This document shows, in pieces, positions 1 to 57,473 of a DNA stretch of 57,473 nucleotides. Each line of letters begins with the position of its first letter. Position 1 is the first letter of the stretch. The notes below the pieces were generated by a model, which saw nothing but the letters and a program-made list of their open reading frames with translations, ran no database searches and was not told where the DNA came from. Source of the stretch: Methanobacteriota archaeon (GTDB lineage Archaea; Halobacteriota; Methanosarcinia; Methanosarcinales; Methanosarcinaceae); the NCBI GenBank assembly GCA_030054735.1, contig JASGVX010000070.1, positions 1 through 57,473 on the forward strand. Reading direction: 5' to 3'. The translations under genes were made by a program, and so were the position numbers.

Positions 1-178
1 AAATCTAGTGATAATCATAAAAATCAAAAATCACTAGATTTTGAATATGGCACAATTCTTTGAGCATGACATATTGACCTGTGCCAGAAGAGCTTGAATA
101 TTGAGTTTGATCGAAAATTGAATTCTGTGGGGGAATTCAAAATTTCAATCAAAAAATGTAGAAATCACTAGATTTTGG
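1..178. repeat. inverted and direct copies of a 12-bp motif
   Basis: The motif ATCACTAGATTT occurs at 30-41 and 164-175, and its exact reverse complement at 1-12. The first two can form a 12-bp hairpin with a 17-nt loop. The element may begin before the window. It looks like the edge of a small mobile or structured repeat; nothing coding is visible. Confidence 0.45.
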
Positions 179-363
179 AACTGAGTCGTAAAAAAAGGAT
201 TTTTAAGAAAAACATGCCCAGTTAATTAAGCAAAATTAATAAAGATTTTTTAATACGATATAATAAAAAAGTGATATTTTAGTATAGTAATAGATATTAA
301 TTTAATATTAAGTGCTATAAAAATAGATAAATTTATAAGAGTTATCTACATTAAGTACAATTT

Positions 364-438
364 GAAAAACGCATATGAAATTCTTCGAATAACAGGCACA
401 AAAAATGAAAGTACCTAGAAGCACTTTCATGCTAAATA
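364..438 (+). repeat. 75-bp dispersed repeat, copy 1
   Basis: This is one of four near-identical copies in the window, all on the same strand (others at 29826, 41130 and 57277). It starts GAAAAACGC, ends GCTAAATA, and contains a short hairpin GAAAGT...ACTTTC near its right end. The open frame on the minus strand here is only the translation of the repeat and is not called as a gene. The rest of 179-599 is AT-rich with no gene visible. Confidence 0.85.
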
Positions 439-599
439 AAAGAACTTCATTAGTGAAAAAAATTTGACAATAAAGATCAAAGGTCCAGAAAAACAACTTC
501 ACTATTCATAAGTCCACCAACTACGCGATAGGATCTGAAATCCCTTTGTTAATATTTCTCCGTGAAAATGTAGCATAAAAAATTGGAAGGTGTGGAAAT

Positions 600-728
600 A
601 TGAGAAATAGAACGGCTTTACTGCTCAAGTTTATGAGCTCGTGGGAATTTTCAGGATGCATAGCTAATTTTCATACTGAGAAAATGAACGTACGGGAAGG
701 AAAACACAGTTTGATGCTTCGGAGATGA
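600..728 (+). CDS. doubtful 42-residue ORF, possible lipoprotein relic
   Basis: A short reading frame starts at ATG 600, a few bases after GGTGTGG, and stops at TGA 726-728, just before the binding-protein gene. It carries a lipobox-like FSGC similar to the FSGC of the next gene, so it may be a truncated relic of a lipoprotein. It could equally be chance within the leader of the operon. No family is recognised. Confidence 0.2.
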   Translation: MRNRTALLLKFMSSWEFSGCIANFHTEKMNVREGKHSLMLRR

Positions 729-732
729 AAAG

Positions 733-2307
733 ATGAAATTAAAAATTATCACGGTCTTACTTGCAATTTCAATAATCTTCTCAGGATGTGTTTCTCAAAG
801 TGAGGAAAATACCGATGTTGTGGAGGAAAAAACAACAAATCTAAAACAGGAAGTGACAGTTCCAATCGGAGACAGGGAACTTTTTCTGGACCCACTTCTT
901 GGCACTTCAACCTCCTGGCATACTCGTCCATTAATTTTTGACACTTTACTGGTATCGGATAGGGAAGGAATTCATCCTGCCCTTGCGTCTTCGGTGGAAA
1001 GAACAGAAGACGGCAAAACATGGACATTCCACCTGCTCGAGGGAGTAAAATTCCACGACGGAACCCCCTTTGACGCATATACCGCGAGTTACTCCCTTAA
1101 TAAATCCTTTGGGAAACCTACCAGCAGGTACGGTCTTACGGTGGAATCTATAGAGGTAGTAGACAATTATACCCTGAATATCACTCTAAGCAAACCCTTT
1201 GGGCCCTTCCTTGATGAAGTAGCTACTGCCTGGATGGTCTGCCCCAATTGCTATGACAGTGAGGGGAAATTTAAAGAAGCAATCGGTACGGGTGCATTTA
1301 TTCTTGAAAAATATTCCAAAGAGGAAATTACCCTTAGAGCAAATCCCGATTACTGGGGAGGAGCCCCAAAAATCCAAAAAGTTACTTGTAAAGCAATTCC
1401 GGACGCAAGCACTCAGGTTATAGCATTCGAAGCAGGAGAACTGGATGTAATCGGGGCAGACATCTCCGGAATAGGAGTATCAGACGGAAAGCGGCTTGGA
1501 GAAGACCCGAGATTTGAAATATATACTAGGCCTGATGCTCAGATTGACATAATCGGGTTCAATATGGAAAGTGAATTTTTCAGTGATAAGAGGATAAGAG
1601 AAGCTGTAAATTATGGAGTTGACAGGCAGGAACTGATTGATTCCGTCCTTGAAGGATATGGCGTTCCGGCCATAGGTCCTATAGGTTACGATGCTTCAAT
1701 CCCCTGGACAAATACCGAAATAGAGGGATACGACTATAACCCTGAAACAGCCGCAGCACTTTTAAAAGAAGCGGGATGGGAAGATAAAAACGGAGACGGG
1801 ATTGTAGAAAAAGACGGAAAACCTTTTGAAATAAACCTTATTGATGCCAATACCAGGCCCTATTACAGAGCCATGACAGAGGTCATTCAGGCCCAGCTTT
1901 TGAAAATAGGAATAAAAGTCAATATAAGAGTGCTTGAACGTGGGGCCTACCAGACTGCATTAAAGGAAAAAGACTTTGACATGGTTACCATCCCCAACTA
2001 CGGAAAGAGAGAAACTGACCCGTATCCCTACCTGTTTTTGTTCTTCTGCTCAAAGGGCACATACCCGATCCTGAACAACGAAACCTTTGACGGGCTCTAT
2101 TTCAGGTCACTGAGCACTGTGGATCCCGAGCAGAGGGAAGCCCTCTACGACCAGATGCAGGAGGTAATCATGGATGAGTGTGTCTGTGCATTCCTGATGC
2201 ATCCGATGAAAGTAGGCGTTGCAGAGAAGGAACTCAAGAATTTCGAGTTAATGCACGGCTTTGACGGATTCATCCCCTTTAAGAAAGCGTACTTCAGCGA
2301 GGAGTAA
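733..2307 (+). CDS. ABC transporter substrate-binding lipoprotein, family 5 (DppA/OppA/NikA type)
   Basis: This is an extracytoplasmic solute receptor for an ABC importer of the peptide/nickel class, 524 residues, the usual length. The N terminus is a lipoprotein signal: Lys at 2 and 4, a hydrophobic run, then FSGC with the lipid-anchored Cys near residue 19. The rest follows the SBP_bac_5 fold, including the typical segment 'DGKTWTFHLLEGVKFHDG' (about residues 95-112). The start follows GGAGATGAAAAG. CobN begins 3 bp after the stop, with its ribosome site inside this gene's end. The matching permeases and ATPases lie at 8160-11963, beyond CobN and an exporter pair. The linkage to CobN suggests a metal, metal chelate or corrinoid ligand, but peptides cannot be excluded. 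Confidence 0.9.
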   Translation: MKLKIITVLLAISIIFSGCVSQSEENTDVVEEKTTNLKQEVTVPIGDRELFLDPLLGTSTSWHTRPLIFDTLLVSDREGIHPALASSVERTEDGKTWTFHLLEGVKFHDGTPFDAYTASYSLNKSFGKPTSRYGLTVESIEVVDNYTLNITLSKPFGPFLDEVATAWMVCPNCYDSEGKFKEAIGTGAFILEKYSKEEITLRANPDYWGGAPKIQKVTCKAIPDASTQVIAFEAGELDVIGADISGIGVSDGKRLGEDPRFEIYTRPDAQIDIIGFNMESEFFSDKRIREAVNYGVDRQELIDSVLEGYGVPAIGPIGYDASIPWTNTEIEGYDYNPETAAALLKEAGWEDKNGDGIVEKDGKPFEINLIDANTRPYYRAMTEVIQAQLLKIGIKVNIRVLERGAYQTALKEKDFDMVTIPNYGKRETDPYPYLFLFFCSKGTYPILNNETFDGLYFRSLSTVDPEQREALYDQMQEVIMDECVCAFLMHPMKVGVAEKELKNFELMHGFDGFIPFKKAYFSEE

Positions 2308-2310
2308 AAC

Positions 2311-5300
2311 ATGAAAATCGGAGGAGTATTAGCAGTTTACGGACCAAGCCGGGGCCTGATGCTTAAAACGTACAGCAGTGCGATTGAAAACCTGAATAAA
2401 AAGGGATTTGAAGTTACAGCAAGGTTTGAAAACTTTCTCAATGAGGATGCCCCCCCGGGGGTTCCTCAGTCCCTTATGGAATGGTTTGAAAAGGAAGCCG
2501 ATGCAGTCCTGGTCAGTTTCCCTCCTGATTACGAAGGGGTTTTTGCGGATATAAATGAATTGAAAAAACGCACGTCAAAACCTATCATCCCTCTCTCCCC
2601 CATGTGTGCAGCCCTTGGCACAGTCTCCCCCCAGCATTTAAAGGTCTTCTGGGACTACCAGAATTACGGCGGCCCGGAAAATATAGAGAATCTGCTCCTT
2701 TATGCCGGTAAACTGGTCGGGAAAATCAACCACGAGGTAAATCCCCCTCTTGAGGTCCCCTCTTCAGGCATATACCACCCGGATGCAGGAAAGATTTTCA
2801 CAGACCTCGAAAATTACCTCGAATGGTATGCGGAAAACGGAAAAATCATGTTCAAGACCATAGGGCTTCTTTTCCCCAACCTGTACTATATGGAAGACTC
2901 CCTGGGAGTCATTGATACCCTTATCCGAAAACTGGAGGAAAAAAACTTTGGGGTTATTGCCGCCATCCAGGATAAATGGTCTCCCGGAGGAAGTTCAGAC
3001 GAGATTATCCGGAAATACTTTATGAATGACGGGAAAGTCCTGGTTGATGCAGCAGTCATTTATGCTGCATTTTTCCTCAACCTCACGGGTGGGAGGGGCA
3101 GAAGCATAGGCCAGGAAAAAACAAGCATCCTCAAGGAACTAAATATCCCATGCTTGAAAATGATTCATTCTGCCCAGACCCCCGAAGAATGGAAAGCAAA
3201 CCCGGAAGGGCTTAGCATCCCCCAGATTATAATCAGTGTTGCACTTCCCGAATTTGACGGGCTTGCAGAACCGATCATAATAGGAACTGCCGAAAAAAAG
3301 CTAGACCCTGTGACCGGGGCAGAGGTTCAGGATCCTGTTCCCATCGAGGATCAGATAGATTTTCTCATTCGCAGAGTAGGGAAATGGATCGAACTCGGAA
3401 GAAAACCAAATTCCGAAAAGAAGGTCGCAATAATCTTACACAATTCCCCCTGCAAAAGCGGAGTGGAGGCAACGGTAGGAGCGGGATTTGGTCTCGACAC
3501 CCTGGAAAGTGTTTCAATTATCCTGAAAAGACTCAAAGAGGAAGGATATTTTCTCAACTGGGTCCCTGAAAATGGAAAAGAGCTTATCGATACCATACTT
3601 GAGAAAAAAGCCATAAGCGAATTCCGGTGGACACCACTAAGCGAAATAATAAAGCATGGTGGAGCTGCTGGCTTTGTCCCTCTCGAGACATATAAAGAGT
3701 GGCTCTATGAACTTCCCGAAGATGCGAGGAATAAAGTCTTTGAAGGCTGGGGCAACCCCTTTGAACAGGGTGTTGAAAAGCTCGACAGAGTAGATAAGCT
3801 GAGTCTCGCCCTTCATAAGAACAGTATCACAATCCCGGGCCTTGATCTTGGAAATGTCTTTATCGGGCTGCAGCCCAAAAGAGGATGCGCAGGAGCCCAA
3901 TGTGACGGGACCGTTTGCAAGATCCTGCATGACCCGGATATAACACCCCCGCACCAGTACCTTGCCTACTACAAATGGATAGAAAAGGAATTCGGAGCCG
4001 ATGTCATGGTTCACGTGGGCACACACGGAAATATCGAGCTCCTGCCCGGAAAAACGGTAGCACAGTCGTCCTCCTGCTTCTCCCAGATATGTGTGGGGAG
4101 CATCCCCCACCTGTACATATACGTTTCAAGCAACCCTATGGAAGGATCCATCGCCAAAAGGAGAGGGCTTGCGGTAATTGTGGACCACCTCCACCCCGTT
4201 ATGGCTGCCGCAGAGACCTATGGGGTACTGGAAGAACTGGAAGATCCCCTTGAGGAGTACAAAAGAGCCATGCTGACAAAGGACCTCGGAAGGGCAAAAG
4301 TACTGCAGGATATCATCACGGAAAAAGCTGTAGAAGCCAATTTCCCCAGGTCTGTCACTGATTTTGAAACTTTTGAAGACTACATGGAATACCTGCACGG
4401 ACAGATGGATATGGTCAGGGAAACCATGATACGGGACGGGCTCCACATCTTGGGGAAGGTTCCGGAAGGAGAAGCCCTGGTTGACATGCTCGTTTCAATC
4501 CTGAGGTTTGACCAGGGGAATGCCCCATCTATCAGGAGGGGAACCCTGGAAGCCATAGGGCTTAACTATGACAGCATACTGGACAACCCCACTGATCTCA
4601 TTCAGGAATTCGGAATGACAGGGAGCAAGCTCCTGGACACCTGCACGGAGATTGCCAGGGGAATTATGACGGGAGTCCTTGAAAGAGACTTAATTTCAGA
4701 GGAAGAAATTTCCGAAATCTCAAAACAGGAAATCTGTGCCGCTACAGGGAGAAACCCTGAGTTTCATCCCACCGGTCTTGAAAAGATTGTAAAATCGGTC
4801 AGGTTGGCAGAAGACCTGCTCCCGAAAATCAACCGGACCACGGATGAAGTTAACAATCTCCTGCGCGGGTTTAACGCCGAGCATATAGAAGCCGGCGCCT
4901 CGGGAGCCCTTGCCCGCGGTAAAATAGAGATTTTGCCAACGGGCAGGAATTTCTATGCCATTGACCCCTGGAAAATCCCGACCCCTGCAGCCTGGAAAGT
5001 GGGAGTTAAGCTTGCAGATAAATTCTTCCACAAGTACCTGCATGAAAACGAGGGCTACCCGGAAAATGTGGGTTTTGTGTTCAGGTTCTTTGATACCTTC
5101 AGGGCAGACGGGGAACTTCTCTCCCAGATCCTCTATACCCTCGGAGTAAGGGTGGAATGGGACGGAGCAAGGGTCAAAGGCTTAAAAGTAATTCCCCTGA
5201 GCGAACTTAAACGGCCCAGGATTGACTGTACCATACAACTCTCAAGCATGCTCAGAGACGGGATGCCCCGGGCCTTTGAGCTCGTGGACGAAGCCGTGAG

Positions 5301-6213
5301 TATGGTCGCTTTCCTAGATGAGCCCGAAGAAATGAACTTTGTCAAAAAACATGCCCTTGAGAGGATGAAAGAGCTTGAGGCAGAGGGGACAGAAAAAAAA
5401 CTCAGCCCTGAAAGGCTTGCTACCCTGAGGATCTTCACCACTCAACCAGGAACCTATGACTACGGGGTAAATACGGCAGTTGCAGCTTCAGCCTGGGAAA
5501 ATGACGAAGACCTGGCAAGCATATTCACAAAATTCTGTGGTTATGCGTATGGAAAGGGGGTTTACGGTCAGGCTGCTCGAAATGAACTGGAATCAAACCT
5601 GAAACGGATCACAGTCACCTATGACAAATGGGATTCCGATGAATACGACATCCTTGAGTGCTGCCACATCTACGGCAGCCACGGAGGGTTTACCATAGCA
5701 GCCAAGACACTCTCCGGAAACAATGTGGATGTATATTTTGCAGATACCCACGACCCTGATAGACCCCGGATAAGAGATATGAAGGACGAACTTGAACGGG
5801 TTGCAAGAACCAGGCTGCTGAACCCTAAATGGATCGAAGGGAAAAAACGCCACGGGTACAAGGGAGCTACGGTGATCTCAGACAGAGTCTACCATATGTA
5901 CGGCTGGCAGGCCACAACAAAGCTTGTCGGAGACTGGGTCTTTGACGAAATCGCTGAGACCTTTGTCCTCGACGACGAAATGAGAAAGTGGTTTGAGGAA
6001 AACAACCTCTATGCCCTCGAAAGTATGTCCAGACGCCTTCTTGAAGCTGAACACCGCAAACTGTGGAATGCAGACCCTGAAATTCTTAAAGAGCTCAAAG
6101 AAAAATACCTCGAAATCGAGAGCTGGATGGAAGAAAAAATGAGCGATATCGAAGGGGAATTCCAGGCCGGTGCAATCAATATCGTGAAAGTTAACGCAAA
6201 TGAACGAGCTTGA
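2311..6213 (+). CDS. cobN: CobN-like cobaltochelatase large subunit, paralogue 1
   Basis: This is a 1300-residue member of the CobN/BchH/ChlH family, the tetrapyrrole-binding large subunit of ATP-dependent metal chelatases, which puts Co2+ or Mg2+ into a ring with the help of AAA+ and VWA subunits. Family segments are visible: 'VHVGTHGNIELLPGK' (about 567-581), the Cys-rich 'GCAGAQCDG', 'HLYIYVSSNP' and 'AKRRGLAVIVDH'. The start ATG follows GAGGAG, placed across the upstream stop codon, so translation is probably coupled to the binding protein. Methanogens are known to insert cobalt and nickel early through CbiX/CfbA-type chelatases, so the exact role of CobN here is open. A second CobN lies at 18312 and a motor subunit at 12006. 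Confidence 0.92.
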   Translation: MKIGGVLAVYGPSRGLMLKTYSSAIENLNKKGFEVTARFENFLNEDAPPGVPQSLMEWFEKEADAVLVSFPPDYEGVFADINELKKRTSKPIIPLSPMCAALGTVSPQHLKVFWDYQNYGGPENIENLLLYAGKLVGKINHEVNPPLEVPSSGIYHPDAGKIFTDLENYLEWYAENGKIMFKTIGLLFPNLYYMEDSLGVIDTLIRKLEEKNFGVIAAIQDKWSPGGSSDEIIRKYFMNDGKVLVDAAVIYAAFFLNLTGGRGRSIGQEKTSILKELNIPCLKMIHSAQTPEEWKANPEGLSIPQIIISVALPEFDGLAEPIIIGTAEKKLDPVTGAEVQDPVPIEDQIDFLIRRVGKWIELGRKPNSEKKVAIILHNSPCKSGVEATVGAGFGLDTLESVSIILKRLKEEGYFLNWVPENGKELIDTILEKKAISEFRWTPLSEIIKHGGAAGFVPLETYKEWLYELPEDARNKVFEGWGNPFEQGVEKLDRVDKLSLALHKNSITIPGLDLGNVFIGLQPKRGCAGAQCDGTVCKILHDPDITPPHQYLAYYKWIEKEFGADVMVHVGTHGNIELLPGKTVAQSSSCFSQICVGSIPHLYIYVSSNPMEGSIAKRRGLAVIVDHLHPVMAAAETYGVLEELEDPLEEYKRAMLTKDLGRAKVLQDIITEKAVEANFPRSVTDFETFEDYMEYLHGQMDMVRETMIRDGLHILGKVPEGEALVDMLVSILRFDQGNAPSIRRGTLEAIGLNYDSILDNPTDLIQEFGMTGSKLLDTCTEIARGIMTGVLERDLISEEEISEISKQEICAATGRNPEFHPTGLEKIVKSVRLAEDLLPKINRTTDEVNNLLRGFNAEHIEAGASGALARGKIEILPTGRNFYAIDPWKIPTPAAWKVGVKLADKFFHKYLHENEGYPENVGFVFRFFDTFRADGELLSQILYTLGVRVEWDGARVKGLKVIPLSELKRPRIDCTIQLSSMLRDGMPRAFELVDEAVSMVAFLDEPEEMNFVKKHALERMKELEAEGTEKKLSPERLATLRIFTTQPGTYDYGVNTAVAASAWENDEDLASIFTKFCGYAYGKGVYGQAARNELESNLKRITVTYDKWDSDEYDILECCHIYGSHGGFTIAAKTLSGNNVDVYFADTHDPDRPRIRDMKDELERVARTRLLNPKWIEGKKRHGYKGATVISDRVYHMYGWQATTKLVGDWVFDEIAETFVLDDEMRKWFEENNLYALESMSRRLLEAEHRKLWNADPEILKELKEKYLEIESWMEEKMSDIEGEFQAGAINIVKVNANERA

Positions 6214-6266
6214 ACGCCGGAAAGCCGGGAGTTTTCCAATTCTTGTGGATATTTGCGAGGCACGAA

Positions 6267-7088
6267 ATGTACGCAATAAAAACAGAAAATCTCACAAAAA
6301 AATATGATGAGTCAATAGTTGTTAACCAGCTAAGTCTCAACATAATAAAAGGTGAGATTTTTGGTTTACTTGGCCCCAACGGAGCTGGGAAGACCACCAC
6401 CATAAAAATTCTGGCCACGTTGCTCAAACCGACTTCAGGCTCTGCGGAGGTCTGGGGTTACAACGTATTAAAAGAGCAGGATGTAGTCAGGAAATCCATA
6501 GGGATTGTTTTTCAAAGCCCGAGTCTCGATTTCGAACTGACCGGCAGAGAAAATCTTGACTTTCATTCCAGAATATATAACCTGGACAGGAGTGTGAGGA
6601 AAAACAGAATTGAGGAAGTTCTCGAGCTTGTGGAATTGAGCGATAAAGCCGACACTCTCGTGAAACATTATTCAGGAGGGATGCAGCGTAGGCTTGAAAT
6701 TGCCCGAGGACTGATGCACTATCCCAAAGTCCTGTATCTGGACGAGCCCACGCTGGGGCTGGATGCCCAGACAAGGCGGAGAGTCTGGGAGTATATTAAA
6801 AAGCTCAATGTCAGCGAACAGATAACAGTTGTTTTAACAACCCATTATATGGACGAAGCCGAACAGCTCTGCGACCGGGTCGCGATAATTGACCATGGGG
6901 AAATTATTGCTCTCGATAGTCCTGAGAATTTGAAGACAACCATTGCCAGGGACATCATTTCCTTGCAGGTCGTGGACCGAAAAAAACTCCTGGAAGTTTT
7001 GAAAAGTTCTGATTTTGCCGCTGAAATAATATTTAATGAACTGGTGGAAGAGTCGGTCTACCTAGGTGTGGAGAACGGGGAAAAATGA
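6267..7088 (+). CDS. ABC exporter ATPase (DrrA type), C terminus split off by a frameshift
   Basis: This is the cytoplasmic ATPase of an ABC-2 type exporter. I chose ATG 6267 over the longer frame from 6210 because GCGAGG lies 6 bp upstream and the product then begins 'MYAIKTENLTKKY' as in the family. Visible motifs are Walker A GPNGAGKTTT, signature YSGGMQRRLEIARG, Walker B LYLDEPTLGLD and the switch His in TTHYMDEAE. The protein stops after VENGEK at a TGA that overlaps a new ATG (AAAATGA). The missing C-terminal tail is encoded in the next frame (7085-7264). The permease follows at 7266. Confidence 0.88.
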   Translation: MYAIKTENLTKKYDESIVVNQLSLNIIKGEIFGLLGPNGAGKTTTIKILATLLKPTSGSAEVWGYNVLKEQDVVRKSIGIVFQSPSLDFELTGRENLDFHSRIYNLDRSVRKNRIEEVLELVELSDKADTLVKHYSGGMQRRLEIARGLMHYPKVLYLDEPTLGLDAQTRRRVWEYIKKLNVSEQITVVLTTHYMDEAEQLCDRVAIIDHGEIIALDSPENLKTTIARDIISLQVVDRKKLLEVLKSSDFAAEIIFNELVEESVYLGVENGEK

Positions 7089-7264
7089 TTCCCAGAATAA
7101 TGGAGCTTGCCAGTAAACAGGGAATTTTTGTGAACTCAATAGGATTGCACAGACCAACGTTGGAAGACGTGTTTTTACATTTCACAGGAAAAACGATCAG
7201 GAAAGAAGAAACAGGAAAAATGTACCACATGCAAAGAATGCTACGGACAAGGATGAGGAATTAA
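7085..7264 (+). pseudogene. C-terminal tail of the split DrrA-type ATPase
   Basis: This 59-codon frame begins at ATG 7085, overlapping the upstream stop, and reads 'LHRPTLEDVFLHFTG', the standard end of DrrA-type ATPases (the 'RPTLEDVFL' block). It is the tail of the gene before it, displaced by one base at the run GGGGAAAAATG. It could be a mutation, a sequencing error in the homopolymer, a frameshift site, or a separately translated tail coupled through the ATGA overlap. Confidence 0.75.
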
Positions 7265-7265
7265 G

Positions 7266-8039
7266 ATGCCATTAAACCTTACCGCGATATATACGATCTG
7301 GCTCAGAGAAATGATCCGGTTTTTCAGGGCAAAAAGCAGGGTTATTGCATCATTTTCAATGCCCATCTTCTTCCTGGTGTTTCTAGGACTTGGTTTTAAC
7401 GCATCTTTTAAGTTTTCCGGTTTGCCATCTGGAATTGATTATATAGATTTTCTTGCTCCCGGAATTATCGGAATGGCTTTATTATTTGATTCCCTGAGCA
7501 GCGGCCTTTCCGTACTTATGGACAAACAGTTTGGGTTCTTAAAAGAGATAATGGTCGCCCCGGTAGACAGGCTTTCAATCGTAATCGGGAAAACCCTCGG
7601 AGGGACAACAACCGCCCTTATCCAGGGTTTGATTATCCTGATAGTAGCATCCCTGATCGGGTTTGAGGTAAAAGGGGTTTCAGGACTGCTGTCGTCCCTG
7701 GTATTTATGGTTCTGATTTCGGTATCTTTTGTTGGGATAGGCATGATATTCGCTTCAAAAATAAACGACATGCACGGCTTCCAGTTAATTACAAGACTTT
7801 TTGCATTTCCGGTTTTTCTTCTTTCAGGTGCTTTTTTTCCTTCAACAAACCTGCCGACATGGCTCCGCTACCTGCACTATATTAATCCGCTGAGCCACGG
7901 TGTGGACGGGCTGAGATTTTGCCTTATAGGGACTTCGCAATTCTCACCTATTCAGGATTTATTCGTACTGCTGGGGTTTTGCATTTTAACGATGGTTTCG
8001 GGTACATATTTTTTCAGCGTTGTCGAGGTGGAAGGATAA
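7266..8039 (+). CDS. ABC-2 type exporter permease (DrrB type)
   Basis: This 257-residue integral membrane protein is the partner of the ATPase just upstream. It starts 1 bp after the stop of the split tail, with GAGG as ribosome site. The sequence has about six membrane segments and the family's end-of-core pattern 'RYLHYINPLSHGVDGLR' (about 201-217). It should export a small hydrophobic or charged molecule; the substrate is unknown. Its place between CobN and the Dpp-type importer suggests a role in metal or tetrapyrrole traffic, by inference only. Confidence 0.87.
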   Translation: MPLNLTAIYTIWLREMIRFFRAKSRVIASFSMPIFFLVFLGLGFNASFKFSGLPSGIDYIDFLAPGIIGMALLFDSLSSGLSVLMDKQFGFLKEIMVAPVDRLSIVIGKTLGGTTTALIQGLIILIVASLIGFEVKGVSGLLSSLVFMVLISVSFVGIGMIFASKINDMHGFQLITRLFAFPVFLLSGAFFPSTNLPTWLRYLHYINPLSHGVDGLRFCLIGTSQFSPIQDLFVLLGFCILTMVSGTYFFSVVEVEG

Positions 8040-8159
8040 TAAAGCGAATTAAACAAACAACATAAACACCAGCGAGCAGAACAGCAGTAATAATGAAAGG
8101 GTAACATGGAAAAGAAGCATAAAAGATGAAAACATTTGAAAACTTTTTAAAGTGATCGG

Positions 8160-9104
8160 ATGCTGAAATTCATTTTAAAAAGAATGGCTCTGATGCTCAT
8201 CGTCATTCTTGGTGTGACAGTGCTGACTTTTTTGATAATGCATTTTACACCTGGAGACCCGGCCGAGATGATTGCCCTCTCCCGGCACGGGGCAGAGAGC
8301 CTGACTCCAGAAAATATTGAACGTATAAGGGTAGAAGAAGGCCTGAATGCCCCGGTCTATATTCAGTATCTAAAGTGGCTGCAGCACTTACTCCATGGGG
8401 ACCTGGGCTACAGTCTGATAAATGGAGAACCGGTATTATCGGAGATTTTGAACAGGTTTCCGGCAACGTTTAAGCTTGCAGTTACTAGTATGATTGTAGC
8501 CCTGATAATAGCAATTCCGCTTGGAATTATCACCGCGAGCAAGCAATATTCGCTATTTGACAATCTTAGCATGATGGGAGCAATGATCGGCGTGGCCATG
8601 CCGAGTTTCTGGTTTGCTTTGTTGCTTATTCACCTCTTTGCCTTATGTCTTGGATGGTTTCCGGTTTGTGGGTCCGGGAGCTTTGAGTATATAGTACTTC
8701 CAGCCCTGACTTTAGGGACCGGAATTTCAGCCGTCCTTACAAGATTTATACGCTCAAATATGCTTGATGTACTCAGGCAGGATTATATCAGAACCGCAAG
8801 AGCAAAAGGGTTGACTGAAAAACTCATTATCATTAAACATGCTCTAAAAAATGCATTTATTCCGGTTATAACAGTTATAGGCATTCAATTTGGCAGGGTA
8901 CTGGAGGGGTCAGTCATAGTTGAGACGATCTTTGCCTGGCCCGGGATAGGAAAACTCCTTGTTGACTCGATATATTCGCGCGATTTTGCGATGATCCAGG
9001 GATGTGTGCTGTTTGTGGCGGTCATATTCGTTCTTGTCAACCTTTTTGTGGATGTATCATATACCTACCTGGACCCAAGGATACGGTACGAAGAGAGAAG
9101 ATAA
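8160..9104 (+). CDS. DppB/NikB-type ABC importer permease
   Basis: This 314-residue inner-membrane permease of the peptide/nickel importer class has six predicted membrane segments. The first follows MLKFILKRMALMLIVILGVT, and the family block FTPGDPAE follows it. The EAA loop that docks the ATPase is visible as 'ARAKGLTEKLIIIKHALKNA' (about residues 214-233). The start ATG 8160 follows AAGTGATCGG. A 120-bp gap separates it from the exporter permease, so it may have its own promoter or be read through. It works with DppC (9216), the two ATPases (10067, 11001) and presumably the lipoprotein at 733. Confidence 0.93.
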   Translation: MLKFILKRMALMLIVILGVTVLTFLIMHFTPGDPAEMIALSRHGAESLTPENIERIRVEEGLNAPVYIQYLKWLQHLLHGDLGYSLINGEPVLSEILNRFPATFKLAVTSMIVALIIAIPLGIITASKQYSLFDNLSMMGAMIGVAMPSFWFALLLIHLFALCLGWFPVCGSGSFEYIVLPALTLGTGISAVLTRFIRSNMLDVLRQDYIRTARAKGLTEKLIIIKHALKNAFIPVITVIGIQFGRVLEGSVIVETIFAWPGIGKLLVDSIYSRDFAMIQGCVLFVAVIFVLVNLFVDVSYTYLDPRIRYEERR

Positions 9105-9215
9105 ACAACTCATGAAAATAAACAAAGCCTGAAGGCATGCACGCGAAGGAAGATCCTGCATATTAAAAAAATCAGAACTCAAAAAATCAAAAAACTCAGG
9201 AAAGAGGCCAGATAT

Positions 9216-10070
9216 TTGAAATCAGCTAAGAAATTGATCTGCCAGCGGCTAAAGAAGAATAAAATTGCAATAGTAGGCCTGGCAATGATCACCTTCCTTT
9301 TATTTCTCGCAGTTTTTGCACCATGGATTGTTCCCCATGACCCGATAGAGCCAAACCTTGGAAAGCGTTTCCTATCCCCCTGTAAAGAATATCCCATGGG
9401 AACCGACGATCTCGGCAGGTGCGTACTGAGCAGGGTCATATATGGCACGAGAGTCTCCTTGCAAGTGAGCATGTCTGTGGTTGGGATAATAGCAGTTATT
9501 GGGGTGACACTCGGCTTGATTTCCGGATACTTCGGAGGAAAACTGGACGAACTGATCATGAGATTTGTGGATACTGTCCTTGCGTTTCCGGGGATTATAC
9601 TGGCTATGGCAGTTGCAGGCGCCCTCGGGCCCGGCCTGTTCAATGTGATGCTTGCCCTGGCCCTAGTGTCCTGGACCGGCTTTGCCAGGGTTGTCCGCAG
9701 CTCGGTAATGGCCGTAAAAGAAAAGGAGTTTGTAGAATCTGCAAGAGCTCTCGGTTGCAGTGACCTGTATATCATGACCCGCCACATCCTGCCAAATGTA
9801 ATAACACCTGTGATTGTGCTGGCTACGCTTGACATGGGGTTTATTATCCTGGCAGCGTCCAGCTTGAGTTTCTTGGGGCTGGGAGCGCAACCCCCAATCC
9901 CTGATTGGGGGTCCATGTTGAACAACGGAAGGGTTTACATGCGAACTGCCCCCTTCCTGACGATCTTTCCTGGTATAGCTATTACGACAGCAGTAATGGC
10001 ATTCAATTTCCTGGGTGACGGGCTGAGAGATGCCATGGATCCCCGACCGCAGAGGGAGTTAAAAAAATGA
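9216..10070 (+). CDS. DppC/NikC-type ABC importer permease
   Basis: This 284-residue second permease of the importer begins at a TTG codon. The site AGGAAAGAGG about 8 bp upstream supports that start, and no ATG fits better. The family block 'HPMGTDDLGRCVLSRVIYG' appears here as 'YPMGTDDLGRCVLSRVIYG' (about 56-74), and the EAA loop is 'ARALGCSDLYIMTRHILPN' (about 174-192). Its stop overlaps the start of DppD by 4 bp (ATGA), so the two are translationally coupled. Confidence 0.93.
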   Translation: MKSAKKLICQRLKKNKIAIVGLAMITFLLFLAVFAPWIVPHDPIEPNLGKRFLSPCKEYPMGTDDLGRCVLSRVIYGTRVSLQVSMSVVGIIAVIGVTLGLISGYFGGKLDELIMRFVDTVLAFPGIILAMAVAGALGPGLFNVMLALALVSWTGFARVVRSSVMAVKEKEFVESARALGCSDLYIMTRHILPNVITPVIVLATLDMGFIILAASSLSFLGLGAQPPIPDWGSMLNNGRVYMRTAPFLTIFPGIAITTAVMAFNFLGDGLRDAMDPRPQRELKK

Positions 10071-11008
10071 CATTATTGAGCATACGGGATCTTAGAACCT
10101 ATTTTTATACGGAAGACGGCGTGGTGAGGGCGGTAAACGGTATTGACCTGAACCTCGAGGAAGGGGAAACCCTCGGAATAATAGGAGAAACCGGATGCGG
10201 GAAAACCATGCTGGGGTTATCGATACTGCGTTTGCTTTCTGAAAACACAAAAGTAGAGGGGGAGGTTCTTTACAGGGGAACCGACCTCATCCGGCTCAGC
10301 AAGGCTGAAATGCGAAAAATAAGGGGAAAGGAAATCAGCATGATCTTCCAGAATTCTCTCTCTTCTATGAACCCTGTGCTCACCGTGGGAAAGCAGCTTG
10401 CTGAACCCCTAGAAATGCACCAGCACATGAAAAAGCAGGCCGCAAAACAAAAGGTCATCGAGATGTTAAAAGCCGTAAAAATACCCTCGCCTTCTGATAG
10501 GGCAGCAGAGTATCCCCATGAGTTCAGCGGAGGAATGAGGCAGAGAGCAATGATTGCAATGGGATTGGCCTGCACTCCCTCTCTTATTATCGCCGATGAG
10601 CCAACCACAGGGCTCGACGTTACAATCCAGGCCCAGATAATTGAATTGATAAAGGAAGTGCTGGAGCATTCAGGGGCATCCATGCTCCTGATAACGCATG
10701 ACCTTGGAGTTGCTTCCGAGCTGTGCAACTCCATCGCAGTAATGTATGCAGGGGAGATCATAGAATATGCCGGTATAATAGAGCTGTTCAAAAACCCCAG
10801 ACACCCCTACACACGTGGCTTTTTTGGATCCCTTCCGAACAGAGGGCTGAAGCCCATGCCCGGTACATGCCCGAGTATGATAAACCTTCCTGGTGGCTGC
10901 AAGTTTCATCCAAGATGTCCCCATGCGAGCAGCCGGTGTGAAAAAGAAAAACCGGATATGCTGAAATTAGGGGAAAAACACTATGTGAGGTGCTTTTTGT
11001 ATGATTGA
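10067..11008 (+). CDS. DppD/OppD-type importer ATPase
   Basis: This 313-residue ATPase powers the Dpp-type importer. Motifs are Walker A GETGCGKTM, signature FSGGMRQRAMIAMG, Walker B LIIADEPTTGLD and the switch His in LITHDLG. The C terminus has the oligopeptide-ATPase extension with the Cys pattern 'CKFHPRCPHA' and nearby Cys residues, which in relatives can hold an Fe-S cluster. It overlaps DppC by 4 bp and DppF by 8 bp. Confidence 0.94.
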   Translation: MTLLSIRDLRTYFYTEDGVVRAVNGIDLNLEEGETLGIIGETGCGKTMLGLSILRLLSENTKVEGEVLYRGTDLIRLSKAEMRKIRGKEISMIFQNSLSSMNPVLTVGKQLAEPLEMHQHMKKQAAKQKVIEMLKAVKIPSPSDRAAEYPHEFSGGMRQRAMIAMGLACTPSLIIADEPTTGLDVTIQAQIIELIKEVLEHSGASMLLITHDLGVASELCNSIAVMYAGEIIEYAGIIELFKNPRHPYTRGFFGSLPNRGLKPMPGTCPSMINLPGGCKFHPRCPHASSRCEKEKPDMLKLGEKHYVRCFLYD

Positions 11009-11963
11009 GGTTAACGGCTTAAAAAAGCACTTTTCATCAGGATTTTTTTGTAAAAAGCACGTAAAAGCCGTTGATGGGATCGATTTCAGAATTGAAAAAG
11101 GGGAGACTTTTGGACTGGTTGGAGAAAGCGGGTGCGGAAAAACAACGGTAGGCAGGCTAATTGCAGGGATTATTGAACCTAGTTCTGGAAAAGTGAAATT
11201 TGACAATGTAGATTTATTTGAACTTAATAAAAAAGACCTGAAAAAAATCAGACCAAGGCTGCAAATTATATTTCAGAACCCTTATGCTTCCCTGAACCCG
11301 AGAATGCTTATAGGAGAGGCCATAGCAGAACCTCTTAAATTATATGATGTAGTAGGCCGGGAAAAAAGAGATGAAAAAGTCATGGAACTAATAGAGATGG
11401 TGGGACTTAACCCCGAACACCTGAACCGGTATCCCCATGAACTGAGCGGTGGACAGAACCAGCGAGCCGTGATCGCAAGGATCCTGGCAATCAACCCCGA
11501 ATTTATCGTAGCTGATGAGCCGACTTCATCCCTGGATGTGAATGTGCAGGCACAGATACTGAACCTGCTAAGAGATGTGAATAAGAAATTTGGCCTGACA
11601 TGTTTATTCATCTCCCATGACCTAGAAGTGATAAAACTCATTACCGACAGAGTAGCTGTCATGTACCTTGGAAAACTGGTAGAGATCGGAAAAACGGATG
11701 AAATATTCAGGGAGGCAAAACATCCCTATACAAAGGCCTTATTGTCCGCAATACCTGTTGCTGACCCCGAGGTGAAGAGGGAAAAAATTATCCTTCAAGG
11801 AGAGATCCCAAATCCCATAAACCCACCCCCTGGATGTAGATTCCACAGCAGATGCCAATACAAAAAAGAAATATGTAAAATTGAAGAACCTCTTCTAATC
11901 GGAGAAGAGCACAAAGTAGCATGTCATAGAGCTGATGAAATACCCGGATTTTTAAAGAGTTAA
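11001..11963 (+). CDS. DppF/OppF-type importer ATPase
   Basis: This is the second importer ATPase, 320 residues. Motifs are Walker A GESGCGKTTVG, signature LSGGQNQRAVIARI, Walker B FIVADEPTSSLD and LFISHDLEV. The C-terminal extension includes 'PPGCRFHSRCQYKKEIC'. The start at 11001 lies inside the end of DppD and is preceded by GAGGTG. It is the last gene of the left operon; the chelatase motor gene converges on it with a 42-bp gap. Confidence 0.94.
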   Translation: MIEVNGLKKHFSSGFFCKKHVKAVDGIDFRIEKGETFGLVGESGCGKTTVGRLIAGIIEPSSGKVKFDNVDLFELNKKDLKKIRPRLQIIFQNPYASLNPRMLIGEAIAEPLKLYDVVGREKRDEKVMELIEMVGLNPEHLNRYPHELSGGQNQRAVIARILAINPEFIVADEPTSSLDVNVQAQILNLLRDVNKKFGLTCLFISHDLEVIKLITDRVAVMYLGKLVEIGKTDEIFREAKHPYTKALLSAIPVADPEVKREKIILQGEIPNPINPPPGCRFHSRCQYKKEICKIEEPLLIGEEHKVACHRADEIPGFLKS

Positions 11964-12005
11964 ACTTTTCCTATAAAAATGCATATTCATGGGAATTTCA
12001 AAAAC

Positions 12006-14057
12006 TTACATTGAAAAGCTACTAAATTCTTGATTAAAATCAAAAGGGGCAGAAGTTCTAACAGCATTAACTATAGATTCTGCCTTTAAATCTTCAAGGG
12101 TAAAATACGTAGCCCCAAGGGCTGTAGAAATCTTCTGTGCAAGCCCGAATTTTATCATGCTGCTTTCCGTGTCAATTACGGCAGACTGTATACCTTCTTC
12201 TTTTAACCTGGAGGCTATTGTAGTTATTTCCTCAAGAGGAGGCCCACCATCCATACTAACATTTGCCCTGCCGTCAGAGATCAGGACCAAAAAAGGGCAG
12301 GTATCAGGATCCCGGCGCAGTTCAGCTTTTATGACCTCATACCCTTTCACAAGGCCTCTGGAGAGGGGTGTTTTTCCGCCAGTGGGCATCTCCTGAAGAT
12401 ACTTTTGAGCCAGTTCTATGCTGGAAGTAGGAGGCAGCAGAAGTTCTGCACTGTCTCCTTTAAAAGCAATAAGCCCGACTTTGTCCCGTTTCTGGTAAGC
12501 ATCCATAAGCATGGAAAGGACTGCCCCTTTTGATGCAACCATTCTCTGCCTGGCCCCCATAGAACCGCTGGCGTCCACAACAAAGAGGACAAGGTTACCG
12601 ATCTTTTTCTCCCGGACCTTTTTTCTGAAGTCGGATTCGTGAATTATTATGGAATTTCCGTCCTTTTCCCGTGTAAGCTGATAGGGAGCAGCTGCCCTCA
12701 ATGTGGCATCAAAAGCAAGGTCAGTGGTTTTTTCGTGAGGAATAGTACTCATTATATACCTGCCCTGTTTGGAGCTGGTAAGAGTTTTACTGCGCCTGCC
12801 TGTCCCTTTTCGATTAGCCCTGAGAAACTCAGGGTTTAATTGTTTTACCTGATAGCTTTCCCCTATAGCAAAAACAGTTTCTGAAGAGGCATCAGGCTGT
12901 CCCTCAGATTGGTTCGCTGTGTTTTCAGGCTGCTTTTCGGGATGTTCATGAGGTTTTTCGGGGTTTTCTTTACGTTCTTGCTTCTGCTCTTCCTGTTTAT
13001 TTTTCTCTTTATCTTTCTGTTTTTCCCTGTGCTTTTCTATACTTTCGTCCAGTTTATCCTGTTTGTCTGAATGAGAATCAAATGGCTTTCTACGCATGCG
13101 GTGAGAGAGCACCAGTTCTGCAGCTTCTTTTACGTCCTCTTCAAGGACTTCAGTCCTGCCGTTAAAGGCTGCAAGGGTGATTGAAGTTTTCATCATTGTA
13201 ATATCTGCCCTGTGCCCGTCAACCCCCATATCAACACAGATCTGGCTGATCAGCTCAAGCATCTCATCCGAAATCCTGACTTCGGAAAGCAGCTGCTTCG
13301 CATTAAGGATCTGGCCGCAAAGCTCGGTTTCGGCATCCTGCCAGTTTGCTGCAAAGGCTTCAGGGTCTGCCTCATAACTTAGCCTGGATTTTATGAGCTC
13401 AACTCTCCTGGCAACGTCACTTATGCCTTTTACATCCACACACAGGCCAAAACGGTCCAGTAACTGAGGCCTCAGTTCCCCTTCTTCCGGATTCATTGTG
13501 CCTACAAGCACAAAATTCGCAGGATGGGAGTAAGAAATTCCTTCTCTTTCAATAGTGTTTATCCCCATTGCTGCAGAGTCAAGGAGCACATCTACAAGGT
13601 GGTCGTCCAGAAGGTTGATCTCATCCACATAAAGGATGCCCCTGTGCGCCATTGCAAGAACTCCTGACTCAAAACGCTTTTCCCCTTTTTTGATAGCGTG
13701 TTCGATATCAAGAGTCCCTACAACTCTATCTTCAGTGGCACTTACGGGAAGGTCAACCACCTTCATTTTTATCCGGGAAGCATTAAGGGTTCCGGCTTTT
13801 AGTTTTTCAAGGCATTTCTCACACAGTTCATTTTGATGATTAGGGTCGCATTTGAATTTACAGCCCTCAACAACTTCGATTTCAGGCAGGAGGTTAGCAA
13901 GAGCCCGGACTGCAGTTGATTTGGCAGTGCCTTTTTCTCCCCTGATAAGGACTCCACCCAGTTTTGGGTTGATGAGATTTAAGACAAGGGCTTTTTTCAT
14001 TCTCTCCTGCCCTACTATAGCAGTAAAAGGGTAGATAGTAATGTTGTGCTTCCTCAT
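12006..14057 (-). CDS. fused ChlI-ChlD type chelatase motor subunit (putative cobaltochelatase)
   Basis: This 683-residue AAA+ protein with a C-terminal VWA domain belongs to the Mg/Co-chelatase I/D family, which hydrolyses ATP to drive metal insertion by BchH/CobN. The AAA+ part covers about residues 1-330, with Walker [10 protein letters not shown] and Walker [14 protein letters not shown] charged Lys/Glu/Gln-rich linker runs from about 335 to 405. The VWA domain (about 485-665) keeps the metal site DASGSMG. Sequence around '[17 protein letters not shown]' (about 62-78) is Cys-rich, as in many archaeal and bacterial relatives. It is the only motor gene in the window although there are two CobN genes. 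The S-layer-domain gene lies 20 bp upstream, so the two are probably co-transcribed. Confidence 0.92.
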
Positions 14058-14077
14058 GGTTTTTCCTCAGTGAATTT

Positions 14078-15019
14078 TTAAACTCCTACCAGGTATTCTT
14101 CGACACTCATAGCAGGTATGGACCAGCTTGAAACGGAAGGAAGGATAGACTCCACATTTTCCATTTTATTCATGAATGGGTAAAAAGTCACAAATAACCC
14201 CCTCGATGTCTCTTTTTCAAACCTGCCAATCCATATATCTTCCATTACATTGATATCCGAACCAGACCAGAGCACATGCTTATTTTCGAGCCTGAGTTTC
14301 GGATAGGTCTCAACAACAGTAAGCTCCCCGAACTCCTTTCTATAATTCAGTTCAAGCGGGCTGTCAGAGAAATGCAGGATATGTTTTAGGTTAACAGCAG
14401 AGAGTTTTTCTCCCTGCATGACACTGTCAACATATACGGAAAAAAGGGGCACCTCAACACCATTTAATTTCTTTATGCAGAGAAAGGTGTGAGTGCCAGG
14501 GTCCGCCGATTTACCAGGAGAGATTATGCTTGAATAAACCGGGAGCTTATTCCTGGAAAGAGTAAGGCAGGCATTATCCGAGTCCAGATCAGTTACTTTC
14601 AGGGCATATCCTTCTTTTAAGTCATATTCTTCATTGGGATAGAGGATTTTCTTATCTTCTTCAAGAAAGATATTTACAACCTCTCTGTCAGTTCCGAGAT
14701 ATGCGTATTTTTCGCCATTCCAACCGAGAACGGAATATCCCTGATTGAAGCACTCTAGTCCATAATCCATCATCTCAGGATTATTATATTCAATCTTAAC
14801 GGGCAGGGATTCATAATATGTTCCGGAACTGCTTGAATAATAAAAGCCCGGGCAGTTTTCTGCATTGAGAATGTAATTATCTCCTGCCGAAATATTTAGT
14901 ATCTGCCCCCGCTGTTCAATAGCACCTTCTACAGGGATGGTAATATATAAAATCATTATTAGAAAAAAAATTACGTATTTGAATTGTAAAATATCACAAT
15001 TATCATTAATAATAGCCAT
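14078..15019 (-). CDS. S-layer-domain protein, secreted, no C-terminal anchor
   Basis: This 313-residue protein has an N-terminal signal segment (about 14-33) and one copy of the Methanosarcina-type S-layer duplication domain. Typical features are 'YDLKEGYALKVTDLDSDNAC' (about residues 127-146) and 'SVYVDSVMQGEK'. The usual Methanosarcina S-layer protein has two such domains, a stalk and a C-terminal membrane helix; here there is one domain and the chain ends at VEEYLVGV without a helix. The gene lies 20 bp upstream of the chelatase motor, on the same strand. The start has no clear ribosome site. Its role could be envelope-linked metal capture, but that is only inferred from position. Confidence 0.72.
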   Translation of the reverse strand: MAIINDNCDILQFKYVIFFLIMILYITIPVEGAIEQRGQILNISAGDNYILNAENCPGFYYSSSSGTYYESLPVKIEYNNPEMMDYGLECFNQGYSVLGWNGEKYAYLGTDREVVNIFLEEDKKILYPNEEYDLKEGYALKVTDLDSDNACLTLSRNKLPVYSSIISPGKSADPGTHTFLCIKKLNGVEVPLFSVYVDSVMQGEKLSAVNLKHILHFSDSPLELNYRKEFGELTVVETYPKLRLENKHVLWSGSDINVMEDIWIGRFEKETSRGLFVTFYPFMNKMENVESILPSVSSWSIPAMSVEEYLVGV

Positions 15020-15373
15020 ATTAATGGCAACTATAGTATTAAAGGCTAAATAATCTTTTCGTTTTTTGATATTGAAAATAAGAAATATCTTTAAGAAAAA
15101 AATGAAAAAATGAAAAAATGAAATTCATTTTTGAATACTGATGTTTTTCCCTGTACAGGCACATAGACATAATATAGCCTATTGATTCTGAAAAATCAGA
15201 AAAAACAAATAAGAAAATTGTTGTCATTGATATTTATTGGAGCATAGAGTTCATGTTTTCAAATATAATTTTCAAAAGCAGTTTGAATAAGTAGATATAT
15301 TTTTAAAAAACGTATAACTATATTTGTAGAATATAAGATTGTATAGGAACATTTATTAACTTCAAGAAAGGGA
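15020..15373. other. divergent intergenic region between chelatase-linked operons
   Basis: This AT-rich stretch separates the minus-strand S-layer/chelatase pair from the plus-strand propeller/CobN2/ECF operon. Box A-like sequences for the plus strand are visible near 15291-15305 (GATATATTTTTAAA) and 15317-15328 (AACTATATTTG). For the minus strand the region around 15025-15050 holds TTTAATACTATAG. The short frame at 15039-15227 is judged to be chance. Confidence 0.4.
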
Positions 15374-15976
15374 ATGATTTATATGTCACCCGGAAAAAAC
15401 ACTGTGCTGGGATTCACAATTTTCCTTTTTACAGTTCTGACAATATTGTATTTTCAAATAGCATCCACTGAAAAGATAATTTATGAGGAAAATTTTGAGG
15501 ACAGCTCCGGGATTGAAGGAGACTTCCTCAAATGCAGAGACAGTACATTATATCTGGACACTCAAAACTCTGCACAGACCGGGGGAGGGGTATGGAATAA
15601 AAATATAAGCCTGCCTCCCGGAAGAATTTCCTGGAACTGGAACGGGCAGGATATGGACAACTTCAGCCTCTGGTTAAAAGTCTCATTTAGCGACCATAAA
15701 TCCATTTACTATGTTGCAGCAGGGAGCAGGAATCCACCTTCGGAAGGCGAATTTTACCGGGATGAAGAAAATAGGCGGCGTTTTTCTCCATCTACTATAA
15801 TCTCAGGGATCCCTATGAATCAGGTTGAAAGAGATCTCAGTGCGGATTATGCCAGGCACTGCGGTCCTGCTGAAAATGTCAGGGTTGTGAAAGTGAGTGC
15901 AGGGCTTGGGGACAACAGCACCGAACACATGAACGCTTTGAGAATTTCAGACCTGAAAATCTACGGGCAATCATAA
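15374..15976 (+). CDS. membrane-anchored secreted protein of unknown function
   Basis: This is a 200-residue protein, or about 197 residues if it starts at ATG 15383, which is better spaced from AAAGGGA. An N-terminal membrane segment (about residues 10-28) is followed by an extracytoplasmic domain with 'RISWNWNGQDMDNFSLWLKV' (about 80-99), a beta-rich pattern. I do not recognise the family. It heads the run leading to the propeller lipoproteins, CobN2 and the ECF genes, and so belongs by position to the same surface/transport system. Confidence 0.6.
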   Translation: MIYMSPGKNTVLGFTIFLFTVLTILYFQIASTEKIIYEENFEDSSGIEGDFLKCRDSTLYLDTQNSAQTGGGVWNKNISLPPGRISWNWNGQDMDNFSLWLKVSFSDHKSIYYVAAGSRNPPSEGEFYRDEENRRRFSPSTIISGIPMNQVERDLSADYARHCGPAENVRVVKVSAGLGDNSTEHMNALRISDLKIYGQS

Positions 15977-16015
15977 AATCAAAAAATGGAGCCTGAAAAC
16001 CAGAGGAGCCTGAAA

Positions 16016-16590
16016 ATGAAAAAAAACAGTATTACATTAGTACTCATATTTACACTTATTTTCCTGCTGTGTTCTGGGTGCGTATCCTCAGACAAAATAT
16101 CTTCCGGCGGCGTATCCCCTGAAAATACATCTTTAAAAGAAACAGATGAAAACATAGGCGAAAGCTCAAGAAGTGTGCTAAATCAGGGAAAACGTGAAAA
16201 GTCTACACCTTACATTTACTGGGAATATGAACTTGGAGATATAACCCCGGAAAACATAAGTTAAAGAGGGTCAAGCGTTAGGGACTGCGTAAGGTATACT
16301 GAAGACGGAAAATCCAAATGGTATTTTTCCACTCTCCGGACATGAGGTTCTTTGTCCTGCCAGTTGGAAAGGATACGTCATCAGGCAATACTCAGGTCCA
16401 CGGAGTCCATGCATTCGATATCCGGAAATCCGGGAATGGGAACTCAAAACTGCTCTGGACCTTCAATACCAGAGGAGTTGTCGTAAATGCTGCGATTTCT
16501 TCAGACTGTACCGCAGCCGCAGTTGAAGTCCCTCTGCAGCTCAAAAATGGAGATCTAACTGGAAAACACATGTTAATAATTATCAGGTGA
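16016..16590 (+). pseudogene. collapsed copy of the beta-propeller lipoprotein
   Basis: The N-terminal part (16016-16264, ribosome site GAGGAG) encodes a lipoprotein signal ending LLCSGC and then 'YELGDITPENIS'. This matches the region just before the blades of the intact gene downstream ('VKLEDVTPGPIE'). After a TAA, the same frame still reads 'SVRDCVRYTEDGKSKWYF', like a first propeller blade. It then jumps, in a new frame (16318-16590), to a close match of the intact gene's C terminus ('HGVHAFDIRKSGNGNSK' against 'HGVYIFDASKSGGASSR'). So the copy has a stop, a large internal deletion and a frame change. It is a decayed tandem duplicate. Confidence 0.85.
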
Positions 16591-16594
16591 GAGA

Positions 16595-18301
16595 ATGAAA
16601 TGGAAATCTTTGATAGTCCTGCTTATTGTGATACTGGTAGCTTCAGGATGTGCTGAAAAAAACCAGGAATCAAAAAGCGATGCATCGTCTCAGGATTTGA
16701 AGTCAGGGATACAGGATATAAGTAATTCCGGGTCCGGACTTATAGACTCAGTAGTATTCTCAAGGACCGGAGCTCTGCTTACTCTGAAAAGTACGGAAGA
16801 GATCTCGGAAATAAAGGTATACTCTGACAGTGGACAGATAAGTTCTCAGGAGATTGGAAAAACCAATGACAATGTATTTGCTTCCTTTGAATGGAACCCT
16901 GAATCCCGTTACAGGTTTGAAGTGCTTACAGGATCAGGTGTGTCCAGTTCTATTGAAGCATATGCTCCTTCAAAACCTGCCCTGAAAGTGGAGTATACCG
17001 TAAAACTTGAAGATGTAACTCCCGGACCTATTGAAAAAACCTCACAAAATATAAAAGGTACGATGAAATTTTCTCCTGACAGCAAATATCTTGCCATAGG
17101 GACCAATGGAGGCTCTCTGAAACTTATAGAGGTCACAACAGGTGAAAAGGTATGGGAAAAGCAGCTCGTTAAAGGTATATCCAATGCAAGAATCGCGGAC
17201 ATAGAGTTTTCAGAGGATGGAAAGAGCCTTTTTGTTGGTGAAGATAGCCCGGACGCTTTTCTCTACTGTTTTGACCTTAACGGCAACGAAGTATGGAAAT
17301 ATGGGGCAGCTGAGGAACTGGGTTCAGACCTCAAGTACATGCCTGCAATGAAAAAGATACAGCTTGATTCAAAAGGGAATATCTATGTCGCTGCCAGCAG
17401 GGCCTGCGGTTATGTTGGTGAAAAATACAAATACCTGGCAAAGGTCTATTCCTTTGACCCTGAAGGAAATCTGCGCTGGAAGTTCCCCGAATCAGAACTT
17501 ATGGACTCGGGAGTTACATGGATTGATGTCACCCCTGACGGGAAATACGCTGTCTTTGGCACTACCTGTTTTACAAAAGCGGATAAATGGAAAGACGGTA
17601 CTGTTCATGTCCTGAACGGAAATACGGGACAGGAACACTGGAGATACAAGATAGAGCCAATTGAGCCGTTTTTCGACTATTCCGCAATCTGGTACAGCAC
17701 ACAGATAACTCCTGACGGGGAAAAATTAATAACGATGACAAGCGACGGCCGGGCATTTTTATTCAATAACGCCCGTATTATTGAAAGCGGGACCCCGGAA
17801 ATTGCATGGGAGCAGAACATCTCAACCCCGATAGTCGTGAGTGGAGTCCCTATCTACGGCAGTGCAAACTATGCCTACATTGTTAATGAGACCCTGATCT
17901 TTTCAATAGGCAGCACTTTCTCCAGAGATAAAAACAAGGACGCTCCGTTTGAGCACCCCAGCGGAAACAGCTTCTTTGCCTATGATTATGACGGCAACCT
18001 GCTATGGAAATGGAGAGTAGACGGCTATGCAGGAGAGTGCGCACTTAACGACCGCTATTTTGTGATCCCACTTGCCCAGAACCTGGTAACTGAGGACAGA
18101 AGCGTGCACGGGGTATACATTTTTGACGCATCAAAAAGCGGAGGTGCAAGTTCCAGGCTAATCCAGACTTATAATACGGAAGGAATTACAGTATCTGCCG
18201 ATATCTCACCTGACGGCAGGTATATTGCAGCTCTCGAATCCCCTGCAAGGCTTGAGGACGGAACAGTACTCGGAGAATATAAAGTTCACATTTTGACCTG
18301 A
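16595..18301 (+). CDS. beta-propeller (WD40/PQQ-like) lipoprotein
   Basis: This 568-residue surface lipoprotein has a signal peptide ending ASGC (Cys about residue 19), a spacer of about 100 residues, then repeated blades. The blades carry motifs such as 'MKFSPDSKYLAIGTNGGSLK' (about 155-174), 'VTPDGKYAVFGTTCF', 'ITPDGEKLITMTSDGRAF' and 'ISPDGRYIAALESPARL'. The repeated [T/S]PDG-x-Y pattern is typical of WD40-like or quinoprotein-like propellers. The ribosome site is GGTGAGAG. CobN2 starts 10 bp after its stop, so the two are co-translated. It may bind a ligand or partner at the cell surface for the adjoining chelatase/ECF system; no catalytic residues can be named. Confidence 0.83.
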   Translation: MKWKSLIVLLIVILVASGCAEKNQESKSDASSQDLKSGIQDISNSGSGLIDSVVFSRTGALLTLKSTEEISEIKVYSDSGQISSQEIGKTNDNVFASFEWNPESRYRFEVLTGSGVSSSIEAYAPSKPALKVEYTVKLEDVTPGPIEKTSQNIKGTMKFSPDSKYLAIGTNGGSLKLIEVTTGEKVWEKQLVKGISNARIADIEFSEDGKSLFVGEDSPDAFLYCFDLNGNEVWKYGAAEELGSDLKYMPAMKKIQLDSKGNIYVAASRACGYVGEKYKYLAKVYSFDPEGNLRWKFPESELMDSGVTWIDVTPDGKYAVFGTTCFTKADKWKDGTVHVLNGNTGQEHWRYKIEPIEPFFDYSAIWYSTQITPDGEKLITMTSDGRAFLFNNARIIESGTPEIAWEQNISTPIVVSGVPIYGSANYAYIVNETLIFSIGSTFSRDKNKDAPFEHPSGNSFFAYDYDGNLLWKWRVDGYAGECALNDRYFVIPLAQNLVTEDRSVHGVYIFDASKSGGASSRLIQTYNTEGITVSADISPDGRYIAALESPARLEDGTVLGEYKVHILT

Positions 18302-18311
18302 GGGGGAAAGT

Positions 18312-21300
18312 ATGAAAATAGTTTCAGTAACGTGGAATTCATACATTCCCACCCTTCTCAGGGCAGCAGAGGAACTTGGTATAGAACTTGAGCCTTACTA
18401 CTCAAAAATCCTGGAAGAAAAACCCGAGGAAGCCGAAAACGTCCTATCTGCGTGTGAGAATGCTGATGCCATCTTCCTGTATCACATAGCTAATCCTTTC
18501 TGGGAAGATTTCTATAAAAGGATTGAACCTTTAAAAACAAGAATACCCATAATATGTGTAGGCAGCAACCCCACAAGTTTTACCCTTTCTTCAGTAAAAC
18601 TCGAGATTGCAGCCACCTGTTTCTCATATATGATCTATGGAGGGGAAGAAAACTTTAGCAACATGCTCCGTTACATCTTAAAAGAGGTTTTCGGGGCTGA
18701 AATCGAAACAAAACCTCCGGAAAAAATACCCTGGGACGGACTCTATCACCCTGATGCTGGAAAAATGTTCTCAGGTATTCAGGACTACCTGGACTGGTAC
18801 GGACCCCTGAAGGACAAAACTGTTGGGCTGCTTATCTCAAGGACTTCCTGGGTAAATAACGAACTTGAGATTGAGAATGCTCTAATAAGTGATTTTGAAA
18901 AACTGGGCTTATCTGTTGTCCCTGTTTTTGCATACTCTTTGAAAGATGAAGAGCTTGGTAGCAGGAGCATGGATGAGGTCATAGAATCCTACTTTATGAA
19001 AGACGGCAGTCCCGTTATAGACTGCCTTGTTAAACTTTCTCCTTTCTTCATTGCCAGCAACAAGGCAACAGAGAGGGATAGCTCATGTGCAGCAAAGGGC
19101 GTAGAGCTGCTGAAAAAACTTGATGTGCCTGTTTTCCAGCCTGTTATTTCGCATTACATGAGTATAGAACAGTGGCAGGAGTCTCAGGGCTTAAGCACCG
19201 AGATCGGCTGGAGTGTAGCTTTGCCTGAGTTTGAAGGTGGAATCGAACCCATAATAATAGGTGCAGGCAAAGTGGAAGAAAATTACATGGGCCGCTTTCC
19301 TATCCAGGAGCGCTGCTCAAAACTTGCATTAAGGGTTTTTAAATGGATTGAACTCAGGAAAAAACCTGTTGACAGGAGAAAAGTTGCCTTTATCCTGCAT
19401 AACAAACCCTGTACAGGGGTTGAAGGTTCAGTAGGGGGTGCTGCCAACCTTGATTCTATTGAAAGTGTGGCAAGAATCCTGAACCGGATGCAGAAGGCTG
19501 GCTATGCCGTCAACCCACCCCTGGACGGCAGAGAACTTATAGAGAGCATTCTGAGCAGAAAAGCAATTTCAGAGTTCAGGTGGACTCCCATCAATGAAAT
19601 CATAAAGAACGGCGGAGCTCTCGCTTTAGTGGAAAAAGAAGAATACGAGATGTTTTTTAACACCCTGAGCCCGGGAGTCAGGCAGAGAGTAACTGAGAGC
19701 TGGGGAAACCCGCCGGGAGAAGAAGTAAACGGCATCCCTGCTGCAATGGTCTATGATAACAAGATCGTAGTGACCGGAGTAGAGTATGGAAATGCTGTGG
19801 TCTGCGTACAGCCAAAGCGCGGATGTGCAGGTGCCAGGTGTGATGGAAAGGTCTGTAAAATCCTGCACGACCCCGATGTCCCCCCAACTCACCAGTACCT
19901 TGCAAGCTACAGGTATCTTGAAAACACGTTTGGAGCCGATGTGCTCGTGCATGTAGGGACACATGGCAACCTTGAGTTCCTGCCCGGAAAAGGTGTCGGG
20001 CTTTCGGAGGACTGCTACCCTGATATAGCAATAGGGACAATCCCACACCTTTACATCTACAATTCCGACAACCCCCCAGAAGGCACGATTGCCAAACGCC
20101 GGAGCCTTGCATGTCTGGTTGACCACATGCAGACAGTCATGACAGCAGGGGGGCTTTATGAAAGCCTTGCAGAACTTGACAGGCTCCTTGGAGAATACGA
20201 ACAGGTAAAACATGATAGAGGCAGAGAACACGCTTTAAAGCACCTTATACTTGATGAGATTGAAAAATCGAACCTTGACTCCGAGATAAAAGCCGGCCAT
20301 GATACTCCTTTTGAAGAAATTATAAGAAAAGCACATGAAGTCCTTGGCAGAATAAGAAACAGCCAGATACACCACGGGATGCATATCTTTGGGCAGGTCC
20401 CTGAAGGCGAGAAAAAAGTCGAGTTCATAAACTCGATTTTAAGGTATGAAGACCATGAAAATAAAGTATCTATACGAAGGCTGATTGCAGACCTTCTGGG
20501 GCTTGACCTTGATGAACTGATCTCAGACCAGAGTTTGATTTCAGAAAATGGGAAGTCAAATGGGCAGAGGCTTGAGGAAATTGATTCTCTTTCAAAAGAC
20601 TTCATAAGGACATTTATAAATAATCCGGAAAAAGAGCCGTCCTGGATAATAAAAGAGATGTTCGCAGCGCAAGATATAAACCCTGCATTTTCTCAGGACG
20701 CTGCTGCAATCTGTGAAAGAATTCTTGACCTTGAGTCCAGAATTGATGCCTCTCTGGAGATTGAAGCCCTTCTGCACGGCTTTGAAGGGAAATACATCCC
20801 TGCCGGCCCGTCTGGACTTATCATGCGCGGAAGAGATGATGTACTCCCGACAGGCAGGAACTTTTATTCACTTGACCCCAGAAGAGTCCCGACAAAAGCT
20901 GCGTGGAGGGTAGGGCAGCAGCTCTCAGGGGTGTTGATTGACAAGCACCTCAGGGAAGAGAACCGTTACCCGGAGAATGTGGGCTTTTACTGGATGGCAA
21001 ACGATGTTATGTGGGCCGACGGAGAGGGCATGGCACAGATAATGAGCCTGCTCGGGGTCGAACCGGTCTGGCTCAACAACGGGCAACTTAAAGGGTTCTC
21101 TGTAATTCCCTTAAAAGAGTTAGGCAGGCCCAGGATTGATGTTACTGTAAGGGTCTCAGGGATCCTCAGGGACAATTTCCCTAACTGCATGGAGGTCATA
21201 GACGAGGCAATCCAGGCTGTAGCTTCTCTTGACGAGCCCGAGGATATGAACTACCCAAGAAAACACAGCCTCAGGATGCTTGAAGAAGGGGCGGATTCGA

Positions 21301-22130
21301 GAGAATCTACGCTGAGGATCTTTTCAAGCAAACCCGGTACCTATTCTGCAGGGGTACAGCTTGCAGTTTATGCAAGTGCCTGGAAAGACGAAAAGGACCT
21401 TGCAGATATTTTCCTTTACTGGAATGGTTATGCATACGGAAAAGACGTAAAAGGAATAGCTGCTCATACCCAGCTTGCATCAAGCCTTAAGACTGTTGAC
21501 GCAACCTTTAACAAAGTGGTCAGTGACGAGTATGACCTCCTGGGCTGCTGCTGTTATTTTGGGAATCATGGAGGGCTTACGGCTGCCGCAAAACAGGCTT
21601 CTGGAAAAGATGTAAGGGTTTATTTCGGGGACACGAGAGAACCACAGCACGTTGAAGTCCGGGACATGGCAGATGAAATGCGTAGAGTGGTAAGAACCAG
21701 GCTCTTAAACCCAAAATGGATTGAAGGCATGAAACAGCACGGGTATAAGGGCGCACAGGACATTTCTAAAAGGGTTGGAAGGGTCTACGGCTGGGAAGCT
21801 GCTACGCAGGAGGTGGACGACTGGATCTTTGATGATATCACAAAGACATTCGTGCTCGATGAAGAAATGCGCCGCTTCTTTGAAGAAAACAACCCATACG
21901 CCCTTGAGGAAATGGCACGCCGACTCCTTGAAGCGCAGTCAAGGGGGCTCTGGGACCCGGACCCTGAACTTCTGGAAAAGCTGAAAAACTCCTACCTTGA
22001 AATCGAGAGCTGGATGGAGGAACTGGCAGGAGAAGGAGAGTTTCAGGGCGGTGGTGTGGAAATCATGAGCTTTGAAGATGTTCCTGAATGGGATAAGAAG
22101 ATGCAGGAAATCCGAAAAATCTTCAAATAA
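18312..22130 (+). CDS. cobN: CobN-like cobaltochelatase large subunit, paralogue 2
   Basis: This is the second CobN/BchH family protein, 1272 residues, with the same layout as paralogue 1. It carries 'VHVGTHGNLEFLPGK', 'GCAGARCDGKVCKILHDPD' and 'HLYIYNSDNPPEGTIAKRR', so neither copy looks decayed. The ribosome site is GAGGGGGAAAG. It lies between the propeller lipoprotein (10 bp upstream) and the S-component fusion (12 bp downstream), all in one operon. The pairing with ECF genes, rather than with Dpp genes as for paralogue 1, suggests that the two CobN proteins serve different substrates or supply routes. Confidence 0.92.
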   Translation: MKIVSVTWNSYIPTLLRAAEELGIELEPYYSKILEEKPEEAENVLSACENADAIFLYHIANPFWEDFYKRIEPLKTRIPIICVGSNPTSFTLSSVKLEIAATCFSYMIYGGEENFSNMLRYILKEVFGAEIETKPPEKIPWDGLYHPDAGKMFSGIQDYLDWYGPLKDKTVGLLISRTSWVNNELEIENALISDFEKLGLSVVPVFAYSLKDEELGSRSMDEVIESYFMKDGSPVIDCLVKLSPFFIASNKATERDSSCAAKGVELLKKLDVPVFQPVISHYMSIEQWQESQGLSTEIGWSVALPEFEGGIEPIIIGAGKVEENYMGRFPIQERCSKLALRVFKWIELRKKPVDRRKVAFILHNKPCTGVEGSVGGAANLDSIESVARILNRMQKAGYAVNPPLDGRELIESILSRKAISEFRWTPINEIIKNGGALALVEKEEYEMFFNTLSPGVRQRVTESWGNPPGEEVNGIPAAMVYDNKIVVTGVEYGNAVVCVQPKRGCAGARCDGKVCKILHDPDVPPTHQYLASYRYLENTFGADVLVHVGTHGNLEFLPGKGVGLSEDCYPDIAIGTIPHLYIYNSDNPPEGTIAKRRSLACLVDHMQTVMTAGGLYESLAELDRLLGEYEQVKHDRGREHALKHLILDEIEKSNLDSEIKAGHDTPFEEIIRKAHEVLGRIRNSQIHHGMHIFGQVPEGEKKVEFINSILRYEDHENKVSIRRLIADLLGLDLDELISDQSLISENGKSNGQRLEEIDSLSKDFIRTFINNPEKEPSWIIKEMFAAQDINPAFSQDAAAICERILDLESRIDASLEIEALLHGFEGKYIPAGPSGLIMRGRDDVLPTGRNFYSLDPRRVPTKAAWRVGQQLSGVLIDKHLREENRYPENVGFYWMANDVMWADGEGMAQIMSLLGVEPVWLNNGQLKGFSVIPLKELGRPRIDVTVRVSGILRDNFPNCMEVIDEAIQAVASLDEPEDMNYPRKHSLRMLEEGADSRESTLRIFSSKPGTYSAGVQLAVYASAWKDEKDLADIFLYWNGYAYGKDVKGIAAHTQLASSLKTVDATFNKVVSDEYDLLGCCCYFGNHGGLTAAAKQASGKDVRVYFGDTREPQHVEVRDMADEMRRVVRTRLLNPKWIEGMKQHGYKGAQDISKRVGRVYGWEAATQEVDDWIFDDITKTFVLDEEMRRFFEENNPYALEEMARRLLEAQSRGLWDPDPELLEKLKNSYLEIESWMEELAGEGEFQGGGVEIMSFEDVPEWDKKMQEIRKIFK

Positions 22131-22142
22131 AAAGGTTGAGGA

Positions 22143-23717
22143 ATGAAAAACATAGCCCTTCTCTTCCTTGTACTGGTGCTTGCATTAGAGCCTGCTGCAG
22201 CCCAGGCACAGGAGGACTTTGAACCTGAAGAGATGACCGCATTCATAATTCAGGCCCCTCACGGCGTGGTTGAAAACGGCCTTGCAGCAGGAGATAGCAA
22301 CCTTTCAGCATATGTTTTTTTTGAGACCTACCACAACGGAAACATGAATGTGACAATGGAAATTGATGTGCCTGAAGGTTTTGTACTTCAGGATACCTCT
22401 CTACATTCATTTTCACTTCAGACAGAGTATGAGGACTGGTACAGGCTCATAGATATATATATTCCCGAGGAAACGCCTCCCGGTGCCTACAACATAAGCG
22501 CAAGCGCAATTGTTGATGTTAACGGGAGCAAGCATAGCATTGTACGCAAAGCCCAGATCAGGGTTGCTTCAAAAGAAGAAATTGCAAATGAGATCTCAGT
22601 TTCCGGACTGGTAATACCGTCAGACGAGGACGGATATGGAGACCCGAGGCGTCCTTCCAATACACTGGTTATCCGGGAAACATCTCCTGCCCTCAAAAAG
22701 CTGCTGAAAGCTACAGAGCTCCAGATAGACAGGGAGGAACTAATTTCGACTTACATAGGAGTGGAAGTTTCCAATAAAGGAAAAAGTACGGTCTCTGTTA
22801 TAGTCACCTATGATATTCTTGATATCAAAACAGGAGAAACTGTTAAAGCCTACAAGCCCGACCTGATGGGAATGAGCGCAGATGCATTCTGCAACGCCGC
22901 ATTAAAACTTCCTCCGGGGTCAAGTTCTCTGGCAAGCATCCCTCTTTATATATCTGATAATGCGATGGGAGGAGACTACCTGCTGAGAGTTAATGTAAAA
23001 CTCACGGGGAGCGACTGGACTGCAGTAAAACATGACCAAAAAATAACTTCAATTTCGAGGAAATGGGGACCTATAACGATTACATTTGTATCCATATTGA
23101 TTGGATTAGCTGCAGTCAGCCTCTTTTTCTCAAGGTCAAAAGAGATAATGGACAGGTTTAAGACCCGCAACCTTGTGCTGATTTCCCTTTTCGGCACTGT
23201 TTCTTTTGCTGCCATAAACCTGCCAATGACAATCCTGTGGGAGCTGTCCCATGCGATATTCGGGCCTTTCAGTTTCCTGTTTACCGGACTCTTTCATGAG
23301 ATACTCCTTTACATGCTCATTGCCTCTCTTGTTGTCCTGATCCCAAAACCAGGAGTTGTTAGCCTTTTTATGCTGGTCAGGTTCCTTCTCGGAGGCTTTA
23401 TAACCGGGAGCTTCACCCCCATTACTTTTATAACATTATCATTGAACGCGGTAATTCTGGAGCTTATGATGTATACTGCAGGCATAAGCGGTAAAAATCC
23501 GGACCCTGAAAACAGGTTCAGGATGGGATTTGTCTGCGGAATTGCGGAGATGGTCAGCGGGTATGCAGGCTTCAGCGTCTGGATGGTGCTCTACAGGCTG
23601 TTTTACAGCGAATGGTACATAATTGCGAATATCCTGATCAGCGGGTTCCTTTACACTTTCATAGGGGCATGGTTTGGAATAAGCCTGGGAAACAGGCTGA
23701 AAAAGGTTGCTGAATAA
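22143..23717 (+). CDS. ECF transporter S-component-like protein fused to an extracytoplasmic domain
   Basis: This 524-residue protein has an N-terminal signal peptide (about 1-21, cut near AAAQAQ) and an extracytoplasmic beta-rich region of about 290 residues with segments such as 'IPEETPPGAYNISASAIVD'. A first membrane helix follows at about 305-325 and a short basic cytoplasmic link (RSKEIMDRFKTRN). After that come about six hydrophobic segments (about 340-515) resembling a substrate-binding S component ('ISLFGTVSFAAINLPMTI', 'FITGSFTPITFITLSLNAVI'). It is followed 54 bp later by EcfA and then EcfT, which supports the S-component reading. S components are normally under 250 residues, so the fusion is unusual. 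Alternative: an unrelated polytopic sensor. Confidence 0.7.
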   Translation: MKNIALLFLVLVLALEPAAAQAQEDFEPEEMTAFIIQAPHGVVENGLAAGDSNLSAYVFFETYHNGNMNVTMEIDVPEGFVLQDTSLHSFSLQTEYEDWYRLIDIYIPEETPPGAYNISASAIVDVNGSKHSIVRKAQIRVASKEEIANEISVSGLVIPSDEDGYGDPRRPSNTLVIRETSPALKKLLKATELQIDREELISTYIGVEVSNKGKSTVSVIVTYDILDIKTGETVKAYKPDLMGMSADAFCNAALKLPPGSSSLASIPLYISDNAMGGDYLLRVNVKLTGSDWTAVKHDQKITSISRKWGPITITFVSILIGLAAVSLFFSRSKEIMDRFKTRNLVLISLFGTVSFAAINLPMTILWELSHAIFGPFSFLFTGLFHEILLYMLIASLVVLIPKPGVVSLFMLVRFLLGGFITGSFTPITFITLSLNAVILELMMYTAGISGKNPDPENRFRMGFVCGIAEMVSGYAGFSVWMVLYRLFYSEWYIIANILISGFLYTFIGAWFGISLGNRLKKVAE

Positions 23718-23771
23718 AAGCGGTAGAATAAAAGCAGCAAAATCAGGGTGCTAGAGTGAGAGGACGGTACT

Positions 23772-25517
23772 ATGAGGAAGAATAAAGGCGGCACAATAAT
23801 AGAGATCAAAGACCTGTGGTATACCTACCCTGGGAGATCGGAACCTACCTTGAAAGGGATCAACCTGAAAATAGAAGAAGGGGAATTTGTCCTCCTGACA
23901 GGGCCTACAGGCTGCGGGAAGAGCACTTTACTGAAAACCCTCAACGGTATAATTCCCCATGAATCCGGAGGAATGTTTTCAGGCAGCATAAAGATTGCCG
24001 GGACAGAGACAGGAGATTCAAACCAGATGGAGCTTTCAAGGAAAGTCGGACTTGTATTCCAGAACCCCGACGACCAGATATTTTCTACAATTGTTGAGGA
24101 CGAAGTAGCTTTTGGGCCTGAAAACCTCTGCTTTGAGAGGGAAGAGATTGATAAAAAAGTAGGAGATGCTCTTCAGATGGTCGGGCTGCCAGGACAGAGG
24201 CTGGACTCCACAAATTCACTTTCCGGGGGACAGAAACAGAGGATCTGCATTGCAAGTATGCTTGCGATGCTGCCTGAAATTCTTGCCATGGACGAGCCAG
24301 TAAGCCAGATGGACCCTGCAGGCACCAGGGATATCCTGAAAACTGTGAGTGAACTTAACAGGAAACAGAATATAAGCATTTTTCTGGTTGAACACAGGCT
24401 GCATGAACTTGCACCCTTTGCAGACAGAATTGTCATAATGGAGAGTGGTAAAATAATCCTGGACCAGCCTGCCTCAAAAGCTTTTGACCACCTTGAGGTA
24501 TTTCACAGGCTGGGACTTCGGGTCCCCGAGACCGTTGAACTCTGCCATACTCTTGGGATAAAGGCAAGCCCTTTCAGTGCGGAAGAAACGATTCCCTTGC
24601 TGAAGACCGGAAATTTTAAAGAAAAAGCGAAGACCTATTTAACGCGCTCTATCCCGGAAGAAAAAGCCAGCTCCATGAGCTGTTCTAATTCCATGAGTTG
24701 TCCTGTAGAAAATAATGAAGCTTTGATCTCTATCAGGGACCTGTGGTCTGGCTATGATAAAAGTCTGATGGTCCTTAAAGGAATAAACCTGGAAATCCAT
24801 AGAGGTGAAAGGGTAGCGGTCATGGGTACAAATGGCTCAGGCAAGTCAACTCTGCTTCTTAACCTTGCAGCCATGCTCAAGCCTTACAAAGGGAGTGTAA
24901 AGGTCTTTGGGGAGGATACAAAGCAAAAAACCCCATACTCTTTTGCAGGCAGAATAGGGGTTGTGTTCCAGAACCCTGACCTTATGCTCTTCTGCGATAC
25001 AGCTGAGGAGGAGATAAGGTTCGGACCTCTTCAGTTAAGGTATACAGATATCGAAGAAAGGACAAGAACCTCACTTGAAGCAATGTCAATTCTAGACCTC
25101 AGGCATGACCTCCCCCAGTCCCTCAGTAGAGGGCAGAGGTTAAGGACAGCTGTCGCATCAGTGCTTTCTATTGACCCTGAGCTTATCCTCCTTGATGAAC
25201 CCACAACAGGACAGGACAGGGTGAATATAGAACAGATGATGGACTATTTCAAAAACAAAGGTTCTACGCTTGTGTTCTGTACCCATGATATTGAGATTGC
25301 GATGCTGTATGCTACCCGAATTCTTGTGATGAGTGAGGGCCAGATCATAGCAGATGGAAAAGGACGAGACGTCATAAAGAATATAGATATCCTCAGAAAG
25401 GCGTCCCTTACCCAGCCTCCCATTGTTGAAATTGCTAATTATCTCGGAATTGATGCCTTTTCAATCACAGAACTTGTCGAAGTGCTTACCTGTAGAAACC
25501 CTGATGTGATAATATGA
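23772..25517 (+). CDS. ECF transporter ATPase with two ABC domains (EcfA-EcfA fusion)
   Basis: This 581-residue cytoplasmic ATPase has two ABC halves in one chain. The first (about 10-250) has Walker A GPTGCGKST, signature LSGGQKQRICIA and Walker B ILAMDEPVSQMD. The second (about 320-560) has GTNGSGKST, a signature changed to LSRGQRLRTAVA, and LILLDEPTTGQD. A Ser/Cys/Met-rich linker joins them. ECF importers normally use two separate or paired ATPases, so this chain can supply both. The start follows GAGGACGGTACT. The stop overlaps EcfT by 4 bp (ATGA). Confidence 0.92.
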   Translation: MRKNKGGTIIEIKDLWYTYPGRSEPTLKGINLKIEEGEFVLLTGPTGCGKSTLLKTLNGIIPHESGGMFSGSIKIAGTETGDSNQMELSRKVGLVFQNPDDQIFSTIVEDEVAFGPENLCFEREEIDKKVGDALQMVGLPGQRLDSTNSLSGGQKQRICIASMLAMLPEILAMDEPVSQMDPAGTRDILKTVSELNRKQNISIFLVEHRLHELAPFADRIVIMESGKIILDQPASKAFDHLEVFHRLGLRVPETVELCHTLGIKASPFSAEETIPLLKTGNFKEKAKTYLTRSIPEEKASSMSCSNSMSCPVENNEALISIRDLWSGYDKSLMVLKGINLEIHRGERVAVMGTNGSGKSTLLLNLAAMLKPYKGSVKVFGEDTKQKTPYSFAGRIGVVFQNPDLMLFCDTAEEEIRFGPLQLRYTDIEERTRTSLEAMSILDLRHDLPQSLSRGQRLRTAVASVLSIDPELILLDEPTTGQDRVNIEQMMDYFKNKGSTLVFCTHDIEIAMLYATRILVMSEGQIIADGKGRDVIKNIDILRKASLTQPPIVEIANYLGIDAFSITELVEVLTCRNPDVII

Positions 25518-26407
25518 TAGGGGCCAGAACAATTGCAGAAGCAACAATTAGAGACACGATAATTCACAGGATAGACCCCAGGGCAAAGATCCTGATTTTG
25601 ATCTCGACTGTTTTTGTAGCAGTAGCCCTGGACAATCCCAGGACTATGTTTTTGTTGTTTTTGATAGTACTTTCTGGATTTGCGCTTGCAAAGATGCCCG
25701 CAATAAAACTCAAAACCCTTGCAATTTTGCTCATACTTTTGATATGGGGAACGATTTATTCTCAGGCCCTATTTTATTCCCAGCTCCCGAGGACTGTGAT
25801 TTTTACCATAATCAGTCCTGATTTTCCGGTCCTGGGCTGGCTGACAAACGGAGGGCTCTTCGTATATGAAGAAGGGCTCAGGCACGGCGCAATACAGGGT
25901 TTGAGGTCTGCTTCAATCCTGTCCCTTGGCCTTTTGATGTGCTGGACCACCGATTCAAGGGATATGTTAAACGGCCTTGTAGGGCTCAGGGTCCCTTACA
26001 GCGTGGCTTTTATGGTGGTTACGGCAGTCAGGTTTCTTCCGATAATAATCACTGAAGTAACTACCGTAATAACAGTCCAGAGGCTCAGGGGTTTTAATCC
26101 GAAAAAATTTGGGTCAGGGATCATAAGGACAACACTTAATATACTGACCCCGACCCTGTCAAACTGTGTAAGGAGAACCGGAACCCTTGCAGTTTCGGTC
26201 CAGAGCCGGGCTTTCCGGGCAAATACGGAAAGGACATACCTCAAAAAATTGAAATTTTCGGAATTTGATAAAGCAGTGCTTACAATCTGTATTTTTGCTG
26301 CCGTAAGTATTGTGGTTATAAAGCTTCTTTACAACATGTACACAAGTGGAATTTATTATACTTCAGGCTTAAGACCTGTTTATGCAATCGCCAGGGGATA
26401 CCTGTGA
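25514..26407 (+). CDS. ECF transporter transmembrane protein EcfT (CbiQ-like)
   Basis: This 297-residue membrane protein couples EcfA ATP hydrolysis to the S component. It has the family N terminus 'HRIDPRAKILILISTVFVA' (about 18-36), several membrane helices, and the cytoplasmic coupling segment 'RRTGTLAVSVQSRAFRAN' (about 219-236), the position of the Ala-Arg-Gly/Ser motifs that touch the ATPases. It overlaps EcfA by 4 bp and the next ATPase by 4 bp (GTGA), so the whole module is translationally coupled. Confidence 0.9.
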   Translation: MIGARTIAEATIRDTIIHRIDPRAKILILISTVFVAVALDNPRTMFLLFLIVLSGFALAKMPAIKLKTLAILLILLIWGTIYSQALFYSQLPRTVIFTIISPDFPVLGWLTNGGLFVYEEGLRHGAIQGLRSASILSLGLLMCWTTDSRDMLNGLVGLRVPYSVAFMVVTAVRFLPIIITEVTTVITVQRLRGFNPKKFGSGIIRTTLNILTPTLSNCVRRTGTLAVSVQSRAFRANTERTYLKKLKFSEFDKAVLTICIFAAVSIVVIKLLYNMYTSGIYYTSGLRPVYAIARGYL

Positions 26408-27171
26408 TAGAAATTAGAAAATTGTCCAGATCCTTCGGGAACATTCTTGCTGTTGATAAGCTCGACCTTGATGTGGGAAACGAGATCTTTGGGCTTCTGG
26501 GCCCTAACGGGGCAGGCAAAAGTACGACAGTTATGATGCTTACGACTCTGCTGAGACCGAGTGGCGGCAGTGCGAAAGTCTGCGGATATGATATCGTAAA
26601 GGACTCAAAAAAGGTAAGGTCGAAGATAAGCTATGTCCCCCAGGACATGGCAGTTGACCGGAAGCTGACAGGCAGGGAAAACGTGATGCTTTATGCAAAA
26701 CTCTACGGGATTCCGAACAGGAACTCAAAAGTTGATGAGGTAATTGAAATGATGGGGCTTTCGGACCGTGCAGGCGACCTTGTAATTACATACTCGGGAG
26801 GAATGAGGCGGCGCCTTGAACTTGCCCAGGCGCTCGTACACGAGCCTGAAGTCCTTTTTCTGGACGAGCCTACCCTTGGCCTTGACGTAAGCGGCAGAAA
26901 GAAGATCTGGGAGCATATAAGGATGCTGAAGGCTGAAGGGATGACTATTTTCATGACCACGCATTACCTTGAGGAGGCAGAAAAGTACTGCAACAGAGTT
27001 GCCATTATTGATAAAGGGAGAGTCGCAGCTGTCGGCACCCCTGAGAACCTTGTAAGCTCAAAAGGAGAAAATGCCTCCCTTAACGATGTTTTCCTTGAAA
27101 AAGTCAAAACCCCTGAAGAGCAGGCAGGATTTAATACAACCCAGTTCAGAAACCTTCTGAGGCGGAGATAA
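26404..27171 (+). CDS. ABC exporter ATPase (DrrA type), second pair
   Basis: This 255-residue ATPase of an ABC-2 exporter starts at GTG 26404 within the end of EcfT. Motifs are GPNGAGKST, YSGGMRRRLELAQA, LFLDEPTLGLD and TTHYLEEAEKYC. The C-terminal tail is shorter than usual (ends ...LNDVFLEKVKTPEEQ...), but keeps the 'LNDVFL' block. It overlaps the permease start by 1 bp (TAATG). The pair mirrors the one next to CobN1, so each CobN gene is in cis with one DrrAB-type pair. Confidence 0.9.
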   Translation: MIEIRKLSRSFGNILAVDKLDLDVGNEIFGLLGPNGAGKSTTVMMLTTLLRPSGGSAKVCGYDIVKDSKKVRSKISYVPQDMAVDRKLTGRENVMLYAKLYGIPNRNSKVDEVIEMMGLSDRAGDLVITYSGGMRRRLELAQALVHEPEVLFLDEPTLGLDVSGRKKIWEHIRMLKAEGMTIFMTTHYLEEAEKYCNRVAIIDKGRVAAVGTPENLVSSKGENASLNDVFLEKVKTPEEQAGFNTTQFRNLLRRR

Positions 27172-27896
27172 TGAAAACAGTATTCTATTATTTTGAAAGG
27201 GACCTTGTAAAATGGCTCAGGGGCAGAGTAACTGTTATTTCCTCCCTTGTTATGCCTGCAGCCTGGCTGGTATTTGTCGGGCTCGCCCTTCCCACAAAGT
27301 TCACTGATAATTATCTTCAATTTATCACCCCAGGCATCCTTGTAATGACAACCCTCTTTTCCTCCCTCCAGGGGGGATCACTTATGATTTTTGATAAAAT
27401 ACTGGGTTTTCTGAATAAGTTCCTGGCCATGCCTTCCCCACGCGAAAGCATGCTCTACGGAAAAATCCTTTTTATAAGCGTAAGGGGCCTATTGCAGGCA
27501 ACTGTAATCCTTCTGATAGCCACGCTTCTTGGAGTAAGGATATTGAACCCAATAAATATAGCTCTGATATACTTTACACTCTTCCTCTTTTCGGTATTTT
27601 TCTCTTCCCTTTCAACCATGATAGGTCTGTACCTGAGTGACCACGACAGCTATGCAGCAGTGAACAGTATGATCAGCATGCCTTTGTTTTTCACGAGCAG
27701 CGCACTTATGCCTTATGATGTTATGCCCACCTGGTTGAAAACGCTAGCAAAACTCAATCCGGTAAGCTATGCAATAGACAGTATAAGATTGTTGTTTGAA
27801 GGGACAATACCAGTGCACGGAATCCTTGGACTTGCAGTAGGAGCCAGTATCATGGTCCTTCTCGGAACATATCAGTTCCGAAAGGCAGTTGTGTAA
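27171..27896 (+). CDS. ABC-2 type exporter permease (DrrB type), second pair
   Basis: This 241-residue polytopic membrane protein of the ABC-2 family is the partner of the ATPase just upstream. It ends the right operon. Family features include an N-terminal cytoplasmic helix before the first membrane segment ('FERDLVKWLRGRVTVISSL'), and the late block 'TLAKLNPVSYAIDSIRLLF' (about 195-213). The substrate is unknown. The gene converges on the PhoU-type regulator, with about 130 bp between the stops. Confidence 0.87.
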   Translation: MKTVFYYFERDLVKWLRGRVTVISSLVMPAAWLVFVGLALPTKFTDNYLQFITPGILVMTTLFSSLQGGSLMIFDKILGFLNKFLAMPSPRESMLYGKILFISVRGLLQATVILLIATLLGVRILNPINIALIYFTLFLFSVFFSSLSTMIGLYLSDHDSYAAVNSMISMPLFFTSSALMPYDVMPTWLKTLAKLNPVSYAIDSIRLLFEGTIPVHGILGLAVGASIMVLLGTYQFRKAVV

Positions 27897-28025
27897 AAAA
27901 GAATGTCAGGAAAAAAGCACTTCACCTGACCCGATAAATACTTTTTCTGATTCCGGAAAAAGGTCTCCACCCAAATTTGTTAAGTGCCCAAGGCAACTGT
28001 CCAGAGTACTCTCGAAGCGGATGAA

Positions 28026-29036
28026 TCAGTCGTCCACTTGTTTTATGTTCATATTAATTGATACTTCTGCGATATCAGCACTGTATTCGGCTACTCTTCT
28101 CAGGCTCTCAAGGATCATGCTGTGTTCGATACTTCCTTTTTCTTCGGGATCCCTTGATTCGAGGGTAAAGCCAAACTGGGAAACATCTTTGGCTTCGACC
28201 ACGATTTGGTTTATAGCCTCGAGGTCCTCTTCCTGCATGGAATCTATGGATCTCTCAAACGCTTTTATGGAGAGTTCAGCCATCTTGAAAATAGGATCAT
28301 CACTGCTGAGCCCGTACTCCATTTTGAGGACATTTCTGGCGATCCTTACTGCATGGTCTCCTACGCGCTCTATGCTCTTGGTAATGAGCCTGTACCCGAG
28401 ACATTCACGTGGGTGCCTGACCCCGATCTTTTCTGAGAGTTCGATATCTTCGATAGAAGCTTTGAGCTGGCGTACAGATAATAAGTAGAAGCGGTCTACA
28501 TCATCATCTCTCTGGACGACGTCCTCAGCGATCTCAACGTTGTGGTCCCGAAGGGCTGTCATGGAGTCTTCAAGCATTGAAAGAACGAGCCCATACATGT
28601 TTTTGATGACGCGGTTAAGTGGCAGGTCATTGTAGTTCAGGAGGCACTGGAAAACAAGTTCGTTCCTGGATTCCTCTACAAGCTCGAGGCCTATGAGTTT
28701 CTGGCGCACAGAGTCTTTTATAAACTTGCGGTCATAGGCGCTGAAACCTTTTTTGGTTGTCAGCTGGATTATATCATAACCTACAAGGTAATGAGAAATA
28801 AGGATCCTTAAATTGTTTTCCGCACTGTCGGAATGAATATAATCTATAGATGCCTTAAGAACAGAATGCTCTTTCGAAGCCGCGCTGGATGAAACGAGCA
28901 GAGTTTTGTTGGGCATGGGTGTGAGAGTAAGCGTGTCCCCTACCTCAAGCCCTATATCCCTAACCCATTTTATGGGGAGAGATACAATATAAGTAGAATT
29001 TCCGGTAAACTGGACTTTTCTTTTATCCTTGGTAAT
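28026..29036 (-). CDS. AbrB-PhoU transcriptional/phosphate-uptake regulator, probable ATT start
   Basis: From the first ATG (28916) the protein would have 296 residues, but the same frame continues upstream for 40 codons. That stretch reads 'KRKVQFTGNSTYIVSLPIKW', a SpoVT-AbrB swapped-hairpin DNA-binding domain. It begins 'ITKDK' at ATT 29036-29034, 7 nt after a perfect AGGAGG (29049-29044); no ATG, GTG or TTG lies in this frame upstream. I therefore call a start at ATT, giving 336 residues. The remainder (about 120-330) is a PhoU-like helical domain ('ITKSIERVGDHAVRIARNVL'). AbrB-PhoU fusions are common in archaea and thought to act in phosphate control. No phosphate transporter is nearby. 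Confidence 0.8.
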   Translation of the reverse strand: MTKDKRKVQFTGNSTYIVSLPIKWVRDIGLEVGDTLTLTPMPNKTLLVSSSAASKEHSVLKASIDYIHSDSAENNLRILISHYLVGYDIIQLTTKKGFSAYDRKFIKDSVRQKLIGLELVEESRNELVFQCLLNYNDLPLNRVIKNMYGLVLSMLEDSMTALRDHNVEIAEDVVQRDDDVDRFYLLSVRQLKASIEDIELSEKIGVRHPRECLGYRLITKSIERVGDHAVRIARNVLKMEYGLSSDDPIFKMAELSIKAFERSIDSMQEEDLEAINQIVVEAKDVSQFGFTLESRDPEEKGSIEHSMILESLRRVAEYSADIAEVSINMNIKQVDD

Positions 29037-29217
29037 AAAAAAGCCTCCTGAGGAGATAATAATGGATATTATAAGATCTATATAGACAATGTTGATTATA
29101 AAAGTATCCTAGAAATCAGTAGTTCCGATTTGATGTATTCCTGAGGACTATTCCTGATCATTTCTGATTTTTTTCCTAAGTATTTCACAGAAAACTCGTT
29201 CTTAGGGCTGTCTTAAG

Positions 29218-29245
29218 ACTCAAACCATTTCTACAATTGGATAAT
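29218..29245. repeat. 28-bp repeat shared with 37907-37934
   Basis: The two sites differ at one base (ACTCAAA[C/G]CATTTC then TACAATTGGATAAT). Here it ends 5 bp before the left end of a MITE-like element. GGGCTGTC lies just to the left at 29205-29212. A related GACAGCC word lies to the right of the other copy, so both may be remains of the same IS or MITE family. Confidence 0.55.
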
Positions 29246-29250
29246 GAGAT

Positions 29251-29528
29251 CCTACATTCGGCAGGTCGACATTTAATTTTTCATAATTTCTGTTGATGGC
29301 GATTTTGAAATAATACACAGTATTTGTACGTAACTTTTAGGTTTACATATGATCAATTAATAATATCTCATACTAAACTTTTATGAAAAAAAGATCCAGT
29401 ATTTATATATGTGGTGATAGTTGAACCACATGTTAACCAACTTTTAATCTCATTTCTACCCAGGAGATACCATAAAACGATATCAAGAAAAATGTTCTGA
29501 TTTTTAATGTCGACATGCCGAATGTAGG
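29251..29528 (+). mobile_element. MITE-like element, copy 1 (278 bp)
   Basis: The element is bounded by inverted ends: CCTACATTCGGCAGG at 29251 and its near-exact reverse complement ending at 29528. It has no coding capacity. The inner sequence (TACGTAACTTTTAGG, then ATGATCAATTA) is nearly identical in two other places: 29529-29744, directly abutting on the right, and 45365-45640 in opposite orientation. No transposase for it is in the window. Confidence 0.85.
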
Positions 29529-29744
29529 ATACATAGTATTTGTACGTAACTTTTAGGTTTACATATGATCAATTATTAATATCTCATACTAAATTTTTAT
29601 GAAAAAATGATCCAGTATTTATATATGTGGTGATAGTTAAGCCACATGTTAAGCAACTTTCAATCTCATTTCTATCCAGGGGATACCATAAAACGACATC
29701 AAGAAAAATGTTCTGATTTTAAATCTCGACCTGCCGGATGTAGG
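29529..29744 (+). mobile_element. MITE-like element, copy 2, lacking its left end
   Basis: This follows copy 1 without a gap and repeats its last ~215 bp at high identity, ending CTGCCGGATGTAGG. The left ~60 bp and left inverted end are missing. The arrangement suggests a tandem duplication or recombination between copies rather than two independent insertions. Confidence 0.8.
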
Positions 29745-29825
29745 TTAATCAAAAAACAAGAGGAAAAGGCATAGAGAATTTTACAGAAAATTAGAAATAC
29801 TGACACTTTTTTTGACAGTTATTTA

Positions 29826-29901
29826 GAAAAACGCACATGAAATTCTTCGAATAACAGGCACAAAGAAATGAAAGTACCTAGAAGCACTTTCATGCTAAAT
29901 A
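29826..29901 (+). repeat. 75-bp dispersed repeat, copy 2
   Basis: This copy is 76 bp because of one extra base in the central A-run. It lies 46 bp downstream of the enolase stop (enolase is on the minus strand), between that gene and the MITE cluster. Same orientation on the plus strand as the other copies. See copies at 364, 41130 and 57277. Confidence 0.85.
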
Positions 29902-29946
29902 AGTAATTTAAAGAAAAATGGCAAAAACTCAGATGTAAAAAAAGGG

Positions 29947-31233
29947 TTAGAGCTGCACATAATGTGCAACTTCACCCAGGTCTTCTTCTATTCTGAGAAG
30001 CTGGTTGTATTTTGCAGTCCTCTCGCCGCGTGCCGGAGCTCCGGTTTTTATCATTTCAGCCCCTATTGCAACTGCGAGGTCTGATATGGTGGTGTCTTCG
30101 GTTTCAGCAGAGCGGTGGCTTACGATTACGGTATAGCCGTTTCTGGAAGCCATGCTTGCGGCATCAAAGGCTTCAGATATTGAACCGATCTGGTTAACTT
30201 TGAGGAGAAGGGCATTTGCTGCTCCCATATCCACACCTCTTGAGAACCTTTCAATATTTGTGACAAACAGGTCATCACCTACGATGATCGTGTCCCAGAG
30301 TTCGTTGGTAAGGGCTTCAAAGTCTTCGAAGGCTTCCTCATGGAAGGGGTCTTCTATAGAAAGGATAGGATAGGAATTTACAAGTTCGACATAGTAATCA
30401 AGCAGTTCAGGGGCGGCCAGTTTCTTCCCATCAATATTATAGAATTCATCTTCATAGAACTCGCTTGCTGCGGCATCAAGACCAATTGTGACCTCAGACT
30501 CGTTATAGCCCGCTTCTTCAATTGCATAAACAAGAGCATCGAGTGCTTCTATGGACTCGCTCATTTTGGGGGCATATCCGCCTTCATAGCCCACATTCGT
30601 AGAACAGCGTCCATATTTTTTCTCAAGGAGCCTCCCTAAGGTATGATAGATCTCAGCCCCGATCTGAAGGGCTTCGTAGAAGGTCTCCGCACCTTTGGGC
30701 TGAATCATGAATTCCTGAATTGCAAGATCGTTTCCTGCGTGCGTGCCTCCGTTCAGTACATTCATTGTGGGTACTGGAAGAGTAAAAGCGTTAGAGCCAC
30801 CGAAATAGCGGTAAAGGGGCATGTTAAGAGAGTCAGCTGCGGCTTTTGCAACTGCCATGGATACGCCAAGAATCGAGTTTGCTCCAAGGTTCGATTTGTT
30901 TTCGGACCCATCGAGCTCGATCATAAGCTCATCGATTTTCCGCTGGTTTCGCACATCAAGCCCAAGCAGTTCCTTCTGGATGATGGTATTTACGTTCTTG
31001 ACCGCAGTCAGTACTCCTTTTCCTCCGAACCTGTTGAGATCGGCATCGCGCAGTTCAAGGGCTTCATTAGTACCCGTGGAAGCTCCTGAAGGGACACTTG
31101 ATCTGCCAAATCCCTTAGGTGTAAACACATCAACTTCAATTGTGGGATTTCCCCTTGAGTCCAGGATCTCCCGAGCATGTATTTTTTGTATCTTATATTC
31201 TCCAGAATCCTGCTGTAAACCGATATACGACAT
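29947..31233 (-). CDS. eno: enolase (phosphopyruvate hydratase)
   Basis: This cytoplasmic enzyme interconverts 2-phosphoglycerate and phosphoenolpyruvate in glycolysis and gluconeogenesis. I chose the second of two adjacent ATGs (31233), giving 428 residues, the normal length; GGGTGA lies 7 nt upstream. The 12-codon extension to 31269 is unlikely. Motifs include 'ILDSRGNPTIEVDV', 'GANSILGVSMAVAKA', the Mg ligand region 'SIEDPFHEEAFEDF', the signature LLLKVNQIGSISEA and 'SHRSAETEDTTISDLAV'. The gene stands alone. Its upstream region has a dyad that could be an operator. Confidence 0.97.
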   Translation of the reverse strand: MSYIGLQQDSGEYKIQKIHAREILDSRGNPTIEVDVFTPKGFGRSSVPSGASTGTNEALELRDADLNRFGGKGVLTAVKNVNTIIQKELLGLDVRNQRKIDELMIELDGSENKSNLGANSILGVSMAVAKAAADSLNMPLYRYFGGSNAFTLPVPTMNVLNGGTHAGNDLAIQEFMIQPKGAETFYEALQIGAEIYHTLGRLLEKKYGRCSTNVGYEGGYAPKMSESIEALDALVYAIEEAGYNESEVTIGLDAAASEFYEDEFYNIDGKKLAAPELLDYYVELVNSYPILSIEDPFHEEAFEDFEALTNELWDTIIVGDDLFVTNIERFSRGVDMGAANALLLKVNQIGSISEAFDAASMASRNGYTVIVSHRSAETEDTTISDLAVAIGAEMIKTGAPARGERTAKYNQLLRIEEDLGEVAHYVQL

Positions 31234-31302
31234 CATTTCACCCTTTCTAATCTCTGAATATCTATACATATATTCTGTTATTTGAACTTGACTTTTAGTT
31301 TG

Positions 31303-31333
31303 ATCTAAGCGTCATTTAATCTAAGCGTTAGAT
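31303..31333. promoter_or_regulatory. candidate operator upstream of enolase
   Basis: A perfect 15-bp dyad, ATCTAA-GCG-TTAGAT, lies at 31319-31333. A further half site with the same ATCTAAGCGT core lies at 31303-31312, 16 bp away. On the minus strand a TTTAAATA-like element (about 31341-31350) lies just upstream, so the dyad would sit at or near the transcription start. This position would suit a repressor. Inference only. Confidence 0.4.
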
Positions 31334-31833
31334 GTCCGAATGGTATTTAATTCTTTATCCGGTTCAATTGAATAAATTTATAGAGTTATGCCTGAACTTC
31401 TAAGAGGAGTTATTCCTTTTTTCACTCTAAAACCGGAGTTTCAAAGATATTGAAAAATAAAGGCTCTCGGCTACGATAATCCTAAGTCTAATAAAAAATT
31501 AAATAAGTTATGGGCCTCGCCTAAATCAAGTCTTGTTGTCGCCTAATATTGAATTGCTTTCTGAGGTCTCTATAATTATTTATGTGATTTGTTCCCTTCT
31601 TATAGAGAAGGTAAGCGTTTTACTGCGCTTTATTTTAGTTCTTATCCTTTAGACCCTACAATCATAAAAGTTTTCAATTTTCACTATAAGTACTATAACT
31701 AAATCAGCTTAATATATCTCTATTTTGTATTAAACTTTTTGGAATTACTTGCCAATATAATTAATTTTTTACTAGACTCTATAAAAAAGGTGCCTCTTGA
31801 TGTCGTTTTATATATCAAAGTATAAACTCCGGT

Positions 31834-31849
31834 AAAAGGTTTAAATACG
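31834..31849 (+). promoter_or_regulatory. archaeal BRE/box A promoter
   Basis: AAAAGGTTTAAATACG is a strong purine-rich BRE plus box A. It closely resembles the element in front of tRNA-Glu (AAAGGTTTATATT, about 41307). A transcript would start about 25 bp from the box centre, near 31869, directly before the long hairpin. Confidence 0.5.
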
Positions 31850-31868
31850 CTCAAAGTTGCTTATTCAT

Positions 31869-31980
31869 TTAGTGGAAATACTGAACTAGTGTCATGTCAG
31901 TCATCAAGGGTTATACGATTTTGAATCGTTGTAATCGATTATATGCGATATCTTAACACTGACGCAACACTAGCTTTCAG
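31869..31980 (+). ncRNA. candidate small structured RNA
   Basis: Directly after the promoter at 31834 the sequence can fold so that its ends pair. CTGAA plus CTAGTGT (31881-31892) pair with ACACTAG and TTCAG (31967-31980, 2-nt bulge), followed by a 3x3 internal loop and GTCAGT (31896-31901) with ACTGAC (31958-31963). The loop part contains further palindromes (ACGATTttgAATCGT, TAATCGATTA). No coding potential is seen. It could instead be a short inverted-repeat element. No known RNA family is recognised. Confidence 0.35.
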
Positions 31981-32729
31981 GAACTTTCATCCCTGTATCA
32001 GCTAAAACTATCTTCTTATTTCCGGAAAGTATATTTTCTGCGGAAGTATATTTTCTGCTTAAGAGATGTTTATTCCTGCAAACACCAGCTTTAAAGGTTT
32101 TGCTTAGAATTACAATATGGTGCTTTTTTTGTTAACTATCAGTCAAGCTTTGTAATCCCTTTTTATCAGTAATAAAGAAAGCTATAACTGCCCTATCAAA
32201 AATACCGCCAATGAGAAGTACTTTTTCACAGAACGCATCGTATATCTGTCTAAATTCTCCATATTAGATGCTTTTTTGGCTACTTTAAACACGTCCTCTT
32301 CAAGCTTTGAGCATATAGAAGGGGAGTCCCTGCTGCTCAACAGGCGGCGCCTGTTCTTCTGGTTCTCCTGAACCTTCACATCTGCTCGGGGCAATAGGAG
32401 TGTAGCCAATAGTCGCCCAGGGTTCTCTGCGTCTGAACCTTGAAGATTCAAATGCCGAAGATGATATTTATGTACTCGAGGTGCTGCCTGGGGCAGCTGG
32501 AAAATTGAGGGCTATATCTCCATTGCTACAAACCAGAAAGTAGATGTGAAAATTGAATAAAGACACAGGTAAGAATCTTAGGAGACGCAGGTCAGTATAT
32601 TAAAAACCGGGGGAGAGTCTGTAGTAAATTATTCTGGAATAGATTAGCCTGGAGTAGAAAACCTGAGTAGATTATAGTAGATTATAGCAGATGAAAGCCG
32701 AGAATACCAGGAAATAGACAGAAATCCAG

Positions 32730-32981
32730 AACAGGATTGAGGATGTAAAATTCACGAATTTAGCTGTGCAGCAGTACTCGCGTCCAGAGCATGACAAGCA
32801 ACTGATAAAAGGCAAGACCCGAGAAGAAGCCTGGAAACTTACAAACGAAGATCTTGCTGAAGCGCTTGGTGGGCTGCCTCCTGGGAAACTGGAGTGCTCG
32901 TTAGTGTCCAGGGAAACTATACACAGGGCGATTAATGATTAGCACAAAAAACAGGGACTTGAGCCTCTTGCAGAGCAGTAA
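32730..32981 (+). pseudogene. relic of an IscU/NifU-type Fe-S scaffold gene
   Basis: The plus strand reads 'NRIEDVKF', then 'FSCAAVLASRA' in another frame, then 'LIKGKTREEAWKLTNEDLAE' and 'ALGGLPPGKLECSLVS' back in the first frame. This is the order of the NifU N-terminal domain (DRIEDVKF, FGCGAA, LIKGKT, NEDVAEALGGLPP, CS). The first ~60 residues with the first cluster Cys are gone. Two compensating frameshifts are present, and an in-frame TAG (32939-32941) interrupts '...AIND*HKKQGLEPLAEQ' before the TAA. In Methanosarcina TAG can be read as pyrrolysine, but the other lesions show decay. Confidence 0.75.
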
Positions 32982-33217
32982 TGAAAAAAAATAAAGCAAA
33001 AAAACGTTATAATCTGGAGCTACGCTGTGGCAAATAAAATCTCATGCTCATATATTTCACTTTGTTCTTCACTGTGGAACGTGGGGTAGAGCATGTATGA
33101 CTTACAGAATTTTCTCCGAGGAATAACTCATGAAGCCGCTAAGCTTTTAGATTTAACGGGTAGTTCACTTTCCCAAAGTCTCTTTTCGCCTTTTGGATTC
33201 CTTTATCGTAAACTTGA

Positions 33218-33225
33218 TTATAAAA
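33218..33225 (+). promoter_or_regulatory. box A of the MptN-like gene
   Basis: TTATAAAA lies about 22-25 bp before ATG 33243, and no ribosome site is visible between them. This fits a leaderless or very short-leader transcript and supports that start over the longer frame from 33093. Confidence 0.45.
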
Positions 33226-33242
33226 ACACCAGATCATACCCT

Positions 33243-34223
33243 ATGAAAAAGATAGGGATTGCTATTACCGACCTGGAAGACTGGACAGCCCGGGCACTCA
33301 TCAGCGCAGCGAAGGAAAAAGGTTTTTCTCCTCTTGTTCTTGACCTCAGGAAGGCAGAAGTCAGGATAAGTTCAGGAATTTCTGAGCCAGCAGCTCATTT
33401 TAAAGCAGGGGAAAACCTGCTCTCGGACCTTGATGCACTCATTGTGAGGGATCTGGGTGCAGGGGCTTTTGAAGGGGTATCTTTCAGGTTTGATATCCTG
33501 AGGGAGCTCGAAGAAGAAGGAGTTGTTGTAATAAACTCTCCTGAAGCCATCCAGAATGCGGCAAACAAGTACCATGCTTCTTATCTCCTTGCAAAAGCCG
33601 GGCTTCCTCTACCAGAGACAATAGCTGTCCAGAGTTTGGATGCCGCCTTAAAGGTAATCTCAGGATTTGGGGATGCAGTAATAAAACCTGTTTTTGGATA
33701 TAAAGGGAAAGATATTGCAAGGATAAAGAACTGGGAAATCCAGTTTTCAGACCGAAAAACCGGGTCTGCGCCTGTAGAGGAAACTCTTGAAAAGATGCTC
33801 GAAGAAAAAGGGATGCTCTATATCCAGGAATTCATAGAAAACCCTGGGAAGGATATAAGGGCTTTTGTTGTAGGCGGCACTGCCATAGGTGCGATTTACA
33901 GAAAAGCTGCAGCTGGTTCCTGGGTGAACAACCTGAGCCAGGGAGGAAGTTCTGATAGGTGTGTGCTTACCGATGAGCAGAAAGAAATTGCCGAAAGAGC
34001 TTCACGTGCAATTGGCACGACATTTGCAGGCATTGATATTATAGAAGGCACGGAAGACCTGGATGAAAACAAAAATAAAAAAGTTAAAGGACAATACAAT
34101 GAAAACAGGAAGGGGCCCAGAATACTTGAGGTCAACGGAACCCCTTCAGGAAAAGGGATTTTTGATGCATGGGGTATTAATCCTGCCGGGTATATTATAG
34201 AATACATTCAAAATATTTTATAA
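33243..34223 (+). CDS. RimK-like ATP-grasp ligase, probable tetrahydromethanopterin:glutamate ligase
   Basis: The frame is open from 33093, but the protein family starts at '[10 protein letters not shown]' (ATG 33243), giving 326 residues. The ATP-grasp core shows '[20 protein letters not shown]', the lysines of '[13 protein letters not shown]', the acceptor side '[20 protein letters not shown]' and the metal motif [13 protein letters not shown] charged insert ([18 protein letters not shown]) precedes the last motif. In Methanosarcina the closest known role is MptN, which adds glutamate to tetrahydromethanopterin to give tetrahydrosarcinapterin. CofF (F420 tail) or another RimK-like ligase cannot be excluded. 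Confidence 0.72.
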
Positions 34224-34501
34224 CCAAATATAAATGTTGGTGAAATAATATAATATATCTTAAAAAAAGGTATAATAAAGGAATTAATAATCCATGATCT
34301 ATAAGACCTTTAAATTGCCAGATCTATAATAATATTAAAAGCATCTCATAGATCTGAAGCTCTCTAATAACAGGCAGTCTGAGGATAATCAATTCATGAA
34401 AACTTATTGAGATTTTGAGAGAGCTCTTAACCTCGGGCTGGAGAGGCTCTACAGAAAACATTTAAAATATAGGCTGCCTTTGAATAAGCCCGAGGAAAAA
34501 G

Positions 34502-34849
34502 ATGAGTGAATATAAACAGTGTATAGTTACACGTGAAGACCTGAAACTTTCTAAAGGCAAGTTTGCAGTACAGGTAGCTCACGCTGCAATTTCTGCGGCT
34601 GAATGGGCAAGCAAAAGCGACCTTGAGAAATGGAAGGAAGGGGGACAAAAAAAAGTTGTCCTGAAAGTTCCCACCCTTAAGGACCTTTATGAACTAAAGG
34701 AAAAAGCAAGAAGAGAAGGGCTTCCTACTGCCCTTATACAGGATGCAGGTCTAACGGAGATCCCTCCCGGCACAGTCACAGTTCTAGGGATCGGACCGGC
34801 AAAAGAAGAGGTTATAGATAAAGTTACACGGGACCTTAAACTTGTTTAA
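34502..34849 (+). CDS. pth2: peptidyl-tRNA hydrolase, archaeal/eukaryal type (Pth2)
   Basis: This 115-residue cytoplasmic enzyme frees tRNA from prematurely released peptidyl-tRNA. Length and sequence fit the Pth2 family: '[19 protein letters not shown]' (about 14-32), '[20 protein letters not shown]', '[19 protein letters not shown]' and the end '[15 protein letters not shown]'. The start ATG follows GAGGAAAAAG. It is a single gene, 88 bp or more from any obvious partner. Confidence 0.96.
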
Positions 34850-34963
34850 CTGCCTGGATAAAAGTATTAAAAGACCCGTTTTAAATAACTAGAGGATGCC
34901 TGAAGAGATGTTTTCACTGCCAGATAAAAAATTCTGCCTCTTATTCTATTCGGGAGGGCATTC

Positions 34964-36196
34964 ATGAATAGCTCAGAGATTTCAGAAAAAGATATCGCCT
35001 CGATAATTGCTATCCTGTCTATATGCCTTTTACTGGTTATAATAATTGGTTTTATCTTTCCGGACTCTGTCGGCATTCTTACGAGCAAATTAATTAATTT
35101 TCTGGGGCTGGATTCTGGAGGCGAAAACTCAGAAAAGACATTCATACCTGATACGTCTTCTTTTACTTTCCCGGCAATACCTTCGTATCCCACTGAAAAA
35201 AGAGAACCTACTCCTATTTTGAGAACTCCACTGCAACCTGGCTTCTCTTTGAGCAGTAATTATCAGTCCTCAGAGCTTTTCCAGGGAGGGGTAGGTTATT
35301 TTAAAATAGGCATAAGAAATGATGGTAGAAACCCTATCTTTATTGACAGGTATGGAGTTTCGGTCAACGCCTCCGAGAATCTGATTTATTCCAGAGACTG
35401 TGGAGTTTTGCTATCCCCTGGTGAAGAAGAGAAACTTGGAATAATTGCAGTTCAGGTGCCCGAAGAAGAAAAAGCCAGATTTAGCGTTGTTCTCTGGCTT
35501 CTTGCCTCTACATCAGAGGGTAAATGGCATGAATACGACCCCTATTTCCTTAACGGGTTCACTGCAGATCTGAAGCAGATGCCAGAAATAAATTATCCTG
35601 AATACCGATACAACCCTGACAACTATTTTAAGAAAATAAATCTACTGGTGGAGCCAACCGATCCTGAAGTAAGAGCCAAAGCAGCCGAAACGGCCCGTGC
35701 ATATCCTGGAGCTTATAACATTTATCAGGTCTGCGCCCTCTTTGACATGGTAAAAGAGGAAATAAAATACGTAAGTGACCCCAGAGAGAATGACATATGG
35801 GAGCCTGCCAATCTAACTCTGCGGATAGGAGCAGGAGACTGTGAAGACCAGGCAATCCTTCTCTCATCCATGCTCGAAGCTGTGGGAGCTACGACCCGAG
35901 TCTATATCACAGACAAACACGCTTTTGCAGCTGTTTATCTGGGCAACGAAGATGCAAGTAAAGCTGCAGTTAAAGGAATTAGGGCTTATTACGGGGACGT
36001 TGATGTAAACTACCTGACTGATGAATACGGTTCCTGGCTCATGCTCGACCCGATTTCCGGCCTTTATGCAGGAGGAATTCCCGGAAGTACTGCTCAGATA
36101 AAAGAGAGGGGGTCAGATGGGAACAAAAGAGGCTGGACATTCGTAAATACAAGCCGGGTGAAAGTGATTGATATCAGTACCAGAGCGATTAAATAA
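34964..36196 (+). CDS. membrane-anchored transglutaminase-like protein
   Basis: This 410-residue protein has one N-terminal membrane helix (about 13-36) and a C-terminal transglutaminase/protease-like domain. The catalytic triad can be placed: Cys in 'GAGDCEDQAILLSSML', His in 'TDKHAFAAVYL' and Asp in 'GSWLMLDPISG'. Between lie a low-complexity Pro/Ser stretch and an Ig-like segment ('YFKIGIRNDGRNPIFIDRYG'). The start is preceded by GGGAGGG. It probably acts outside the cell on proteins of the envelope; whether it cuts or links is unknown. Confidence 0.8.
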   Translation: MNSSEISEKDIASIIAILSICLLLVIIIGFIFPDSVGILTSKLINFLGLDSGGENSEKTFIPDTSSFTFPAIPSYPTEKREPTPILRTPLQPGFSLSSNYQSSELFQGGVGYFKIGIRNDGRNPIFIDRYGVSVNASENLIYSRDCGVLLSPGEEEKLGIIAVQVPEEEKARFSVVLWLLASTSEGKWHEYDPYFLNGFTADLKQMPEINYPEYRYNPDNYFKKINLLVEPTDPEVRAKAAETARAYPGAYNIYQVCALFDMVKEEIKYVSDPRENDIWEPANLTLRIGAGDCEDQAILLSSMLEAVGATTRVYITDKHAFAAVYLGNEDASKAAVKGIRAYYGDVDVNYLTDEYGSWLMLDPISGLYAGGIPGSTAQIKERGSDGNKRGWTFVNTSRVKVIDISTRAIK

Positions 36197-36380
36197 ATTT
36201 CAACGCCAGAGAATTAATTAAGTTTAACATATTAAGTCTGGCAATATATGTGAAGAAATATTTTTCAGAAAGCTGTTGAAATTAACTATTGATTAACCCA
36301 TTTTACCTTTTTACTCAAAAATCCGGCTGTGAATTTTATCCGATTAATTATCCAGTTTATTAAAGGAGTGTTTGCAACTT

Positions 36381-37697
36381 ATGGAAGTTCCGGAAATTGA
36401 AAAACAGATAGGAATTAATCTTTACTCTACCGCTACCCGAGGTCTCGGGGGAAAACTCCGCCAGGAAATAGAAGATTTCATTGTAAAAGAGATCACAAAT
36501 CGGGAGGAAGGGCAGGAAGGAAAATATCTCATCCTCGAACTTACAAAAAGGGACTGGGATACACACCATCTGACACGGACTCTCGCAAGAATCCTGCGGG
36601 TGAGCCAGAAAAGGATCAGTGTTGCAGGCACAAAGGACAAAAGAGCGCTCACCACCCAGAAGATCAGCATATTTGATACTGATGCATCAGAAATTGAAAA
36701 AATCCATTTAAAAGATATAGAACTGAAAGTGCTGGGTCGCTCCCGAAAGTCTGTAGAACTTGGAGACCTGTGGGGAAATGATTTCACGATTACAGTGAGG
36801 AATATTGACAGTTCCACAGAAGAGACAGAAGCTCTGCTCAAAAATATAAATGATGAAATTCTTGCTCAGGGCGGAGTTCCCAACTTCTTCGGGATACAGC
36901 GTTTCGGTTCTGTCCGTCCTGTCACTCATCTTGTAGGAAAAGCCATTGTTGAAGGAAACTTTGAAAAAGCAGCCCTCCTCTATATTGCTGAACCTTTCCC
37001 GGACGAACCCGAGGAGACAAGAGCAGCACGCAAGTTGGTCAAAGAGACCCTGGATTTCAAAGAAGGCCTTAAAACCTATCCCCTCCGTCTGGGCCACGAA
37101 AGAGCCATGATGAACCATTTGATAGCAAATCCGGGAGACTACTCAGGAGCTTTCCGCGTGCTCCCTCAGAACCTTTACAGGATCTTTGTTCACGGCTACC
37201 AGTCATATATATATAATATGATCCTCTGCCGGAGAATAGAAGCCGGCATATCTTTGAACCAGGCAATTGAAGGCGATATCGTCTGCTTCAGGAATGAAGC
37301 CGGTCTCCCAGACTCCTCAATGACTGAAAAAGTTAGCTCTGAAACAGTAAACGCCATGAACCGCCTGATAAAGCGCGGAAGAGCCTTCATAACCGCCCCC
37401 CTCCCGGGTTTTAATACTGAGTTTGCGTCAGGAATTCCTGGAGAGATAGAAAGCGAGGTCCTTAAAGAAGTTAGAGTCTCTCTCGAAGGCTTCAATGTGG
37501 AAGAGTTCCCTGAAATGAGTTCGAAAGGCACCAGAAGGGAAGTACTCCTGCTGGTTGAACCAAAGTTTGAGGTAGGAGAGGATGAGCTGAACTCCGGAAA
37601 ATCAAAGGCGGTTCTTAAATTCATGCTCCCAAAGGGAAGTTATGCTACAACCGTTCTGCGGGAATATATGAAAGTAGACCCGCTGCAGATGAGCTGA
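36381..37697 (+). CDS. truD: tRNA pseudouridine(13) synthase TruD
   Basis: This 438-residue enzyme isomerises U13 of tRNA. The start at ATG 36381 is preceded by AAAGGAGTG at good spacing; a TTG at 36372 is too close to that site. The catalytic Asp lies in 'SVAGTKDKRALTTQK' (about 80-94), and TruD-specific blocks follow: 'NFFGIQRFGSVRPVTHLVG', 'RVLPQNLYRIFVHGYQSYIY' and 'VLKFMLPKGSYATTVLREYM' at the end. Length matches archaeal TruD. It is apparently monocistronic. Confidence 0.96.
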   Translation: MEVPEIEKQIGINLYSTATRGLGGKLRQEIEDFIVKEITNREEGQEGKYLILELTKRDWDTHHLTRTLARILRVSQKRISVAGTKDKRALTTQKISIFDTDASEIEKIHLKDIELKVLGRSRKSVELGDLWGNDFTITVRNIDSSTEETEALLKNINDEILAQGGVPNFFGIQRFGSVRPVTHLVGKAIVEGNFEKAALLYIAEPFPDEPEETRAARKLVKETLDFKEGLKTYPLRLGHERAMMNHLIANPGDYSGAFRVLPQNLYRIFVHGYQSYIYNMILCRRIEAGISLNQAIEGDIVCFRNEAGLPDSSMTEKVSSETVNAMNRLIKRGRAFITAPLPGFNTEFASGIPGEIESEVLKEVRVSLEGFNVEEFPEMSSKGTRREVLLLVEPKFEVGEDELNSGKSKAVLKFMLPKGSYATTVLREYMKVDPLQMS

Positions 37698-38165
37698 GAC
37701 CACAAGACAATCAGGACTGCAGAAAATCAGTCCGCAAGAAATTCGGGCTGTTAAAGTTCTCTCTCTACTTTTTTTAGTCCGGAAAGCCAAGTGTTCCCAT
37801 AAAAAGTGTCTTTGCATTCTAAGGAATAGTTGAACAATTATAGAGATGCTACCAAAGTGAAAACTTGAAGTCATATTTCAACTATTCCTTAACATGCAGT
37901 CTCAAAACTCAAAGCATTTCTACAATTGGATAATTAGATACGTTAACTTTAAAAACAAGCCCACTTAAAATAGAGAAATTTAGACATAAATTAACCCTGT
38001 AGTGGAAAAATTGACACTCTTGTAGAATTAACTTTATTTTTGGGACAGCCTGGAAATACTGTATTTGTGTGTTATAGGAATATGTCCATGCCTTTAACTG
38101 AGATTTGAAAAAATGTCTCATCCCTGGAGATCTTTAACATTTAACTTTTTCCAGGAATGGGATTT
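37698..38165. other. intergenic region with repeats
   Basis: Apart from the perfect inverted repeat at 37820-37891 and the 28-bp repeat at 37907-37934, nothing coding is seen. The stretch ACTTTATTTTTGGGACAGCC near 38030-38049 ends in a GACAGCC word also found (inverted) beside the other 28-bp repeat copy, so this may be the remnant of an IS end. Confidence 0.4.
37820..37891. repeat. perfect 15-bp inverted repeat, 72-bp unit
   Basis: TAAGGAATAGTTGAA at 37820-37834 is the exact reverse complement of 37877-37891, enclosing 42 bp. It lies about 120 bp after truD. It could be a tiny MITE or a hairpin processing or termination site. Confidence 0.6.
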
Positions 38166-38543
38166 TTAGAATATTACGTTTCTGAAAACGAGAAGGCTGA
38201 GAATCATCAGGATTATAGCAAGAATTACTGCCGTATTTGCGCTTTCTTTATCGCTTCCAAAGATAATCGGGATCGGACCAAGCATAATTACTCCTCCTCC
38301 CCTGATTTTAGATTCGGCTTTTCCTGCATACGGATCTTTATTTTCAGGTCCCTCAAACTGGAAAGAGCCTGTTGAATCAGCTTCTTTTCCGAACTCTTCT
38401 TTTCTTTTTGAATATCCTTTTCCAGGTCTGGAATTCTCACGCATGCCTATGGCTGTTCCGATCACGAGCATTAAAAATCCAAAGAGTATTATGAAAATTC
38501 CAGTCAAAACAAGTAAGTTTCCAATCAACGTTTCGTCTTCCAT
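38166..38543 (-). CDS. DUF131/TIGR00304 small membrane protein
   Basis: This 125-residue protein has two membrane segments (about 8-32 and 102-122) and a hydrophilic middle part. The conserved block 'GGGVIMLGPIPIIFGSDKE' (about 81-99) defines the family, known only as archaeal membrane proteins of unknown function. Its start overlaps the end of the next DUF131 gene upstream by 19 bp, so the two are co-translated. Confidence 0.82.
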   Translation of the reverse strand: MEDETLIGNLLVLTGIFIILFGFLMLVIGTAIGMRENSRPGKGYSKRKEEFGKEADSTGSFQFEGPENKDPYAGKAESKIRGGGVIMLGPIPIIFGSDKESANTAVILAIILMILSLLVFRNVIF

Positions 38544-38770
38544 AGGGATAGATATAGGATTGTTATTAGTAAGCCAATCCCAAGCATCTTTGTCGTAATT
38601 TCGGGGGCTGAGCCGAATACTATTGGAATGGGACCGAGCATAATCAGTCCGCCCATCTGGGTATTTGCGGAATGCTGTACCATTGTAAGGACAGTGCCTA
38701 ACAATACTATAATGAAACCAATAAATGTAACTATTGCGCCTACTCTTAGAAAATCTTCTGATGAACGCAT
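38525..38770 (-). CDS. DUF131/TIGR00304 small membrane protein, second copy
   Basis: This 81-residue relative of the previous gene lacks the long hydrophilic middle. The block 'GGLIMLGPIPIVFGSAPE' (about 40-57) lies between two membrane helices. It is the first gene of a two-gene operon with a 19-bp overlap. The pair may form a heteromer; function unknown. Confidence 0.8.
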   Translation of the reverse strand: MRSSEDFLRVGAIVTFIGFIIVLLGTVLTMVQHSANTQMGGLIMLGPIPIVFGSAPEITTKMLGIGLLITILYLSLWKTKR

Positions 38771-39825
38771 GTGGAATGATATTCTGCTTTAATTATTAAA
38801 TATATCCTTTATTAAATATATCCTTTAAATATTCTATTTTTTCGGACGAATTTGACTATTTATTTCTTTCCTTGGTTGAAATATATAAGTGAAACGTATT
38901 ATTCCTCTAATGAAAGGTGGGTATAGATTAGATATCTTGAGGAATTTCTAAAATATTTCATTTTTTACATCATAGTTTATATACAGATGTATATGGATAC
39001 ATACGGATATATATAGTTATATATATACCAAACCCCTATATATCGCCCTTTCTCCTGTATTTGATTTCTGCTTCCTGAGTTCTGACGCTCCTGGAAGAAT
39101 GTGGGAACACTAAAAACTGATAACTATATATATTTAATAGATGGAAAATATATGATTTGAAAGAAAAATAAAAAGATAGGTCAGGCAGTTGTCGTAAAAT
39201 TATTTTCCGGGGTCAGCAATGTGATGTAAATACTGTAAAAATTCATACATATCATTTTTATAATTATATATTCATATACTTGCCGGACCTCAATATCCGG
39301 CATCTTAATATATACTGTAAACACGATAAGAACTTCTTCAGTTTCATATTAATCTTCAATGTATGTTATGCGATCCTGTAAAAGGCATGTCTATAAATTG
39401 TTAAGTTATCCAGCATTGGTTACACGTAAGTTGCATTGCCCTTTAATCAGTATGCTTAAAATTGCTTTTACCGGGCAACCCATTGAATTGCCATAGAGAA
39501 TATTAGTACTGAAGCGCAGTACTCTGTTCCTGGCATCAATTCTCAGGTCTTTGCCTTTTGTAAAGGCTATTATGGGAAAGAGTTACCAGCTTCCCTAACA
39601 AACTTGTATCAGGGCAAAAACTCGCAGGACAGGTAAAAATCCGCTGGATAAATACTTTAACTAACCAGCTACAGACCAGTGAATGCGAACCGATTTACTA
39701 ACAATGTGCTTACAAATTCAATCCTATCAACCGCAATAAACTAATATCACACAGGTTTAGAGGCCAGTTGGCCTGAAACCGGTATAGCCCAGATCAATCT
39801 TAAACGATAAAACAGGTGTTTTTAA
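38771..39825. other. 1-kb AT-rich region before the PAN gene
   Basis: No gene is recognised. There are many alternating TA stretches (39000-39060, 39125-39140, 39240-39280) and possible box A sites on both strands. Hairpins include GCCGGA...TCCGGC (about 39281-39300), AGTACT...AGTACT (about 39509-39530) and GGCCAGTTGGCC (about 39763-39774). The last 300 bp are less AT-rich and may hold a long leader or a decayed gene. Confidence 0.4.
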
Positions 39826-41067
39826 ATGTCAAAAGACAGTGCCATAAAATCCTCCCTGGAAGATATTAAGTCCAGGGTAGAGTTTCAGCTTGAGTGCGGG
39901 GAGCTCAGTCCTGAGGATGTGAAATCCCTCTTAATCGAGATAGAAATACTCAAGGTCCAGAACGAAAACATGAAGGCACGGCTCCTTGAAGCCAGCGTGG
40001 CCACAGGCAGGCACCTTCAGGAGATCAACAAGTTAAAAGCCCATCTGGAGCAGCTTACCGAACCTCCGCTTTTCATTGCAACCATTCTTGAGGTAAATGG
40101 GGAAATTGCCCTTATCAGGCAGCACGGAAACAACCAGGAAGTCCTCACGCAGACACCGGAAGAATACATTGGGAAAATAGAGCCCGGAATGAGGGTTGCT
40201 GTAAACGGAGCTTACTCGATTATCTCAATAGTGAGCAGGGCTGCCGATGTGCGGGCACAGGTTATGGAACTTATCAATTCTCCAGGTGTGGACTACAGCA
40301 TGATTGGTGGGCTCACTGACGTGCTTCAGGAAGTCCGTGAGAGTGTGGAACTCCCACTTACCGAGCCCGAACTTTTCGAAGACCTGGGAATCGAACCTCC
40401 GTCCGGAGTACTGCTCCACGGGGCTCCAGGTACTGGAAAGACCCTTATTGCAAAAGCCATAGCTTCTCAGGCAAAAGCCACCTTTATCAGGATGTCAGGC
40501 TCTGACCTTGTCCAGAAATTCGTGGGAGAAGGCTCAAGGCTTGTCAAGGACATTTTCCAACTTGCAAGGGACAAATCTCCGAGTATTCTTTTCATAGACG
40601 AAATCGATGCAGTAGGAAGCATGAGGACCTATGACGGGACAAGCGGCTCGGCAGAGGTAAACAGGACAATGCTCCAGCTCCTTGCCGAAATGGATGGCTT
40701 TGACCCCCAGGGCAATGTAAAAGTGGTTGCGGCAACCAACAGGATTGACCTTCTTGACCCTGCTCTCCTCAGGCCAGGCAGGTTTGACAGGTCAATTGAA
40801 GTCCCTCTCCCTGATGAAATGGGCCGGGTTGAGATCCTGAAGATCCACACCCGCAAGATGAAACTTGCCGATGATGTGGACTTTGAGAAGTTTGCCAAGG
40901 TTCTTTCAGGAAGGAGCGGGGCAGATATAAGCGTAATTGTAAAAGAAGCCGGGATCTTTGTCCTGCGCAGGCGCGGCAAAGAGATCACCATGAGAGACTT
41001 CATGAAAGCCTTTGAAAAGGTCGTAAACGTGCAGGAGCCCGCAATTCCACAGGCTATGTTTGTGTAA
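39826..41067 (+). CDS. pan: proteasome-activating nucleotidase (PAN)
   Basis: This 413-residue AAA+ ATPase unfolds proteins for the 20S proteasome. It has an N-terminal coiled coil (about 10-75), an OB-type domain, Walker A GAPGTGKTLIAKA, Walker B ILFIDEIDAVGS, sensor AATNRIDLLDPALLRPGRFD. The extreme C terminus is AMFV: hydrophobic-Phe-X where the proteasome-docking HbYX motif has Tyr. Methanosarcina species often carry two PAN genes, so this may be the divergent one. The 75-bp repeat lies 63 bp after its stop. GGTG precedes the start ATG 39826. Confidence 0.95.
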   Translation: MSKDSAIKSSLEDIKSRVEFQLECGELSPEDVKSLLIEIEILKVQNENMKARLLEASVATGRHLQEINKLKAHLEQLTEPPLFIATILEVNGEIALIRQHGNNQEVLTQTPEEYIGKIEPGMRVAVNGAYSIISIVSRAADVRAQVMELINSPGVDYSMIGGLTDVLQEVRESVELPLTEPELFEDLGIEPPSGVLLHGAPGTGKTLIAKAIASQAKATFIRMSGSDLVQKFVGEGSRLVKDIFQLARDKSPSILFIDEIDAVGSMRTYDGTSGSAEVNRTMLQLLAEMDGFDPQGNVKVVAATNRIDLLDPALLRPGRFDRSIEVPLPDEMGRVEILKIHTRKMKLADDVDFEKFAKVLSGRSGADISVIVKEAGIFVLRRRGKEITMRDFMKAFEKVVNVQEPAIPQAMFV

Positions 41068-41129
41068 TCGGCTTTTAAAAGCAGATCTTCTTAAACTGCC
41101 AGTTCTGGCACCCTGCATGAAAAAACTAA

Positions 41130-41204
41130 GAAAAACACACATGAAATTTTCCAAATAGCAGGCACAAAAAATGAAAGTACTTGAAAGCACTTTCATGCCA
41201 AATA
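41130..41204 (+). repeat. 75-bp dispersed repeat, copy 3 (diverged)
   Basis: This copy has several substitutions compared with the others (for example ACACAC for ACGCAT, and GCCAAATA at the end), but keeps the GAAAGT...ACTTTC hairpin by exact pairing. It lies between PAN and tRNA-Glu. The minus-strand frame at 40906-41217 owes part of its length to it and is not a gene. Confidence 0.8.
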
Positions 41205-41305
41205 AATGGGCAAGCATTGTGCTGAAGAATAAATTCCATCAGTCTTCTGCCGGGTAAAGGTGAAATCCTTCCCGGCTGCTTCAATTTTTTTTCGAAAATC
41301 ACTCG

Positions 41306-41322
41306 AAAGGTTTATATTTTAT
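41306..41322 (+). promoter_or_regulatory. box A promoter of tRNA-Glu
   Basis: AAAGGTTTATATTTTA is a good BRE plus box A about 60 bp before the mature tRNA 5' end, leaving room for a leader of about 30-35 nt that must be removed by RNase P. Confidence 0.6.
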
Positions 41323-41372
41323 AAGCCACTTGAAGATATGCTGTCTTAGAGGCAGTGTATAATTAACAGCGT

Positions 41373-41447
41373 GCTCCGATAGTGTAGCTCGGCCAATCAT
41401 TCAGGACTCTCACTCCTGCGACTGGGGTTCGAATCCCCATCGGAGCA
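41373..41447 (+). tRNA. tRNA-Glu (anticodon CUC)
   Basis: The sequence folds as a cloverleaf: acceptor GCTCCGA with TCGGAGC, discriminator A at 41447, anticodon stem AGGA/TCCT with the 7-nt loop CTCTCAC (anticodon CTC), and a T arm CTGGGG TTCGAAT CCCCAT. CCA is not encoded. No intron is seen. A strong archaeal promoter lies upstream. Confidence 0.95.
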
Positions 41448-41686
41448 CTTATCCTTTTTATAATAAATTCACGCCTTTTTTATAATATTATAATATTAAT
41501 AGTTTGAATCTCTTTATTTTAGTCTTCGACCACATCTCTTTGACAATAATTTCTTGTGAAGTATTGATTTTGTGAACGCCGTCTGAATAAAGATTTTTTT
41601 AATATGCTGGCTTTTAAGGGTGTAATTTTTGATCGACACAATTTAATGAATTGAAAGCAGAATCCTGGAAAACATGAGGCTGAACT
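41448..41686. other. intergenic region after tRNA-Glu
   Basis: AT-rich; a T-run (CTTTTTATAATAAATT, and TTTTTTATAATATT near 41474) directly after the tRNA can act as an archaeal terminator. Nothing else is seen. Confidence 0.4.
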
Positions 41687-42658
41687 ATGACTCCGGAAAA
41701 CTCAAACTCAAGTCCAGACCTTGAAAGCAAGCTACGTGGCTACCTTTTCGGCACAGCCTGTGCTGACGCTCTGGGCCGCCCGGTAGAACACCTGACCCTT
41801 GAGATGATAAAGGAAAAATACGGTGATCAGGGGATTCTTGAGGCATCAGCAGATTCTCCCTGGACCGATGACACCCAGTTAATGCTTGTGCTTGCCAGAG
41901 GGCTCCTGGAAGGGGCAGAACTCAAACTGCCTGAGCTCATGGATAAGATTGCAGAAAAACTTGTACTCTGGTTGGATGAACCTGACCTTGGAGCAGGAGC
42001 GACCACAAGAGGTGCAGCCCTTAATCTCAGGGATGGAATTCACTGGAGCAGGTCCGGAATAAACTCGAAAACGTGTGGGAGCCTCATGCGAGCTGGAATT
42101 TTCGGCTTCATTTTCCGAAACGACCCCGAAAAACTGATAGATGCAGCTTCACTTTCCGGCAGGATTACCCATACCCATCCGGTTGCTGATGCTGCATCGG
42201 TTGCAGGGGCTTATTCCGTGAAACTGGCTCTTGATGGGGTAGCCCCTGAAGATATGTTTTTACCTCTTCTCAAAGTAACGAAAGGAATTTCTGATGAGTT
42301 TACGGAAGCCCTCAAAGGCTCTTATGAACTTGCTCATAGTAATTTGAGTGATGAAGAGGCTCTCCAGAAAATCGGGCAGGGCTGGTATGCGGATGAGACT
42401 TTTGCCCTTGCTTATTTCTGCATTCTGCGGTATCCTGAGGATTATAAAAAAGCAGTCCAGACTGCAGTGAACATAACAGGGGACTCGGATTCAGTGGGAA
42501 GTGTTGCAGGCGGAATTCTCGGGGCAAGGCTTGGAATCGAAGCGGTTCCGGTTTCCTGGATCGAAGCCCTGAAGGAAAGAGAGGTACTGGAGGAAATGGT
42601 AGCGCCTCTCTTTGAGAAGTACCTTGAGCTTTCCGAAAACAAACCTCAGAATCTCTGA
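41687..42658 (+). CDS. ADP-ribosylglycohydrolase family protein (DraG-like)
   Basis: This 323-residue enzyme family removes ADP-ribose from proteins or related molecules using two Mg ions. The metal ligands can be placed: 'SPWTDDTQLMLVLARGLL' (about 58-75) near the N terminus and 'TGDSDSVGSVAGGILGARLG' (about 261-280) near the C terminus, with 'GTACADALGRPVEHLT' at the start of the fold. The substrate is unknown; in nitrogen-fixing organisms the relative DraG reactivates dinitrogenase reductase, but no nif gene is nearby. GAGG precedes the start. Confidence 0.88.
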   Translation: MTPENSNSSPDLESKLRGYLFGTACADALGRPVEHLTLEMIKEKYGDQGILEASADSPWTDDTQLMLVLARGLLEGAELKLPELMDKIAEKLVLWLDEPDLGAGATTRGAALNLRDGIHWSRSGINSKTCGSLMRAGIFGFIFRNDPEKLIDAASLSGRITHTHPVADAASVAGAYSVKLALDGVAPEDMFLPLLKVTKGISDEFTEALKGSYELAHSNLSDEEALQKIGQGWYADETFALAYFCILRYPEDYKKAVQTAVNITGDSDSVGSVAGGILGARLGIEAVPVSWIEALKEREVLEEMVAPLFEKYLELSENKPQNL

Positions 42659-42692
42659 AACAGGTCGTTGTCGTAAGATTTGAGGTCTTGAA

Positions 42693-43130
42693 ATGGATTT
42701 TTCCGAAAAAGGGGTTTATTGCCTCTTATTTGAAAACCGTGACTGTGTAATAGAGGTAGGGAAAAAGGGCAGTTTTTCGTTTTCAGAAGGCTTTCACATT
42801 TATGTGGGTTCAGCTCTCGGTTCCGGGGGAATGAAGCGAGTAAAAAGGCATATTGATTTTTCTTTAAGAAAAGACAGGAATCCCAGGTGGCATGTGGATT
42901 ATCTCCACCTGGACCCTTCATTCAGATTGTCCCTGGCAGTCTGTGCCAGCACTTCTGACAGGCTTGAGTGCGAAATTGCACACAGGCTCGGGGGAGATTC
43001 AGCTCCGGGATTCGGGTGCACGGACTGCTCCTGCACTTCTCATCTTTTTTACAGGAAGAAAGATCCTATTTTGGAGGTCACTGGAGTTTTTGGGTCGCTT
43101 GGACTTCTTCCAGTCATTTTTGAGTGTTAA
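42693..43130 (+). CDS. DUF123 (GIY-YIG-like Uri superfamily) protein
   Basis: This 145-residue protein has the DUF123 pattern: 'KGVYCLLFENRD' (about 6-17), 'FHIYVGSALGSGG' (about 32-44), 'RWHVDYLHL' (about 64-72), and Cys/His residues in 'GFGCTDCSCTSHLFY' (about 110-124). The family is related to the GIY-YIG nuclease fold and is found fused to endonuclease III in some archaea; the nuclease role of this stand-alone form is inferred. The gene starts 35 bp after the glycohydrolase and may be co-transcribed. Confidence 0.82.
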   Translation: MDFSEKGVYCLLFENRDCVIEVGKKGSFSFSEGFHIYVGSALGSGGMKRVKRHIDFSLRKDRNPRWHVDYLHLDPSFRLSLAVCASTSDRLECEIAHRLGGDSAPGFGCTDCSCTSHLFYRKKDPILEVTGVFGSLGLLPVIFEC

Positions 43131-43278
43131 ATTTATTTTATATATTTAATTTTTTATATTTTCTTTCTTTTTTTCCCTTTTTTCCTTTTTCTCTCACATA
43201 GTAACAGGAAAGTTTAAAGTAAGGCAGGATTTTATTTAATCATCAGAAAGATGGTTTTATCTGATCAGGTGATGTTTC

Positions 43279-44808
43279 ATGGAACAGTTCTCTTTTATAG
43301 CCTCCATGCCTGATAAGCCTGGAGCGCTGCACAGGGCAGCCGAGATTATTACGCGGTATGAAGGAAACATCAACCGGATACAGTATGACCGGAGGATTGA
43401 CAGGAATACGGTCTTTTTTGAGGTGAGGGCCACTTCACAGGCTTATGAAAAAATTCATGAGGAGCTGGAAAGAATAGGCTACCTCCAGACTTCTCTGCAG
43501 CCTGTTGCTTTTCTTAAATTCAATGTGTATCTCCCTAACTGCCCAGGAGCTTTATTCGATTTCCTGAACCATACCACGTCTTCAGGGGCGAATATTACTT
43601 ACCTTGATTTCGATGATAGGGGGCAGCACCCCGAAAGGCTTGTCGTGAGCCTGAATATTGAAAATGCCGACCTTATAGATACTCTCCTGAACCAGCTCAA
43701 ATCAAAGTACAGGCTTGAGATTGTTGAGTATGATACTAGAGGCGAAGAGCTTGATGATACTGTTTTTTATCTGCGCCTTGCCCAGAAATTGAGGTACTAT
43801 CTCGGAAATGCAGAAGATGCATTTTTAATGAAATTTCTTCATGATATAAACCACATCGCTCAGGAGCTCTCAAACCTGAGAAAAGACCCTGTAGAGGTCT
43901 TTGAGAACATACTGAAGGTAGGAGATACTCTGAGCCAGACTTCGGGAGAAGGGTTTTACGCCGATGTGCAGAGGGTCAGGGTCAAGGACGGAATTGAACT
44001 TTTCTGCTTCCAGCTCCCCTGCGGAGGGAATATCTACCTTTTTGATTCTCCTGACGAGAGGGCCATGATTGACACTGGCTATGGGATATACCAGCCTGAT
44101 GTCGTGAATATGTTACAGCACTACGGGCTTGGGGACCTGAGCCTGCTTAAAAGGATATACATTACACATGCAGATGCTGACCACTGCGGAGCTGCAGGTT
44201 TTTATTCAGCTCCTTCTTACCTCAACCGCGAAACTTTAAAAATTACACGGGAGACCAGTCGGGCTTATGGGTCCAGCATTCAGGGGTGCATCCTGGAAGA
44301 AGTCTATACAAAAATGATTAACCTCTTCTCAAGGTTTACCCCTCCTTCAAATGTGGTCCTTTTCCCGGATATTTCATTTCAGGGCAAAGAAACAGAGAAA
44401 AGAGGGGTTTTTCCTGTTCTTGCCCGTTTCAGGATAGGAGACATGAATTTTGAAGTCCTTCAGGGGCTGGGAGGACACATGCATGGGGGGATCTTCTACC
44501 TCTGCCCTGAAGAAGGACTGTTTTTCCCTCAGGACGCAGTGATTAATTTCAGGAGTTTGAGCCCTGAGAGGACGGAGTATAATATACTGGCTGATTATCT
44601 CATGACCTCGGTAAATGTGGACAGCAGCCTTGCAAAAGAGGAACGAAATGCTCTTCTTTCTCTTATACAGGAGATCGATTCCGAACTTGTAAAAATGGGC
44701 AAAAAATGTCTTGTGTGCTGCGGGCATGGTTCCATATCAGTACTCGAAAATGGAAAACTTGTTGAGTATTCCGGATCTGAGAGGTATTATGCAAGAAAAC
44801 CTCTGTAA
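43279..44808 (+). CDS. two ACT domains plus metallo-beta-lactamase-fold protein
   Basis: This 509-residue cytoplasmic protein starts with two ACT-like regulatory domains: 'FIASMPDKPGALHRAAEII' (about 5-23) and 'VYLPNCPGALFDFLNHTTS' (about 83-101). A linker follows, and then a metallo-beta-lactamase fold from about 230. Its metal motif is THADADHCG, so the second His of the usual HxHxDH is Asp. Further ligands may be the His residues in 'GGHMHGG' and 'CCGHGS'. ACT domains often bind amino acids, so the enzyme may be allosterically controlled; its substrate is unknown. GGTGATG lies at ideal distance before ATG 43279. Confidence 0.85.
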   Translation: MEQFSFIASMPDKPGALHRAAEIITRYEGNINRIQYDRRIDRNTVFFEVRATSQAYEKIHEELERIGYLQTSLQPVAFLKFNVYLPNCPGALFDFLNHTTSSGANITYLDFDDRGQHPERLVVSLNIENADLIDTLLNQLKSKYRLEIVEYDTRGEELDDTVFYLRLAQKLRYYLGNAEDAFLMKFLHDINHIAQELSNLRKDPVEVFENILKVGDTLSQTSGEGFYADVQRVRVKDGIELFCFQLPCGGNIYLFDSPDERAMIDTGYGIYQPDVVNMLQHYGLGDLSLLKRIYITHADADHCGAAGFYSAPSYLNRETLKITRETSRAYGSSIQGCILEEVYTKMINLFSRFTPPSNVVLFPDISFQGKETEKRGVFPVLARFRIGDMNFEVLQGLGGHMHGGIFYLCPEEGLFFPQDAVINFRSLSPERTEYNILADYLMTSVNVDSSLAKEERNALLSLIQEIDSELVKMGKKCLVCCGHGSISVLENGKLVEYSGSERYYARKPL

Positions 44809-44917
44809 AAAACCGTTCGCGAAATCTGCATTACATATAATAACAGCGTTATAATAACAATAAATAGTTCAGATCCGAAAATAATTTCTATCCGAAAGAA
44901 GACCTGATTAATTACAG

Positions 44918-44993
44918 ATGATCGGCTTTATAATAATCGGCTTTGAAAATAACCCGGCTTAAAGATAACAGGCTTTAAGATAACTTGGCTTTA
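44918..44993 (+). repeat. imperfect tandem repeat, about 16-bp unit, five units
   Basis: Units resemble GATAAC-nGGCTTTAA (GATGATCGGCTTTAT, AATAATCGGCTTTGAA, AATAACCCGGCTTAAA, GATAACAGGCTTTAA, GATAACTTGGCTTTAG). They lie just before the PAP2 relic. Expansion by slippage is the simplest reading; repeated protein-binding sites are possible. Confidence 0.55.
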
Positions 44994-44995
44994 GC

Positions 44996-45364
44996 ATGGT
45001 TCCAGCGAAGTTAAGGTGTGTCTTGCCTGTTTCCGTAGTCCCAAGGTCTGAAGATATCCGTTTCGTGACCTCTGCCACAGGATATTCGATGGCGAGCGGG
45101 CATTCTCTTATATCCTTTATTTCGGCTGTGTTTCCATCTCCGAGGGCAAGAAAATTCAAACTTTTAGTCTGGGTTTTTGCTGTTACGGAAGCCTGAACCG
45201 TATATTTATCGGAGTTCATTACCCTTCTGATGTGCTGGCAGGCGTATTTATAGGGTGTATGATAGGACTCTTCTGGCTTTATGTTGAAAAAATGCTGATA
45301 AAATTCGGGTTTTTAAAAGGTAGTTTAGAGTACAAAGAGGAGAGAAAAGACGAAATATATGTAA
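44996..45364 (+). pseudogene. relic of a PAP2-family membrane phosphatase
   Basis: The frame at 44996-45196 reads 'VTSATGYSMASGHSLISFIS', matching the PSGH motif of PAP2 phosphatases with Pro changed to Ala. It stops at TGA (45194-45196). In another frame the sequence goes on 'SLNRIFIGVHYPSDVLAGVF' (SR-x5-H-x3-D motif), then a last membrane helix 'GCMIGLFWLYVEKMLIKFGF'. The N-terminal half (the KxxxxxxRP motif and first helices) is missing. The 3' end runs straight into MITE copy 3, whose translation makes up the last ~30 codons of the open frame. The gene is broken by truncation, frameshift and insertion. Confidence 0.8.
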
Positions 45365-45640
45365 CCTACATTCGGCAGGTCGACATTAAAAATCAGAACA
45401 TTTTTCTTGATATCGTTTTATGCTACCCCTCGCTAGAAACGGGATTGAAATTTGGTTAACATGTGGCTCAACTATCACCATATATAAAATACTAGATCAT
45501 TTTTTCATAAAAGTTTAGTATGAGATATTATTAATTGATCATATGTAAACCTAAAAGTTACGTACAAATACTACGTATTATTTTCAAAATCGGCATCAAG
45601 AAAAATTATGAATAATTAAATGTCGGCCTGCGAAAGAAGG
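45365..45640 (-). mobile_element. MITE-like element, copy 3, inverted (276 bp)
   Basis: This full-length copy of the element at 29251 lies in opposite orientation, with inverted ends CCTACATTCGGCAGG (45365) and a more diverged partner ending CGAAAGAAGG (45640). TAA and TTA flank the two ends, which may be part of the inverted repeat or a 3-bp target duplication. It sits at the end of the PAP2 relic. The remaining 45641-45805 shows only a possible leader of pncB. Confidence 0.85.
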
Positions 45641-45805
45641 TTAAGGGATTCCAAGCTCAATAAAGAAAACTTACTCTGTGCAGGTAGATCAGAAATTTTA
45701 AAAATACAGCAGGCTATATACCTGAAGTAAAAAGCCATAATAATGATATAATAAGTTACGGATCTTGCTCCAGAAGCAACCTAAAACGTTAAAGGAAGAC
45801 CTTCC

Positions 45806-47011
45806 GTGATAAAATCCATACTAGATAATGATCTTTATAAGTTCACAATGCAGATGGCTGTACTGGAACTATTTCCAAAAGCAGAAGCAGAATACCGCTT
45901 TACGAACCGGGGATCTCAGCGCTTTTCCGAAGAGTTTATTAAAAAGCTCAGACGGGTCATAGATGAAGAAATATCTGGACTGAGGCTGACAGAAGACGAA
46001 TATCACTGGCTTGACGAAGAATGTCCTTTTCTGAAGCCGATGTACCTTGAGTACCTCAAAAACTTCCGCTTCAAACCAGAAGAAGTAGAAGTCTGTCTTA
46101 GCAGGGAAAAAGACCTGGACATGAGGATAAAAGGACCCTGGCACAGCACGATTCTGTGGGAGATTGTCCTTATGGCTGCGGTTTCCGAACTCTACTTTAC
46201 AACTATAGAGAAAGACTGGAATGACAGTAAGAAAAGCTCTGGGACATCAAAACCTGTACTTGAAGCCTATGGAGAAAAAATCCTGGAAATAGGAAAGTTT
46301 CTTGAGGAAAACGGCTGCCTTTTTTCTGAATTTGGAACCCGCAGGCGGAGAAGCTTCGAACTCCATGACCAGGTAATGAAAAATCTTATCCAGATAAAAA
46401 CCCTGACAGGAACAAGCAATGTTTATTTTGCAAAAAAGTATGGTGTTAAACCCATAGGTACGGTTGGGCATGAATGGATTATGGGTACTTCTGCTCTTGT
46501 AGGGCTCAGGTACGCTAACCGTTTCGCTTTTGAAAACTGGGTTGAGGTTTATAAAGGAGACCTTGGGATTGCCCTTACGGATACCTTCGGTTCTGAGGTT
46601 TTTTTCAAGGACATGGACCTCAAATTGTCTAAAATCTATGATGGTTTCAGGCATGACAGTGGAGACCCCCTGGCCTTTGTGGACAGGGTGATAGAGCACT
46701 ACAGGAAAATGGGCATTGACCCTATGAAAAAGCTTATCGTTTTCAGTGACGCTCTTGATGCCGAAACAGCAGTCCGGCTCAAAAAGTACTGCCACGGAAA
46801 AATTAACTGCAGTTTCGGTATAGGCACAAGCCTTACTAATAATTCAGAATTTTTCAGGGAAAGTCCTCCCCTTAATATGGTGATAAAACTCTACAGGATT
46901 AATGGAATTCCGGTAGTGAAACTGAGCGACTCTCCCGAAAAGGAAACCGGAGAAAGGGACGCTCTCAGGGTTGCAAACTATATCGCAGGAAGAAAAGGGC
47001 TGGACGAATAA
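45806..47011 (+). CDS. pncB: nicotinate phosphoribosyltransferase
   Basis: This 401-residue cytoplasmic enzyme converts nicotinate and PRPP to nicotinate mononucleotide in NAD salvage. It starts at GTG 45806, with AAAGGAAGA 6-7 bp upstream. Family blocks are '[20 protein letters not shown]' (about 5-24), '[19 protein letters not shown]' (about 173-191), the active-site His in '[15 protein letters not shown]', '[16 protein letters not shown]' and '[12 protein letters not shown]'. The length fits the bacterial PncB type. Confidence 0.95.
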
Positions 47012-47443
47012 TTTAAAAGAGAAGAGAGGTTGGGAAGAAAGAAGAAATGTTGATTCACATTTAAAGAATTTTTTCAAATGAATGAAATTTCCCGGATCTG
47101 TCAGTCACTGTTTTTCACAATAATGGTCCAGTACAGCGAATATGATTCTATGGGCCAGAAGTTAAAAACATTTGTAATTATGTAAGCCTGAGTTAAATTG
47201 ACTGCAATAACTCAAAAATTAGTCCTCTTGAGCAAAAGAAAAGGACTGCGTGCTCCCGAGACTTGACTCGAGTAAGGTTAAATAGAGGATTTGCCCGAAA
47301 GCAGATAAAAAAGAAGTTTCGGGCAGAAAAAAGAATTTATTAAGGTTTTTTCGCTTTAAAGATATTTCACCTTCGGATTTTATCCCCTGTCCTATTTCTG
47401 TCCTATCTACCCATTTGTCATTCTACTTTTGCAGTGCTGCCGT
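47012..47443. other. convergent intergenic region between pncB and cam
   Basis: No gene is seen. The one clear structure is the hairpin at 47292-47325, noted separately. T-rich runs on both strands (for example 47387-47400) would suit transcription termination from both sides. Confidence 0.4.
47292..47325. terminator. hairpin between convergent genes
   Basis: TGCCCGAAA (47292-47300) pairs perfectly with TTTCGGGCA (47317-47325) across a 16-nt A-rich loop. On the minus strand (the direction of cam) the loop contains six T residues and the hairpin is preceded by a T-run. It may end or protect transcripts; archaeal termination does not need hairpins, so the call is tentative. Confidence 0.4.
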
Positions 47444-48187
47444 TTATGCATTGTACCCTTTAGCAAGGTTGATGTTTACGTATACTACAGCCTCATTTGT
47501 GTGCTTGTATGCATAATCATCCTTAATTTCGGGCAGCTTCTCTGCTTCAGCCTGAGAGCTTACTACAGTGCCTGCAGGAACATACCTGCCGTCTGGGATA
47601 GTTACACCAATTACTGCTGATCTCGGTTCAAGCACACAATTGTTTCCTACCCTGGATTTGAAAACAAATGCCTGCATGCCAATGAAGGTATCATTTCCAA
47701 CAGAAGCCGGACCATGTATCTGGGACTGGTGGGCAAGAGAAACCCTTTCTCCGATATAAACTGCATATTCTTTGCCGTTTACCTCAACCAGGTTTTCCTC
47801 TATCTGCTTTCCTTTCTCATCGACCGTCTCAAGGGCATGGAGCACAACACCGTCCTGGATGTTGCTTTCATCTCCTACAAAGATCGGAATACCTTCATCG
47901 CCTCTGACCGAAGCCATTGGTGAAACCATCACTTTTGCACCTATTGTCACGTTTCCAATTACTGATGCCTGAGGATGTATGTAAGCGCTTGGGTCAATAA
48001 GCGGTTTGCTTGGTTCGGGATTCCAGGGAGTTACAGGACTCGCCTGGATATTCGATACCTTGCTCTCAAGCACAGCATCTGCACTATTGTCTTCTTCTGT
48101 TCTTTCGCCCTGCGAGACACACCCGCTTCCTGCAAGGACAAGTGCCAGGGATAAAGGAAGGGCCATAAAAACCCTGTTAAATCTCAT
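47444..48187 (-). CDS. cam: gamma-class carbonic anhydrase, secreted (Cam)
   Basis: This 247-residue enzyme hydrates CO2 and is thought to act outside the cell during growth on acetate, helping remove CO2 or exchange acetate. The N terminus is a signal segment ending LAGSGCVSQG, which also fits a lipobox. The left-handed beta-helix follows with hexapeptide repeats ('ASVIGNVTIGAKVMVSP'). Metal His residues lie in 'DGVVLHALETV' and 'SLAHQSQIHGP', and the acidic loop 'TVDEKGKQIEENLVEVNG' carries the proton-shuttle Glu of true Cam rather than CamH. AGGAGAA precedes the ATG, and a TATA element (about 48217-48226) lies about 30 bp upstream. Confidence 0.96.
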   Translation of the reverse strand: MRFNRVFMALPLSLALVLAGSGCVSQGERTEEDNSADAVLESKVSNIQASPVTPWNPEPSKPLIDPSAYIHPQASVIGNVTIGAKVMVSPMASVRGDEGIPIFVGDESNIQDGVVLHALETVDEKGKQIEENLVEVNGKEYAVYIGERVSLAHQSQIHGPASVGNDTFIGMQAFVFKSRVGNNCVLEPRSAVIGVTIPDGRYVPAGTVVSSQAEAEKLPEIKDDYAYKHTNEAVVYVNINLAKGYNA

Positions 48188-48216
48188 AAAAGTTCTCCTG
48201 TGACAGTGTGAAGATT

Positions 48217-48226
48217 TTAAATTATA
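48217..48226 (-). promoter_or_regulatory. box A of cam
   Basis: On the minus strand CTATATAATTTA lies about 30 bp before the cam start, predicting a very short leader that still includes AGGAGAA. Confidence 0.4.
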
Positions 48227-48364
48227 TAGACATTTCTATTTTTGTTTAAAAAATGAGGGAAAATAAAAGTAAATTTATTTTGATATGAAAACCGAGATTG
48301 GATCTTTTTTATGTAATGGTTCGGTAGGCCAGGGATAACAGAAATTCCCTAAAATCCAAAAAGC

Positions 48365-48374
48365 TTTATATATT
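48365..48374 (+). promoter_or_regulatory. box A of the dolichol-kinase-like gene
   Basis: TTTATATATT is centred about 24 bp before ATG 48393, and no ribosome site is found. This fits a leaderless transcript. Confidence 0.5.
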
Positions 48375-48392
48375 GAAAATATAGAGAATGTT

Positions 48393-49091
48393 ATGCAGAC
48401 TGTACTTCAGGTTCCTATTGAGTCGATATATGCTGACCTGCCTGTATTTTCAGTGCTTGCAGTCTGGAATCTGTTTGTCCTCCTGGTTATTTCTAAAAAG
48501 GTATATGAGTTTGCTTTAAAAAAAGGAAGGACTGCCAGTTCTTCAATGTACTTCTCCAGAAAAGCAATCCATTTTTTAGCAGGCGGGTTGACGGCAATGC
48601 TCCTTCCTTTTGTTGCTCGTGAACCTATTATTCCTGCACTCCTGGCTTTTGGACTTGCTCTTGTGACATATCTACCTCACAAACTTAACAGACGCATGTA
48701 CTGGTTCCAGGACCCTGAAAATATTTATGACGTGAATTTTACTCTAAGCTGGGGACTAATTATATTTTTCACCTGGTATATTGATAAGAGCTTCTGGCTT
48801 GGAGTGATCCCTGTACTTTTTATGGCATATGGAGACGGGATTACTGGAATAATCAGAAACCTGAAATATAATAAAAGGACAAAAGCCTGGGAAGGGACTG
48901 CAGGTATGCTCATCCTGTGCATAATCATAGGTGCACGGATGGGAGTTGCTGGAATTCTTGCAGGAATTGTATGTTCATTTGTAGAAAGAATAGAAAATTT
49001 GGATGACAATATTACAGTGCCTGCAGTTAGTTTGTTGATCCTGCTCGGAGCTTACTATTATTTTCCTTCATTTACCACTTCTCTCTATTGA
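48393..49091 (+). CDS. polyprenol kinase-like membrane protein (SEC59/DGK1/VTE5 family)
   Basis: This 232-residue protein has about seven membrane segments and the CTP-dependent lipid kinase pattern of the dolichol/phytol kinase family: 'RKAIHFLAGG' (about 51-60), 'YGDGITGIIRN' (about 146-156) and 'NKRTKAWEGTAGM' (about 160-172), where Asp, Lys and Glu/Gly form the nucleotide site. The likely substrate in a methanogen is an isoprenoid alcohol such as a polyprenol or geranylgeraniol. It is related to CdsA-type cytidylyltransferases, but the short length favours the kinase group. Confidence 0.75.
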   Translation: MQTVLQVPIESIYADLPVFSVLAVWNLFVLLVISKKVYEFALKKGRTASSSMYFSRKAIHFLAGGLTAMLLPFVAREPIIPALLAFGLALVTYLPHKLNRRMYWFQDPENIYDVNFTLSWGLIIFFTWYIDKSFWLGVIPVLFMAYGDGITGIIRNLKYNKRTKAWEGTAGMLILCIIIGARMGVAGILAGIVCSFVERIENLDDNITVPAVSLLILLGAYYYFPSFTTSLY

Positions 49092-49272
49092 CCTTTCTTA
49101 AGAAATCATCTTTTTTGATTCCTGTGTTACCTTATAAATAAGTCCTGACTTAAAAGTCTGCTACACAGCTTGAAAATGCACCTGTATCCTGGAAAAAACA
49201 TAGCAAAGAGCTATCAAAATATGAAATTGTCTCGGCTATGATATTTCCGGCCCTCTATTTTTGAGTTTAAAC

Positions 49273-51405
49273 TTATTCATTCCTGCTTGAGAGGGGGATC
49301 GAAAAACCAAAGGTGCTTCCTTTTCCGACTTCACTTTCAACCCAGACTGTGCCACCGTGAAGCTGCACAATTTCCTTCACAAGAGCAAGACCAAGTCCGG
49401 TTCCCTGGTATTTTCTGGATGCTGACGAGTCTATCTGGCTGAAAGGCTTGAAGAGCTTAGCTTGATCTTCTGCAGCAATACCTATCCCTTCATCGGATAC
49501 TGTGACATTTATGAAGTTCTTGCTTTGTGATGCTTTTACCCTTACACACCCATTTTCATTTGAAAATTTGACTGCATTTGTCACCAGGTTGATCAGGACC
49601 TGCGTGAGCCTCTCTTTGTCTCCATAAACTCTTGGCAGGCTATTTTCAATCTCAAGCTCTATTTTTATTCCTTTGCTTGTGGCAAATGGAAAAAGCATAT
49701 CCTGAACTTCAGTAAACATATTCGGTAGCCAGAAAGCGCTGTAATGAAGTTCAAAGCTCCCTGCTTCTACTTTGGAAATGTCGAGGATCTCATTAATCAG
49801 GCTCAACAGACGTTTTCCACTTGTTAAGATATTTCCTACAGCCTTGAGCTGCTTTTCATTAAGTTCTCCGTAAGCCTTTTCTGACAACAGATCGGAGAAC
49901 CCTATTATTGAATTAAGGGGTGTTCTAAGTTCATGGCTCATATTTGCAAGGAATTCACTTTTTGTATGGTTTGCAATCTCTGCATCCTGTTTTGCGTGGA
50001 AGAGTTCAATTTCGTATATCTTCCGTTCAGTTATTTCCATACCGGTTTCCAGAACTGCAATAATATTTCCGGCTTCATCATGCACTGGTTTTGACCTGAT
50101 AATCCAGGTCTTTCCCTCGGGAGAAGTAAACTCCTGCTCTGTCCGGATGGGGTCCTGGGTTTTCTCGGGTTTGTTAAGAAGATCCTTCTCCACCTGAGAG
50201 TTTCCGGATTTCAGTCCTTTTACCTCAGCTATTAAAAGTTCCTTATTTTTAAGAGCAGTCCTGTTTGCCCAACGGACATTAAAATCTGGATCCTTTAGAA
50301 CCACTATTTCCTCAAGAGAATCTAAAATAAAATTTTTTTCATACTCCTTGGCCTTTAGCTCCTGCTCAGCAAGCCGGATGCTGGAGAGCATATCATTGAT
50401 ACCTTTTGAAAGCCTTTGAATCTCATCTTCTCCTCCTATTTCCAGTTGCTTTGAGATATCACTATCTACCATTACTTTTTCAAGAAAGTTGTCAATAACA
50501 ATCAACCTTGAAACAAGAAGGCGGTCGAGAGTGAGCTTGGTCGCGGCTGCTATGATCGCTCCAGAAATTAGTAGAAAAATGTACATGAAATACAGCATCT
50601 TTTTACCATGTGAATAAATCTCACGGGGATAGTCAGCTCTCACGATGGCTACAGGCTTTCCTTCAGGATCTTTGAGAGCGAAATACCCGGCTACTCTTTC
50701 ATCCCCAAGAACTTTAACAACACTTTTTCCTCCTCTGGCAGTTTCATAAAATGCCTCCTTAAAGTCAGAAGGCATTTCCTCATTTAAAGTGCTGATGGCT
50801 AGAGAAGTCCTGGTACGCTCTTCAAGAGAGAATATGTAAGAGTTATCAATATATTTCCCAAGGATAAGAGTTCCACCATAGGAACCATTAACAGAACCAT
50901 CAAGAATTGGGCGGCAAACGACAAGCATCGGGCCCTTATCAAGCAGGATGACTCCATGTATAAAGTCAGTTTCTTTACGGGTAGTAAGGATTCTATTGTT
51001 AATCCCCTCCAGAATCCCTGCTGGAACCGGAACTTCGGTATCATTTATGAGATCAACAGACATAGGATAAATAATGTCTCCGGACTTACTTACAAAAAGC
51101 ATGACATTTAGATTCAGAGTGAAAAGAGTATTATTGTCCAGGTTAGAGTCTATATATTCAGAGTTGAAGTTGTTTACGAACTCATAAGTATCCTCCCAGA
51201 AAGCCCAATCCCTCGCGGCTCTGTCAATAGACATAGTTTCCCAGACAATTACCTGTTCAATTTTTTCAGTATTTTTTATGGTATCGTGGGCCTCAATGTC
51301 GGAGAAACCTACTAACGCCACGAAATGGGCCACGACAATTAAAAGTACAGCAAGTAAAGCAAACATCGAGGATATAACTATTAACAGTTTTTTACTAATA
51401 TCCAT
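49273..51405 (-). CDS. membrane sensor histidine kinase, CHASE4-HAMP-PAS (kinase 1)
   Basis: This protein has 710 residues from ATG 51405, which is preceded by GGTGATTTGG; a GTG at 51414 is less likely. The order is membrane helix (about 6-29), extracytoplasmic CHASE4 sensor ('DRAARDWAFWEDTYEF'), second helix (about 270-292), HAMP, PAS with a C-terminal segment 'GNIIAVLETGMEITERK', HisKA with phospho-His in MSHELRTPLNS, then HATPase_c ('NLVTNAVKFSNENG', 'DEGIGI', 'GTGLGLALVKEI'). No response regulator gene is adjacent. Archaeal kinases of this kind often signal through stand-alone receivers. Confidence 0.93.
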   Translation of the reverse strand: MDISKKLLIVISSMFALLAVLLIVVAHFVALVGFSDIEAHDTIKNTEKIEQVIVWETMSIDRAARDWAFWEDTYEFVNNFNSEYIDSNLDNNTLFTLNLNVMLFVSKSGDIIYPMSVDLINDTEVPVPAGILEGINNRILTTRKETDFIHGVILLDKGPMLVVCRPILDGSVNGSYGGTLILGKYIDNSYIFSLEERTRTSLAISTLNEEMPSDFKEAFYETARGGKSVVKVLGDERVAGYFALKDPEGKPVAIVRADYPREIYSHGKKMLYFMYIFLLISGAIIAAATKLTLDRLLVSRLIVIDNFLEKVMVDSDISKQLEIGGEDEIQRLSKGINDMLSSIRLAEQELKAKEYEKNFILDSLEEIVVLKDPDFNVRWANRTALKNKELLIAEVKGLKSGNSQVEKDLLNKPEKTQDPIRTEQEFTSPEGKTWIIRSKPVHDEAGNIIAVLETGMEITERKIYEIELFHAKQDAEIANHTKSEFLANMSHELRTPLNSIIGFSDLLSEKAYGELNEKQLKAVGNILTSGKRLLSLINEILDISKVEAGSFELHYSAFWLPNMFTEVQDMLFPFATSKGIKIELEIENSLPRVYGDKERLTQVLINLVTNAVKFSNENGCVRVKASQSKNFINVTVSDEGIGIAAEDQAKLFKPFSQIDSSASRKYQGTGLGLALVKEIVQLHGGTVWVESEVGKGSTFGFSIPLSSRNE

Positions 51406-52168
51406 CCAAATCACCAGTAAATTACCGGAAACAAAAACCCATACCTGCAGTAGCCTGATACCATAATAAGCTGGTCTCTAAAAGTTAAAGTGCAGTTATA
51501 CGTATTTAATATGAAGTCAAAAAATATATAAAGTTTCCTGAGTTAACGGGAATTTTCTATATCCAGAGATATACCCACAAGCAATATACAGTATTAGTTA
51601 TTTTAAGGATATATAAAAAAGATTTTATACTATTTTGGGTCCTGATAATAACGTTCATATATTTTTATAGTGTTAAAATTATATAAATTTCTTGCCCTGA
51701 CTTTAGGGATTTCTCTAGATAGAAAAAAAGCCGGGATAAAATAGGGATAATTTTGTGAGGACTTTGAATACAGGGCTGGGTTGTAAAGAAGAGTTTTTCG
51801 AAGCTTTTTACTCAAGCTTATAGTTCTGAGATTATAAACTGTACACTCATTTATATAGTTTAGACATATTTTAATAAAAAATGTTCTATAATTTTTAGAA
51901 TGATAGAAAATTCTCTTTGGTTTACAAATACCCTGCATATATATTTTTTTATTTTTTAATTCAAATTACTAAAGAGTTGTGCTACGGAAGAAAGATTTTA
52001 AGCCTAATCTGTAACGATAAGACTATAAATTTGTTAATTTTTTTTCTTATTGTCAAATACATTTATTTTTTTACTTATAAGACTAAAAATAACTTAAAAT
52101 ACATAGATGTAAATATGACTTGAAAAAAATATAACAGAGATACACAGTTTCACATAATCGAGGTTTTT
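51406..52168. other. AT-rich intergenic region between kinase 1 and the YkgJ gene
   Basis: On the minus strand a good box A (AACTTTATATATTTT, at about 51519-51534) could serve kinase 1 with a leader of about 95 nt. Two short frames (51630-51938 minus and 51917-52123 plus) have strongly biased AT-rich composition, no ribosome site and no recognisable motif, and are not called as genes. Confidence 0.45.
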
Positions 52169-52693
52169 ATGTTGAGATTCCCGGAAATACCCATGGACAT
52201 ATATGAGAATTTTCACAGGACCTTCAGAGGTAGTAATCAGAATACTTTTAATGTCTGCAGTAAATGTGGAGGAGTTTGCGAGCAGAATAAGATCGGGACT
52301 CTGCTGCCTGGGGAAAAGAAATATATGGCAAAGAAAATGGGTATAAGTGTTTCTGAATTCGAACTCAAGTACCTGGACATTTTGAAAATGGATGATGGTA
52401 CTCTTATCCATGTATTAAAACTTGGAGAATTATGTCCATTTTTGAATAAGGAAACTGAAATATGTGAATGCCAGGATTTCAAACCTATAATCTGCAAGAT
52501 TTATCCTGTTGTTTTTACAATTAAGGCTGATAAAGTAAGTTTTATAATAGATAACTGCTGCCAGTTATCAAGAAAAAAAGTTTGCAGAAACTATTTTGAA
52601 TCTGTAATCCCGCTTTTGTCCCACCTTCCTATTCCAATTGAATGGCTCAGGCACGTAATAAGCTATGATGATCTTAATTTTGATTACGACTAG
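52169..52693 (+). CDS. YkgJ-type cysteine-cluster protein
   Basis: This 174-residue protein has the cysteine pattern of the YkgJ (CxxCxxxC) family, thought to bind zinc or Fe-S: 'CSKCGGVCEQNKIGTLLPGE' (about 30-49), then 'LCPFLNKETEICECQDFKPI' (about 90-109) and 'CKIYPV'. Its molecular role is unknown. GAGG lies before the ATG. It is flanked by kinase genes but on the opposite strand. Confidence 0.8.
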   Translation: MLRFPEIPMDIYENFHRTFRGSNQNTFNVCSKCGGVCEQNKIGTLLPGEKKYMAKKMGISVSEFELKYLDILKMDDGTLIHVLKLGELCPFLNKETEICECQDFKPIICKIYPVVFTIKADKVSFIIDNCCQLSRKKVCRNYFESVIPLLSHLPIPIEWLRHVISYDDLNFDYD

Positions 52694-52856
52694 CTAAGAG
52701 AATACAGAAAAGGGAAAAATCAGTATGCGGTCTTTACTATGAGAGAACTTTTAAACTTCCAGAAAGATTAAGTGACTTCATATGAGATCGAAACATATGG
52801 AGCGAAAACAAATAAGGTAGGAATGTATGATACAAAAGCGGCTTCCCCGGGGATTT

Positions 52857-55786
52857 ATTCAGGTCAGTAAATCAAGGAGACCTTTTGAAAAAAGACTGAG
52901 GAATTCCGGCTTAAAGACAATCATTGATTGCTTTAAAGAGCTATAACTCAGAGTCGGCTTCTATTTTTTAATCTTAAAGCTTCGTGTTTTCAGTCGTTTC
53001 TGTGTCGTTAAATATATTTGTCTTTCTATCTCTACCATTTCTTTTATCGCCGATTATAGGAATTGCAAAGGCAAAGGTACTTCCTTCTCCTATTTTGCTC
53101 CTGTACCAGACATAACCTCCGTGCAGCTCTACGATCTGCTTTACTAAAGAAAGGCCAAGCCCTGTACCCTGGAATTTTTTAGAAGAAAATGGGTCAATCT
53201 GGCTAAAGGGCTTGAAGAGTTTTTGCTGGTCCTCGGGTTTGATCCCTATTCCATTATCCTTAACCATTATTTCTACAAGGTCCCCTTTCTTTTGAGCTAT
53301 TACATTCACAAGTCCATTTTCGTGCGAGAATTTTATAGCATTGTCTACAAGATTATATATTATCTGAGCAAATCTGGATTCGTCAGCACGAATGCTAGTA
53401 AGGTCCTTATCCACATCGATTTCAATTATAATTTTTTTGCGTTTTGCAATCGGAGCCAGCAAATTTTTGATTGTATTAAGCTTGCTGGCAAGCTCAAATT
53501 CTTTATAATCAAGTTCGAACTTTCCGGCTTCTATTTTGGAAAGGTCGAGAATGTCGTTAATCAGTTTCAGGAGGTGATTTCCACTACTTGAGATGTTACC
53601 TACAGCTCTGGTCTGCTTTTCATTAAGTTCTCCGTAAACTTTTTCAGATAGCAGGTCAGAGAACCCTATTATTGAGTTAAGCGGGGTTCTCAGTTCGTGG
53701 CTCATATTTGCCAGAAATTCGCTCTTGGCACGGTTTGCAATCACTGCTATCTGCTTCTCATGGAGCAGTTTCTCTGCATTTTTTCTTTCAGTAATATCCC
53801 TCCAGGTCTGGAGAATCCCTATGATTTTTCCATTCTCATCAGGCACAGGGATCGCCTGAACAAACCAGATACGCCCATCTTGTGCAATATATTCTTCTGA
53901 AAACTTCTCACCTGTAGCAAAGATCTCTTCAAAATGCAGATGCTCAACTAAAATAGAGGTTACGCCTGGAGCTTCTTTAAGGTTTATTTTCGTTAATTCT
54001 TCAAGATCTATTTTCGCATATTCGAGCACAGCTTTGTTTGCCCACATGACTCTATATTCTGGATTTACAAAAACTGCAAATTCGCTGAGTGAATCAAGCA
54101 GAACTTTCTTTTCGCTTGCCTGAGCTTTTAACTCTTTCTCTGCCAGATAAATTTCGTTTAACATCCCATTTATTACTCTTGAGAGACGATAGATTTCATC
54201 ATTACCTCCAAGTGACAACCTTCTGGAAAGATCTTTTTCCAAACTAATTCTTGTAATAAAATCGTCAATTTCTTTTAATCTTGAAATAATTAATTTGTCA
54301 AGCAGAAAATTGACTCCGACCACTATCACAAGTCCTGTTAGAAGAAGGATAAAATACATGTGATTAACGGCTATTTCGCCGTCTATAAAAAGTTCCCTTG
54401 GATAGTCCACCCTGAGAATCAAAGCAAGCTGGCCCTTTATATCCTTTAATCCAAAATAACCCACTATCTGATCATCATTTAGAGGTTCAATCACTATTTT
54501 GTCCGGATTATCCGAAACAGTTTCAATTTTCATCTGAAAATCTGGAGGCAATTTTTCGTCTGCCCTGTAGATAATGAGAGAAGAACGTGTAGTTTTTCTA
54601 AAAGAATCGAGTAATTCATCGTCAAAAAATCTCCCGAAAATAAGAGTGCCTCTTGAAGGTCCTTTGTGTTTTGTTGTGAGAATAGGGCGGCATGTAATAA
54701 ACATGGGGCCTTTGTCAAGCAAGACAAAACCGCTTATTGTGTCATTTTCTCCTTTTGTAAGAAGACTACCGTTTTCTATCATTGAAAAAAGTTCATCAGG
54801 GACAGGTTCTTCTTTTTCAGTACTGGTATTCAAAGATTTTGCATAAACAACTTCCCCTGAATTATTTACAAAAATCATAACGTTAACATTAATTCCGGTA
54901 AGTGTCTGATTCTGCAGATTAACATTTATATATTGCTCATTTTTGTCCTCAATAAACTGGTAGGTATCGTCCCAGCAAGCCCAGTCGTGGACAGTATAAT
55001 CAAAATAACTCTGCTCTGTAGCAATAGCATTCTGTACCCGCTCTACATTCTCTAATGTATTGGCCTGTTCAAGCTCCAGAAAATTGGAAAGTTGTATCTT
55101 ATATGTAAATGTGAATGAGGCCGTAAGAAGTACAATAGATAAAATAGTGATTAAAAGAACTTTCTTTCTAAGATCTATTAATGATACCCCCTTCAGCTAA
55201 AGAGTAAAGAGGAGCTTGAACCCAAATTTAACAGAAGCATAGAGTTTATAATGTCTAGACGAGCTTCATGCTTCTGTTTCATCTACAATTCAATGTTCTG
55301 TTTTGAATCTTATGATTTTTTGACATTTACCATACTACCTAAATATAATCTGTCAATGCGATGTGTTTTGTGTAATAGAATCCTCTATTGATTAACAGAA
55401 TCTGTCAAATTGGTGCTTGGAGGTATACCTACTGTTAAACACTATAAGAGTGTAAACTATTTAAGATTTAGTGATTATATTAAATAAATTCGGAATGTAT
55501 TTTATAAATTCCTTTTATTTAACTCAAGTATTTCTGGAAAAAAATGAAAATGATCTAAAATATGAATTGTAAAACCATTATACTTCATATCCTGACTATT
55601 TTTAGATGCGACATTAAAGATTTGTAAACATATTTTTCTTTGCAGCAAGACATGGCTCTTCGGCAATTTCAGCACTCACTTTCAGGTCTATGATTTTCAT
55701 ACCAAAAGTTAGAGCAAATTCCTGAAAATTTTTTTTACAGTCGAGTGCCCCGCTAGCTTGCAGCAGGGTGCACCAGCACAACTTTA
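52857..55786. repeat. first unit of a ~2.93-kb tandem duplication
   Basis: From ATTCAGGTCAGTAAATC at 52857 the sequence recurs almost exactly from 55787 to the end of the window, covering about 115 bp downstream of the kinase genes plus the kinase genes themselves. The offset is 2929-2930 bp throughout the 3' part. The duplicated unit includes kinase 2 and the ~600 bp upstream of it. Confidence 0.85.
52974..55178 (-). CDS. membrane sensor histidine kinase, CHASE4-HAMP-PAS (kinase 2), apparent ATA start
   Basis: The first ATG (54878) gives 634 residues, but the frame is open for 100 more codons that encode the missing membrane helix and CHASE4 start ('VHDWACWDDTYQF'). By alignment with kinase 1 (MDISKKLLIVI) the natural start is at 55178-55176, which here is ATA ('ATA-Asp-Leu-Arg-Lys-Lys'), 8 nt after GGGGG. 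An upstream TAG closes the frame and no ATG/GTG/TTG is available. The rest is standard: second helix, HAMP ('RLKEIDDFITRISLEKDLSR'), PAS ('GKIIGILQTWRDITERK'), HisKA (MSHELRTPLNS) and HATPase_c ('GTGLGLSLVKQI'). It is either started from ATA or crippled. Confidence 0.82.
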   Translation of the reverse strand: MDLRKKVLLITILSIVLLTASFTFTYKIQLSNFLELEQANTLENVERVQNAIATEQSYFDYTVHDWACWDDTYQFIEDKNEQYINVNLQNQTLTGINVNVMIFVNNSGEVVYAKSLNTSTEKEEPVPDELFSMIENGSLLTKGENDTISGFVLLDKGPMFITCRPILTTKHKGPSRGTLIFGRFFDDELLDSFRKTTRSSLIIYRADEKLPPDFQMKIETVSDNPDKIVIEPLNDDQIVGYFGLKDIKGQLALILRVDYPRELFIDGEIAVNHMYFILLLTGLVIVVGVNFLLDKLIISRLKEIDDFITRISLEKDLSRRLSLGGNDEIYRLSRVINGMLNEIYLAEKELKAQASEKKVLLDSLSEFAVFVNPEYRVMWANKAVLEYAKIDLEELTKINLKEAPGVTSILVEHLHFEEIFATGEKFSEEYIAQDGRIWFVQAIPVPDENGKIIGILQTWRDITERKNAEKLLHEKQIAVIANRAKSEFLANMSHELRTPLNSIIGFSDLLSEKVYGELNEKQTRAVGNISSSGNHLLKLINDILDLSKIEAGKFELDYKEFELASKLNTIKNLLAPIAKRKKIIIEIDVDKDLTSIRADESRFAQIIYNLVDNAIKFSHENGLVNVIAQKKGDLVEIMVKDNGIGIKPEDQQKLFKPFSQIDPFSSKKFQGTGLGLSLVKQIVELHGGYVWYRSKIGEGSTFAFAIPIIGDKRNGRDRKTNIFNDTETTENTKL

Positions 55787-55902
55787 ATTCAGGTCAGTAA
55801 ATCAAGGAGACCTTTTGAAAAAAGACTAAGGAATCCGGCTTAAAGACAATCATTGATTGCTTTAAAAAGCTATAACTCAGAGTCGGCTTCTATTTTTTAA
55901 CC
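55179..55902. other. intergenic region between the duplicated kinases
   Basis: Most of the region is AT-rich and holds the promoter area of kinase 2. On the minus strand a frame ending at TAA 55616-55614 encodes a C-terminus-like stretch ('ALDCKKNFQEFALTFGMKII', then 'DLKVSAEIAEEP') without a start. This looks like the tail of a broken gene; no family is assigned. The second duplication unit begins at 55787. Confidence 0.4.
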
Positions 55903-57473
55903 TTAAAGCTTCGTGTTTTCAGTCGTTTCTGTGTCGTTAAATATATTTGTTTTTCTATCTCTACCATTTCTTTTATCGCCGATTATCGGAATTGCAAAGG
56001 CAAAGGTACTTCCTTCTCCTATTTTGCTCCTGTACCAGACATAACCTCCGTGCAGGTGTACGATCTGCTTTACTAAAGAAAGGCCAAGCCCTGTACCCTG
56101 GAATTTTTTAGAGGAAAATGAGTCAATCTGGCTAAAGGGCTTGAATAGCTTGTGCTGGTTCTCGGTTTTGATCCCTATTCCTTTATCCTTAACCATTATT
56201 TCTACAAGGTCCCCTTTCTTTTGAGCTATTACATTCACAATTCCATTTTCGTGCGAGAATTTTATAGCATTATCCACAAGATTATATATAATCTGAGCAA
56301 ATCTGGCTTCGTCAGCACGAATGGTGCTAAGGTCTTTATCCAGATCAATTTCAATTTTAATTTTTTTCCGCTCTGCAATCGGATCCAGTAATTTTTTTAT
56401 TGCGTTAAGATTACTGGCAAGCTCAAATTCTTTATAATCAAGTTCGAACTTTCCGGCTTCTACTTTGGAAAGGTCGAGAATATCGTTAATCAGTTTCAGG
56501 AGGTGTTTTCCACTACTTGAGATGTTACCTACAGCTCTGCTCTGCTTTTCATTAAGTTCTCCGTAAATTTTTTCAGATAGCAGGTCAGAGAACCCTATTA
56601 TTGAGTTAAGCGGGGTTCTCAGTTCGTGGCTCATATTTGCCAGAAATTCGCTCTTGGTACGGTTTGCAGTCTCTGCCATCTGCTTATCATATAGCAGTTT
56701 CTCCGCTCTTTTTCTTTCAGTAATATCCCTCCAGGTCTGAAGAATCCCTATGATTTTTCCGTTCTCATCAGGCACAGGGATCGCCTGAACGAACCAGATA
56801 CTCCCATCTTCTGCAACATGTTCTTCTGATATCTTCTCACCTGCAGTAAAGATCTCTTCAAAATGCAGACGCTCAACTAAAATAGAGGCTAAGCCTGTAG
56901 CATATTTAAGGTTTACTTTCGCTGCTTCTTCAAGGTCCATTTTCGCATATTCGAGCGCAGCTTTGTTTGCCCAGAGGACCTTAAATTCTGGACTCACAAA
57001 AACTGCCATTTCGTTTAATGAGTCAAGCAGAACTTTCTTTTCGCTTGCCTGAGCTTTTAACTCCTGCTCTGTCAGATAAATTTCGTTTAACATCCCGTTT
57101 ATTTCACTTACGAGACGATCGAGTTCATCGTTTCCTTCAAATGACAACCTTCTGGAAAGATCTTTTTCCGACCTGACTCTTGTAACAAAGTCGTCAATTT
57201 CTTTTAATCTTGAAACAAATATTTTATCAAGCACAAATTTGACTCCGACCCCTGTCATAAGCCCTGTTAGAATCAGGAAAAACGCATATGAAATTCTTCG
57301 AATAACAGGCACAAAAAATGAAAGTACCTGGAAGCACTTTCATGCTAAATACATGTAATTAAGGGTTTTTTTTCCGTGTGTATAAAGATCCCTTGGAAAG
57401 TCCACCCTGAGAATCAAAGCAAGCTGGCCCTTAATATCCATTAATCCAAAATAACCTGCTATCTGATCATCAT
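55903..57473 (-). pseudogene. sensor histidine kinase 3, interrupted by the 75-bp repeat; runs off the window
   Basis: This near copy of kinase 2 is intact from HAMP through PAS, HisKA (MSHELRTPLNS) and HATPase_c to the same C terminus. In the second membrane helix (57277-57351) the 75-bp repeat is inserted. Upstream of it the frame still reads 'RVDFPRDLYTHGKKTLNYMY', matching kinase 2, so the insertion (net about 66 bp) kept the frame, but it brings a TGA at 57342-57340. The downstream part can be opened only from a GTG at 57312 inside the repeat. The sensor part would then be a truncated protein and the kinase part a separate one. The true 5' end lies outside the window. Confidence 0.85.
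57277..57351 (+). repeat. 75-bp dispersed repeat, copy 4, inside kinase 3
   Basis: The repeat starts GAAAAACGC and ends GCTAAATA like the other copies. The intact paralogue reads AGGATAAAATACATG at the same place, so the insertion lies between AGGA and AAATACATG, showing that the element is or was mobile. Possible target duplication is limited to a few A/T bases. Confidence 0.9.

Follow-up and report, generated by a model that had tools for sequence, protein, structure and literature searches.

The window analyzed here, the whole stretch of 57,473 nucleotides, comes from an archaeon of the family Methanosarcinaceae. On its forward strand an ORF starting with ATG encodes 524 residues in which a signal peptide, a large outer part, one membrane helix and a six-helix membrane domain follow one another in a single chain. 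Stops are abundant in the complementary frame, leaving the antisense frame closed. The parts of this fusion and the genes on which the analysis below draws are as follows:

12006..14057 (-), fused ChlI/ChlD chelatase motor subunit (Pfam Mg_chelatase, AAA_lid_2 and VWA)
16595..18301 (+), beta-propeller lipoprotein at the head of the conserved operon (PQQ_2; synteny)
18312..22130 (+), CobN homolog (CobN2), directly upstream of the fusion (NF004646, 2507 bits; adjacency)
22143..23717 (+), fusion gene, 524 aa: extracytoplasmic domain, membrane helix and YkoE-like S-component domain
22143..22211 (+), signal peptide, residues 1-23, with the hydropathy core at 4-22 (hydropathy)
22236..22568 (+), outer beta-sandwich domain 1, residues 32-142 (AlphaFold2 pLDDT ~90; Ig/FnIII-like matches)
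22593..23057 (+), outer beta-sandwich domain 2, residues 151-305 (AlphaFold2; Ig/FnIII-like matches)
23067..23132 (+), membrane helix H0, residues 309-330, with the hydropathy core at 311-329, N-terminus outside (hydropathy, AlphaFold2)
23133..23168 (+), basic cytoplasmic link, residues 331-342
23169..23714 (+), six-helix YkoE/PF09819-like S-component domain, residues 343-524 (sequence and profile comparisons)
23772..25517 (+), double EcfA with two ABC domains (TIGR04520, 432 bits; two ABC_tran stretches)
25514..26407 (+), EcfT (CbiQ/PF02361, Pfam)
26404..27171 (+), ABC-2 exporter-type ATPase, DrrA-like, kept in the operon (family match, synteny)
27171..27896 (+), ABC-2 permease, DrrB-like, kept in the operon (family match, synteny)

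The link behind H0, RSKEIMDRFKTRNLV, holds five K/R against two D/E. Hydropathy delimits hydrophobic stretches in the S domain at residues ~343-365, 376-402, 404-422, 424-442 and 493-511, while the sixth segment (~462-487) stays below the Kyte-Doolittle threshold of 1.6, yet is helical in the AlphaFold2 models. The protein ends ~12 residues past the last helix, without a cytoplasmic signaling domain after the six helices, and basic, cytoplasmic stretches are found at both ends of the six-helix part, a topology that fits an S component. The anatomy first described in the sequence-only reading, with a signal peptide, a beta-rich outer domain, a helix, a basic link, about six hydrophobic segments and an adjoining EcfA and EcfT, was thus confirmed in all its elements by hydropathy, AlphaFold2 and family matches.

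The ORF of 524 residues is a genuine gene that evolves under purifying selection. It is present at full length and as a single ORF in 23 of the 31 Methanosarcina genomes, the 22 relatives showing 72-81% identity, as well as in Methanococcoides vulcani (51% identity) and one Methanosarcinales MAG (~49%). The membrane domain is the better kept part (dN/dS of 0.07-0.11 and 84-92% identity within Methanosarcina; 62% identity to M. vulcani) and the outer domain the faster changing one (dN/dS of 0.17-0.25 and 66-72% identity within Methanosarcina; 46% to M. vulcani). A scan of viral contigs for further homologs of the fusion found none, and a search for plasmid carriage of the locus gave no match. 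A weak match of genome G051 to the fusion protein was dropped as a repetitive beta-rich protein.

Closer examination of related genomes revealed a second, shorter fusion. We refer to the long fusion, represented by the window protein of 524 aa (P0001), as group A and to the shorter one of ~365 aa (for example P0002) as group B. Group B proteins consist of a signal peptide, one outer beta-type (Ig-like) domain, one helix and a membrane part homologous to that of group A, and their genes often have a double EcfA, an EcfT and DUF3344 proteins as neighbors. They occur in 37 of 100 related genomes, so that the architecture is not unique to the operon of the window. Both groups share the overall architecture, the homologous membrane domain and the occurrence at CobN loci, but group B differs from group A in having one outer domain instead of two, DUF3344 instead of propeller partners, and its own orthologous ECF module. 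DUF3344-like proteins, often several of them, were observed beside group B S genes and their ECF modules at L048 6715-8754 and L054 5983-14939, with further sets at L100 6077-12755 and L102 7996-14059, one set being assigned by a Pfam test and the rest by likeness.

Kinship of the membrane part to S components is well supported by comparisons at the level of sequences and profiles. P0001 alone matched no S-component model and had no Pfam match to either PF09819 or PF01891 (CbiM/NikM), and direct PDB sequence searches with P0001, A3 and A4 returned nothing usable. Comparison of P0001 with P0002 gave a BLASTP match of 3e-8 over residues 310-492, and the profiles of groups A and B were aligned by hhalign at 96.3% and 94.3%. 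Group B in turn aligned with the archaeal PF09819 set at 97.3%, and P0002 matched PF09819 with 30.6 bits, above the cut-off of 25.2, while the group B members from Methanosarcina scored under this cut-off. The best match of the archaeal PF09819 set among all PDB chains was 5EDL, the B. subtilis protein YkoE, at an E of 0.0011. Within group A, two orthologs reached PF09819 scores of 11.2 and 22 bits, both less than the cut-off of 25.2; the direct match of the M. vulcani protein to the family, below the cut-off, had an E of 2.5e-4. No link emerged when hhalign was run directly between group A and the PF09819 set (4.6%), and the chain from group A to YkoE therefore runs through group B. The earlier description of the membrane part as S-component-like is borne out by these sequence comparisons.

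In the alignment the GP...KPG motif of YkoE is kept in the membrane domain of the fusion, and the thiamine-contact residues of YkoE (Trp49, Glu77 and Gln95) are conserved in neither fusion group. The membrane part reached a pLDDT of ~35 in the full-length AlphaFold2 model built from 14 sequences and, when folded alone from 13 sequences with group B left out, a pLDDT of 54 and a pTM of 0.39. The best PDB match of the latter, low-confidence model was YkoE (5EDL), at a non-significant E of 0.65 and a probability of 0.60.

The outer part (residues 32-305) was modeled in the full-length AlphaFold2 run as two beta-sandwich domains, mostly with pLDDT values of 75-92. Its structure matches in the PDB were generic tandem Ig/FnIII-like proteins (for example RbmA, WxL-interacting proteins and transglutaminases), and a solute-binding fold was not among the PDB matches of this model. 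A weak NPCBM_assoc/NEW3 match at residues 254-287 scored 19.9-21.9 bits, under the Pfam cut-off of 24.4. Because the fold is generic Ig/FnIII and not solute-binding, the idea from the sequence-only reading that the outer domain hands a ligand over to the S component is a guess. From the model we instead read the outer domains as probably holding a partner rather than forming a substrate pocket, since the fold is generic and the size of the outer part differs between groups A and B. The surface neighbors differ by group as well, with propeller lipoproteins accompanying group A and DUF3344 proteins accompanying group B.

The ECF module of the window is dedicated to the fusion. The double EcfA starts 54 bp past the stop of the fusion gene, and EcfT overlaps EcfA by 4 bp. 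EcfAA adjoins the fusion in all 13 of the group A loci examined, as does EcfT wherever the contig reaches far enough. This composition is also that of the partners of YkoE, namely YkoD (two fused ATPases) and YkoC (T) (PMC5037267). The genome encodes five EcfT genes, located at the CbiM locus, the BioY locus, the window, C34 and C126. The CbiM and BioY genes sit with ECF modules of their own, CbiM as part of a separate CbiM-CbiQ-CbiO locus; C34 carries a further module of double EcfA and EcfT, and no S gene for the C126 module was identified. The only other YkoE-like S gene found in this genome (C91) belongs to group B and is separate from its motor. The C34 EcfT exhibits 83% identity to the EcfT beside the group B S gene of a relative and 31% to the window EcfT. 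S, A and T components all divide along the same two groups, and the window ECF module therefore belongs to this S fusion. Another S gene serving the same EcfAA/EcfT, which would have spoken against the first description, was searched for in the genome and none was found; the second YkoE-like S gene, C91, pairs with the C34 module.

The tie to CobN that had been suspected from the sequence proved to be strong. A CobN ortholog lies 15-55 bp upstream of the fusion on the same strand in 23 of 23 fusion-bearing Methanosarcina genomes, although counts within one genus are non-independent events and the separate locus layouts described here weigh more than this figure. The operon is kept in M. vulcani, where two propeller lipoproteins, CobN, the fusion, the double EcfA, EcfT and the ABC-2 ATPase and permease are encoded together. 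Of the eight Methanosarcina genomes without the fusion, seven (several of them incomplete) are also without this CobN, while the eighth, G026, contains a CobN of 65% identity, ChlID and a group B fusion with its ECF module in one neighborhood. At the CobN loci of G054 and G031 a group B fusion takes the place of group A, with ABC-2 genes still beside CobN. In G437, which represents another family of the phylum, one strand carries CobN, FecB-type binding proteins, a FecCD permease and a FecE-type ATPase as well as an ABC-2 pair, ChlI, ChlD, an unfused PF09819 S gene (above the cut-off), EcfT and a double EcfA (cluster at L107 6193-16288 and L109 1158-6471). The pairing of a YkoE-type importer with the chelatase thus predates the fusion or is more widespread than it.

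Several other genes of this genome were noted as well. Between ChlID and the lipoprotein operon the window encodes an S-layer family protein (PF07752; 14078-15019, reverse strand), which is matched at ~30-40% identity by a gene at a similar place in relatives. Positions 15986-16590 contain the remnant of a second propeller lipoprotein gene, which keeps only residues ~2-106 and 417-501 of the 501-residue M. vulcani protein; the relatives examined keep this second lipoprotein over most or all of its length. A parallel module (733-11963) comprises an SBP5 binding protein, a second CobN (CobN1, 2311-6213), an ABC-2 pair (6210-8039), and Dpp/Nik-type permeases and ATPases (8160-11963). The single ChlID gene is apparently common to this CobN1 module and the ECF module. 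C4 of the same genome (L105 2246-7357 and 9577-13926) encodes two CobN-like proteins of 1703 and 1449 aa, each beginning with a signal peptide and ending in a membrane anchor, which are apparently displayed outside the cell.

PF09819 S components were also encountered in other arrangements in further genomes of the phylum. One of them, an independent kind of fusion, consists of proteins of 342-377 residues that carry a C-terminal helix and outer domain of ~130 residues behind the PF09819 S domain. In another, a separate gene of ~265 residues with an N-terminal hydrophobic helix immediately precedes an unfused PF09819 gene and a double EcfA. The positions are:

L080 847-1980 (-), L081 1441-2508 and L082 1468-2496, C-terminal PF09819 fusions
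L083 659-2010 (copy without Pfam match), L098 and L099 from 671, ~265-residue upstream genes

The PF09819 S family appears to have acquired surface extensions on more than one occasion. The same theme is seen in two-domain and one-domain N-terminal fusions, in C-terminal fusions and possibly in a gene of its own upstream, which points to repeated use of surface domains on PF09819 S components by these archaea. Such surface-domain-bearing PF09819 S components were not found described in the literature searched, which did not include Rodionov 2009 on ECF transporters.

We consider it reasonably probable that the fusion is the S component of a dedicated group I ECF importer in the YkoEDC layout, that this importer serves the CobN/ChlID chelatase, and that its substrate is most likely a tetrapyrrole. 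As in the window, the S component, double EcfA and EcfT of YkoEDC, the group I thiamine importer of B. subtilis, are encoded together, and profiles place the six-helix S domains of YkoE and the fusion in one family. In contrast to the fusion, YkoE has neither an outer domain nor an extra helix, and its thiamine residues are not kept in the fusion, while the window operon, unlike YkoEDC, contains CobN and an ABC-2 pair. Relative to YkoE, the fusion would have gained a signal peptide, two Ig/FnIII-like domains and the anchoring helix H0 in front of its six-helix S domain. The outer domains would reach into the space under the S-layer and, together with the propeller lipoprotein of the operon, may hold or position a partner or substrate carrier there. 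The six-helix domain would capture the substrate from outside and dock on the window EcfT, the double EcfA would drive release of the substrate into the cytoplasm, and the substrate would then meet the CobN/ChlID chelatase, whichever direction the reaction of this enzyme may take.

The CobN/ChlID neighborhood points to a tetrapyrrole or its metal as substrate; a tetrapyrrole with or without metal appears most likely and the metal alone less so. Import of heme by an ECF system is known from LhaSTA of Staphylococcus lugdunensis (PMC7299338), a precedent for a tetrapyrrole as ECF substrate that is likened to the window by substrate only, as LhaSTA, unlike the window, has no chelatase and no outer domain described. 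Similarly, the hmu operon of Bacteroidota encodes a CobN-superfamily protein, HmuS, together with a tetrapyrrole uptake system, and this CobN relative removes iron from imported heme (PMC12583661). Unlike CobN2, HmuS is membrane anchored and performs heme de-chelation without ATP, whereas the window differs from hmu in its nearby ChlID motor gene and its different importer type; FecCD-type partners occur in the G437 cluster.

The ECF module could alternatively import a metal ion (cobalt, nickel or another) for CobN/ChlID instead of a tetrapyrrole, which we regard as unlikely. NikM and CbiM carry a free N-terminal metal loop, and such a loop cannot form in the fusion, whose S domain is attached at its N-terminus to a membrane helix. 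The membrane domain is moreover not CbiM/NikM, as judged by the lack of a PF01891 match, a separate CbiM-CbiQ-CbiO locus is present in the genome, and YkoE, the characterized PF09819 member, binds thiamine (PMC5037267). On the other hand, CobN-type chelatases insert metals, the Pfam name of PF09819 mentions cobalt, and the CobN1 of the window pairs with an SBP5/Dpp-type importer, and some members of this class import nickel (NikABCDE, PMC2667541). Metal import is also favored by the group I metal systems CbiMNQO, NikMNQO and NikKMLQO, which like the window module comprise more than S, A and T (PMC2667541), but their accessory parts are of other families and the S family is CbiM/NikM (PF01891).

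An import-chelate-export cycle for a tetrapyrrole in methanogens is a still more doubtful proposition. The S component would capture a metal-tetrapyrrole, CobN/ChlID would remove or swap the metal and the ABC-2 pair would re-export the ligand, so that the tetrapyrrole would act as a metal carrier; only the six-helix body would topple, with H0 and the outer domain staying upright.

Docking of S components is believed to involve their toppling in the membrane. In 5TMR sensor histidine kinases, where, as proposed for the fusion, the S fold comes after a helix H0 whose N-terminus is outside, this extra N-terminal helix is thought to counteract toppling of the S fold (PMC11109136). For the main reading of the fusion as an S component, H0 and the outer domain of 290 residues therefore pose a puzzle that needs explaining. 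One guess is that the short basic link lets the six-helix body move while H0 remains upright.

The likeness to 5TMR histidine kinases, with their S fold, extra H0 and outside N-terminus (PMC11109136), would also agree with a receptor that senses a surface ligand through the S-type fold and does not transport. We hold this to be very improbable: the kinases have cytoplasmic signaling domains and no ECF module and the fusion is the opposite, with no such domain after its six helices, EcfAA beside it in 13 of 13 group A loci examined, and S, A and T co-segregating. Import of thiamine or a thiamine precursor, with CobN adjacent for no functional reason, deserves hardly any credence even though the closest solved relative is YkoE with thiamine bound (PMC5037267), because the alignment shows Trp49, Glu77 and Gln95 to be replaced, CobN accompanies the fusion in each of the 23 genomes and recurs in further locus layouts, and a search of the window for regulatory RNAs and riboswitches found only a tRNA, hence neither a thiamine riboswitch nor any other regulatory RNA.

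The architecture, in which H0 and an outer domain of 290 residues are encoded together with an ECF motor of their own, bears on the question of how S components move. To our knowledge, methanogens have neither the aerobic cobalamin pathway nor chlorophyll. The role of the many CobN homologs in methanogens, and the function of archaeal CobN homologs, have been stated to be unclear (PMC12583661). A constant operon partner with a surface domain provides a testable lead to the substrate of methanogen CobN.

Follow-up and report, generated by a model that had tools for sequence, protein, structure and literature searches.

The AbrB-PhoU gene and its start region

The window, a stretch of 57,473 nucleotides from a methane-producing member of the Methanosarcinaceae (assembly GCA_030054735.1, contig JASGVX010000070.1), carries on its minus strand a gene encoding an AbrB-PhoU regulator. 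The features of the gene and of the region upstream are as follows.

28026..29036, minus strand: gene of the AbrB-PhoU regulator with ATT as its start, 336 codons and a stop
28026-28028, minus strand: stop codon of the gene
28329..28607, minus strand: PhoU domain, the best of two stretches, residues 144-236 (Pfam)
28893..29012, minus strand: AbrB/MazE-type DNA-binding domain, residues 9-48 (Pfam PF04014, 31.4 bits against a cut-off of 24.7)
28914..28916, minus strand: first canonical in-frame start, ATG at codon 41, rejected as start
29034..29036, minus strand: start codon ATT
29044..29049, minus strand: Shine-Dalgarno sequence AGGAGG, separated from ATT by 7 nt; most orthologues carry AGGGGG or AGGAGG here
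29078..29085, minus strand: palindrome CTATATAG, kept in most Methanosarcina orthologues in the alignment; putative regulatory element
29093..29103, minus strand: TATA-box-like element TTTTATAATCA, with TTTATATATCA or a similar sequence in most orthologues; role suggested by the alignment
29109..29111, minus strand: in-frame stop TAG, 24 codons before ATT

The first-pass annotation of this DNA had placed the start at ATT 29036-29034, 7 nt after a perfect AGGAGG, and had stated that no ATG, GTG or TTG precedes the ATG at codon 41. Both observations hold: the AGGAGG lies at 29049-29044, and the frame is free of these three codons all the way from the TAG at 29111-29109 down to codon 41. The gene in the window thus combines proper Shine-Dalgarno spacing with the absence of a canonical start before conserved coding sequence. 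The matching anti-Shine-Dalgarno sequence, at the 16S rRNA 3' end GGATCACCTCCT, is present in two members of Methanosarcina, the genus to which the genome belongs. No conserved case of translational coupling to an upstream ORF was seen when the loci were inspected by eye.

Read from ATT, the protein has an N-terminal AbrB/MazE-type domain and C-terminal PhoU domains, the latter matching PF01895 in two stretches (85.2 bits against a cut-off of 23.5). The SpoVT-AbrB domain that had been recognized by eye ahead of the first ATG is borne out by the Pfam match (MazE_antitoxin/AbrB), and a start at ATG 28916 would remove almost the whole of it. Other archaeal AbrB-PhoU regulators share the domain order, AbrB/MazE followed by two PhoU stretches, but most of those read start with ATG, apart from the Methanosarcinaceae, ANME-3 and an ANME-2 group that includes record L187. 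In L187 itself (an ANME-2 record, L187:1763-7005) the genes pstC-pstA-pstB-phoU, each of them named by NCBIfam above its cut-off, are followed by an AbrB-PhoU gene with an ATC start, an adjacency that lends support to a possible role of the AbrB-PhoU product in phosphate uptake control. Among the open reading frames listed around the window copy there is no pst gene beside it; from their sequences, we take its neighbours to be enolase and ABC-type genes.

The TATA-like element and the palindrome CTATATAG, located some 42-67 nt upstream of ATT, are strongly conserved in the genus; the remaining intergenic region drifts. Since the palindrome is close to the expected transcript start, it is possibly an operator.

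The start codon in orthologues and in a paralogue

In a sample of 30 Methanosarcina genomes a close copy of the gene was present in 27 (L001-L027). The column corresponding to the ATT of the window was ATT in 22 of these best copies, ATC in five and a canonical codon in none. Twelve further copies or fragments from the genus (L037-L048) all had ATT, although two of them are broken (L047 and L048), some have canonical codons further upstream, and three (L041, L042 and L045) carry an additional ATG or GTG somewhere in codons 2-5. Judged by these alignments, an ATT start is not unusual among orthologues of the window gene. The comparison of orthologous starts, suggested in the first-pass annotation, excludes within the genus both an ATG at the ATT column and a local sequence error, the latter being ruled out by the 27 genomes; ATG occurs at this column only in other lineages.

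The codons behind ATT behave as coding sequence. Across 26 copies (the divergent L027 being left out of this analysis), the 39 columns for each codon position in codons 2-40 included five variable ones at the first position, three at the second and 31 at the third, and an average pair of copies differed at 0.71 amino acids as opposed to 11.33 third bases. Since variation falls almost only at third positions, this stretch is translated. Taken together with the uninterrupted ATT/ATC column, this coding signature argues for the earlier assignment of ATT as the start.

Beyond the genus, near-cognate codons (hereafter AUH, for ATT, ATC or ATA) are common in the same column. Counting fetched loci that fall into clear groups and match the N-terminal motif, the column was ATC or ATT in four of four loci of group g5, two of two of g4 and two of two of g14 (ANME-3), ATA or ATT in all seven of g12, AUH in ten and ATG in four of the 14 loci read in the Methanolobus group (g11), and ATG in all five of Methanohalophilus (g10); left out were several further listed places, mostly of the Methanolobus group, ten loci without the motif (L163, L165, L166, L241, L269, L270 and L275-L278), and loci that belong to none of the clear groups, such as L126, L140, L162, L217, L221, L222, L226, L228, L236, L238, L240 and L242-L246. 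Five copies of the ANME-2 group (L100, L101, L185, L187 and L191) have ATC, and the ANME-2c-type copies (L188-L190) and those of ANME-1 have ATG in exactly the ATT column.

In a tree of the orthologues (type A) the fewest ATG/AUH changes were three, and the fewest start-codon changes of any kind 15; this is a quick, unrooted tree with long branches, built from 87 rows that represent 84 distinct genes (three pairs are duplicates, and L223 was left out), with the start column assigned by hand and taken one codon later for the Methanolobus and Methanohalophilus rows. We read it as an initiator AUG in the outer relatives, a single appearance of AUH at, or close to, the origin of the Methanosarcinaceae together with that ANME-2 group, and two regains of AUG, a direction that is our reading of the tree rather than a product of rooting. 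The ATG starts of Methanohalophilus and of part of Methanolobus show that the gene can do without the weak codon.

A distant paralogue of the regulator (about 32% identity) has a similar start. At its start column, position -3 before RKVQ, 34 of 36 Methanosarcinaceae loci have AUH (ATA 27, ATC 7) and two have ATG. In locus L144 a stop codon directly precedes the ATA, which must accordingly be the first codon of the frame, and in all 13 loci from Methanosarcina and genome G035 the open frame is free of canonical codons upstream. The start is ambiguous in five loci because a canonical codon lies just upstream, namely an ATG that precedes the ATA column by two codons in L138, L145, L147 and L149, and a GTG that precedes it by three in L154. 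A sister family (f5), probably Methanotrichaceae, has ATG at the paralogue column in 20 of 20 loci.

Other genes with near-cognate starts

We screened 400 kb around the AbrB-PhoU gene in each of two Methanosarcina genomes for conserved frames with near-cognate starts, using a Shine-Dalgarno criterion that misses AGGGGG-type sites, so that the AbrB-PhoU gene itself went unflagged. Weak-start screens run before this one were set aside because shadow frames and blast alignments overrunning into the Shine-Dalgarno sequence dominated their output. The screen flagged 14 frames out of 206 conserved ones, and inspection by eye left the following three.

L295:7881-8606, minus strand: SufC-like ATPase of Methanosarcina and relatives (loci L306-L335)
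L336:14634-15446, plus strand: NadX-like aspartate dehydrogenase (loci L356-L385)
L286:5018-5761, minus strand: cupredoxin-like secreted protein (loci L386-L394)

The names NadX and cupredoxin are what we take these proteins to be from their sequences, not database calls. The other 11 flagged frames were dropped because they lay inside repeat proteins, were shadow frames of rRNA or had a canonical start nearby. One of these, a pilin-like gene (G001/G007, frame A|-|236959), is a possible further case: its initiator column reads ATA in one of the two species and ATG in the second, but a TTG follows three codons later.

In the SufC-like gene, which matches NCBIfam SufC from residue 2 onwards with a score below the cut-off, ATT stands behind GAGGTG in 30 of 30 loci, and in 13 of them a stop codon directly precedes it; in ten outer loci the start is ATT or ATC in eight, ATG in L406 and not clear in L409. 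The NadX-like gene is more variable, with ATG in 17, ATA in 11 and ATT in two of 30 loci, always behind an AGGAG-type site, and with ATG in ten of ten outer loci; there are at least three changes between ATG and non-ATG starts. The cupredoxin-like gene has GGAGGTTTTAAG followed by ACG in seven loci (L386-L390, L392 and L393) and ATG in two (L391 and L394), these being the nine of 19 matches that reach the N-terminus.

The resulting rate of near-cognate starts, three in 206 or, counting the AbrB-PhoU gene, four in 206, is a rough one, as the region was chosen around that gene and some of the 206 are shadow frames. The AUH or ACG starts of the SufC-, NadX- and cupredoxin-like genes show that regulators are not the only carriers of this trait. 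On this comparative evidence, near-cognate initiation behind a Shine-Dalgarno sequence is a recurrent and conserved trait of the Methanosarcinaceae.

Where translation starts, and why at AUU

We consider it very probable that the full-length AbrB-PhoU regulator starts at AUU, and that near-cognate starts (AUU, AUC, AUA and, in one gene, ACG) are functional and maintained in this regulator, in its distant paralogue and in a few other genes of the Methanosarcinaceae. A strong Shine-Dalgarno sequence would set AUU in the P site, where the initiator Met-tRNA would decode it despite a third-base mismatch, so that the protein would still begin with methionine; the weak codon would lower the rate of initiation and make it depend on the Shine-Dalgarno sequence and on the stringency of aIF1, and the regulator would thereby be held at a low level. 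Sequence comparison shows that the codon sits in the initiator column, that translated sequence follows it, and that lineages differ in having AUG or AUH there.

One may also consider that the real start is a canonical codon downstream, either the ATG 28916 at codon 41 in the window or the in-frame GTG that many orthologues have at codon 18, inside the AbrB domain; the product would then be shorter and its AbrB domain no longer intact, and the conserved stretch upstream would have to be something else. Such a start is highly improbable, given that codons 2-40 are under strong amino-acid constraint and encode a Pfam domain, that the GTG is not conserved, being absent in the window and in several other copies, that codon 41 is TTG in L012, and that the ANME lineages with ATG begin at the ATT column. 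Only slightly less improbable is a start that lies upstream of ATT, whether at a different codon or in a different frame with a subsequent frameshift, in which case ATT would be an internal isoleucine codon. Such a codon would likewise vary among ATT, ATC and ATA, and in five of the 26 Methanosarcina copies the open frame does contain a canonical codon ahead of ATT, but most copies have none, the codons preceding ATT show no conservation at the protein level, and seven of the 26 have in-frame stops 4-7 codons upstream, while in L144 and in 13 of the 30 SufC-like loci the stop lies directly before the start. The Shine-Dalgarno spacing, too, points at ATT, and it is this codon that ATG replaces in other lineages.

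The purpose of the AUU start is a different matter, and here there is a serious rival: that the start is real yet without regulatory meaning, because Methanosarcinaceae tolerate near-cognate codons behind a strong Shine-Dalgarno sequence, so that these drift in and stay. We regard this as quite possible, though not the better bet. The AUH and ACG starts of the SufC-, NadX- and cupredoxin-like genes, whose functions are unrelated, fit it well, as does the free interchange of ATT, ATC and ATA, with 15 changes in the type A tree. Against it, both deep paralogues keep AUH over most of the family with ATG a single mutation away, a persistence which suggests a regulatory purpose, and only three ATG/AUH switches fit the tree. 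A low level of the regulator would plausibly fit the retention of AUH over some 15 codon changes. Low and tunable output would be the likeliest purpose of the AUU codon.

The first-pass annotation had pointed to bacterial IF3, and an infC-like autoregulation, in which synthesis from AUU responds to the level of a fidelity factor that the gene itself controls, would have some appeal, AUU being the classic IF3-sensitive codon according to passages of PMC9410913 and archaeal aIF1 being described in PMC6237735 as discriminating against non-AUG codons. However, this parallel finds no support: IF3 discriminates against its own start codon, while the product here is an AbrB-PhoU protein and no initiation factor, and 17 of the 18 aIF1 loci read begin with ATG, preceded by GGAGG (the search pattern gave no match for L427). 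We therefore consider such a loop unlikely.

Comparison with known systems

Close parallels to an AUU start on a regulator gene come from bacteria. In Staphylococcus aureus, the genes infC, ccpN and cvfC1 have AUA or AUU starts that, like those described here, stand behind a strong Shine-Dalgarno sequence and are conserved between species; in the passages of PMC13009471 that concern them, the ccpN start is also found in Bacillus subtilis and one of the genes encodes a transcription repressor. AUU starts are rare, as remarked in the first-pass annotation, and are known to lower initiation: with S. aureus reporters they reached about 10% of the AUG level when the medium was poor and, for ccpN, up to 30% when it was rich (PMC13009471). 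The bacterial cases differ in that they operate with IF3 and are described as proven by ribosome profiling and reporters, whereas the archaeal one involves aIF1, comprises two regulator paralogues and several other genes, and is known from sequence comparison alone. In Escherichia coli, infC and pcnB have AUU starts that limit translation (PMC9410913, in the passage on these genes); infC is autoregulated by its own product, and the AbrB-PhoU gene has no such link. For archaea, aIF1 is described as destabilising initiation complexes on non-AUG mRNA (PMC6237735). Given this effect and the S. aureus weak starts, reduced and stringency-sensitive output would be expected.

In its passage on the subject a review names no archaeal start codons besides AUG, GUG and UUG (PMC7531240), and in the titles and passages of open-licence papers we found no report of AUU, AUC, AUA or ACG starts in archaeal genes; conserved AUU/AUA starts on regulators are thus documented for bacteria, as in S. 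aureus ccpN, with none found reported for archaea. Ribo-seq of Methanosarcina mazei did detect non-ATG starts of small ORFs in the genus, but according to the relevant passages these are TTG, GTG and, in 5%, CTG (PMC11456600); a whole-word search of the main text of that paper gave no occurrence of ATT, AUU or PhoU.

A broader reading, which we put forward tentatively, is that AUU, AUC, AUA and even ACG are standing, selected starts in roughly one to two percent of Methanosarcinaceae genes, an archaeal class of weak starts clipped by annotation, and that the two AbrB-PhoU paralogues have kept AUH since about the family ancestor so that their synthesis follows aIF1 stringency and ribosome supply. 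Standard gene finders are likely to cut such proteins short. If this reading is correct, a major archaeal group draws on more start codons than AUG, GUG and UUG, and gene finders cut the DNA-binding domain from the members of a conserved regulator family and strip SufC and NadX of their first residues. These genes would then also provide natural, conserved weak-start mRNAs for studying start selection in archaea, which have aIF1 and no IF3, testable in the genetically tractable Methanosarcina.
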